Part shown: one piece after another, positions 1-28,916 of the stretch | How positions within the stretch are numbered: position 1 is the stretch's first letter | Layout of the letters: each line of letters opens with the position of its first letter | IMG/VR virus record: IMGVR_UViG_3300045952_000234 | Location: 1 to 28,916 of that record | DNA length: 28,916 nucleotides | From: a virus | Strand: one strand, 5' to 3' | Position numbers and translations under genes: made by a program | Notes under the pieces: model-generated | What the model was told of the DNA's origin: nothing | The model's input: only the letters and a program-made list of their open reading frames with translations | Databases searched by the model: none

Positions 1-21
1 CTCGATCGCAGTTTTTTCTAG

Positions 22-203
22 ATCACCCCTACCCTTCTGTGGGGGTGGTCCCCCCTGACCGGGATATTGTTCATAGGCTGAACAATTTTTTTTCTCCTCC
101 CAGTTCTTTTTTTATTTTTTTTTTTTTAGACAAATAGAAAATGACGAGAAAATCGCACGGCAAGCGGGAGGGGGACTCCCCCCAGACAGGGGTAGGGGTG
201 GAT
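22..203. repeat. Large imperfect inverted repeat around an AT-rich core
   Basis: The segment 22-55 is repeated in inverted orientation at 170-203 with only a few mismatches and single-base gaps. The best-matching part is ACCCCTACCC at 25-34 against GGGTAGGGGT at 191-200. Each arm also contains its own small G5/C5 hairpin (41-54 and 170-182). The 114 bp between the arms are AT-rich, with long T runs at 87-128 and a 7-bp palindrome at 66-86. No gene is visible here. It could be a replication origin, a pair of terminators or a genome-end structure; the sequence alone does not decide. Confidence 0.7.
66..86 (+). promoter_or_regulatory. Palindrome copy 1 (TTGTTC-N7-GAACAA family), possibly also a terminator hairpin
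   Basis: ATTGTTC at 66-72 pairs perfectly with GAACAAT at 80-86 across the 7-base spacer ATAGGCT. A run of eight or more T follows at once, so this copy could also act as a weak AT-rich intrinsic terminator. The same arm sequence, spacer length and spacer end (GGCT) recur at 4775-4793 and, with shorter arms, at 9604-9618. Recurrence with fixed spacing suggests a protein-binding site or conserved RNA hairpin; the binding factor is unknown. Confidence 0.5.
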
Positions 204-214
204 CTGGTAAGTCT

Positions 215-442
215 ATGATCCTGAAGGGGTTAGCGGGAATTTGCTTTTTGGTCCTCTTTGGGTTTCTTTTTCATATCCTTCTGGTATCTTTCTGGTATCT
301 TTTTGACGGATTTTCCCGATCGCCGAAAATGCCTTGGTCTCAGCTCCTGAGAGGGGAAATGAGCCCTTGGACACGGGTTCTGGTCGAGTTCGGAGGGCAC
401 AGTAGGGTGATTCCCCTAAGCCCTTTAGAATCAGCAACTTAG
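215..442 (+). CDS. Possible small membrane protein (uncertain)
   Basis: An open frame of 75 codons starts with ATG. Its residues 6-30 are strongly hydrophobic (Leu, Phe, Val, Ile, Trp), which would make one membrane segment. Evidence against it: no convincing ribosome binding site, T-rich DNA that makes hydrophobic codons by chance, an 11-bp tandem repeat (CTGGTATCTTT twice, near 281-302), and a position upstream of the first clear promoter. It may be chance. Confidence 0.22.
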   Translation: MILKGLAGICFLVLFGFLFHILLVSFWYLFDGFSRSPKMPWSQLLRGEMSPWTRVLVEFGGHSRVIPLSPLESAT

Positions 443-467
443 CCCCCCTTGACAGGCGTGGTATACT
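439..467 (+). promoter_or_regulatory. Extended -10 promoter for the first rightward operon
   Basis: TGGTATACT at 459-467 fits an extended -10 element (TGnTATAAT type). At the normal 17-bp distance the -35 position is TTAGCC (439-444), a half match. A perfect TTGACA lies at 449-454 but only 7 bp from the -10, which is too close to serve as its -35. Transcription would begin near 474 and read the 430-nt leader before the gene at 905. Confidence 0.5.
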
Positions 468-473
468 GGTATT

Positions 474-904
474 GGCGGTTCAGGTCCGGCGCTCGCGCCC
501 TGCCTCCCGCCGCCACTACGACCCGGCGCTCTTTGAAAATTGAATAGACCGCGAGGACCTCTAAGCTCGGTTTCCGCACCGGAAGGTGTCTGGATGAAGC
601 AGAACATGCACCGGCTAGAATCCACCCACGGATCGTAATTGTAAAGGGACGCGGCTTCGTTAACCAGAGTTCGCAAGGTTAGGAAGCGTGGTAATTGGCC
701 CCGAGCGACCTAAGCGTGGAACTGGGATTCATCAAAATGTCGGATAAGGGAAAGCACCTGAGCTAAAAGAGCCTACTTCGCAACCTCCTTCCTAGTCTCA
801 AAATCAACTACACCGCGAAAGCGGGGAACGCATGTGGACCATGCCCTCGACCCTATTAGGGTTGTGGAGATGGCCCGTATCGGGCGATTAGAAGGAGACA
901 GAAT
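474..904 (+). ncRNA. Long untranslated leader, probably structured RNA
   Basis: About 430 nt between the promoter and the first well-supported gene hold no plausible coding frame but several compact hairpins: TTCCG-CAC-CGGAA at 572-584, CCGC-GAAA-GCGG with a GNRA tetraloop at 813-824, ACCC/GGGT at 850-862, and GCCCG-TAT-CGGGC at 873-885, just before the ribosome binding site AGAAGGAGA (890-898). With the boxA at 527 this suggests a functional leader. I do not recognise a known RNA family. Confidence 0.4.
527..539 (+). promoter_or_regulatory. boxA-like antitermination element
   Basis: CGCTCTTTGAAAA closely matches the boxA element of bacterial rRNA leaders and lambdoid nut sites (CGCTCTTA / TGCTCTTTAACA type), which bind NusB-NusE. 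It lies about 55 nt into the predicted transcript, upstream of a small stem-loop at 572-584 that would occupy a boxB-like place. The inferred role is to make RNA polymerase resist terminators in the following operon. The match is direct; the function is inferred. Confidence 0.5.
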
Positions 905-1240
905 ATGGAAAAAAGGTATTACCTCAAAATCAGCGGGTCGGCTTGGAACATTCAAGCTGATTCGCCAGAGGCCGCTATCAAGCAGGTGCGCGATTACCTG
1001 CACGCCTACTGCACGGTCTCGGCTCTGGAAATTGGTGTGGATGTTGACGAGAATGGTTACGACATCTCCACGCCACTCCCCAAGCACGTCGCGGAAAAGC
1101 TCACTGGTGACAGTGACAACGACCTGGGCGTGCTGGTGACCGAGAAACAGCGTATTCTCAACGCTGCAATGGGCGTCGAGTGTCCCAAGTGCCGTAGAAA
1201 TTGCGGCTACTGGAATCTCCCTGTGGGATGTGGGGCATGA
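905..1240 (+). CDS. Hypothetical protein with C-terminal CPKC motif
   Basis: This 111-residue protein is the first gene of the rightward operon. Its start is set by the ribosome binding site AGAAGGAGA seven bases upstream. The body (about 1-85) is an unrecognised alpha/beta-looking sequence. The tail has CPKCRRNC, a probable zinc-binding knuckle. The stop TGA overlaps the next start in an ATGA junction, which implies coupled translation. Function is unknown. Confidence 0.75.
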   Translation: MEKRYYLKISGSAWNIQADSPEAAIKQVRDYLHAYCTVSALEIGVDVDENGYDISTPLPKHVAEKLTGDSDNDLGVLVTEKQRILNAAMGVECPKCRRNCGYWNLPVGCGA

Positions 1241-1440
1241 GCGCGCCCGGTTCTGATGTCAAGGCGAGGATCTGGGCGCTCCGTTTCGATTACACGGGCC
1301 TTGTCAACCAAGCTGCTCATTACGAGCGTGCGGGGATGCACAAGAGCGCGAGGGAAGCGAAAAAGGGCGCTGAGGTTCTCAAGGCGGCTATCGTCAAGCT
1401 GCTCGAAGAAAACAACCTCACTCTCAAGGACACAGAATAG
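1237..1440 (+). CDS. Small hypothetical helical protein
   Basis: The 67-residue product begins at the ATG that overlaps the preceding stop (ATGA). Residues 15-60 are rich in Ala, Lys, Glu and Leu in a pattern typical of two amphipathic helices, ending in an acidic tail. No motif is recognised. The stop TAG shares its last base with the GTG start of the next gene. Confidence 0.65.
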   Translation: MSAPGSDVKARIWALRFDYTGLVNQAAHYERAGMHKSAREAKKGAEVLKAAIVKLLEENNLTLKDTE

Positions 1441-1616
1441 TGGCCGATAAGAGCGCACCGAAAAACGGGAGGCCCAAGGGTCGGGAGTATTGCGAAAAGC
1501 CCGGCACCTCGTGCTTCTACAACGACAAGGACATTTGCGTGAATTGCTTGCGACCGAAAGGTTGGCGGCTCACGCGTCACAATCGAGCAAGGCTCGATAG
1601 AAGGGCAGGACGGTAA
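1440..1616 (+). CDS. Small Cys-rich (zinc-finger-like) protein
   Basis: A 58-residue frame starts at GTG 1440, sharing one base with the upstream stop. Cysteines fall at residues 18, 25, 33 and 36 (C-x6-C-x7-C-x2-C), a plausible zinc site, followed by a basic tail rich in Arg. Length, junction style and Cys spacing match the other small zinc proteins in the window. Role unknown; nucleic-acid binding is a guess from the basic tail. Confidence 0.55.
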   Translation: MADKSAPKNGRPKGREYCEKPGTSCFYNDKDICVNCLRPKGWRLTRHNRARLDRRAGR

Positions 1617-1617
1617 G

Positions 1618-1938
1618 ATGGCGTATATCGACGTTCGTGGAATTCACCCGGTTCTCATATCGGGTATCTCGGCGGTCGAGCTGAGGAACGCACCGCGTGA
1701 TATCACGTTGCGAGGGGCTGAGATGCACAAGCTCTACGTAATCGCGGACACGGCGACAGTTCGTGACCTCGAGGACGTTGCGAGCGAGCGTGAGCATCTC
1801 GAGTCGAGTATTCGGTGGTGGGAATCCTACCGCGACAGGAACTCATTCACCGGCGATGAGGTGCTCGACAGGGTGGGAACGGTCAACGGCGTGCTCAACG
1901 ATCTTCGTGCGCGCCTTCGGGGTATTCGGACGCATTAG
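1618..1938 (+). CDS. Hypothetical protein with C-terminal coiled region
   Basis: The 106-residue protein starts one base after the previous stop, with a purine-rich GAAGGGCAGGA region upstream of the ATG as ribosome binding site. The first 45 residues look like beta strands (IDVRGIHPVLISGISAVEL); the rest is charged and helical with Glu/Arg heptad-like spacing. No family recognised. Confidence 0.65.
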   Translation: MAYIDVRGIHPVLISGISAVELRNAPRDITLRGAEMHKLYVIADTATVRDLEDVASEREHLESSIRWWESYRDRNSFTGDEVLDRVGTVNGVLNDLRARLRGIRTH

Positions 1939-1949
1939 ACCATGCAGTC

Positions 1950-1965
1950 GGGGCCTTCGGGCCTC
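1950..1965 (+). other. UUCG hairpin between genes
   Basis: GGGGCC and GGCCTC flank a TTCG tetraloop, giving a 6-bp stem with one G-U pair just after the gene ending at 1938. No T tract follows, so it is not a standard intrinsic terminator. It may stabilise or mark a processing site in the polycistronic RNA. Confidence 0.4.
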
Positions 1966-2008
1966 GTCTAGATGGCCTAATTCTGGGCGATTGAACGAGG
2001 AGTTAACA

Positions 2009-2095
2009 GTGGTGAAAAAGGAATCAAAGGTCGTGTGGTCGACTGGTGTGGGACAGTTCAACACACCGCGAATCGTCATCAAGGGAGGTAAGTAG
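2009..2095 (+). CDS. Possible 28-residue peptide
   Basis: A GTG at 2009 follows the ribosome binding site GAGGAG by a normal gap and opens a 28-codon frame ending TAG at 2095, just before the next gene. The peptide is basic at both ends (VKKESK and VIKGGK). The well-placed ribosome binding site is the main support. It could instead be a translated leader for the gene at 2098. Confidence 0.4.
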   Translation: MVKKESKVVWSTGVGQFNTPRIVIKGGK

Positions 2096-2097
2096 TC

Positions 2098-2985
2098 GTG
2101 GCACAAAATGACAGATTGGGTGATTTGGTGAACTCGATCGAGCAGGAGTCTCGTCAGTTCGCTACGTTCGAGGAATTCCTCGCAAACCAGAAGAAGGAGC
2201 AGACATGCCAAAAAGGTGCAAGCGATGTGGCGGTGAACTCATCGAGCGACTCGAACGGAAAGGCAGTCGAAACGGGCGCATCGTCCGAACCGTCAAGTGC
2301 CGTTCCTGTTTCGGAACCCACCGCCGAGGAAAAGGAAGCCGAGCGTCTTAGGCTTCTCGAGGAACGCAGGGTTGAAATCGAGCGTGGTCTGAAGACCGAG
2401 CAGCTTGCTCACCCTGTGGCTCCGAACGTCACCGCACCCGAGCCGAACACTGGCAGCGTCCAGATGGCTCAGACCGTGACGACGCGCTTGGAAGTGAAGG
2501 ACGTCGAGTGGGCAGGCGCTCACCAGCAGTATATCAGCGAGGTTTCCGAGGTCGATACCACGGAGCCGGACTGGTGGAAGCAGGTCTTTCACGCGGGCAA
2601 GAAATTCGCGATGGATTGCGCGACTCTCGAGGAAGCAATCGTCCACAACGCGAAGCTCGAAGAGGCCATCAAGAAGATTCGGTGTTCTCAACAAGGTCTC
2701 AGGGCTGGTCTGGCTGAGCGGACTCGCGGCGCGAACAACGAGACCAAGGCGAAGGTCGCCAAGGGGCTCGAGGGCTACAAGCTGAATCAGAACGCCAAGT
2801 CAGCCGAGCGGATGAAGACTGAGCGCGCTCCGAAGGCCAAGGTTCCAGACGGCATGAAGCTGGCCGACACGATGGCTACGGTCATGGGCATGGATGCCGA
2901 AGAAATCATCATGGAGCTTCTCGACAAGGGCAAGTTGACGCCTGAGGTGAGAGCTTACGTGGCGAAGAAATACGGGGCGAAGTGA
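2098..2985 (+). CDS. Hypothetical protein with acidic/Ser linker and helical C-terminus
   Basis: The 295-residue frame starts at GTG 2098 behind GGGAGGT. Residues 1-38 are a Glu-rich helix, about 40-75 a Ser/Ala/Glu low-complexity linker, about 75-100 a strongly charged helix (EEKEAERLRLLEERR). Residues 130-230 look like a folded helical domain, and 250-295 a small helical end (MKLADTMATVMGMDAEEIIMELLDKG). I recognise no family. The low-complexity linker coincides with a zinc-ribbon frame nested in another reading frame at 2205-2351, so the linker may be a by-product of overprinting. The stop overlaps the helicase start (TGATG). Confidence 0.65.
   Translation: MAQNDRLGDLVNSIEQESRQFATFEEFLANQKKEQTCQKGASDVAVNSSSDSNGKAVETGASSEPSSAVPVSEPTAEEKEAERLRLLEERRVEIERGLKTEQLAHPVAPNVTAPEPNTGSVQMAQTVTTRLEVKDVEWAGAHQQYISEVSEVDTTEPDWWKQVFHAGKKFAMDCATLEEAIVHNAKLEEAIKKIRCSQQGLRAGLAERTRGANNETKAKVAKGLEGYKLNQNAKSAERMKTERAPKAKVPDGMKLADTMATVMGMDAEEIIMELLDKGKLTPEVRAYVAKKYGAK
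2205..2351 (+). CDS. Nested zinc-ribbon protein, out of frame within a larger gene
   Basis: An ATG five bases after a perfect AAGGAG (2194-2199) opens a 48-codon frame inside the gene at 2098-2985, in a different reading frame. The product has CKRC at residues 5-8 and CRSC at 32-35, the standard two-knuckle zinc ribbon, with a basic end (THRRGKGSR). Several neighbouring genes encode proteins of this size and pattern. The host frame is low-complexity exactly here, as expected if this frame is the constrained one. Confidence 0.55.
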   Translation: MPKRCKRCGGELIERLERKGSRNGRIVRTVKCRSCFGTHRRGKGSRAS

Positions 2986-4745
2986 TGTCCAAGCCAATAG
3001 CCACTCTACGGCAAACCTGCAAGTTCTGCGGCAAGGTCGCGCAGGAAAAGAGCAGGCGGGAAGCTGGGAAGCGGTGGATGATAAAGCTCGAATGTGGCCA
3101 CACTCTGGTCATTGACAAGCTCGAAACTCCCGCTGAAGACGCAATTCCTGAGTTCCGCTCGCGGGACGGCAAGGTCGCGTATCCCTACCAGATTCGGACC
3201 GCCGAGTTTTTCGAGAAGGCGGGTCTGAACGGCATCATGGCGCATGAGATGGGCGTGGGCAAGATGGTTTGCTCCTGCCTCCTTATCAAGCGCAACGAGG
3301 AAGAGGTCACGCCGACGTTGTTCGTGTGCAAGTCGGGTCTGCGGTATCAGGCGTTCATGGAAATCGTTCGATGGACGGGCCTCATCCCTCAGATTATCGA
3401 ATCGGCGCGCGAATTGCCACAGTTCGACTACTTCCCCATTGTGATCATCTCGTATGACACACTGCGGCTCGTTCGTCCAGACATCGACCGCGAGTGGGAG
3501 ATGATGGATGCGGCGGGAGTCGTCGGTGAGTCCTACCGAGTGAACGGGCGTGAGGTCAAGACGGCCAAGCCGATTCGGTGGACCGACGACATCTGCGCTC
3601 AGTTCAAGCACATCGTCATGGACGAGTGCCAGATGATCAAGAACCCCGATGCCTCGAGAACTCGCGCGATGAAGAAGATTGCGAGCGCGTGGCAGAGGGT
3701 CAAGGGAGCTGAGAGGCCGCGTATCATGGGTCTCTCTGGCACACCGATCAAGAACTCGGCTGACGAATACGCTCCCATCCTCCACATGGTCAATCCGACG
3801 ATGTTCCCAAGCGAGAACGGGTTCATTGCTCGCGATTGCACCCCGATTGGCTCCGGCAACCGATACCGACTCAGGAATCCTGAAGCGTTTCATGAGAAAA
3901 CGAAGGACTTCATCCTACGTTACACTCGAGCGGAAGTGCTTCCTGAGCTGCCTACCATTTCGCGCATGTTCCGATATGCCGAGATTGAGGAAGGCGACGT
4001 TCTGACGAAGTATCAGGACACAGTCAAGGAATTCATGAAGTTCATGGACGACAAAGAAGAAGTCTCCATGCGCGACATCACGAACATCCTTGGCATGTTC
4101 TCTCGCATGAGGCGGTTGACAGGGGTCGCCAAGGTTCAGGCGACACTGGAGTTCATCGAAGAGTTCCTGTTGTCAACCGACCGCAAGATCGTGGTATTCG
4201 TTCACCACCACGAAACGGCGTCTACGTTGTTCGCCGCCCTTGAAGACTTGATGAGGGAAGCTGCGATGGATGCTCCACTCCTCGCAATGCCCCCATTTGA
4301 CGCTCGGAAGCGTCAGGAAATCATCAACGAGTTCAAGGGCGTCACGGTCCAGCAGAACGAAGCAGGCGAGTGGATTGAGGTCCCAACCGGCAAGAACCAC
4401 CGTGTCATGATCGCATCGACACAGGCGGTCGGCGAGGGCTTCAACCTTCAGTTCTGCTCGGACTGCGTTATCATGGAGAGGCAGTGGAACCCGGCGTCGG
4501 AAGAACAAGCTGAAGCGAGGTTCCCACGTCCAGGCACGTTGCTGACGAATCTGGACAAGATCAACTGCACCTACATGATCGCCGCCGGGACGATCGACGA
4601 CTTCCTCACCGAGCTGGTCGAGCGCAAACGATCGATAGTTGCTTCGACCTTAGACGGTATCGAGATGGAATGGGAAGAGAACAGCCTGATGCTCGAGCTG
4701 GCTCAGGTGCTTCAGGTCAAGGGACTCAAGAAGTGGAAGATGTAG
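2985..4745 (+). CDS. SNF2-family DEAD/DEAH-type helicase/translocase
   Basis: A 586-residue superfamily 2 ATPase of the SNF2/Rad54 type, expected to use ATP to translocate on duplex DNA during replication, recombination or remodelling. Visible motifs: an N-terminal Cys pair (C12, C15) with CGH at 37-39; motif I HEMGVGKM at 87-94; motif II DECQ at 213-216; motif III SGTPIKN at 251-257; motif V around 478-488 (ASTQAVGEGFN); motif VI 500-517 with the Q-AEARFPRPG pattern typical of SNF2 proteins. The Walker A Thr/Ser after the Lys is Met here, which is unusual. The start ATG overlaps the upstream stop (TGATG); GTG at 2982 is an alternative. It is the last gene before a strong terminator. Small SNF2 helicases are common in phage genomes. 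Confidence 0.9.
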   Translation: MSKPIATLRQTCKFCGKVAQEKSRREAGKRWMIKLECGHTLVIDKLETPAEDAIPEFRSRDGKVAYPYQIRTAEFFEKAGLNGIMAHEMGVGKMVCSCLLIKRNEEEVTPTLFVCKSGLRYQAFMEIVRWTGLIPQIIESARELPQFDYFPIVIISYDTLRLVRPDIDREWEMMDAAGVVGESYRVNGREVKTAKPIRWTDDICAQFKHIVMDECQMIKNPDASRTRAMKKIASAWQRVKGAERPRIMGLSGTPIKNSADEYAPILHMVNPTMFPSENGFIARDCTPIGSGNRYRLRNPEAFHEKTKDFILRYTRAEVLPELPTISRMFRYAEIEEGDVLTKYQDTVKEFMKFMDDKEEVSMRDITNILGMFSRMRRLTGVAKVQATLEFIEEFLLSTDRKIVVFVHHHETASTLFAALEDLMREAAMDAPLLAMPPFDARKRQEIINEFKGVTVQQNEAGEWIEVPTGKNHRVMIASTQAVGEGFNLQFCSDCVIMERQWNPASEEQAEARFPRPGTLLTNLDKINCTYMIAAGTIDDFLTELVERKRSIVASTLDGIEMEWEENSLMLELAQVLQVKGLKKWKM

Positions 4746-4751
4746 GGGTTG

Positions 4752-4776
4752 GGGGGTCTTCGGACCCCCTTTTTTT
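4752..4776 (+). terminator. Rho-independent terminator after the helicase
   Basis: GGGGGTC (4752-4758) pairs with GACCCCC (4763-4769) around a TTCG tetraloop, followed by seven T. This is a textbook intrinsic terminator and lies seven bases after the helicase stop codon. It ends the first rightward operon, subject to read-through if the boxA leader mediates antitermination. Confidence 0.93.
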
Positions 4777-4793
4777 GTTCGGCGGCTGAACAA
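4775..4793 (+). promoter_or_regulatory. Palindrome copy 2 (TTGTTC-GGCGGCT-GAACAA)
   Basis: TTGTTC (4775-4780) and GAACAA (4788-4793) are perfect inverted arms with the 7-base spacer GGCGGCT. The site overlaps the end of the terminator T tract and ends 14 bases before the ATG at 4808, directly upstream of the ribosome binding site GGAGG. The position suits an operator or a translational control hairpin. Same spacer length and GGCT end as copies at 66 and 9604. Confidence 0.55.
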
Positions 4794-4807
4794 TTACCGG
4801 AGGTGTT

Positions 4808-4969
4808 ATGGATCTGAAACAGTTTGCTATCCAGGCCATCGAACTGTCGGAGAAGTTCTACGAGGAGAAGCGGTATGCTCAGGCTGCCGCCAAGCTCGAG
4901 ATTCTCCGTCAGGAACTCGAACGTCAAATCAAGACCATCGAGAAGGAGGCGGCCAAGACCAATGCCTAA
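4808..4969 (+). CDS. Small coiled-coil protein
   Basis: A 53-residue protein starts at ATG 4808 with GGAGG five bases upstream. Nearly the whole chain is one Glu/Lys/Ala/Leu-rich helix with coiled-coil spacing (IELSEKFYEEKRYAQAAAK). It overlaps the next gene by eight bases. It is the first gene after the terminator and palindrome at 4752-4793. Function unknown. Confidence 0.65.
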   Translation: MDLKQFAIQAIELSEKFYEEKRYAQAAAKLEILRQELERQIKTIEKEAAKTNA

Positions 4970-5162
4970 CGAGAAGATGCTAGAGAGTCTCCGCTCACGC
5001 TATGAGGCCACGCTCAACGTGCTCATGGCTCGCATCGCATCGGCTCAGGATGGGGATGACTGGGCGACCATCGAGATTCAGACTCGAGAGTTGCACCGCA
5101 TCGCCAAGCACGCTCGTAGGGCGGCGGACGGTTTCATCAATATCAATGAGGAGGACATGTGA
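4962..5162 (+). CDS. Small hypothetical helical protein
   Basis: The 66-residue product starts at ATG 4962, inside the end of the preceding gene, with AAGGAGG about 10 bases upstream. It looks entirely helical, with two amphipathic segments and an acidic C-terminus. The stop TGA overlaps the next GTG start. No family recognised. Confidence 0.6.
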   Translation: MPNEKMLESLRSRYEATLNVLMARIASAQDGDDWATIEIQTRELHRIAKHARRAADGFININEEDM

Positions 5163-5401
5163 CAGAACAAGAAGTGATTGACAGCATCAACAAGCGGTTC
5201 GACGTGGTCATGAAATACCAGGACCGTCTGTTCGACGTGCACATCAAGCTCATCGAGAACCTTCAGGACATGTGCAGGCTCGCGGCCCTGACCGGCGACC
5301 ACAGTGTTCCCTCGTCGGCAGTCATTGAGGCGATGAAAGGTTCCCTCAAGGCGATGCAAGATGAGCAGGCTGCCTTCAAGAAGGCGTCTGGACTGGAGTA
5401 G
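5159..5401 (+). CDS. Small hypothetical protein
   Basis: An 80-residue protein begins at GTG 5159 (overlap GTGA) behind GAGGAGG. It is predicted mostly helical: residues 1-40 form a long helix (INKRFDVVMKYQDRLFDVHIK), then a short loop with Pro/Ser and a last helix at 55-78. It is the last gene before the promoter at 5413. Confidence 0.65.
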   Translation: MTEQEVIDSINKRFDVVMKYQDRLFDVHIKLIENLQDMCRLAALTGDHSVPSSAVIEAMKGSLKAMQDEQAAFKKASGLE

Positions 5402-5412
5402 TTCCAGACAAC

Positions 5413-5441
5413 TTGACTTTTCGTGCGCGTTGTGTTATCCT
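5413..5441 (+). promoter_or_regulatory. Sigma70-type promoter of the main early operon
   Basis: TTGACT (5413-5418), a 17-bp spacer and TATCCT (5436-5441) form a good sigma70 promoter. It lies 12 bases after a stop codon and about 42 bases before the next start (5483), so it should drive the long overlapping operon of small genes up to about 13.3 kb. Confidence 0.75.
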
Positions 5442-5482
5442 AGGTAGTGTTTCGGCGGTGTCTTGTTAAGGCGGAGGAGAAT

Positions 5483-5761
5483 GTGAGGAATCCCACACCG
5501 GGGGGATACAAACAGGGCGAACGTCACCCCAACCGCAGCGGAGAAATGCCCGTGTGCCAGTTCTTCGAGGACGGGAGCTACGAATACGTTCGGCGCTTCG
5601 TGTCCGAGATGGAAGCGGTGAAGGCGTTCGCTCACTACACCACGTCAGTCGGTGCGCGCATGGGAATGACCAAGCGTGTCATCATTACCGACGGCGGGGA
5701 CTGCATCGCAGCAGAGTGGATTTACGGTAAGGGGGTCGTGTTCCCCAAGGAGGCATCTTGA
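5483..5761 (+). CDS. Hypothetical protein, first gene of the early operon
   Basis: The start is GTG 5483, five bases after the ribosome binding site GGAGGAG; an ATG at 5481 would stop at once. The 92-residue protein has a Gly/Pro/Arg N-terminus (probably flexible) and a folded body with alternating strands (VCQFFEDGSYEYVRRFVSEM, then KRVIITDGGD and AAEWIYGKGVVF). No family recognised. Being first behind a strong promoter, it should be highly expressed early. Confidence 0.7.
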   Translation: MRNPTPGGYKQGERHPNRSGEMPVCQFFEDGSYEYVRRFVSEMEAVKAFAHYTTSVGARMGMTKRVIITDGGDCIAAEWIYGKGVVFPKEAS

Positions 5762-5988
5762 GAGCAGTGGCAACTCCTACGGAGGAGAAGAAGTTGGCGA
5801 CAAACAACAACGGGTTCCGATGGACTCTGACCTACTCCGGCAAGGACAAGGTCTACACGCTGGCTGAGTTCCAACAGGTCGGGGAGGAGTTCTACCGCAC
5901 CTCCGAGACCCAGTGGCGTGACATCGACGCGGCGCTCACCCACATCCGCAACACGAACGGTGCTCGGGAGAAGGGAGCACAGGGATGA
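5758..5988 (+). CDS. Small hypothetical protein, TTG start
   Basis: AAGGAGG lies five bases upstream of TTG 5758, which overlaps the previous stop, making a 76-residue protein; GTG 5767 is a possible alternative. The sequence has a short beta-rich part (GFRWTLTYSGKDKVYTL) and a helix (VGEEFYRTSETQWRDID). No recognised domain. It ends in an ATGA overlap with the next gene. Confidence 0.6.
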   Translation: MRAVATPTEEKKLATNNNGFRWTLTYSGKDKVYTLAEFQQVGEEFYRTSETQWRDIDAALTHIRNTNGAREKGAQG

Positions 5989-6173
5989 ACGCCGACATTC
6001 TCAAGGAACTCCCAGGCTGGAAGCTCCTCGAGTTGGCTGGCATCCTGAAGCAGACCATTCTGGCCTGCGAGATTCCAGACTGGAAAGACCTCAAGCGCAA
6101 GTGCGAGGTGAAGTTGGACGTCGTAGACAGGGAAATTGCTCGTCGGCTCACGTCGGCAGATAAGAAGGAGTAA
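5985..6173 (+). CDS. Small hypothetical helical protein
   Basis: A 62-residue protein translated from an ATGA overlap. It looks like three helices (ILKELPGWKLLELAGILKQ, then WKDLKRKCEVKLDVVDREI). No motif recognised. The stop TAA shares a base with the next ATG. Confidence 0.62.
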   Translation: MNADILKELPGWKLLELAGILKQTILACEIPDWKDLKRKCEVKLDVVDREIARRLTSADKKE

Positions 6174-6379
6174 TGGGATACGCGACCATGATGGGGTTCT
6201 GCATCGCCTGTGGCAAACCCATCTCGTTCCATCCTCACAAGGTGCCCTCGCTCATGATAGATGGGAAGAGGCAGCCAATCTGTGAGGGGTGCGCGAATCG
6301 GTGGAACGGACTGCACCCGGAGCAGGCGCGGCCCATCCTCGAGGGGGCCTACGGATTTTTCCCCGAGGAGGAACTCTAA
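6173..6379 (+). CDS. Zinc-ribbon microprotein
   Basis: The 68-residue product has CIAC at residues 10-13 and CEGC at about 37-40, a two-knuckle zinc ribbon, and an acidic C-terminus (FFPEEEL). AAGGAG precedes the ATG. It is one of a group of small CxxC proteins in this operon. DNA, RNA or protein binding are all possible. Confidence 0.68.
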   Translation: MGYATMMGFCIACGKPISFHPHKVPSLMIDGKRQPICEGCANRWNGLHPEQARPILEGAYGFFPEEEL

Positions 6380-6564
6380 TGTGTGAGATAAACCCTGCGA
6401 AAGCGAGCCTCTTTCTGCTCGAGTTCTTCACCTCAGACCGCCGCGTAACTGCGGAGGACTGGGACCAGATGGTTCGTGAGCGAGTGCTGGAACTTGAGCA
6501 GAAGTTCAATGAGTCGGGAGAGATTCGTGTGCATGTCCACGAAATCGAGAAGGTGGACGCGTGA
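6379..6564 (+). CDS. Small hypothetical acidic protein
   Basis: A 61-residue protein starts at the ATG sharing its A with the previous TAA stop; GAGGAGG is just upstream. It looks helical in the middle (WDQMVRERVLELEQKF), ending in a beta strand (GEIRVHVHEIEKV). No family recognised. Confidence 0.62.
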   Translation: MCEINPAKASLFLLEFFTSDRRVTAEDWDQMVRERVLELEQKFNESGEIRVHVHEIEKVDA

Positions 6565-6779
6565 CGTATTTCTCGGCTCACTGCATTGTCTGTGCGAAAG
6601 ACTGGACTCTCGAACTGCCATACGACGAGTCGGTCTTTCGCATGAAGTGGTCCATGTGGGGTCAGGGGAGGCTAGTGCAAGACGTCTTCCCTGAACTCAC
6701 ACCATGTCAGCGTGAGGGTCTCAAGACGGGTATCTGTGCGCCGTGCTGGAAGAAGGTGTTCGATGACGGAAAAGCGTAG
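6561..6779 (+). CDS. Zinc-ribbon microprotein
   Basis: GTG 6561 overlaps the previous stop (GTGA). The 72-residue protein carries CIVC at residues 8-11 and CAPC at about 60-63, bracketing a 48-residue insert with a Trp/Met-rich stretch (MKWSMWGQG). The wide spacing differs from the compact zinc ribbons nearby. Function unknown. Confidence 0.65.
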   Translation: MTYFSAHCIVCAKDWTLELPYDESVFRMKWSMWGQGRLVQDVFPELTPCQREGLKTGICAPCWKKVFDDGKA

Positions 6780-7095
6780 GGGATGGGAGGCGAATCCTCC
6801 TGAAGTGTATGCTGGAATCCCAGGTCCAGCGTCGGCTTACTCCCACCTCGGGAAGAAAGCAGAACAGCAGATTCCTCAGGAGCAGGTTGTCAAAGACCTC
6901 ATCGACCTCCTGAAGCGGATGCCTTTGTCAGAGGCACAGGTGGAGGAAATCTACATCACGATCTCGAATCGTGCTAACCACCGTGTTTGTGCCAAGTGCA
7001 ATCGGCTCAAGGTCGTGTTCGGAGGAAAGTGGGAGATTCATCCCTCCCTCGACCTGACGATGCCAAAGACCTTTATCTGTAAGGAATGTGCGTGA
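6763..7095 (+). CDS. Hypothetical protein with C-terminal zinc ribbon
   Basis: The ATG at 6763 lies within the end of the previous gene (17-bp overlap) and gives 110 residues. Residues 1-30 are Pro/Gly-rich, 35-70 helical (VVKDLIDLLKRMPLSEAQVEEIY), then CAKC and CKEC form a terminal zinc ribbon at about 76-109. No family recognised. Confidence 0.62.
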   Translation: MTEKRRGWEANPPEVYAGIPGPASAYSHLGKKAEQQIPQEQVVKDLIDLLKRMPLSEAQVEEIYITISNRANHRVCAKCNRLKVVFGGKWEIHPSLDLTMPKTFICKECA

Positions 7096-7310
7096 TGCAC
7101 GTCCTGAAATATGGGATTGGTTACAAATTGGTAGCAGTCGAGGAGACAGGCCGAAACGTCGGACTCGACCCGGTGCCAATGATTCTCGTAGTCGGAATCT
7201 CTTGCAACAAATGCGAGAAGATCTCGTTTCATCCGAAGGACATACAGGAACGCTACTGCGGAAATTGTCACGTTTTCCATGAGGAGAACCTTCTGAGTCA
7301 TGAAGGCTAA
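7095..7310 (+). CDS. Zinc-ribbon microprotein
   Basis: ATG 7095 overlaps the previous stop (TGATG) and gives 71 residues. The N-terminal half is beta-like (YKLVAVEETGRNVGL, MILVVGI), the C-terminal half holds CNKC and CGNC separated by 15 residues, then several His and Glu. It probably folds round one zinc ion. Confidence 0.62.
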   Translation: MHVLKYGIGYKLVAVEETGRNVGLDPVPMILVVGISCNKCEKISFHPKDIQERYCGNCHVFHEENLLSHEG

Positions 7311-7467
7311 GAGATATCGACTTCATTGGGCTTCCGGACAGGGACCAAAGCCTTCACTCAAATGGGTCATTTACGACTGGGTTCTGATTTGTCCTATAGC
7401 CTACACAGAGACTCGCGTGATGGGTCGGAAGCTCAGAGAATTTCTCAATAAGGAGGTGAGCAAATGA
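7300..7467 (+). CDS. Small basic hypothetical protein
   Basis: ATG 7300 overlaps the end of the preceding gene by 11 bases and opens 55 codons; the stop TGA overlaps the next ATG. The protein is basic at both ends (KAKRYRLH and GRKLREFLNKEVSK), with a hydrophobic middle (WVIYDWVLICPIAY) that may be a core strand or membrane-touching segment. Both junctions support it as real. Confidence 0.55.
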   Translation: MKAKRYRLHWASGQGPKPSLKWVIYDWVLICPIAYTETRVMGRKLREFLNKEVSK

Positions 7468-7937
7468 TTCGTAACAGAGCAAAGCCATTCCCGAATCCCC
7501 TCGTGCCAATCGAGGAGGAGTTCGACCCCGAGCGTGCCTTGTGGGTGCCGGGTCGGAAGACCATCTTCCTTCCCGCTCCAAAGCCGGAACCAATCTCGTG
7601 GGACGTCGAAACGAAGGGTCTTGACCTGTTCTTCGACCGGGATAGGTTGTTCGGTGGGGCCGTGGCACCGGGAGTCAGGGGCCTCGACTGGGGCGTGCTT
7701 CGTGCGTTCATCGCTGACTGCTCGCCGGGTCGAGGAGAGTATCTCGGAATCCCGAGGACTCCCGAGAACGTGCCGAGGAACTATGGCGTTGGGACCTACG
7801 GAGACATTCAGAGAAGCACGGAGCCTGCATTCAGAGTTCCGTCAAATTTCCGTCCCCACCCGGCTCAGAGAAGGTTCTATGAGTCGTCACCTACGGGCAG
7901 GCTTCGTCGCTACGATGTGGGTCGGGAGAGCCGGTGA
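7464..7937 (+). CDS. Hypothetical protein, Pro/Arg-rich
   Basis: The 157-residue product starts at ATG 7464 with AAGGAGGTGAG upstream. It is rich in Pro, Arg and Gly with few long helices. The first 65 residues look like an ordered part (LWVPGRKTIFLPAPKPEPI), the last 60 are likely disordered and basic. No family recognised. It ends in an overlap with GTG 7934. Confidence 0.6.
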   Translation: MIRNRAKPFPNPLVPIEEEFDPERALWVPGRKTIFLPAPKPEPISWDVETKGLDLFFDRDRLFGGAVAPGVRGLDWGVLRAFIADCSPGRGEYLGIPRTPENVPRNYGVGTYGDIQRSTEPAFRVPSNFRPHPAQRRFYESSPTGRLRRYDVGRESR

Positions 7938-8101
7938 GCCTCACACGCGCGCAGTGGGAGGAAATGTGGGAGCTAGTGAAAGGCATCGAGCGTGATGCCG
8001 ATTACCTCGAGTTCCGTAGAAAGGATGTGGCGGACAGAATCAAGCGGCGTTGCAAGAGAGTCACAGACCTCATCGAAGAGGTCATCGGACAAATGGAATA
8101 A
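7934..8101 (+). CDS. Small charged helical protein
   Basis: GTG 7934 overlaps the previous stop (GTGA) and gives 55 residues, all compatible with one or two amphipathic helices (WEEMWELVKGIERDADYLEF, then VADRIKRRCKRVTDLIEEVI). No family recognised. Confidence 0.58.
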   Translation: MSLTRAQWEEMWELVKGIERDADYLEFRRKDVADRIKRRCKRVTDLIEEVIGQME

Positions 8102-8126
8102 TCGGAACAGGAACAGGAGTAGAGAA

Positions 8127-8312
8127 ATGAAGGTTACGAAGAAGTTCTACGTCGGAAGTCGTCGCCTCCAGCCGGGGTGGGCGAAGGAGACTCTCGACGA
8201 GGCGATCGAACACGCCAAGGACTTGTGCGAGGAGACGGGCGAAGCTCAGTTCGTCGTGCAGGTAGTTCGAGTCGTCAAGCTCGAGAAGCCGATTACCGTC
8301 GAGGAGGTCTAG
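8127..8312 (+). CDS. Small hypothetical alpha/beta protein
   Basis: ATG 8127 follows AGGAG. The 61-residue chain has a clear strand-helix-strand pattern: VTKKFYVGSRRL, then a helix (KETLDEAIEHAKDLCEETG), then FVVQVVRVVKLEKP. This small fold resembles many uncharacterised phage early proteins; no specific family is claimed. The stop TAG shares its G with the next GTG. Confidence 0.68.
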   Translation: MKVTKKFYVGSRRLQPGWAKETLDEAIEHAKDLCEETGEAQFVVQVVRVVKLEKPITVEEV

Positions 8313-8560
8313 TGCCTCTCCCCAAGTGTCACCGATGCAAGTGGGAATACCCGGAGTCGCTCTTGACCAATATGTTCATTGGTGCCAAGAGTGGGTCTGG
8401 GTATACCCCACCTGTATGTGCCATTTGCGCGCTTGAGATATCCAACGAGGCTCTCGGTATCAACCGGAAAGAGTTCGGCGGAGAGATCGCGGAGCACATG
8501 CGTCTCATGGCGCTCCGGTGGAGAAAGAAGAATCCGAAACGAGCACCGCAGGAGGTTTAA
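8312..8560 (+). CDS. Zinc-ribbon microprotein
   Basis: GTG 8312 shares a base with the previous stop; GAGGAGG lies upstream. The 82-residue protein has CHRC at residues 6-9 and CAIC at about 36-39, then a helical basic tail (MALRWRKKNPKRAP). A nucleic-acid-binding role is plausible from the basic tail but not shown. Confidence 0.65.
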   Translation: MPLPKCHRCKWEYPESLLTNMFIGAKSGSGYTPPVCAICALEISNEALGINRKEFGGEIAEHMRLMALRWRKKNPKRAPQEV

Positions 8561-8562
8561 CG

Positions 8563-8766
8563 ATGAAAGAGGACGCCCTGTCGCTGGCTGAGAAGTATGA
8601 CGGAGAACGGTTCGAGTATGTTGAGAAGTTCGTCAAGCGGTTCACGCCAGCGGTGGGGCAATACCTCTTGAAAGACGGCTCGTGGTGCGCGAGGGTCAAC
8701 GGCCTTTGCGTGTTCAAGGACCACGGGATCTTCAACAAACAGAAGGCGAGGGACTTCCAGTCATGA
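8563..8766 (+). CDS. Small hypothetical protein
   Basis: ATG 8563 follows GGAGG by a normal gap. The 67-residue chain has an N-terminal helix (LSLAEKYDGERFEYVEKFVKRF) and a beta-like part (WCARVNGLCVFKD). No family recognised. It overlaps the next gene by ATGA. Confidence 0.62.
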   Translation: MKEDALSLAEKYDGERFEYVEKFVKRFTPAVGQYLLKDGSWCARVNGLCVFKDHGIFNKQKARDFQS

Positions 8767-8963
8767 AGGTTCAAGGGGATATACTCGTGACCTCGTCGAA
8801 GGGTGACAACTTCAAGGTTCGTAACGTCACCAAGATTCATACCGAGCACGGGAAGGCAATCATCATCGAGTCTGTTGACGAGCTGAACATCACGTTCGAC
8901 AAGCTCCTCTTGGACCGAAGCTGGGACCTTACCAACGTCGAGGTCGAGGACATTGGCTTTTGA
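8763..8963 (+). CDS. Small hypothetical beta-rich protein
   Basis: ATG 8763 overlaps the previous stop. The 66-residue sequence alternates polar and hydrophobic residues (DILVTSSKGDNFKVRNVTKI, KAIIIESVDELNITF), suggesting a small beta barrel or sheet. No family recognised. Confidence 0.62.
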   Translation: MKVQGDILVTSSKGDNFKVRNVTKIHTEHGKAIIIESVDELNITFDKLLLDRSWDLTNVEVEDIGF

Positions 8964-8964
8964 T

Positions 8965-9486
8965 ATGCACCAGTCAGCAACCAGTGTCGGATTCAAGACC
9001 TACGAGGAAGGACCGAGCACCTTCAAGTGTGCCGACTTCGAGGGCACATGCTGTGAGTCGTGTCACAAGCAGAACTTCGTCCTCATGCTCTTTCCGTGGT
9101 CGCTCATGTCGGCCAAGCATCAGGACAGAATGCCTGACCTCGGGATGGGCCTGAGGGCGGAGGTTTGTTGCGGCAAGTTCCACATCGTTCGGGAGCTTCC
9201 GAGAGAATGGTGGGTCAGACACTATGCCGCGAAAAACGGCTGGAACAAAGACGAAGCGGAACGGCTCGTCCAAGCAACGGACACCGGAGCCTACCTCCGG
9301 CTCACGGGGGAAATCGCGTCGAAGTATTGGCGCATCAGAAATCCTGGATATGCTACAGGAGGGCGACCCGCGACTTCGAGACCTTCTCAAGTTCGGAGAA
9401 GCGCCGGGCCGAGTCGAAGTTCAGGATGTCCAAGCTGCGGGAAGAACTGGGACGGAATCGTCTGTAACAACTGCGGACACTCATAA
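8965..9486 (+). CDS. Cys-rich protein with C-terminal zinc ribbon
   Basis: The start is uncertain: ATG 8965 is taken because it directly follows the previous stop; TTG 8953 would add four residues. The 173-residue protein has CCESC near residue 29, CC near 68, and a strong terminal zinc ribbon, CPSC...CNNC, in the last 21 residues. Residues 80-125 look helical and acidic-basic mixed (AKNGWNKDEAERLVQATD); 130-150 are Arg/Ser/Pro-rich linker. The linker and ribbon region overlaps another frame (9350-9616). Confidence 0.62.
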   Translation: MHQSATSVGFKTYEEGPSTFKCADFEGTCCESCHKQNFVLMLFPWSLMSAKHQDRMPDLGMGLRAEVCCGKFHIVRELPREWWVRHYAAKNGWNKDEAERLVQATDTGAYLRLTGEIASKYWRIRNPGYATGGRPATSRPSQVRRSAGPSRSSGCPSCGKNWDGIVCNNCGHS

Positions 9487-9616
9487 CTTCCCTCTCACGA
9501 GGGAGCAGGTAGTCGCACTCTTAAAAGAATTACAGTTCGACTGGATCAAGGATAAGGACGTTGTCGTTCCTCTCCTGCGGGACATGCGGGTGTGGGCGGA
9601 AAAGTTCGAAGGCTGA
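9350..9616 (+). CDS. Hypothetical protein overlapping the preceding gene out of frame
   Basis: The part after 9487 (LTREQVVALLKELQFDWIKD and following) is clearly coding-like and acts as a small helical protein. The only ATG that can open it is 9350, giving 88 residues and a 137-bp out-of-frame overlap with the upstream gene's zinc-ribbon end. No good ribosome binding site precedes 9350. A programmed frameshift from the upstream gene, or a non-standard start nearer 9480, are alternatives. Confidence 0.45.
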   Translation: MLQEGDPRLRDLLKFGEAPGRVEVQDVQAAGRTGTESSVTTADTHNFPLTREQVVALLKELQFDWIKDKDVVVPLLRDMRVWAEKFEG

Positions 9617-9618
9617 AC
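9604..9618 (+). promoter_or_regulatory. Palindrome copy 3 (GTTC-GAAGGCT-GAAC)
   Basis: GTTC (9604-9607) and GAAC (9615-9618) are separated by the 7-base spacer GAAGGCT, continuing as AAT. The right half, GGCTGAACAAT, is identical to the copies at 66 and 4775; the left arm is shorter (4 bp). It covers the end of the previous gene and stops three bases before the ATG at 9622, so it could mask that start. Confidence 0.45.
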
Positions 9619-9621
9619 AAT

Positions 9622-9927
9622 ATGTGTAAGCTCTGCGAAAAAATCGACGTGATGAAGGACATCATGGAGGGCTACTTCACCGACGAAGAAATCGACGAGA
9701 TGAACAAGGAGATTGGTCTCGAAGGTTTCAACATCAAAGGTGCGCGCCTGTCCATCTTCATCATGGCGATCGTGGAGCTTTGCGTCAACGAGGGCCTCTC
9801 CGAGTTCCACATTCACGACGGCGTGGAAGTCGCAATCATTCGGGACCGTTTGAGGAGAGCAGTAGAAAGGAACAATCCAGGTCGGCATCACACACTGAGA
9901 GAGAGGTTGAGAGGTTATGAAAGTTAA
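9622..9927 (+). CDS. Hypothetical acidic protein
   Basis: ATG 9622 gives 101 residues with CKLC at 2-5, an acidic helical segment (MEGYFTDEEIDEMNKEIG), a hydrophobic helix (GARLSIFIMAIVELCVNEG), and a basic end. The ribosome binding site is weak and the start is preceded by palindrome copy 3. No family recognised. It overlaps the next gene by 11 bases. Confidence 0.6.
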   Translation: MCKLCEKIDVMKDIMEGYFTDEEIDEMNKEIGLEGFNIKGARLSIFIMAIVELCVNEGLSEFHIHDGVEVAIIRDRLRRAVERNNPGRHHTLRERLRGYES

Positions 9928-10132
9928 GCGACAACCGGCGGTCAAGGGTGGACGCCACCCGATGTATCCGCAGGTGACGGCAAACATCGAGAACGAGGTC
10001 GAGAGAATCTGTAGAATCTACGGAGTCTCCCGGTCTTGGGTCATCGCAACAGTGCTTGCCGACGCTTTCCACATCAAGAACTGTCCTCGTTACTACGATG
10101 TGGTTAAGCCTCGGCTGCGGAGGGTCAAGTAA
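9917..10132 (+). CDS. Ribbon-helix-helix-like DNA-binding protein
   Basis: The 71-residue protein starts at ATG 9917. Residues 18-50 follow the Arc/CopG pattern: a short strand (VTAN), helix (NEVERICRIYG), turn with Ser (VSRSW) and second helix (VIATVLADAFHI). It is likely a dimeric DNA-binding regulator. Such a protein could bind palindromes like those at 66 and 4775, but nothing here links them directly. Confidence 0.5.
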   Translation: MKVKRQPAVKGGRHPMYPQVTANIENEVERICRIYGVSRSWVIATVLADAFHIKNCPRYYDVVKPRLRRVK

Positions 10133-10401
10133 TGCCCAAAGGATTCAAGTATAAGGGGACACACTGGACCCAGAAGCCGGAGAACAAGGAGAGGCTCATC
10201 GCGATGCTATCCGGAAAACGGAAGCGGAGCAAGAAGAAGCAGCACGTCGTCACGCAGCAAATTCTCTCGAAGGCTGAGAAGGTGGTCGCTCGAGAGGTTC
10301 GGAAGCACCGTATCAAGGTGCCATCGACGACGACCATTCAGCTCAACGGTTGGATGGTGACCCTCTCACACGGCAACATCAAGATAGAGGAGAGCAAGTG
10401 A
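10132..10401 (+). CDS. Small very basic protein
   Basis: The ATG shares a base with the previous TAA. The 89 residues are Lys/Arg-rich (GKRKRSKKKQH), with a C-terminal beta-like part (TTTIQLNGWMVTLSHGNIKI). Nucleic-acid binding is a reasonable guess from charge. The stop overlaps the start of the nuclease gene, which suggests joint expression. Confidence 0.6.
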   Translation: MPKGFKYKGTHWTQKPENKERLIAMLSGKRKRSKKKQHVVTQQILSKAEKVVAREVRKHRIKVPSTTTIQLNGWMVTLSHGNIKIEESK

Positions 10402-11294
10402 GAGTCATCGCAATGGACTCCCAAATCTTGAACACCCTGCAATCGTGCGGGCGTAAGCTCAAGATGGAGTTCATAGACAATTGGCGGCCAACACAAAAGG
10501 CGGAGGCCCTCGAAAAGGGGGACCTCCTCCACAAGATGTTCGCCGTCTATTACCGGGGCAAGAAGGCAGGCTTGACTCAGGGCGACCGGAATCATGCTAT
10601 GCTCATCGCCCAGGCCATTGCAGAGGGGAGGAAGGAAGCGATTCCTATGTCCATCTCCATTGCAACTGCCGAGGAGGACATTCGCCAGTTCAAGGAGAAC
10701 ATCCTCCATTGGCAGAGAGACGGCTGGAAGGTTCTTGAGGTAGAACAGTCGTTCTCGAAGGTGCTCTACGAGAGGCCAGATGAACCCGGACGGGAGGGAT
10801 TCCAAATCCTCTACGAGGGAATCATCGACCTCGTCGTGGAGCACCCTCAACCCCACATGGTCGCAATCGTTGACCACAAATCAGCGAGCAAGAGGACCAC
10901 ACCTAGCAAGTTGAGCAACCAGTTCATGGGTTATTGCTGGGCGCTCAACATGAATCAGGTGATCATCAATCGAGTCGGATTCCAGAAAACGGTGTCGGCT
11001 CAGGACAGATTCCAGCGCATTTTCCTCAGCTACGAACGCGAGCTTATCAAGGAGTGGGTCCAGCAGGCAGTTTACTGGGGCCACATTCTCGCCGGTTATA
11101 TCGACAAGGACTACTTCCCACCCAACTTCACCTCCTGCGACAAGTATGCAGGCTGCATCTTCCAACAGGTGTGCGGGACCATCCCACAGGTGCGCGATTT
11201 CAAACTCCAGTCCTTCTACTATCAGGGCGACCCCTGGAGTCCGCATACTCGTGACAAGAAGAAGGAGGAGGTCGAAGAAGATGCCACGGAATAA
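10398..11294 (+). CDS. Cas4/RecB-like PD-(D/E)XK nuclease with likely Fe-S cluster
   Basis: The start is GTG 10398 (GTGA overlap), giving 298 residues. The order of motifs matches the RecB/Cas4/AddB nuclease family: Cys17, His45 in GDLLHKMF, Glu116, Asp144 in EGIIDLV, the catalytic DHK at 159-161, and the QxxxY-type helix at 175-179 (QFMGY). Three late cysteines (247, 253, 259) with Cys17 fit the four-cysteine 4Fe-4S staple of Cas4 and AddB. Expected activity is DNA exo- or endonuclease. With the Sak4-like ATPase and SSB downstream it makes a plausible phage recombination set. No CRISPR array is present. Confidence 0.85.
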   Translation: MRVIAMDSQILNTLQSCGRKLKMEFIDNWRPTQKAEALEKGDLLHKMFAVYYRGKKAGLTQGDRNHAMLIAQAIAEGRKEAIPMSISIATAEEDIRQFKENILHWQRDGWKVLEVEQSFSKVLYERPDEPGREGFQILYEGIIDLVVEHPQPHMVAIVDHKSASKRTTPSKLSNQFMGYCWALNMNQVIINRVGFQKTVSAQDRFQRIFLSYERELIKEWVQQAVYWGHILAGYIDKDYFPPNFTSCDKYAGCIFQQVCGTIPQVRDFKLQSFYYQGDPWSPHTRDKKKEEVEEDATE

Positions 11295-11622
11295 ATGGGG
11301 ACATCAGATACATAAATACACAAAGGTCATCTTCAAGTCCCCCAAGAAGAAAACCGAGACTGTCCTTTGGCGATGCACGCTTCCGAATTGTCAGCACTAC
11401 CTCGTCGGCGAGATGGTGTTGGGTAAGCTCTGTCTTTGTAACAAGTGCGAGGACGAAACCTTCGAGATGAAGCGGGTTCACCTCGGAAAGAAGAAACCCC
11501 ACTGCTTCAGGTGCTCCAAGACGTTCTCGGACAATTTCAAAGGTAAGGAGGAAAGAGCAAGCACTCCCAGTGCTGTTAACATTCTCGACAATCTCGACAA
11601 ATTGCTGAAGATGGAGGACTAA
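11281..11622 (+). CDS. Multi-zinc-knuckle protein
   Basis: ATG 11281 lies within the end of the nuclease gene (14-bp overlap). The 113-residue protein contains C-x4-C, C-x-C-x2-C and C-x2-C clusters (residues about 32-82), interspersed with Lys/Arg. It may bind one or two zinc ions and nucleic acid. The last 30 residues are helical and Asp/Asn-rich. No family recognised. Confidence 0.65.
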   Translation: MPRNKWGHQIHKYTKVIFKSPKKKTETVLWRCTLPNCQHYLVGEMVLGKLCLCNKCEDETFEMKRVHLGKKKPHCFRCSKTFSDNFKGKEERASTPSAVNILDNLDKLLKMED

Positions 11623-11831
11623 TGGTTATCATCATGCGGTCCCCTTGCTTGATGGAGGATGAGGGCCGTCACTTCTACATCATGGGTCCAGTAACAAGGG
11701 AGGTAGCCGAGAACTGGATCAAGGCACAGAAAGACGAATACTTCAAGCCAGGCGATTATTACATCACGGAGGTTGGAGATGGGCCGAGTTTACACGGTAG
11801 GAAATCTCAGAGCGGACCTGAAAGAGCTTGA
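11622..11831 (+). CDS. Small hypothetical protein
   Basis: The 69-residue product starts at the ATG sharing its A with the previous stop. Pattern: strand, helix (VTREVAENWIKAQKDEYF), strand (DYYITEVGD), then a disordered polar tail. The tail overlaps the next gene by 53 bases. No family recognised. Confidence 0.6.
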   Translation: MVIIMRSPCLMEDEGRHFYIMGPVTREVAENWIKAQKDEYFKPGDYYITEVGDGPSLHGRKSQSGPERA

Positions 11832-11979
11832 GCACGCTGAGGACGACGAACCGTTGGTGGTTGTCATCGACGAGAACGCCGAGCACCTCGACGAGCTGGA
11901 GGGTGGTGCGGTTCTCGACATCGAGGAGTTCGGCGGGTTCATGGCGGGGATGCGGACAATCAGAGTGAGTCCACGGTAA
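11779..11979 (+). CDS. Small acidic hypothetical protein
   Basis: GGAGG sits six bases before ATG 11779 (TTG 11773 is less likely). The 66-residue chain is acidic, with strand-like segments (EPLVVVIDEN, GAVLDIEEFGG) and an N-terminal helix. It resembles small phage proteins encoded beside recombination genes, but I assign no family. The stop shares a base with the next ATG. Confidence 0.6.
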   Translation: MGRVYTVGNLRADLKELEHAEDDEPLVVVIDENAEHLDELEGGAVLDIEEFGGFMAGMRTIRVSPR

Positions 11980-12845
11980 TGCCAAACACCTACGACATCG
12001 TCCTTGGGGGTCGAATTATGGCCCTCTTTATCTCAGACAATGGGAACGGAAAAACGGTGGCTGCGGCCTCGTTTCCCGGTCCCATCAAGTTCTTCGACTT
12101 CGATGGTCGAATGCAGCCGGTTAAGCTCTTTTATCCGCAGAGGAAGGACATTACCTACGACCTCGTCGGCATCGAAGCGCAGCGCCCGTCGGGTGATTAC
12201 CCCGGTTGCATCTCGTTCATGGACTTCGCAAAGGAGTTCGAGGACTTGCAGGACAGATGTCCGTGGGCTACGGTGGTCGTTGATTCACTGACGGCTCTCA
12301 CGGCGACAGCGGTAGGATTCCAACTCGGCATCAAAAGTCGAGAAGGAAAGGGCAAGAAACTCTCCTCCGGGATACAAGTTCCAACTTGGGACGAGTTCAA
12401 CGGGGAAACTTCTGTGGTTCAGCAGATTCTCGATGTTGCCAAAATTCTCCCGTGTAACGTCGTATTCACGGCCCACCCCGTTGACAAGTCCATTGACGTG
12501 GGTGGGACGCTCAGAAAAGCGAGGAGCATAGCAGCATACGGGACAAAGACCCCCTCCCTCGTCCCAATCTACTTCAACGAGATTTACCAGTTCGGTGTCG
12601 AACCGCCTTCGGCTCCCGACCAACCGGCTCAGCGTTTCATCATGACGCAGCCAACTGGTAAAGACATGGCGAAGACAGCTCTCCCCCTTCCTCCCCGCAT
12701 CGACATTACCAACAAGCAGTTGTATCCGATTCTTCAGGAGCACTGCCGAAAGCATAATGTCAAGCTCGAGGCGAGGGAAGCAGAAAGGAGTGCAGGAAAA
12801 GTAGTCGACATCACCACGAAACAAGACGCACCAACCACCACGTAA
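11979..12845 (+). CDS. Sak4/AAA_24-like RecA-fold ATPase
   Basis: The 288-residue protein is a P-loop ATPase. Walker A is SDNGNGKT at 19-26, followed by a strand and Asp-rich turn (KFFDFDGR). Walker B is the hydrophobic strand ATVVVDSLT at about 97-105. A C-terminal Thr/Lys tail is likely disordered. This short RecA core is typical of phage Sak4/AAA_24 proteins, known or proposed to anneal single-stranded DNA or act in recombination-dependent replication. The neighbours support this: a Cas4-like nuclease upstream and a probable SSB directly downstream. Confidence 0.75.
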   Translation: MPNTYDIVLGGRIMALFISDNGNGKTVAAASFPGPIKFFDFDGRMQPVKLFYPQRKDITYDLVGIEAQRPSGDYPGCISFMDFAKEFEDLQDRCPWATVVVDSLTALTATAVGFQLGIKSREGKGKKLSSGIQVPTWDEFNGETSVVQQILDVAKILPCNVVFTAHPVDKSIDVGGTLRKARSIAAYGTKTPSLVPIYFNEIYQFGVEPPSAPDQPAQRFIMTQPTGKDMAKTALPLPPRIDITNKQLYPILQEHCRKHNVKLEAREAERSAGKVVDITTKQDAPTTT

Positions 12846-12858
12846 CAAGGAGTCACAA

Positions 12859-13296
12859 GTGCCAATCAGAATGAACATCACACCTCAGGACGTGAAGGCC
12901 CAGAAGCTCGTGCGACCGGGCTGGTATCCCGTCCAAATCAAGGACGTCAAGAGCGAACTGGCGTCCGACAAGTCCTCCAACAACACCCGCGTGGATGTGG
13001 AGGGCCTCGACGGTGACGCCGCTGGTGTCCCGGTGCCCACCTGGTTCTCGGAGAAGTTCACCCAGGGTGCCATCCCGTTCGTCAAGGCGACGGGTGGTCG
13101 GGTGACCGAGGAGGAAGGCGTGGACCCCGAATACGATTTCGAGGCCCAGATCGGGAAGAAGGTGATGGCTCACATCGTCACCTCGCGCGGCAAGTCAGGG
13201 ACGGAGAAGCCCAGGAATCAGATTGACGATTGGGCTCCGCTCACCGCCGTCACCAGCTCGGAGCAGATCCCGGCTGGCGCTGGATTCGACAACTAG
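12859..13296 (+). CDS. Probable single-strand DNA-binding protein (DUF669-like)
   Basis: GTG 12859 follows AAGGAG. The 145-residue protein begins with a GWYPVQIKDVKSE strand motif common in DUF669-type phage SSB proteins that accompany Sak-type ATPases. The middle is polar and the end is Gly/Ala/Pro-rich with FDN. Position after the RecA-like ATPase fits the assignment. Sequence similarity is judged by eye only. Confidence 0.55.
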   Translation: MPIRMNITPQDVKAQKLVRPGWYPVQIKDVKSELASDKSSNNTRVDVEGLDGDAAGVPVPTWFSEKFTQGAIPFVKATGGRVTEEEGVDPEYDFEAQIGKKVMAHIVTSRGKSGTEKPRNQIDDWAPLTAVTSSEQIPAGAGFDN

Positions 13297-13345
13297 AATC
13301 CGAAGCGTCCCGGACCGCTCATAATTGACCGGGTTGTGTGAATGC

Positions 13346-13372
13346 TTGAGGGTTGCGGTAAGCACGTAAAAT
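13346..13372 (+). promoter_or_regulatory. Possible promoter for the acidic-protein gene
   Basis: TTGAGG (13346-13351) and TAAAAT (13367-13372) are spaced by 15 bp, slightly short. They lie in the 125-bp gap before the gene at 13422. A gap of this size is rare in this tightly packed operon, which supports a control element, but the promoter itself is weak. Confidence 0.35.
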
Positions 13373-13421
13373 GACGGAACCCTCATTCAACCGGAACTGA
13401 AACGCAAGAAGGAGATGTCAC

Positions 13422-13616
13422 ATGAACTACATGACCGAGAAGCAGCCGGAGACCTCCAACGACGAAATCATCGGCGAGGTCGAGAAGGAAGAGGGCATCG
13501 TGCGCGGGGACGAGAGCCTCGCGGAAGAGGGTTCGGCGGAGGAGTCCGAGGACGAGGAATTCGACGACGACGATGACGATGACGACGATTCGGACGACGA
13601 TTCGCCGGAGGAGTAG
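13422..13616 (+). CDS. Extremely acidic small protein
   Basis: The 64-residue protein starts at ATG 13422 behind AAGGAG. About half of it is Asp or Glu, with an unbroken run of nine Asp near residues 48-56. It lacks aromatic residues apart from one Tyr and one Phe, so it is probably disordered. It stands alone between a possible promoter and a strong terminator. It may mimic nucleic acid, bind a basic host or SSB-type protein, or bind cations; the sequence does not choose. Confidence 0.7.
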   Translation: MNYMTEKQPETSNDEIIGEVEKEEGIVRGDESLAEEGSAEESEDEEFDDDDDDDDDSDDDSPEE

Positions 13617-13626
13617 GTAGCACGGT

Positions 13627-13686
13627 CGCCGGGGCCTCAGGATCGGGAGGGGTAACGAGGCTTAGTCCACCTCCCCCGGCGTTTTT
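13627..13686 (+). terminator. Terminator with extended stem and inner hairpin
   Basis: CGCCGGGG (13627-13634) pairs with CCCCGGCG (13674-13681), followed by five T. The 39-base loop can itself pair, with GGGAGG against CCTCCC. It lies 10 bases after the acidic-protein stop and 18 before the next gene, so it insulates the two. The long loop makes it less canonical than the terminator at 4752. Confidence 0.7.
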
Positions 13687-13704
13687 CAGTTTCGGAGGGC
13701 ACAG

Positions 13705-14988
13705 ATGAAATTGGCTATCGAGAATATCAGGTTCACACCGTCAGAGGAAACCGACGAGCGCGCAAAGGACATCACCAACATTGCCGACTCACTCAAGGAT
13801 ATCGGGTTGTCTCATCCGGTCATTGTCCGACCCGGTGACAACGGTAACTTTCTACTCGTATCGGGCGAAAAGCGGATTAGAGCTGCTCTCCAACTGGAGT
13901 GGAAGGAGATTGACGTTGAAGTCAGGAACGTCTCCGAAGTCGAAGGCAAAATCATCCAGACCCACGAGAACCTCAAGCGACACAACCTCCCTCTCTGGGA
14001 GCAAGTCGCTCTCGTCGAGGCCCTCCACTCGTTTAGACAGGAGGAACACGGAGAAGCCGAGAGGGGTCGTCCCAAGAAAGGAGAGGACAAGAAGCCAGCC
14101 TGGGGAATTAGAGACACTGCTCAAGAACTTGGAATCAGCCTTGGGTCAACTGCAGAAACTCTCCAGCTCGCTCGGGCGGTCCAGCTTGACCCTTCTCTCC
14201 GAAACATCCAAGACAAAAGGACTGCTGTCCGACTTGTCCGCATTGCTGCACAACGACATCAGGCCGAAGAAGAAGCCGGGCTATCCCCGACTGAAGGCGT
14301 GAATCAGGCGTATCTCGGGGACTCCGCGACCATCCTCTCCAAGTTCCCCGCTCAGTCCATCGACCACTGCGTTACTGACCCGCCGTGGATCAAATACTAC
14401 GAGCCAACCATCACGCTGGATGAAAGGACGCTGCCCGTTTTCAAGGAAGTCTATCGTGTGTTGCGTCACGATGGTTTCCTCGCAGTATTCGCAGGACTCG
14501 ACGACTACTCGTATTACTGCGGATTCGACCGTCGCGACCCGGAGACAGGTGAGTTGATTCACACGAACGGAGAACTGGAGAGAATCGGCTTCAACGTCTC
14601 CAAGACTCCACTCATCTGGCACAAGATCAACTCGCTTTCCCGTCGTGGAGTCCGTTCTTGGGAGTATGACAGGAGCTACGAGTTCGTCATCATTGCCACC
14701 AAGGGTTCACCTGCCATGACGGTCCCGGTGGTTCTGGATGGAGTCAAGAGCTTCGCTGTCGTTCCTCCTCAGAAAATCGCGCACCAGAAACTTCCCGAAA
14801 AACCAATCGACCTCCTCAAGGACATCATCAAAGACCTCACCTACGAGGGGAACGTCATCCTCGACCCGTTCGGCGGCTCCTTTTCCACAGCGGTGGCAGC
14901 CAAGGAGATGAAGCGCAGATACGTCGTCTGCGAGAAGAATCCCGAATACTACCACAGCGGACGTAAACGTCTCGGACTCAAGGAGTAG
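13705..14988 (+). CDS. ParB-like domain fused to DNA methyltransferase
   Basis: The 427-residue protein has an N-terminal ParB/sulfiredoxin-like domain (about 1-110; signature GEKR at 54-57 after a VI-V-P motif), a helical middle (130-195, like a ParB helix-turn-helix), and a C-terminal SAM-dependent DNA methyltransferase. The methyltransferase motif IV is DPPW at 225-228 and comes before motif I, DPFGGS at 387-392, the order of beta-class N6-adenine/N4-cytosine enzymes. The HQKLPEKP segment near 360 is also typical. Such fusions are common in phages and mobile elements. Expected role: protect or mark phage DNA. The start follows GGAGGG. It heads the replication block. Confidence 0.9.
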   Translation: MKLAIENIRFTPSEETDERAKDITNIADSLKDIGLSHPVIVRPGDNGNFLLVSGEKRIRAALQLEWKEIDVEVRNVSEVEGKIIQTHENLKRHNLPLWEQVALVEALHSFRQEEHGEAERGRPKKGEDKKPAWGIRDTAQELGISLGSTAETLQLARAVQLDPSLRNIQDKRTAVRLVRIAAQRHQAEEEAGLSPTEGVNQAYLGDSATILSKFPAQSIDHCVTDPPWIKYYEPTITLDERTLPVFKEVYRVLRHDGFLAVFAGLDDYSYYCGFDRRDPETGELIHTNGELERIGFNVSKTPLIWHKINSLSRRGVRSWEYDRSYEFVIIATKGSPAMTVPVVLDGVKSFAVVPPQKIAHQKLPEKPIDLLKDIIKDLTYEGNVILDPFGGSFSTAVAAKEMKRRYVVCEKNPEYYHSGRKRLGLKE

Positions 14989-14992
14989 CCCC

Positions 14993-15340
14993 ATGAATGA
15001 CGTGTTCGTTTACATCGCAGGCCCAATCTCGCCCAAAAACGGCTATCTTGCAGAGGAGAATGTTCTCGAGGGCATGAGGACTCACCTCGAACTCGTCAAG
15101 AATGGCATTCCGAACTACTGTCCTCAACTTGATGGCGCCTTTCCATCATCGTGGACACAAGTTCCATACGAGAAATGGTTGGAGGTTGACCTCTCCATTC
15201 TCAATCGTTGCACCCATGTTCTCATGCTTCCTCGATGGGAGGAGAGCACGGGTGCGGTAGCGGAGCGAGCAGTCGCTCAGAAACGAGGAATACCAATCGC
15301 CTACTCGGTCGCCGAGTTGGTCCTGATGCTGGAGAAGTAG
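14993..15340 (+). CDS. DUF4406 nucleoside 2-deoxyribosyltransferase-like protein
   Basis: The 115-residue protein begins with YIAGPISPKN, contains NYCPQLDG, a WLEVDL segment, LNRCTHVLMLPRWEESTGA and AERAVAQKRGIPI. These match the DUF4406 branch of the nucleoside deoxyribosyltransferase fold: the GPIS loop, the LPxW..S.GA..E pocket and the Glu in the active-site region. Members act, or are thought to act, on nucleotides. Placed between a DNA methyltransferase and a polymerase with a glycosylase domain, it may alter the dNTP pool or a phage base. Confidence 0.8.
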   Translation: MNDVFVYIAGPISPKNGYLAEENVLEGMRTHLELVKNGIPNYCPQLDGAFPSSWTQVPYEKWLEVDLSILNRCTHVLMLPRWEESTGAVAERAVAQKRGIPIAYSVAELVLMLEK

Positions 15341-15341
15341 A

Positions 15342-17846
15342 ATGCCCCTCGGTCAACGGGTCGAGGGACAAGGTCCCCATGACGCTAAAATCGTCATTGT
15401 AGGGGAGGCTCCGGGCAAGGACGAAGAGGAGCAAGGGCAACCATTCGTCGGCGCGTCGGGAAGGCTTCTCAATTCAATGCTGTTGGAGGCGGGCATCCGT
15501 CGTTCGGATTGCTACGTCACCAACGTGGTCAAGGTCCGTCCGCCTTCTAACAACCTGCGAAGGTTGAAGGAGATTGGTGTATCGATCGAGGATGGTATTC
15601 CTCAGCTCTGGCAGGAGATTGGAGAAATCAATCCGAACGTCATCTTAGCACTAGGAAATCTGTCCCTCAAGGTTCTGACTGGTAAGGGGTCAGGTTTTTC
15701 GGGCATTCTTAAATACCGCGGGTCCATCCTTCCCTCCACAAACCTCGATTGTAAAGTAGTTCCTACCATCCACCCGGCAGCCTTCCTCCATTCGGAGGGT
15801 GAGGAGGGCGCTGGTGCGATGAAATATCGGATGAGGCACGTTGTTCGCTTCGACCTCGAACGGTTGAAGGAGCAAAGCCTTTTCAAACGATATTCCCCTC
15901 CAGAGCGAAACCTCGAAATCATCCGTAGCTCAATCGCCCTCCAGCGATTTCTCGATCTCTACGCGGACAAGAAGATTGTAAGCGTTGACATCGAGACAGT
16001 CTACGGTATCCCTGTCTGTATCGCTCTGGCCTTCAACGAGTGGCACGGTGCTTCGATCCCACTGCTCGACATCATGTCGTGGCAGAATCTCCAGGGAATA
16101 CCGAGACACGAGCTTGCCATAATGTGCCAGATGATTGCCCGACTCTTTGCGAGGAGAGACATCCTCGTCATCGGGCAGAACTTCAAGTTCGACCACGACA
16201 AGCTAGACAGCATCTGCGGAATCAAAATCAGGAATGTGTATTGCGACATCATGATGTTGGCTCACGCCATTCATTGTGAGTTCGAGAAGTCGCAGGCTTT
16301 CTTAGCGTCTCTTTATACGGAGGAGCCGTATTATAAGGATGAGGGTCGAGAGTTCGACTGGAAGAAGGATAAGGTAGACCGGCTCCTCCTGTATAACGCT
16401 AAGGACGCTGTCGTTGCATTCGAGATTTACCTACGCTTGGTTGAGGCCGCGCGTGATTTGGTAGTCCCAGGGTTCCCGAATTGGCTCGACGAGTTCTTCT
16501 TCGGTTATCAGATGAAGCTCCATACCTTCTACAAGGACATGGAGGAAGTTGGCCTCCTGACCGATGAGAAGAGGAGGAAGGAACTCATCGCTGAGTATGA
16601 TGAGAAAATCAAGTATGCTCAGTTCGAGCTGAATGAGATAGCGGGATGGGAGTGCAACGCGAACTCTCCCAAGCAGGTCGCAATTCTCCTCTATAGACAG
16701 TTTAAGTTGCCGCAGAGGAAGGGCGTCGATGAAGATACGTTGGTCGCTTTGGAGGCAAATTCAGCTAAACTACCCGAACACAAGCGTGCAATCGAACTTA
16801 TCGGAACAATCCGCCGACTTCGTAAGTCAAAGGGAACTTATTTTGAAGCTAAGCCTGACTACGATGGACGGATGCGAACTTCTATCCGAATCTGTGGAAC
16901 TGAAACCGGAAGAACGTCCAACAGTATCCTTAAACCTCCGGTTCGTCCCACAAAAGTGGGATTGGCCTTTCAAACGATGACGAAGCACGGGGAGATAGGA
17001 GCCGAGCTACGCTCTTATTTTAATGCGGACCCCGGCTACAGTTTTGTCGAGATGGACCTCTCACAAGCGGAGGCCAGGATCGTAGCTCTCCTGGGACGAG
17101 ATGAGAAAACGCTCAAGCTATTCGACGATCGAGTTGACATCCATCGACTTACCGCGAGTTGGATATTTGGGGTTTCAACTGAGAAAGTTACTGGTGAACT
17201 GCGGTTTATCGGTAAGACTTGTCGACATGCTGGAAACTACGATATGGGCAAACGGCGGCTCATGCAAATTGTTAATACTGACGCCAAGAAATTCAAGATT
17301 GGTATCAGTATTTCTGAGTGGAGAGCCGGACAAATCCTCGACAAGTTCCATCAGTTCTGTCCTAGTATCCGCCAAGTGTTCCACGCTGATGTCAGACAAG
17401 CCCTCGACACGAATGACCGTGTCCTTGTCTCTCCTTTCGGACGATACCGAAAGTTCTTTGACCGCTGGGGGGAGGACCTCTTCAGGGAAGCCTACTCCCA
17501 CATTCCCCAATCAACAGTTCCAGACCATCTACGACGAGCTGGACTCCGTGCCCTCGAGCGTTTTAGAGACGATAAAATCACGCCTCGATTCATTGGACAA
17601 AAGACTCCTTTTGCGATCGAAGCGCACGACGCATTCCTCGCCATCGTCCCCAACGAATACGTCGGACGATACGTCGAAATCATGAACGAGGAGATGAATC
17701 GTCCAATCGACTTCTCGAATTGCACGCTCCCACGAGGGTTGCTGGTCATTCCGTCAGAGGCCAAGATTGGCCGGAATTACAAGGAGTGCAAGATTAAGGG
17801 CTGCTACACGTGCGAGGGTATGCACGACTACAAGGTGGCAGCATGA
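15342..17846 (+). CDS. UDG-like domain fused to family A DNA polymerase
   Basis: An 834-residue fusion. Residues 1-190 resemble a family 4 uracil-DNA glycosylase: GEAPG at 21-25 with E-QGQPFVG after it, NVVKVRPP near 61-68, and HPAAF at 144-148; the Fe-S cysteines usual in family 4 are missing. Residues 200-370 are a 3'-5' exonuclease with VDIET (215-219), GQNFKFDHD (278-286) and YNAKD (351-355). Residues 390-815 are the polymerase: motif A MDLSQAEAR (571-579), motif B around 621-640 (RFIGK...NYDMGKRRL), motif C EAHDA (760-764), where the usual Glu after HD is Ala. A Cys cluster (CKIKGC, then C824) ends the chain. It is the replicative polymerase of this phage. Similar UDG-polymerase fusions are, as I recall, known in some phages with unusual bases such as SPO1. 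Confidence 0.88.
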   Translation: MPLGQRVEGQGPHDAKIVIVGEAPGKDEEEQGQPFVGASGRLLNSMLLEAGIRRSDCYVTNVVKVRPPSNNLRRLKEIGVSIEDGIPQLWQEIGEINPNVILALGNLSLKVLTGKGSGFSGILKYRGSILPSTNLDCKVVPTIHPAAFLHSEGEEGAGAMKYRMRHVVRFDLERLKEQSLFKRYSPPERNLEIIRSSIALQRFLDLYADKKIVSVDIETVYGIPVCIALAFNEWHGASIPLLDIMSWQNLQGIPRHELAIMCQMIARLFARRDILVIGQNFKFDHDKLDSICGIKIRNVYCDIMMLAHAIHCEFEKSQAFLASLYTEEPYYKDEGREFDWKKDKVDRLLLYNAKDAVVAFEIYLRLVEAARDLVVPGFPNWLDEFFFGYQMKLHTFYKDMEEVGLLTDEKRRKELIAEYDEKIKYAQFELNEIAGWECNANSPKQVAILLYRQFKLPQRKGVDEDTLVALEANSAKLPEHKRAIELIGTIRRLRKSKGTYFEAKPDYDGRMRTSIRICGTETGRTSNSILKPPVRPTKVGLAFQTMTKHGEIGAELRSYFNADPGYSFVEMDLSQAEARIVALLGRDEKTLKLFDDRVDIHRLTASWIFGVSTEKVTGELRFIGKTCRHAGNYDMGKRRLMQIVNTDAKKFKIGISISEWRAGQILDKFHQFCPSIRQVFHADVRQALDTNDRVLVSPFGRYRKFFDRWGEDLFREAYSHIPQSTVPDHLRRAGLRALERFRDDKITPRFIGQKTPFAIEAHDAFLAIVPNEYVGRYVEIMNEEMNRPIDFSNCTLPRGLLVIPSEAKIGRNYKECKIKGCYTCEGMHDYKVAA

Positions 17847-19048
17847 CGTGGATAGAACATCTTCTCGCCGTCACTGTAGAATCGGAATCCCCGAGGAAGT
17901 ATTATTATTGGGCGGGCCTCTCGGCAATAGCGGGAGTAGTGAAGAACAATGTCTACCTTGACAAGTTCTATTACAAGCTCTACCCCAACATTTTTGTCAT
18001 CCTCGTTGGGAAGTCCGGAATTCGCAAGGGACCGCCTGTTGCTCTCGCTAAGCGTCTGGTCACAGAAGTTGGAAATAACCGAGTTATATCCGGACGCACG
18101 TCGGTCCCAGCTCTTATCACTGAGCTTCGCACTGCTCGGACCTTCAATAATGGCGGCCCCCCGCTCACGGACGCTACGTGCTTCATTGCGACTTCGGAGT
18201 TCGCTGGTTTTGTTATACAGGACCCCCAAGCTCTTACCACACTCACGGACCTGTATGATGGAGATTATAACCCCGAATGGGTCAATCGCACGAAGGGTTC
18301 TGGGCTTGAGACACTGAAGAATCCGTGTGTGACAATGATAGGAGCCAGTAATGAAATACACTTTAGGGACGCAGTCCCCGATAACGCTCTCGGTGGAGGC
18401 TTCGTCGCGAGGACATTCATTATTCACGCGGATAGGAAGTCTGGGATTAACCCTCTCACTTCAGCACCAAAGGAGGCTCTATCTGTTCCTAAGCTGGCAG
18501 AGTATCTACGTATCCTCAGTCAACTGCGGGGACAGTTTACTTATTCTCCGGGAGGCAAAGCGTTTTACGACGAGTGGTATTCGCGGTTCAGTGAAAACGA
18601 GTATCAAGATTCAACGGGGACCATTGAACGATTACACGATCACATCCTCAAAGCATCGATGCTCATTTCCCTCTCACGGAAAACCGACCTCGTCCTTGAG
18701 GAAGCGGATATTCGGGAAGCAATCGATTCCTGTCAAAACTTCGTGCCCGGAGCGCGTCGAGTCTCTATGGGAGGAGGGAAGTCTGCCACCGCTCCCGGAA
18801 CTGCGGTCTTCCTGAAGGAGCTACTGGCGAGGAAGGACCACAATTACATGCTAAGCCGAGTCAAAATGCTCCAGAAGCATTGGGACTACTTTGACTCGTT
18901 CGAGCTTGACAGAATCGCGGAGAGTTTGGAGGCCCAGAAAGCTATCACGATGAAGCTACTGGACAATGGGGATGGGAGGAAAGAGTTGTTCTACATCCTG
19001 ACGCCGAAGATCATCGAGAACTACACCAAAATGGAGAAGGAATCATGA
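17843..19048 (+). CDS. DUF3987-like P-loop ATPase, possible replicative helicase
   Basis: ATG 17843 overlaps the polymerase stop (ATGA) and gives 401 residues. The start (WIEHLLAVTVESESPRKYYYWAGLSAIAG) and the P-loop region LYPNIFVILVGKSGIRKGPP (about 47-65) resemble DUF3987/YfjI-type helicase-like proteins. The Walker Thr/Ser after Lys is Gly here, so the site is degenerate. A Walker B-like strand CFIATSEFAGF follows near 110. The end is helical with winged-helix-like features (ISLSRKTDLVLEEADIREAI). It probably assists DNA unwinding or priming beside the polymerase; similarity is judged by eye. Confidence 0.6.
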   Translation: MTWIEHLLAVTVESESPRKYYYWAGLSAIAGVVKNNVYLDKFYYKLYPNIFVILVGKSGIRKGPPVALAKRLVTEVGNNRVISGRTSVPALITELRTARTFNNGGPPLTDATCFIATSEFAGFVIQDPQALTTLTDLYDGDYNPEWVNRTKGSGLETLKNPCVTMIGASNEIHFRDAVPDNALGGGFVARTFIIHADRKSGINPLTSAPKEALSVPKLAEYLRILSQLRGQFTYSPGGKAFYDEWYSRFSENEYQDSTGTIERLHDHILKASMLISLSRKTDLVLEEADIREAIDSCQNFVPGARRVSMGGGKSATAPGTAVFLKELLARKDHNYMLSRVKMLQKHWDYFDSFELDRIAESLEAQKAITMKLLDNGDGRKELFYILTPKIIENYTKMEKES

Positions 19049-19266
19049 TTCAGTTTTTGCATTGTCACTCGTGTGGAAAGCAGGTGTCGACAGGGTTTAC
19101 CCCAGTCCCTACCGACACCCCCGACGGTGGTATCATCGTTCGCGCTTGGATCGAGTGCCCCGAGTGCATCGAGAAGCGGGCTACTTCCTCTGACCCCGAC
19201 GCTTTGCCTTCTGTTCCCTCCGGCGTTGTGACCTCTCCCGAGGTGAAAGGTTCTCCGGAAGATTAG
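19045..19266 (+). CDS. Zinc-ribbon microprotein, last gene of rightward block
   Basis: The 73-residue protein starts at the ATGA overlap with the previous stop. CHSC at residues 7-10 and CPEC at 38-41 make a zinc ribbon; the last 28 residues are Pro/Ser/Asp-rich and probably disordered. Its disordered end overlaps, on the opposite strand, the basic C-terminus of the convergent virion gene by 86 bases. Confidence 0.62.
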   Translation: MIQFLHCHSCGKQVSTGFTPVPTDTPDGGIIVRAWIECPECIEKRATSSDPDALPSVPSGVVTSPEVKGSPED

Positions 19267-21925
19267 AACCCTTCATAAACGACGGAACGAACTGCTCTTT
19301 CAACATGTTCGGGTCGCTAGAGACTAGCTCCTGCAAGCTCCACTCAGGCACAGGGGAGAGACCCTGAACGGCTCGTGCTCCACCTGTTACACCAGCACCT
19401 AGGAGGAAGGGGAGGGCGTATGGACCAGCGATGGCAGAGAGAACTCCAAGGCTTGCTGGGTCATCGACGTTGGCTCCAGCCGCCATCCCTGCTCCTCCAG
19501 CTCCTAGTGCCAACCCACGAGTTTTCCAGTTCCTACCTGGACGGACCAACCCCTGCCTGAACATATTCGCTGGTGTTTTTCTGAATGGAACGAGATACTG
19601 ACCAGCCTTGGTGTTCAAGCCTAGAGCCTCGGCCATTGGATTCTCCTCGGTGAGAAGAATTTCTTTAGCCTCGGCTCGGGTCATCCCTGACCTTACAAGA
19701 GCATTCTCTGTAGCTGTATCACCGGCTCCCATGACCCTCTGGGGAAGCCCGAGATATTTGCCCACAAAGGTATCTCTTTGTCCAGGCACAGCACTGGGAT
19801 TCTGATTGCTTTTGAACGCCTGCCACCAGTCTTTTGCAGTTTCAGGTTTGAACAACTCTCTGATTGGTGCTATCGTTCCTCGCTCTGCTGAGGCAATCCC
19901 AGTTGCTCCGAGGTTGCCGAGAACTGACTTCATGGGAGCGCGCCCTGCGAGCATTGCTGTCACACGGAGAGCGTTGACCTCATCCCAGACGCGATTACCA
20001 GCAGCCTGCATCGTGGAGGGAGCGAACAATCCTGCCGGAGCCTGACCAGTTTCGTCAGAGAGCATCTTCCTGAATCGAGGAGAGAAACCCCCTCCTGGAC
20101 CAGCCTCTTGAGTCATCTGAATGTCGGGTTGGATGTCGTGAGGCATGGTGCGACCCCCTGTGGCCTCTTGCTCGTTCAGCCACTTCTGGTAGTTGGGGTC
20201 GTTCTCCATCACCTTACCGAAATCCTCAGCGTCAGGGCCACCTTTCATTGCCTTGTTCAGACGACCTTGAGCCAACATACGTCGAAACGCAGAGGGTCCA
20301 CCGAGTGCTGAAGCTACTCCACCTGCACCAGCACCCATGAGACCTATCCGTGCCCACTCGTCCCAGTTGGACTCAGGGTCATCTGGAACGGCTAGAGCGG
20401 CTGCCGGGGCACCGACTGCCAGTGCCTTGGACCCACCCTTTCCACCCGGCTTGGGCTTGGTTATATCGGTCCTCTCACCAGCAGCTTTCTTGAGGTTTTC
20501 CTGGAATCGAGCCTCAAATTCAGCTCTCCTGATATCCAGCTCTTTGATTGCGTTCGCGTCTCCCTTTGCAGCCTTGTCGCTAAGCTTCTGCTCTCCCATC
20601 TGGGCGTAGGGACGCTGCTTCGACGCCTGACGAGGTGGAGGAGTCTCAGCCTTCTTGATTTCAGCAGCTGTGACCGGCTTCTCGGATACCGGCTTTTGTT
20701 CAGCGGCTGAACTTTTACTGGTTTTTGGAGTCGTGGATTTTGGCGGGGCAGGAGTTTTTTGTGGCCTGGTCGCCAGCACTTCAGCAGCTTTCTTGTTCCC
20801 CCTCGCGGCAAGAGACTCGAGGGTTTCCGTGGGATAGTTCTCGAACTCGTTCTTTGGTTTGGGAGCAGCTGCCTTCGGTGGAGCCTCCGTCTTGGGAGCC
20901 TTCGCCTTAGGTGGAGCCTTGGGAGGTGGAGCCGGAGGAGCCGTCGTGGAAACCTTCGGTGTGATTTGCACCTTCCCACGTGGGAGAACCGGCTCGACAT
21001 CCGACAAGACACCTGACCAGATTTCGTCAGGAGTCAATCCGGCGCGCTCCGCTGCCGCCGCAACTCCATGCTTCTCGACCATCTGCGGAATGGTTGTCTT
21101 CTGGAAGGCAGGAGGAACCTTGGCTGGCATCGTCGTTCCAGCCCCAGGAACCTGCATGTTTGTCACGGTAGCTGGCCACGCACTCGGCTGACGAGCTGAG
21201 AACGATGGCGTCGGAGGAGTCTGCCCGACCTGGAACGTGGGTTTCAGACCAGTGCCAGATATGGGGGCTTCGAGAGGGTTCCTGGGGACGCTGATACTGC
21301 CGCCTCCAGGTGGAGGAGAGACGACGGAACCAGCAGGCATCGAGCCTGTCCCGGTGAAAGCCGGAGGAGGCGTGACCTTCGGTTTGGGAGTGAACATCCG
21401 ACTCTCAGCCACTTTTGCAGCAGCCGTTGTCGCTCCACGACCAACCGACTTCGCACCCTGCCCGATTGCACCTCGAACTCCCTTGAATGGGAGAAGCATC
21501 TCGGCCCCGACCAGAGCCTTGGAACCGAGTCGCTGCATCCTTGAGGAGGAACCACCACCAGCACCGATAGTCGCTTCGATTCCGGGGTCCACCTGCTCCT
21601 TGATGGTGCGAAACGGATTCTGCACCATGCTATGAACAGCCTCGTCAGCACCCTCCCCGAATCCTGAAACTGTGGAGAGGAAAGCGTCAGGATTCTCCCC
21701 TGAGAGGCCGCTGTAGATGTTGCTCCCTACGTCAGAGAGGACACCACCGAACTGGCGGATGGCTCCACGCTGACGTTTTGCTTGACGCTTGACGCCAGTG
21801 AGAAAGTCCCCGATGCCTCCTGCGATCGCGCTACCGTAACCTCCTGCCGAAGCAGAGGAGGGAGCATTACGAGCCGCCATTCTCGCCTTGCGAGCGGCTT
21901 CTCGTTCAGCAAAGGTGTCAGGCAT
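19181..21925 (-). CDS. Large Ala/Gly/Pro-rich probable virion protein
   Basis: A 914-residue protein read leftwards, last of the late operon. Residues 1-160 are Ala/Gly-rich with short helices, 160-480 a Pro/Lys/Ala/Thr-rich low-complexity region (many APPK, PPP runs), 480-700 Gly-rich with weakly hydrophobic helices, and 700-880 more ordered with hydrophobic Gly/Ala segments near the end (GLALGAGGAGMAAGA). The last 25 residues are very basic (RRREQKAKRRGQRK). Composition and place suggest a structural or internal ejection protein that contacts DNA or membrane. The start ATG overlaps the upstream stop (TAATG) with GAGGAGG before it. No family is recognised. Confidence 0.7.
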   Translation of the reverse strand: MPDTFAEREAARKARMAARNAPSSASAGGYGSAIAGGIGDFLTGVKRQAKRQRGAIRQFGGVLSDVGSNIYSGLSGENPDAFLSTVSGFGEGADEAVHSMVQNPFRTIKEQVDPGIEATIGAGGGSSSRMQRLGSKALVGAEMLLPFKGVRGAIGQGAKSVGRGATTAAAKVAESRMFTPKPKVTPPPAFTGTGSMPAGSVVSPPPGGGSISVPRNPLEAPISGTGLKPTFQVGQTPPTPSFSARQPSAWPATVTNMQVPGAGTTMPAKVPPAFQKTTIPQMVEKHGVAAAAERAGLTPDEIWSGVLSDVEPVLPRGKVQITPKVSTTAPPAPPPKAPPKAKAPKTEAPPKAAAPKPKNEFENYPTETLESLAARGNKKAAEVLATRPQKTPAPPKSTTPKTSKSSAAEQKPVSEKPVTAAEIKKAETPPPRQASKQRPYAQMGEQKLSDKAAKGDANAIKELDIRRAEFEARFQENLKKAAGERTDITKPKPGGKGGSKALAVGAPAAALAVPDDPESNWDEWARIGLMGAGAGGVASALGGPSAFRRMLAQGRLNKAMKGGPDAEDFGKVMENDPNYQKWLNEQEATGGRTMPHDIQPDIQMTQEAGPGGGFSPRFRKMLSDETGQAPAGLFAPSTMQAAGNRVWDEVNALRVTAMLAGRAPMKSVLGNLGATGIASAERGTIAPIRELFKPETAKDWWQAFKSNQNPSAVPGQRDTFVGKYLGLPQRVMGAGDTATENALVRSGMTRAEAKEILLTEENPMAEALGLNTKAGQYLVPFRKTPANMFRQGLVRPGRNWKTRGLALGAGGAGMAAGANVDDPASLGVLSAIAGPYALPFLLGAGVTGGARAVQGLSPVPEWSLQELVSSDPNMLKEQFVPSFMKGSNLPENLSPRERSQRRREQKAKRRGQRK
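20698..20712 (+). promoter_or_regulatory. Palindrome copy 4 inside a late gene (GTTC-AGCGGCT-GAAC)
   Basis: GTTC (20698-20701) and GAAC (20709-20712) are spaced by AGCGGCT, the same length and GGCT end as the other copies, and the left arm reads TTGTTC. It lies inside the Pro-rich linker of the minus-strand gene, so chance or a second role is possible. I give it less weight than the three upstream copies. Confidence 0.3.
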
Positions 21926-23097
21926 TACCCACCTCCTCGCTGCATAGACATGATTTCGTTGATACGGTCCTGAAGGGCCTCTTGGAAATCAGCCCAATCA
22001 TCAGCAGAAAAGTCGCCTGGACCAACCTGTCGACCAGTCCAGGTTTTTCCAAGGAATTTCGACCATTCAGGATCATCGGCCATCTGCTCAAGGGCCAAAT
22101 CTCGAGCCGATTGCTGAGCACCTGGAGTAACGAAGACGTTGTTCTGGCTACGTTCGGGAGGATTGAGCGCTCGGTAAACGCTCGCTCCTGCAGTAGCCTC
22201 CTGAGCAGCCACCCGACGTGGGTCAAGCTGCTGATCAAGAGCGAGACGACCTCTCGCAGTTGCAGCGTTCGATTCTGCCGCTCCTGCCTGCCGTTGAGAG
22301 ACCTTGAGTTGAGCGGCTTGAATGGCTTTGGCCGGAACGATGAAGCTGTCGTTCTGGTCGTTCTTGTTCTGGTAGAGGATGGAGCCATCTTCCTGAACGA
22401 AATGGTCGTAGCCAGGACGATTCTGGGCCTTGGCATACGCTTCAGCCCTGGTCCTTGCGGCTTCAGCAGTGACTCCACGGGTCGTAATCAGATTGTCTGA
22501 TTCCCGCTTCTTCATGAGATATTCGTCGTATTTCAGACCCATCTCCCGAGCCGCCTTGAGGCCCGCGAGCTGAGTCCTCAGGTCCTCCTGCTCGATGTCA
22601 GCCTGCTCCTTCAAGGTGCCCAGACGATTGGAGTAATCGGCCATCGCAGACCGATACTTGCTCGTATTGACATCTTGGGCAACTCGGATACCTTCGCCGG
22701 GGTCCCTCATGCCAGCAGAGAAGCCTGAGAGACCAGCCGCGATTCGAGTCAACCAATTCGGCTTGTATTCCTCCCGACTGGGGACTTCGTTGAGAGCCTG
22801 ACGATAAGCTGAAAGACCCGGTCCGGCTTGCTGTCGAAGCCTTTCCATCTCCTCGTAGAATCGAGAAGCCTCATCCTGAGGAGGACGAACCGGAACGTCC
22901 TGTTCAATGTCAGGGCCTCCCGTATCGAAGTTGATCTGAGGGCCAACTGGAGCTGGCCCCCCGAACAACCCACGATAGGGTTTTGACGGCATCGAGGGAG
23001 GAGCACCCCCCATCATTGGAGAGCCTCCTCCTCTCATCGGGCTTTGGGCCATGATCCGGCTTTGCCGAATCGATGAAATGGGATTACGCAGCACCAC
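21925..23097 (-). CDS. Probable virion protein, helical with Gly/Pro head
   Basis: The 390-residue product starts at GTG 23097, overlapping the upstream gene by 14 bases, with GGAAGG upstream; ATG at 23052 is an alternative but lacks a ribosome binding site. Residues 1-70 are Met/Gly/Pro-rich, 75-230 strongly helical with Glu/Arg/Ala heptads (long coiled coil around LKEQADIEQEDLRTQLAG), 240-270 contain a small beta insert (FVQEDGSILYQNKND), and the end is acidic helix. It fits an internal virion or tail component. No family recognised. Confidence 0.68.
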   Translation of the reverse strand: MVLRNPISSIRQSRIMAQSPMRGGGSPMMGGAPPSMPSKPYRGLFGGPAPVGPQINFDTGGPDIEQDVPVRPPQDEASRFYEEMERLRQQAGPGLSAYRQALNEVPSREEYKPNWLTRIAAGLSGFSAGMRDPGEGIRVAQDVNTSKYRSAMADYSNRLGTLKEQADIEQEDLRTQLAGLKAAREMGLKYDEYLMKKRESDNLITTRGVTAEAARTRAEAYAKAQNRPGYDHFVQEDGSILYQNKNDQNDSFIVPAKAIQAAQLKVSQRQAGAAESNAATARGRLALDQQLDPRRVAAQEATAGASVYRALNPPERSQNNVFVTPGAQQSARDLALEQMADDPEWSKFLGKTWTGRQVGPGDFSADDWADFQEALQDRINEIMSMQRGGG

Positions 23098-24625
23098 GTG
23101 CCACCGCCTTCCCGAGGAGCATCAGGAGACCCATCACATCGACGAGGGCAATGCTCTTTCCGTCACCCACGCCGAAGATCTCCTTCATGTCCTGAGCCAT
23201 CGGTCCAAGGTGTCGTTCACCGAGTTCCGACTTGTATTCCCACGTGAAGATTGGGAGGCTCTTGAACTTCTCGACGATGTTCAAGTCGGTCACTTCTTCG
23301 ATGTTGGTCTTGAGGGTTCGGTCCGACGTAGCGGCCTTTGCACCGACTCCGATAGCCCCGAGACCGGTCATGCCGCCTGCAAACGCTCCGGCGAGTCCAC
23401 CGATTGTGGAGACCCAGTCGCGCTTCGGATTGTTCTGCATCCTCTGGTCGATACCACCGGAGCGCTGCCCGTAGTGGAGGTCGCGACCCTGGAGGTTCTT
23501 GTCGAGATACATCTCAACTTCCCCTGGGCGCATACCGTAGAGCGACTGCATTCCCTCGAGACCCATCATGCGAGAGTCACGATTGAAGTCAGCCTGCCAC
23601 TTGGCGTCGGCGGCAGATTGAGCAGCACCGGCAGCCCCTCGAGCAGCTGCGGATTCTGCCATTCCTTCGAGGCCCTGAGTCCCGAACATCTTGCCCTTCT
23701 GGATCAGACCCTGCATCCCGATTTCGTTGCCGCCTCCAGCGTTGGCTGCACCGAGCCGGGTTCCTGCGATGGCGTTGACCATGTTGGCCTCGGTCTCGGA
23801 GGCTCCCCGTAGACCAGCCAAACGGTTAGATGATAGCAGGCTCTGGAGAGCTGCTTCAGATTGTGCAATATTCGTTCCACCCCATTGCCTCCCTTGTCTC
23901 ACCTGGTCGGAGATTCCGAGTTCGGCGTTGAGGGCTGCCTCGGCACCTGCCGCGGACTGTTGACGAGCAAGCCGACCAGCAAGAGCAGCTCGTCCTGGAC
24001 CGTAACCACCCTGAACTGCCGCACCACGATTGGCTTCCTCCTGCATCTGACGGTAAAATGCAGGAATTGTCGAGGTCGCTCGACTTCGCATGTTGGCGCG
24101 GTCTTCCATCGAGAGTCCACCTGTTTTGGCGAACTCGTCGAAGACCCCGCCGCCACGCATCCGGGCCTGACCAGCCGCATCGACGCCTCCGGACGTTCCC
24201 ATCTCCTTGAACTTGGCGATGTTCTCGTCCATCGACTTGATGCGGGCAGGGTCCCACCCACCTGACGCGGCTAGGTCGCCGAGGTGTCCTTGGAATTGGT
24301 TGAATCGACCCGTGTCGACTCCTCCCCCTCCCATGAAGTCCCGGTAGGACCCTTCGACGTCCCCAAACCGAGTGTCTCCAGCCCCACCGCCACCACCACC
24401 GCCGCCCCCGCCACCGCCATAAGCAGCAGGATTAAAATCATATTTCCCCTCCGCAAAGTCCTTGAAGCCCTGATACTGGACTCCATACATGTCGGAGGCG
24501 CGACCCGTGGACCCACCAATACCTTTGTTGACCGTGTCCATGTATTGGTTGTGCTCGCCCTGGGAGGCGGCACGGTCCTGAGCCAACATTGCGTTGGTCT
24601 TTTTCTGTTCTTTTCCACCACCCAT
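23084..24625 (-). CDS. Gly/Ala-rich virion protein with S74-like chaperone end
   Basis: The 513-residue protein has a Gly run of 12 near residues 69-80, an Ala/Gly/Gln-rich helical body (190-400), and a last 80 residues (434-513) that match the intramolecular chaperone (peptidase S74) domain: SDRTLKTNI, a hydrophobic strand near FTWEYKSELG, and HLGPMAQDMKEIFG. The Ser-Asp pair at 434-435 is the expected self-cleavage site of S74 proteins. The domain is shorter than usual and lacks the long terminal helix seen in tailspikes. It probably trims itself after helping the body fold. It starts at ATG 24625 after AGGAAGG. Confidence 0.75.
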   Translation of the reverse strand: MGGGKEQKKTNAMLAQDRAASQGEHNQYMDTVNKGIGGSTGRASDMYGVQYQGFKDFAEGKYDFNPAAYGGGGGGGGGGGGAGDTRFGDVEGSYRDFMGGGGVDTGRFNQFQGHLGDLAASGGWDPARIKSMDENIAKFKEMGTSGGVDAAGQARMRGGGVFDEFAKTGGLSMEDRANMRSRATSTIPAFYRQMQEEANRGAAVQGGYGPGRAALAGRLARQQSAAGAEAALNAELGISDQVRQGRQWGGTNIAQSEAALQSLLSSNRLAGLRGASETEANMVNAIAGTRLGAANAGGGNEIGMQGLIQKGKMFGTQGLEGMAESAAARGAAGAAQSAADAKWQADFNRDSRMMGLEGMQSLYGMRPGEVEMYLDKNLQGRDLHYGQRSGGIDQRMQNNPKRDWVSTIGGLAGAFAGGMTGLGAIGVGAKAATSDRTLKTNIEEVTDLNIVEKFKSLPIFTWEYKSELGERHLGPMAQDMKEIFGVGDGKSIALVDVMGLLMLLGKAVARGAA

Positions 24626-24626
24626 G

Positions 24627-25013
24627 TCACACCTTCCTAAGCAGGAGTTCTCCTGGTTCGTCTACGATTTCAAAGGAGAAGTGTTTGGCAACAACGGATG
24701 CGAAGGAAGGATCTCTCGCGAAAAGATACATATCTTCGAGGCCGACTCGTTCAGTGCCTCGAATGCCCTCAACGATGAGGAGCTTGAGAGCTTCGACCTT
24801 GTGCCGTGGTCGAGCATCCTTATCGAGGATTAGCACCGCTTCGGCAAACATCTTGACCTGACCATAGGCCACGATATTACCATCATCGTCCTCGATAACA
24901 GCGTCAATGATGGAGCACTTGCGATTCGGAACCGAGAAGTCGTTAGCATGATGTTTGCGCCAGATTTCGTCGATTCGTTCGATATCGCTCTCTCGAAAAG
25001 GTCGGAGTCTCAT
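24627..25013 (-). CDS. GNAT-like acyltransferase fold protein
   Basis: The ATG at 25013 overlaps the upstream stop (ATGA), giving 128 residues. The pattern is GNAT-like: MRLRPFRESDIERIDEIWRK strand and helix, an acidic beta hairpin (IEDDDGNIVAYGQVKMF), then a helix around the acyl-CoA region (VEALKLLIVEGIRG) and a last strand pair (FSFEIVDEPGELLLRK). The pyrophosphate loop Q/RxxGxG/A is not obvious, so catalytic activity is uncertain. It follows a methyltransferase and a radical SAM gene and may add another modification to the same target. Confidence 0.6.
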   Translation of the reverse strand: MRLRPFRESDIERIDEIWRKHHANDFSVPNRKCSIIDAVIEDDDGNIVAYGQVKMFAEAVLILDKDARPRHKVEALKLLIVEGIRGTERVGLEDMYLFARDPSFASVVAKHFSFEIVDEPGELLLRKV

Positions 25014-26383
25014 GATTTCGGTTTCAGAATTTTGACCTCGGCTGACATGTCGTGTTCCTGCCAAACGTAGTCGAAGTTTGAGGCAAGAAGATTGTCACCA
25101 GCAAAGTCCCATTCACCGTAGGAGTAAACGACCAGATACTTGGTGCAGGCTCTCAGGTGCTTGATGAGTGTCTCGGCCTTCTCCGGTTGGACCTCTCGGA
25201 ACCTGTTCACAGATATCAGGACCAACTGATACATATGAGGGAGGAAATTTCGAGCGCTGAATATGTCCCCTGAGAAAACCTGATCCTTCCCGATTCTCTC
25301 GACAGCCTTCCAGTATCTCCCGTCGTCCATTTCGATTCCGTAAGGCTCCAGGAAGCTGTGTTGAGCCTTAAGTCTTTCGAGGAGGAGACCGTTTCCACAA
25401 CCGAGGTCAAGCATCTTCCCCGGTTCAAAAAGCACCTTTCCGACCGCCCGGAGCACAACCTCGTGAGCCGTATTCTGAGCCGTGAAAGAACTGAAGCCGT
25501 TGTCGGTCCAGACATCCTTGAGATTCTCAATGCTCAAGAGTTGGGGCCGTGCATGTCGAAAAGGGAACTCGATTCCGGTTTCTCCCTCCACCGGATACTG
25601 AGGACCATCGTAGTCCACGATCGCCGGTTTCGCCAGTGCATCGGAGGAGGTGATGATTTTCACGACCGGAGTTGTTATGATTGCTACCCCGTGGAGAGAT
25701 GACCAACGAGCAGGCCAGTTCAACATCTCTATGAGCCAGTAGATTTGCTCTTTGTAACCAAGATGAATTCCGTGGGCTAGGATAGCCTCCCCGATATCCG
25801 ACGTCGGCTCACAGTTGAAGGAGCACGGAAGATGAAAGACAGAACGAACTCCGAGATGACGGAGGAGGATGTTGCACCTGAAAGGACCGGAAACGAGACC
25901 AGAACGGAACCCGGCCATCGGAAAGGTCAAATCCCGCCAGCCTCCAACATCCCACCACTTCTGAAAAAAGGCCGAACAGCAGACAGGATAGCCGAGAAAA
26001 AAGCCGATAGCCTGCTGGTCCTTTTCCTCCCAAAACTTAAGAAATGCGGTGGCATCGTGACCAAAGTAAACTCGATAGGCCCAGGGCTTACTCGGGACAA
26101 ATTCGGTCGTGGCATTCCCATAAACTTCAGGGACGCCCTCCTGACCCAACATGACCATCTCAAGCTCGTTTTCCATGCACCATCTCTGGAACTTCACGAT
26201 TTCGCCCGGCCGAACCGACTGTAGTCCACCGCGTCGCATGTTCGAGATGACAGTTCGTTTTTCGATCTCCAGCCAGAGGTTGTTGATTTCGCGAATCCTC
26301 GGTTCCCAAGTAGTCCGAGCCAGCTCAGAGGCCCAGACTATTCGAGTGAATTCAGGAAGACTGAAATTGAGGCGGTGGTCCAT
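25010..26383 (-). CDS. Cys-rich (DUF483-like?) domain fused to SAM methyltransferase
   Basis: The 457-residue protein has two parts. The first (about 1-260) contains GYPVCCSAFF (CC at 135-136), C170, and HLPCSFNCEPT (C187, C191), a pattern I associate with DUF483-type proteins; these Cys could bind a metal. The second (about 300-457) is a Rossmann methyltransferase with DLGCGNG at 325-331 and an acidic YGIEMDD strand end that should bind SAM. The gene overlaps the end of the radical SAM gene by 32 bases, with GGAG before its ATG. It probably modifies a protein, most likely one encoded beside it; the target is inferred. Confidence 0.75.
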   Translation of the reverse strand: MDHRLNFSLPEFTRIVWASELARTTWEPRIREINNLWLEIEKRTVISNMRRGGLQSVRPGEIVKFQRWCMENELEMVMLGQEGVPEVYGNATTEFVPSKPWAYRVYFGHDATAFLKFWEEKDQQAIGFFLGYPVCCSAFFQKWWDVGGWRDLTFPMAGFRSGLVSGPFRCNILLRHLGVRSVFHLPCSFNCEPTSDIGEAILAHGIHLGYKEQIYWLIEMLNWPARWSSLHGVAIITTPVVKIITSSDALAKPAIVDYDGPQYPVEGETGIEFPFRHARPQLLSIENLKDVWTDNGFSSFTAQNTAHEVVLRAVGKVLFEPGKMLDLGCGNGLLLERLKAQHSFLEPYGIEMDDGRYWKAVERIGKDQVFSGDIFSARNFLPHMYQLVLISVNRFREVQPEKAETLIKHLRACTKYLVVYSYGEWDFAGDNLLASNFDYVWQEHDMSAEVKILKPKS

Positions 26384-27584
26384 TGATTATCACTCCAGGG
26401 ATTCCTCCCTCATATTTTTGGTCCGTATCGAGATGCCAGTCCTCGTGTGGAGTGTCGATGTGCGGAGTGTCAACATGAGGAGTATCCGTATGGTCTCCCA
26501 TCCAATGAGTTACGAGTCCTTCGGTTTTTCGTTGACCGTCGACGATTTGCCGCCCTTCGAGAAGTAAATCTTTCTCGATCCTCTCGAAAAGAGAATACCA
26601 CATTCGACAATCACGTGTTCGGTTGCGCCAGTCTCCGTCGATTGCGGTGCCGGGACACTGTCCCTTGCAATGAGCGAAATACTTACAATCCTTACATCCT
26701 CCGAACTCTTGAGGTGTGTGGTGGAGTAGGATATATCTCTCAAAGCCAGGCGTATCCGCCTTAATCCAGTTGACACCATCCTTATTAGTCCGACCACAAT
26801 TACTACGAGAACCGTCAGGACCAACGCCCTGAACAGCATTCGTAGTAGCTGGATCGCAGTGATTCCAGACGCAAGAAACATGAGGGCTAAGCTCAGTAAG
26901 CAGAGCCCTAATGTCACAATAAGGTTCAACTCTAAGTTTCGACGTCTTCGACCATTCATAGAGGTCCAGAAAGGCAGCTATCGTTTCTTCCTCCGATAGT
27001 GCGTCTTGCTCTCTACCTTTCTCGACCTCCAGATTGTGGAGGTTGATGAACCTTACTCCGATTTCCTGGAGACCTTCCAACCAGTTCATCAGAGCACCGA
27101 TTCTAAACGGACTCGCGTTCTCCTTGTGAATAGTGACGATGATGGAAGGTGGCATCCCCTCACGACAGAGTTTCGTTATTGCATCCAGTGTGCGCTCGGT
27201 GGCAACCAGAGTAGAATCGTAATCGCCACAGCTCCGCAGAGAATTAAGAGGGCCAGGACCATCAACAGATATTCCAACACCGACATTGTATTTCTTAAAA
27301 AGTTCGATATGGTCCGGCGTAATGAGCGATCCGTTGGTTTGGAGGCCATTTTTGTGGAACCTCTCGAAACCGAATTTCCAGACTTCTTCGAGGTGTTCGA
27401 TTGGAGCGAGAAGCGGCTCACCTCCGAAAACAGCGAAGTCCCAGTTCATGTCAGAGAGGACCTTCTTCGCGCGCTCCCAATTCCGAGGCGAGTTGATATT
27501 ACCAGCGTCTCGCATTGGGTCCTGATAACAATACGAGCACTTCAGATTACACGCGATGCCGACGGGAGTATACTCTATAGTCAT
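26352..27584 (-). CDS. Radical SAM/SPASM enzyme with His-x-Asp repeat tail
   Basis: A 410-residue enzyme. CNLKCSYC (C12, C16, C19) binds the radical SAM 4Fe-4S cluster; GGEP (54-57), LQTNGS (81-86) and SVDGP (106-110) are further core motifs. The SPASM domain is complete: C243-x14-G-x4-C263, then C297-x2-C-x5-C306-x3-C310 and C326, as in peptide and protein maturases (anSME, sactipeptide and related enzymes). Residues 365-386 then hold five His-x-Asp units with His at 365, 370, 375, 380 and 384, copying the neighbour's repeat. The gene overlaps the repeat protein's stop by ATGA, so the two are made together. Likely role: radical modification of that protein. Reaction unknown. Confidence 0.9.
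   Translation of the reverse strand: MTIEYTPVGIACNLKCSYCYQDPMRDAGNINSPRNWERAKKVLSDMNWDFAVFGGEPLLAPIEHLEEVWKFGFERFHKNGLQTNGSLITPDHIELFKKYNVGVGISVDGPGPLNSLRSCGDYDSTLVATERTLDAITKLCREGMPPSIIVTIHKENASPFRIGALMNWLEGLQEIGVRFINLHNLEVEKGREQDALSEEETIAAFLDLYEWSKTSKLRVEPYCDIRALLTELSPHVSCVWNHCDPATTNAVQGVGPDGSRSNCGRTNKDGVNWIKADTPGFERYILLHHTPQEFGGCKDCKYFAHCKGQCPGTAIDGDWRNRTRDCRMWYSLFERIEKDLLLEGRQIVDGQRKTEGLVTHWMGDHTDTPHVDTPHIDTPHEDWHLDTDQKYEGGIPGVIINGPPPQFQSS
26427..26492 (-). repeat. Five-residue His-Asp repeat at the end of the radical SAM gene
   Basis: This DNA encodes residues 365-386: DTPH units with His every five residues (HTDTP, HVDTP, HIDTP, HED) and a last HLD. The coding strand repeats GATACTCCTCAT-type units, and the 12-mer ATGAGGAGTATC (plus strand) occurs here and twice within the neighbouring repeat gene (near 27610 and 27968). 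Confidence 0.85.
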
Positions 27585-28441
27585 GGTCCAAGATTCACCG
27601 GGTCGTCCGTATGAGGAGTATCGTTATGAGCTACGTCAGTATGGTCCTGGTGAGGCACGTTTACAGCAGGAGCGTCACCGTGGATGTCTCCGTGTGAACC
27701 GTCCGTATGACCATCCGAGTGACCCGAATCACCGTGCCCACCATCACCGTGAGAATCTCCATGACCTGTGTCACCGTGGCTATCACCGTGGTCGTTATGA
27801 GTTTGATCATTATGGCCGCTATTGCTACCTGGAGACTGGTCGTAGTGAGTGTCTAGGTGGTGTCCATCTGACGCGTCATTAAATGTGAGGTAGCCGTCAA
27901 AATGACTCGCGGTATCCCAGATGTCATAATGGGTATCGTTAAACGGAACGTCTCCGTGGTCATCTCCATGAGGAGTATCACCGTGAGTATCACCATGACT
28001 GTCACCATGAGGTGTGTCGTCGTGGGCATCACCGTGAGCACCATCAGTGTGGGAGTCACTATGAGGAGAATTGGTATGAGGAACATCGACGTGAGAAGAA
28101 GCGCCTCCTCCATCACCGTGAGCAACGTCGCCGTGGGTATATCCTCGAAAGGTTCCAGTTTGGTGCATCCAGAGAAACCAAACATGGTCAACCCAAATGG
28201 AACCAGGAGCAGGGAGACCAAAGATATCTCCAGGGACTCCCATATGAAGCCGATACATCCGAGTTCCAGCCTCGTTAATGTATCGGAACTCCGGCCCGTC
28301 GACGTAGATAGACCCCGGCGCTGCCTGACCAACACCAAGATTGGTCAGAAATTGTCCGGAACATCTCCACTCGCTGCCATACTGGTCAACGTAGTGGAAA
28401 TTGTCGCCGTGAATCCAAATCGAGCCAGGAGCCTTAGCCAT
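27581..28441 (-). CDS. Repeat protein with His-x-Asp tract, probable fibre component and modification substrate
   Basis: The 286-residue protein has three N-terminal repeats starting APGSI at residues 4, 41 and 78, exactly 37 apart, each with an aromatic strand pattern (SIWIHGDNFHYVD, SIYVDGPEFRYIN, SIWVDHVWFLWMH). From residue 102 to about 279 it has about 33 His, of which about 31 are in His-x-Asp, most often HGD, HSD or HTD, with Ser, Thr, Gly and Pro between. There are few hydrophobic residues in the tract, so it should be an extended chain or a metal-bound fibre. It follows a tail-fibre-like gene and overlaps the radical SAM gene. The His/Asp pattern suggests metal binding or radical modification; both are inferred. 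Confidence 0.85.
   Translation of the reverse strand: MAKAPGSIWIHGDNFHYVDQYGSEWRCSGQFLTNLGVGQAAPGSIYVDGPEFRYINEAGTRMYRLHMGVPGDIFGLPAPGSIWVDHVWFLWMHQTGTFRGYTHGDVAHGDGGGASSHVDVPHTNSPHSDSHTDGAHGDAHDDTPHGDSHGDTHGDTPHGDDHGDVPFNDTHYDIWDTASHFDGYLTFNDASDGHHLDTHYDQSPGSNSGHNDQTHNDHGDSHGDTGHGDSHGDGGHGDSGHSDGHTDGSHGDIHGDAPAVNVPHQDHTDVAHNDTPHTDDPVNLGP
27605..28135 (-). repeat. Region encoding the His-x-Asp tract
   Basis: About 530 bp of degenerate 9- to 15-bp units based on CAY-GGN-GAY (His-Gly-Asp), interrupted once around 27.85-27.93 kb by a less repetitive segment (residues about 172-200, FDGYLTFNDASDG). Units vary in length and codons, unlike a fresh tandem duplication, so the protein pattern seems to be kept by selection. 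Confidence 0.85.
28139..28432 (-). repeat. Three 37-residue repeats
   Basis: Residues 4-40, 41-77 and 78-101 (last one cut short) each start APGSI followed by W/Y, I/V, a charged turn, an aromatic strand and G(S/T). The spacing of exactly 37 residues twice supports duplication of a small beta unit. Confidence 0.8.
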
Positions 28442-28916
28442 TACGCTGGGACGAATTTATTGGTGCCAACCGGAATGATGAGACCAGTGGGAATACTGCA
28501 TCCCATGTCTCCACGAACAATCAGACCAGCGATAGTCGCTGCTGCATTCCGAACGTAAAGAGCGTTTTCGGTCTTGATGCTTGCTGCGTTTATGAGGACG
28601 CCTTGAGAGTTTGCAGGAGAGGTTATGACGGCCACCCAGTTTCCGGCCATCCCAACTACGTTGAGAGCGATATCAGTGGTAGACGCAATATGGAAACGCC
28701 CTCCATTGAACGTCATGTTACCGCCCAGGTTGGCGTTACTGATACCGACAGCGTTAAGATTTCCTCCTGAAATGTTGACGGCGTTGGCGTTCTGGTCCGC
28801 CATCGTCCCCAGTGCAAGAGCAGACTTGAGAGCAGGGATAGTCGTGACGCCAGTGCCACCACCATCCACACCAAGGACTTTGTCAACGAATGCGCTCCCG
28901 TTCCACTCCTGGAATT
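28441..28916 (-). CDS. Tail-fibre-like protein, C-terminal part (runs off the window)
   Basis: The frame is open to the window's right edge, so only the last 158 or so residues are seen. The visible start reads QEWNGSAFVDKVLG followed by GGGTGVTT, then MADQNANAVNISGGNLNAVG and beta-helix-like Gly/Asn/Ala repeats, all typical of phage tail fibre or receptor-binding distal parts. Its stop is TAA on the minus strand, and the next gene's ATG starts at its last base. It places the following repeat protein in the fibre or tail-tip region. Confidence 0.8.
   Translation of the reverse strand, partial: FQEWNGSAFVDKVLGVDGGGTGVTTIPALKSALALGTMADQNANAVNISGGNLNAVGISNANLGGNMTFNGGRFHIASTTDIALNVVGMAGNWVAVITSPANSQGVLINAASIKTENALYVRNAAATIAGLIVRGDMGCSIPTGLIIPVGTNKFVPA

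Follow-up and report, generated by a model that had tools for sequence, protein, structure and literature searches.

A candidate phage system for poly-cyclophane tail fibres: a His-x-Asp protein with a radical SAM/SPASM enzyme and a DUF483-like partner

The motif aromatic(i)-x-Asp/Asn(i+2) is that of the three-residue cyclophanes, or triceptides, and the known bonds from i to i+2 connect Trp with Asn or Asp, Tyr with Asp, and C2 of His with Ala or Arg (PMC11002830). The triceptide formers, OscB/GrrM, XncB/XyeB, YxdB, HaaB, and YhhB, are SPASM radical SAM (rSAM) enzymes encoded beside their substrates, which are short leader-bearing precursor peptides with few motifs; His as the ring partner and bonds from Tyr or Trp to Asp are each known among triceptides, separately. 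ChlB is termed a multiple cyclophane synthase in the title of its report; in ChlB/ChlH (PDB 9gm3, 9gmc; cited in PMC12636437) a radical SAM multiple cyclophane synthase is fused to an Asp/His β-hydroxylase. In the His-Xaa-Ser (Hxs) systems a His-repeat protein adjoins SPASM maturases (PMC9062424).

The window analyzed here, a 28,916-nucleotide stretch of viral DNA (IMG/VR record IMGVR_UViG_3300045952_000234), carries a system that shares with the triceptide formers the SPASM rSAM enzyme beside its putative substrate and the aromatic(i)-x-Asp/Asn(i+2) motif. It differs from them in its predicted substrates, which are not short precursors but structural-type proteins of 200–1500 aa bearing roughly 20 to 100 triads, the majority of them H-x-D, as well as in having a DUF483-like partner and occurring in phages. 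ChlB resembles it in the several cyclophanes per chain and in the use of peptides with Asp and His as substrates, whereas the ChlB substrate is a RiPP precursor, not a fibre, and its partner is an HExxH hydroxylase instead of a DUF483-like protein. As in Hxs, a His-repeat protein adjoins the maturase gene; however, Hxs systems combine an HxS repeat with two radical SAM enzymes, HxsB and HxsC, while the window has an HxD/N repeat and a single rSAM, and HxsB is absent from the 25 best NCBIfam matches of this enzyme, so the window system does not fall within Hxs.

Thermus phages Cumys, phiMa, and phiLo, all of them cultured, also carry the system, which in Cumys consists of Cumys_13 (the HxD protein), Cumys_12 (rSAM), and Cumys_11 (the DUF483 protein). 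The Cumys and phiMa genes were described earlier as an "rSAM module", whose role was guessed to be the modification of DNA on the grounds of cyanobacterial homologues near deazapurine genes, and the text of that paper does not mention the repeat in the third gene of the module (PMC11437467). This third gene encodes the HxD protein. The Cumys/phiMa module is devoid of a methyltransferase domain and of a GNAT gene, whereas the window has a methyltransferase domain and a GNAT-like neighbour. In Cumys and phiLo the system is located after baseplate or collar-fibre genes, and phiLo encodes three neighbouring tract proteins with 55, 101, and 72 H-x-D (228 altogether).

Gene order and protein components of the window

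Every gene of the cassette region is encoded on the minus strand (Table 1). The tail-fibre-like gene, joined to the HxD gene by a one-base overlap (taATGg), matches tail fiber in PHROG only weakly (E = 0.08), and its C-terminal PVGTNKFVPA resembles the PVGTDRWAP end of Cumys_14, whose gene precedes the Cumys HxD gene. The family search with P0001 gave no match, so the "fibre" label rests on context.

Table 1. Features of the cassette region, with coordinates in the window
Feature	Position	Strand	Basis or remark
Tail-fibre-like gene, 3' part, runs off the contig	28441..28914	-	directly upstream of the HxD gene
HxD protein, 286 aa, predicted substrate	27581..28441	-	homologues upstream of rSAM in 47/64 viral loci
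Three PGSIW-type modules, ~35 aa each, N-terminal part of the HxD protein	28139..28441	-	sequence
HxD tract, 184 aa, from aa 103 on	27584..28135	-	triad count
Radical SAM/SPASM enzyme, 410 aa, predicted cyclophane synthase	26352..27584	-	domain, Cys, and fold evidence
CxxxCxxC (C12/C16/C19) for the SAM-binding [4Fe-4S] cluster	27528..27551	-	invariant in 53 relatives
SPASM region, 8 Cys (238, 243, 263, 297, 300, 306, 310, 326)	26607..26873	-	invariant in 53 relatives
HxD tract at the enzyme's C-terminus, 5 H-x-D, predicted disordered	26427..26492	-	sequence, model
DUF483-like domain fused to class I methyltransferase domain	25010..26383	-	conserved Cys/His, profile
GNAT-like gene, neighbour, judged outside the conserved system	24627..25013	-	18 loci only; no Pfam match

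The HxD tract contains 33 His and comprises 31 H-x-D, one H-x-N, and two F-x-D triads, so that the approximate count of the initial annotation (about 33 His, about 31 of them in His-x-Asp) turns out to be exact; in 10,000 composition-preserving shuffles of the tract the number of H-x-D was 6.8 ± 2.1, with a maximum of 16. A DNA microsatellite as the source of the repeat is ruled out by the 22 distinct 9-mers encoding the 31 triads, with both His and both Asp codons in use, and by the Tandem Repeats Finder (TRF) result, only a 39-bp array. PGSIW-type modules are also present in Cumys_13 and phiMa_29, and at least two of them were found in 36 of the 90 viral tract proteins versus none of the 33 bacterial ones. 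Neither a leader peptide nor a recognition domain was identified.

The ATGA overlap between the HxD gene and a complete radical SAM/SPASM gene, pointed out in the initial annotation, is correct, and both CxxxCxxC and the eight SPASM cysteines are intact; these eight, with the pattern CX2CX5CX3C, correspond to the set for two auxiliary clusters. The enzyme scores 60 bits against PF04055 (Radical_SAM; cutoff 29.5). Most of its AF2 model (pLDDT 87) can be aligned to anSME and ChlB, and these two are the best Foldseek matches in the PDB: ChlB has the highest TM-scores, 0.66/0.72, at about 19% identity, while anSME is the best PDB match by sequence and as good a fold match as ChlB. The best NCBIfam scores include DynA (dynobactin maturase, at the top), AmcB, YhhB, GrrM/OscB, XyeB, and FxsB; all the curated 3-CyFE families among them (GrrM, XyeB, FxsB, YhhB, AmcB) score far below cutoff. 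No NCBIfam equivalog cutoff is reached (82 bits at best versus 450), so that the enzyme cannot be assigned to the cyclophane formers by its sequence only. PADLOC gave only a weak viperin-type radical SAM match confined to the core domain (E = 1.6e-13, 48.7 bits). The enzyme itself ends in an HxD tract, HTDTPHVDTPHIDTPHEDWHLD, overlooked in the initial annotation; tails with at least three HxD/N are found in 48 of 64 viral versus 5 of 73 bacterial enzymes.

What had been described as a "Cys-domain methyltransferase" consists of two parts of unequal standing. The DUF483-like domain (aa 1 to ~278), with the motif GYPxCC and conserved C135, C136, H184, C187, and C191, was detected by profile in 62/67 viral and 72/74 bacterial loci and is considered a core component. 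The class I methyltransferase domain (aa ~292–457) was rejected as a core component and appears to be accessory, being present in 56/67 viral but only 30/74 bacterial loci. Against DUF483 (PF04467, gathering score 25) phiLo_141 reaches 20.4 bits, Cumys_11 16.1 bits, and the window protein gives no match; despite these low or absent scores the three proteins form one homologous set. Among the Foldseek matches listed none is to the DUF483-like fold, all being to the methyltransferase domain. The inclusion of the GNAT gene in the cassette was not borne out: the gene was found in 18 of 141 loci, often 0.6–2 kb from the DUF483 gene with other genes in between. The GNAT assignment is itself weak, as the window protein has no Pfam match (Acetyltransf_1) at E ≤ 10 and one relative gives E = 0.2.

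Association of enzyme and tract, and conservation of the motif

The comparison covered 67 viral and 74 bacterial loci (141 in total), with an intact enzyme in 64 and 73, respectively. A tract protein is encoded near the enzyme in 59 of the 64 viral loci, directly upstream in 47, and 35 of these 47 adjacent pairs overlap by four bases or one. Four of the five viral loci lacking a tract protein are truncated upstream, with little DNA there. The reverse search used an H-x-D DNA pattern in viral loci, the many matches to simple microsatellites, whether in frame or out of frame (HRDHRD..., HQDLL...), being separated by the diversity of x and of spacing; the enzyme was present at 41 of 53 degenerate-tract loci, elsewhere in the record for three more, and at none of 154 chance-match loci. 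Four viral records (L308, L335, L356, and L362), which share one homologous protein whose tail is of the HxDT type, are devoid of the family enzyme. The co-occurrence check proposed in the initial annotation thus yields a two-way association, which appears close to obligatory in phages, and the picture named there as refuting, HxD proteins widespread without a SPASM gene, did not emerge.

The HxD protein/enzyme pair occurs in dozens of viruses and many bacterial phyla. The putative substrates are either proteins like that of the window, 286 aa with PGSIW modules, or the C-termini of proteins of 700–1470 aa; bacterial tracts cap large proteins, and in one locus (L031) the tract forms a fusion with a long LamG-domain protein of virion-like character. 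Of the 73 intact bacterial loci, 35 lack a detectable HxD/N tract in their vicinity, and many of these belong to a single proteobacterial clade in a quick tree; the neighbour of the one clade member tested is a RiPP C-methyltransferase.

Among relatives, H and D of the triads are conserved at 91% and 81%, versus 43% for x and 40% for the linker, the main change being D to N. Asp or Asn stands at +2 from 96% of the tract His, and from 33% of Y/W/F versus 4.8% of all other residues (higher in 84 segments, lower in 23), and the start-to-start spacing varies from 3 to 9 residues; the enrichment was computed with segments defined using aromatics, which favours the result, and repeated with segments defined by His alone. 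Where His is replaced, Phe, Tyr, and Trp are enriched, and at homologous sites Asp and Asn substitute for one another. Some phages have mostly H-x-N and others W/Y-x-D, while the tracts of L078–L080 are a mixture of W/Y/H-x-D/N. The motif is better described as aromatic-x-Asp/Asn than as H-x-D.

Predicted chemistry and its alternatives

The two-way co-occurrence, the conservation of H and D only, and the tract carried by the enzyme strongly support the view that the phage SPASM enzyme modifies the phage's own His-x-Asp structural protein; the initial reading of the locus thus stands in this part, although without the GNAT gene. We assign a probability of roughly 0.65 to a self-contained crosslinking system in which the enzyme makes many His(i)-Asp/Asn(i+2) cyclophanes on a tail-fibre-type protein with a DUF483-like helper. 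The C-terminal two thirds of that protein would consist of separate aromatic-x-Asp/Asn triads in succession, most of them H-x-D, and the dedicated enzyme, translationally coupled to the tract gene, would abstract hydrogen from the β-carbon of Asp/Asn(i+2), which would be joined to the aromatic ring at i, usually the His imidazole. On becoming a three-residue cyclophane each triad would lose two hydrogens (−2.016 Da), and this would be repeated tens of times in a chain; the window protein offers 31 potential sites. The DUF483-like protein, which has conserved Cys/His, may assist the enzyme by delivering the substrate, by redox chemistry, or by tailoring the product in a second step, and in most phages a further mark may come from the fused methyltransferase. 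The product would be a fibre segment that is rigid and withstands proteases and heat, or that is adhesive. Sequence and comparison establish the gene order, the association, the motif, the intact cofactor sites, and the predicted fold, whereas the modification of the tract, the nature of the bond, the parts played by DUF483 and the methyltransferase, and the benefit to the phage are inferred. We know of no example of His joined to the Asp β-carbon, and the HxD crosslink is an extrapolation from two sets of precedents, His-Ala/His-Arg and Tyr-Asp/Trp-Asp.

The same association and motif would also fit a different chemistry at the triads: a C-N bond between His nitrogen and the Asp β-carbon, Asp epimerisation, decarboxylation, or β-functionalisation without a crosslink. 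The top NCBIfam score, DynA, speaks for it, since the dynobactin enzyme makes both a C-C and a C-N crosslink (PMC11002830), and second marks could come from the DUF483-like and methyltransferase proteins. The occurrence of F/Y/W in place of His is hard to reconcile with a nitrogen bond or an Asp-only modification, and the strict requirement for an aromatic at i relative to i+2 argues for ring participation, making such chemistry rather unlikely. Still less probable is an unmodified metal-binding fibre segment, with the enzyme only docking or modifying something else. T4-like phages have metal-binding HxH fibre tips, the His/Asp composition of the tract would suit such a role, and the HxD tail of the enzyme could serve it for docking. 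The initial annotation had left the choice between metal-binding and cross-linked residues; the aromatic-x-Asp/Asn motif favours i/i+2 cyclophane crosslinks over metal-binding sites. The Asn exchange and the mostly-H-x-N and W/Y-x-D phages do not suit metal binding, and the irregular spacing of the triads and the near-obligatory presence of the enzyme in phages also speak against it.

For the enzyme to be an anaerobic sulfatase maturase generating formylglycine, next to a fibre gene by chance, seems the most improbable reading of all, even with anSME as the best PDB match and the annotation of phiLo_142 as an "arylsulfatase regulator". The score against TIGR03942 is 72 bits versus a cutoff of 349, the cassette contains no sulfatase, and the association with the tract is two-way. 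SPASM Cys263 is followed by Gly, not by the Asp that serves as the base in anSME. The modification of DNA, as suggested for Cumys and phiMa (PMC11437467), is hardly more credible: many phages do have a fused methyltransferase domain, but it is absent from Cumys and most bacterial loci, the third gene of the module encodes an HxD protein not described there as a repeat protein, and the enzyme, whose best scores are those with peptide maturases, bears the substrate motif itself.

Implications for phage fibres

The HxD protein and its enzyme appear to represent an undescribed way to harden or functionalise a structural protein chemically. The known cases of radical SAM crosslinking concern natural products that are small peptides, and the evidence here points to a large viral structural protein with many sites per chain. 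Poly-cyclophane tail fibres, that is, a virion protein with tens of His/Tyr/Trp/Phe-Asp/Asn C-C crosslinks installed by a phage SPASM enzyme with a DUF483-like partner, have in our estimate slightly better than even odds; to our knowledge no radical-SAM-modified virion protein has been known before, and this would be the first. If true, it would explain an unannotated gene pair of dozens of viruses and many bacterial phyla and give a context to the DUF483-like proteins. The enzyme could then be used to crosslink designed repeat proteins, and the fibres would represent a crosslinked biomaterial of a new class. For the phages themselves, it would mean a covalent, oxygen-independent way of stiffening or functionalising their fibres.

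The His-x-Asp tract and its three-residue unit

The window, an IMG/VR contig in its full length of 28,916 bp, encodes a 286-aa HxD protein, the predicted substrate, whose tract spans 184 residues and contains 33 His, 31 of them in H-x-D triads; a recount reproduced exactly the approximate numbers given in the initial annotation. Shuffled versions of the tract yielded 6.8 ± 2.1 H-x-D, with a maximum of 16. At the DNA level the 31 triads correspond to 22 different 9-mers, in which both His and both Asp codons occur, and TRF detects only a 39-bp array; the repeat is therefore a feature at the protein level. When the window protein was aligned with its four nearest homologues, the triad His was conserved in 90.5% and the triad Asp in 80.8% of the cells, Asn being the main replacement of the latter, versus 42.7% for the middle residue and 39.9% for the linkers, both as variable as the rest (Fisher p ~4e-33, for alignment cells that are not independent).

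The motif was also followed in a dereplicated set of 133 His-rich segments, which were delimited by their density of His and had to show D/N at +2 of at least half of the His residues. Within them 95.6% of His have D/N at +2, as do 33% of Phe/Tyr/Trp versus 4.8% of the other non-His residues, the aromatic excess being seen in 84 segments and its opposite in 23. The middle residue is nearly free, Pro excepted (6 of ~4,050), and the triads follow each other irregularly, mostly 3 to 9 residues from start to start. Because the two-residue offset is conserved while the spacing is free, a tract built of local three-residue units is more likely than a periodic fold or a regular metal lattice. Variants of the motif occur: mostly H-x-N in the phage of locus L004, W/Y/H-x-D/N in the phages of L078–L080, and H-x-K tails at three bacterial loci, in which Lys takes the third position.

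Coordinates of the features discussed (window genes of the tract region in reading direction from 28916 downwards)
Sequence	Coordinates	Strand	Feature
Window	28441-28914	minus	Tail-fibre-like gene, end
Window	27581-28441	minus	HxD gene
Window	26352-27584	minus	Radical SAM/SPASM gene
Window	26427-26492		Five H-x-D triads at the enzyme's C-terminus
Window	25010-26383	minus	DUF483-like/methyltransferase gene
Window	24627-25013	minus	GNAT-like gene, small
Window	23084-24625	minus	Gene with endosialidase-type chaperone at its end (PF13884)
Window	15342-17846		Uracil-DNA-glycosylase domain, 3'-5' exonuclease and family A DNA polymerase in one protein
Window	13705-14988		ParB-like N-terminus, apparently fused to DNA methyltransferase-like C-terminus (judged by sequence alone)
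L205	10403-13315		One tract protein, with two rSAM genes of the enzyme's family in tandem beside it
L090	5098-5340		Small bacterial tract protein
L091	5225-5884		Small bacterial tract protein
L138	2-1183		Upstream ORF, large protein ending in H-V/I-K repeats
L147	2841-5975		Large neighbour protein ending in H-V/I-K repeats
L150	3370-5988		Large neighbour protein ending in H-V/I-K repeats
phiLo, L411 (MH673673.1)	16512-22368		Three consecutive tract proteins, 228 H-x-D in total

Association of the tract with the radical SAM/SPASM enzyme

Seven relatives of the window enzyme were retrieved from IMG/VR when it was used as the query; each of them carries an HxD tail and has an HxD protein encoded immediately upstream. 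A profile scan collected 78 viral and 80 genomic loci. The enzyme frame is intact in 64 of the viral loci. In 47 of the 64 the tract protein is adjacent upstream, with a 4- or 1-base overlap of the two genes in 35 cases; it lies elsewhere on the same strand in 11 and on the other strand in one, and is missing from five (42, 5, 1 and 4, respectively, after dereplication at 92%). In four of the five tract-less loci the DNA upstream of the enzyme extends for 3.5 kb at most; the remaining one, L038, is closely related to the Thermus phage phiLo, whose tract genes sit 4-11 kb off.

The reverse search, in which two DNA patterns for four consecutive H-x-D triads were used to sample viral loci, addressed the objection, raised in the initial annotation, that such proteins might be widespread without an adjacent SPASM gene. 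It returned at least 234 loci, and among those listed the enzyme accompanies 41/53 degenerate tracts, 2/27 simple-repeat or low-variety loci, and 0/154 chance matches without a tract; the proposal thus withstood its own refutation test. A search of whole records placed the enzyme elsewhere in the record of three further degenerate-tract loci (L197, L290, L379) and of L209, classed as simple by the filter. Of the nine enzyme-less degenerate-tract loci, L186, L251 and L271 resemble microsatellite reading frames, and L255 and L366 are cut at the contig end. The true exceptions, L308, L335, L356 and L362, encode a homologous protein with a short HxDT tail, with no rSAM of the family in the record and any radical SAM gene in only one of the four. 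That the tract is the substrate of the enzyme is given a probability of about 0.9; this figure, like the grades for the crosslink and the tail location, is a judgement and not a computed value.

A tract protein is found nearby in 38 of the 73 intact bacterial loci; these 38 are spread over Acidobacteriota, Bacteroidota, Planctomycetota, Chloroflexota, Bacillota, Nitrospinota, Actinomycetota and others, and the tract often forms the C-terminus of a 900–2,000 aa protein. The small tract proteins of L090 and L091 bear an apparent twin-arginine signal (TRRALLGAGFALPL; SRRRFIPNVIM), which suggests that their products are exported. A proteobacterial clade (Bradyrhizobium and others) lacks the tract; in L143, the member examined, a RiPP radical SAM C-methyltransferase (TIGR03975, 588 bits) adjoins the enzyme, which points to peptide modification there too.

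Predicted chemistry and partner genes

In the enzyme all Cys of the cluster-binding motif (three) and of the SPASM region (eight) are invariant among 53 relatives. It reaches no curated NCBIfam family; DynA is among the best scores, as are AmcB, YhhB, GrrM/OscB, XyeB and FxsB, which form cyclophanes. Its structure was predicted by AF2 with good confidence (pLDDT 87), and disorder is confined to the HxD tail region; the nearest solved folds are anSME and ChlB, the latter with the highest TM-scores (0.66/0.72) and named a 'multiple cyclophane synthase' in the title of its paper, as it stands in the reference list of PMC12636437. Known three-residue cyclophanes link i and i+2, as Trp-Asn/Asp, Tyr-Asp, and His C2-Ala or Arg (PMC11002830). 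A His-to-Asp cyclophane, of which no report was found, would be a natural combination of these linkages: a ring carbon of residue i would be bonded to the beta-carbon of i+2, with two hydrogens lost per triad. Such a crosslink is considered a reasonably likely product.

The H-x-D triads at the enzyme's own C-terminus had escaped the initial annotation. They lie in a tail predicted to be disordered. Homologous tails occur in 48/64 viral enzymes and are missing from the phage subgroup L042–L056, where the tract gene sits a few genes off, and from most bacterial enzymes. The tails may serve self-modification, tethering or docking.

The DUF483-like domain, detected by a profile made from the window protein, is present in 62/67 viral and 72/74 genomic loci; many bacteria have it as a fusion with the enzyme. 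Conservation of C135, C136, H184, C187 and C191 suggests a metal or iron-sulfur site in the domain, for which no fold match was obtained among the structure matches listed. Of the other genes initially assigned to the cassette, the methyltransferase domain is present in 56/67 viral loci but is accessory, since only 30/74 genomic loci have it, while the GNAT-like gene, with no convincing GNAT match, turned out to be a mere neighbour, present in 18 loci and often separated.

Location of the product in phages

The system is also carried by Thermus phages, and the Cumys paper reports an rSAM/DUF483/unknown module and proposes DNA modification; the passages found on it leave the H-x-D repeat unmentioned (PMC11437467). 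In the open-licence literature no description was found of H-x-D tracts together with such an enzyme, which is weak evidence of absence. The HxD gene of Cumys comes after genes for baseplate and collar fibre; phiLo encodes, behind its baseplate wedge genes, three tract proteins in a row, which contain 55, 101 and 72 H-x-D. The tract of the viral locus L031 forms the C-terminus of a 1,077-aa protein that has a LamG lectin domain and matches a virion structural family. These contexts support a tail-fibre or adhesin location, and the product probably resides on the phage tail. The three tract proteins of phiLo are encoded ~4-11 kb away from the only rSAM gene of this phage, so that a single enzyme may act in trans on several substrates.

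Follow-up and report, generated by a model that had tools for sequence, protein, structure and literature searches.

The radical SAM enzyme encoded in this viral DNA carries on its own C-terminus a run of the His-x-Asp motifs that fill the neighboring repeat protein, and comparison among homologues supports this tail as a genuine extension that is under selection, resembles the substrate and accompanies the repeat protein. The enzyme appears to be part of an undescribed system of phages and bacteria, whose components are a SPASM radical SAM enzyme, a partner resembling DUF483, in many cases joined by a methyltransferase, and proteins rich in His-x-Asp. The chance that the enzyme is a cyclophane-forming maturase of aromatic-x-Asp/Asn proteins, with the tail acting as a tethered pseudo-substrate, is judged to be about even.

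The enzyme and its neighbors

The window, the whole stretch of DNA that was analyzed, comprises the 28,916 bases of a virus record, and the following features of it are used below.

23084..24625, minus strand: Gly-rich tail protein with a C-terminal S74 endosialidase-type chaperone domain (PF13884, 5e-13; phrog tail-fiber matches)
25010..26383, minus strand: partner protein, 457 aa, with an N-terminal DUF483-like domain and a C-terminal class I methyltransferase
26352..27584, minus strand: radical SAM/SPASM enzyme, 410 aa (open reading frame, Pfam Radical_SAM, invariant cysteines, AF2 model)
26355..26405, minus strand: segment of the enzyme C-terminal of the tail, GIPGVIINGPPPQFQSS (from alignments; recurs as GIPxxxLxExPxW in close relatives)
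26427..26492, minus strand: substrate-like C-terminal tail of the enzyme, residues 365-386, five His-x-Asp units, predicted disordered
27581..28441, minus strand: putative tail-fiber protein, 286 aa, likely the main substrate (open reading frame; adjacency in most relatives)
28441..28914, minus strand: upstream gene with weak similarity to a tail-fiber family (phrog_2282, E=0.081), running off the end of the window

The enzyme belongs to the radical SAM superfamily, as it scores 60.1 bits against Radical_SAM (PF04055, cut-off 29.5) in Pfam and has a CxxxCxxC motif at residues 12/16/19, of which C12, C16 and C19 are invariant. The seven-cysteine SPASM signature, sought as Cx9-15Gx4C-gap-Cx2Cx5Cx3C-gap-C, is complete (C243-x14-G258-x4-C263, C297xxC300x5C306x3C310 and C326), and the radical SAM and SPASM cysteines are invariant in 86 homologues. 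Among NCBIfam families, the best-scoring ones are for the most part those of cyclophane maturases (DynA, AmcB, YhhB, GrrM/OscB, XyeB and FxsB), all of them under the cut-off (46 bits versus 310 for GrrM/OscB, 32 versus 450 for XyeB, 32 versus 370 for FxsB and 50 versus 445 for YhhB). The AF2 model of the enzyme has a mean pLDDT of 89, and the full-length fold nearest to it is that of the anaerobic sulfatase maturase, which forms formylglycine, followed by the RiPP maturase ChlB.

The putative fiber gene lies upstream of the enzyme gene, its stop overlapping the enzyme start codon (ATGA), and encodes three short N-terminal aromatic repeats (PGSIWIHGDNFHYVDQYGSEWR-like) followed by 32 His-x-Asp motifs. 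Tail-type genes identified nearby with Pfam and PHROGs place the protein in a tail/baseplate context, which the S74-domain tail protein gene supports; the corresponding His-x-Asp protein adjoins collar fiber and baseplate genes in the Thermus phage Cumys and comes after baseplate wedge genes in phiLo. The partner gene lies downstream of the enzyme gene with an overlap of 32 bases, into which the post-tail segment of the enzyme partly extends. Conserved GYPxCC and HxPCxxxC motifs mark the DUF483-like domain of the partner. Homologues of the partner score 13-20 bits against DUF483 (PF04467), below the gathering cut-off of 25, and the partner of the window is not among the matches listed; the partner of Cumys is annotated as a DUF483-domain protein. 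The methyltransferase part resembles peptide methyltransferases such as the plantazolicin methyltransferase, and a PDB sequence search with the partner returned matches to this part only. Downstream of the partner gene, a 145-aa open reading frame (24627-25064, minus strand) is possibly acetyltransferase-like by eye and has no Pfam, NCBIfam or PHROGs match. Elsewhere in the window, an open reading frame on the plus strand (15342-17846) appears by eye to fuse an N-terminal family-4 uracil-DNA glycosylase to a family A DNA polymerase.

A His-x-Asp tail that is conserved but not essential

Enzyme residues 365-386 (26492-26427) read HTDTPHVDTPHIDTPHEDWHLD, with the units HTDTP-HVDTP-HIDTP-HEDW-HLDT. 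The five His-x-Asp motifs reported by the original prediction are thus in place; their spacing, described there as strictly five residues, is 5, 5, 5 and then 4, and the DTPH codons said to be shared with the fiber are shared by one of three tail strings (GATACTCCTCAT) and not by GACACTCCGCAC or GACACTCCACAC. The fiber itself has three copies of such a codon string, one deviating from the other two. When the residues of the enzyme were shuffled 100,000 times, the maximum was four His-x-Asp motifs per 22-aa window, reached once; because the observed five were never attained, the tail is beyond chance. In the AF2 model, residues 366-397, comprising the tail, are unstructured with pLDDT < 50, so that structure prediction gives no placement of the tail against the active site.

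Searches recovered relatives of the enzyme from 78 viral and 80 bacterial loci and from the Thermus phages Cumys, phiMa and phiLo. A His-x-Asp tail was present in all ten of the first-found homologues and recurs in 57 of the 135 distinct ones; apart from an Acidimicrobiia/Chloroflexota group, almost all of these 57 are viral. These tails have 2-9 units, mainly His-Gly-Asp, and the residue at H+2 is Asp in 270 cases, Asn in 5 and Glu in 3, so that the tails obey the same rule as the substrates (below). On the tree of the 135 enzymes, tail presence or absence requires 6 state changes, compared to 43.5 with shuffled labels. In the homologue comparison proposed with the original prediction, the tail is kept by 20 of 20 members of the clade that contains the enzyme of the window, and tail and repeat protein co-occur. 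Among tailed loci, a His-x-Asp protein is encoded in the flanking DNA of 47 of 52 viral and 6 of 7 bacterial cases; for viral loci without a tail, the figure is 8 of 11.

In pairwise comparisons, the His and Asp codons of the tail show amino-acid changes in 16 of 436 cases (4%) and silent changes in 161 (37%), and this combination of few amino-acid and many silent changes indicates purifying selection on the tail. Amino-acid changes affect 28% of x positions and 49% of other tail residues, a contrast with the His/Asp positions that is somewhat inflated by the aligner favoring motif-on-motif matches. Some tails also have conserved non-motif residues, which suggest an additional role of the tail.

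The tail is not universal. One viral clade (L037-L051, approximately 45% identity) lacks it and keeps the His-x-Asp fiber, and most bacterial homologues are tail-less, many of them keeping His-x-Asp substrates. The original prediction had held that close homologues without the tail, but with the repeat protein and the gene order, would count against it; the viral clade matches this description in the missing tail and retained fiber and departs from it in a changed gene order. Since this clade and many bacterial homologues do without it, the tail is not essential, and judged from these alignments it is a conserved, selected and dispensable accessory. As the tail is selected, substrate-like and co-occurs with the repeat protein, self-modification of the enzyme or occupation of its active site by the tail, both of which had been raised originally, is plausible.

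Tail and fiber compared

The original prediction also allowed that the tail could be a scar of recombination, a piece of the neighboring repeat copied onto the end of the enzyme and functionless. The two genes are adjacent, the motif is common to both and one DTPH codon string is identical, but the recurrence of the tail in 57 homologues and the purifying selection on its His and Asp codons argue against such an origin. Further, 76% of foreign fibers match the tail DNA of the window at least as well as its own fiber does. The mean of this value over 50 loci is 34%, and at some loci the tail DNA matches the own fiber best, an outcome that a common base composition might account for. The two sequences also differ in composition: Gly occupies x in 63% of tail motifs versus 18% of own-fiber motifs (Wilcoxon p = 7e-9), and even where the own fiber has up to 65% Asn, the tails stay with Asp and Asn is absent. 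A scar is rejected on the grounds of purifying selection, the lack of excess similarity to the own fiber and the different x residue, and we regard it as very improbable indeed; that the tail is a copy of its own fiber is rejected on the x residue and Asn use. The fibers of L006, L016, L020, L047 and L056 have 40-65% His-x-Asn motifs, while the tail of the enzyme in each locus remains His-x-Asp.

Comparable evidence bears on the suggestion that the tail lets the enzyme join the fiber as a virion component via the common repeat. A single motif occurs in both neighbors and their genes overlap by ATGA. However, the tail and its own fiber differ in composition, tail-less viral enzymes keep His-x-Asp fibers, and tailed enzymes also occur without a phage fiber in cellular loci, such as an actinobacterial one with a Tat-type exported substrate (L155, whose neighbors are by eye RlmN-, mycothiol synthase-, endonuclease III- and HisD-like). 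Joining the fiber is unlikely as a general role, and we hold it to be decidedly improbable as an explanation of the tail.

The probable substrate motif

In 126 substrate-like proteins, the residue at H+2 is Asp 2937 times, Asn 257 times and Glu twice, with Ser in 9 of about 3,300 cases. When the residue at D-2 is not His, it is Tyr 132 times, Phe 53 times and Trp 47 times, compared to 16, 9 and 5 expected (together 232 of 512 versus about 30 expected). Outside the His-x-Asp units, free Asp/Asn occurs at +2 of Trp in 38%, of Tyr in 36% and of Phe in 26%, compared to 5-8% at +1/+3 and at most 10% for other residues. The codons of Phe and Trp are not one mutation away from those of His, and the substitution by Tyr, Phe and Trp thus points to selection. 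As read from these counts, the motif is aromatic-x-[Asp/Asn], mostly His-x-Asp.

An aromatic-x-X3 motif with Asn, Asp or a similar residue at position 3 is what defines substrates of the triceptide enzymes, and the His-x-Asp proteins have it. Triceptide enzymes form a cross-link from residue i to the C-beta of residue i+2, with OscB acting on Trp-Asn/Asp, YxdB on Tyr-Asp, HaaB on His-Ala and YhhB on His-Arg (PMC11002830). Going by sequence, then, aromatic-x-[Asp/Asn] matches the substrate rule of the enzymes that make three-residue cyclophanes (triceptides), and by this rule the system would work like a triceptide maturase; as the enzyme scores below the family cut-offs, it is a candidate rather than an established member.

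The same counts bear on a metal-binding role, in which the His/Asp strip would bind iron, or some other metal, for the assembly of Fe-S clusters, or the His-x-Asp proteins would be metal stores. Both His and Asp are metal ligands and the enzyme, by its SPASM cysteines, binds several Fe-S clusters. Against this, Glu hardly ever takes the place of Asp (substrates, 2 of about 3,200; tails, 3 of about 278 H-x-D/N/E), x is always a single residue, and Phe and Trp replace His though their side chains are not metal ligands. The absence of Glu and presence of Phe/Trp disfavor a metal-only role of the tail, which we consider improbable.

Distribution across phages and bacteria

The DUF483-like partner is encoded in 147 of 157 loci. 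In ~20 bacterial loci it is fused to the C-terminus of the enzyme, sometimes with the methyltransferase as a third domain; a model of one such natural fusion (L126) has a pTM of 0.61 and two discernible domains, and the fold matches listed for it are all radical SAM enzymes. A tail and a partner fusion never occur on the same enzyme, though this pattern comes from only 3 independent tree pairs and has no statistical weight. Bacterial His-x-Asp proteins are varied, among them short peptides, proteins of the Tat-type exported kind and large proteins with His-x-Asp C-termini. Among the latter kind, proteins of ~900-1400 aa near the enzyme end in short His-x-Asp tails (L107, L111, L112, L115, L117, L127, L128, L130 and L139), as if such a tail were a portable modification tag. 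Bradyrhizobium-type homologues have the enzyme and DUF483-like partner and no His-x-Asp protein within about 8 kb (L131, L135, L137-L138, L140, L142-L143, L146 and L151-L152).

The association was also recovered from the direction of the substrate. A DNA-pattern scan of viral DNA for His-x-Asp runs, made without reference to the enzyme, gave 10 viral loci with a His-x-Asp protein of at least 19 motifs; the enzyme is present in all ten, 7 of them on previously unseen contigs. Weaker matches of the scan were mostly low-complexity or out-of-frame. In Cumys, clusters of the motif are confined to the fiber and the enzyme within the first 50,000 of the 50,223 bases of the genome.

Two further repeat proteins deserve mention. 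In phiLo, three consecutive proteins directly after the baseplate genes (L003 14807-16231, 16253-18601 and 18636-19047; 474 aa, 782 aa and a cut third) have 72, 101 and 17+ His-x-Asp motifs, and are probably an unusually large group of modified tail proteins. A repeat protein in L205 (1606-2790) mixes His-x-Glu with His-x-Asp (PHSEVAHSDIEHSD...), the only clear His-x-Glu case seen; no enzyme is visible in this short stretch.

Proposed mechanism

In the preferred reading, the enzyme would be a SPASM radical SAM peptide maturase whose substrate in the phage of the window is the adjacent tail-fiber protein. The most likely reaction would be the formation of a C-C bond linking the aromatic side chain with the C-beta of the Asp or Asn two residues on, yielding a three-residue cyclophane with a loss of 2 Da per motif. 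The DUF483-like partner would act with the enzyme, as would the methyltransferase in many loci. The disordered tail would bind the recognition site of the system for His-x-Asp, whether in the enzyme channel or on the partner, and would probably be modified as well; in this way it may hold enzyme and partner close to a substrate that is ready for use, occupy the channel pending the arrival of the fiber, or prime the reaction. The comparisons directly show the tail with its conservation and selection, its divergence from the fiber, the motif rule and the association of the genes. We infer the cross-link, the modification of the tail and its docking or regulatory role from the sequence comparisons, and because the tail follows the substrate rule, is disordered and is selected at the predicted reactive residues, a tethered pseudo-substrate is the simplest account. 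More tentatively, and with some doubt, the phage enzyme may make fiber chains of dozens of three-residue cyclophanes, joining His to Asp and also Tyr, Phe or Trp to Asp or Asn, and may cross-link its own tail as well, with the cellular versions acting on exported proteins; if true, the enzyme would be a radical SAM enzyme that is its own substrate, and the virion fiber would be covalently stiffened.

As the best fold match is an anaerobic sulfatase maturase, a chemistry at His or Asp other than a cross-link is possible. Such a chemistry (epimerization, beta-hydroxylation, formylglycine-like oxidation or preparation for methylation) could act on the His-x-Asp proteins while the tail serves as a passive, never-modified peptide on which the DUF483-like partner docks. 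In favor of this reading, almost every locus has the partner, its methyltransferase domain is like those that act on peptides, and the bacterial fusions at the C-terminus of the enzyme carry no tail. However, the exclusion of tail and fusion derives from few independent events, many unfused bacterial enzymes are tail-less, and the aromatic-x-Asp/Asn rule with its Tyr/Phe/Trp substitution is the cyclophane rule. Different chemistry combined with a passive tail is considered unlikely, and the cyclophane-forming maturase with a tethered pseudo-substrate remains the preferred reading.

Relation to known systems

The triceptide maturases (OscB/GrrM, XncB/XyeB, FxsB/MscB, YxdB, HaaB and YhhB) are likewise SPASM radical SAM enzymes and likewise use aromatic-x-X3 motifs with Asn/Asp third, some accepting His or Tyr (PMC11002830). 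They differ from the system described here in several respects: the enzyme of the window scores below every curated NCBIfam cut-off, the presumed substrates, which are structural or exported, are large and carry up to ~100 motifs whereas triceptide precursors are short leader-core peptides, and the DUF483-like partner and substrate-like enzyme tail are features unlike those of triceptide systems. The Hxs system likewise places a His-x-X repeat protein (the His-Xaa-Ser repeat protein HxsA) beside SPASM-type radical SAM enzymes (HxsB/HxsC). Here, the third residue is Asp/Asn and almost never Ser, so that the proteins are not His-Xaa-Ser proteins, and a single radical SAM enzyme is accompanied by the DUF483-like partner.

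In the borosins (OphMA and relatives), the modifying enzyme has its own C-terminal substrate segment, and split forms with separate precursors exist (PMC7878506, PMC8429565). The tail corresponds to such a C-terminal segment fused to the enzyme, but the catalytic domain is radical SAM and not an alpha-N-methyltransferase, and a separate main substrate coexists with the tail. By analogy, the borosins offer a precedent for a maturase fused to its substrate. Repeated action of a radical SAM enzyme on a tandem-motif substrate is likewise known from the poly-cyclopropylglycine RiPP TvgB/TvgA, which, unlike the present system, involves a TVGG motif, Val chemistry and a short peptide, with no tail reported in the excerpted text of that study (PMC9062424).

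The radical SAM module of the Thermus phages Cumys and phiMa comprises the same three genes, including a homologous enzyme that is 47% identical; in its excerpted text, the paper describing these phages notes the three-gene module, proposes DNA modification and does not describe the His-x-Asp repeats or the tail (PMC11437467). The data presented here point to modification of protein rather than DNA by the module. Among the open-license PubMed Central papers searched, that paper alone mentions DUF483 alongside radical SAM enzymes, and no account of phage fibers being modified by such enzymes was found.

Significance

Should this reading be right, phages and several bacterial phyla would share a system that modifies large structural and exported proteins post-translationally, and the reading would offer an alternative to the published guess of DNA modification by the gene module. 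Triceptide chemistry would reach beyond short peptides to phage fibers with up to ~100 motifs, and an uncharacterized enzyme family would gain, along with its DUF483-like partner, a clear substrate rule. The idea of a maturase that uses a tethered copy of its substrate to organize or gate its reaction becomes testable through the conserved tail.
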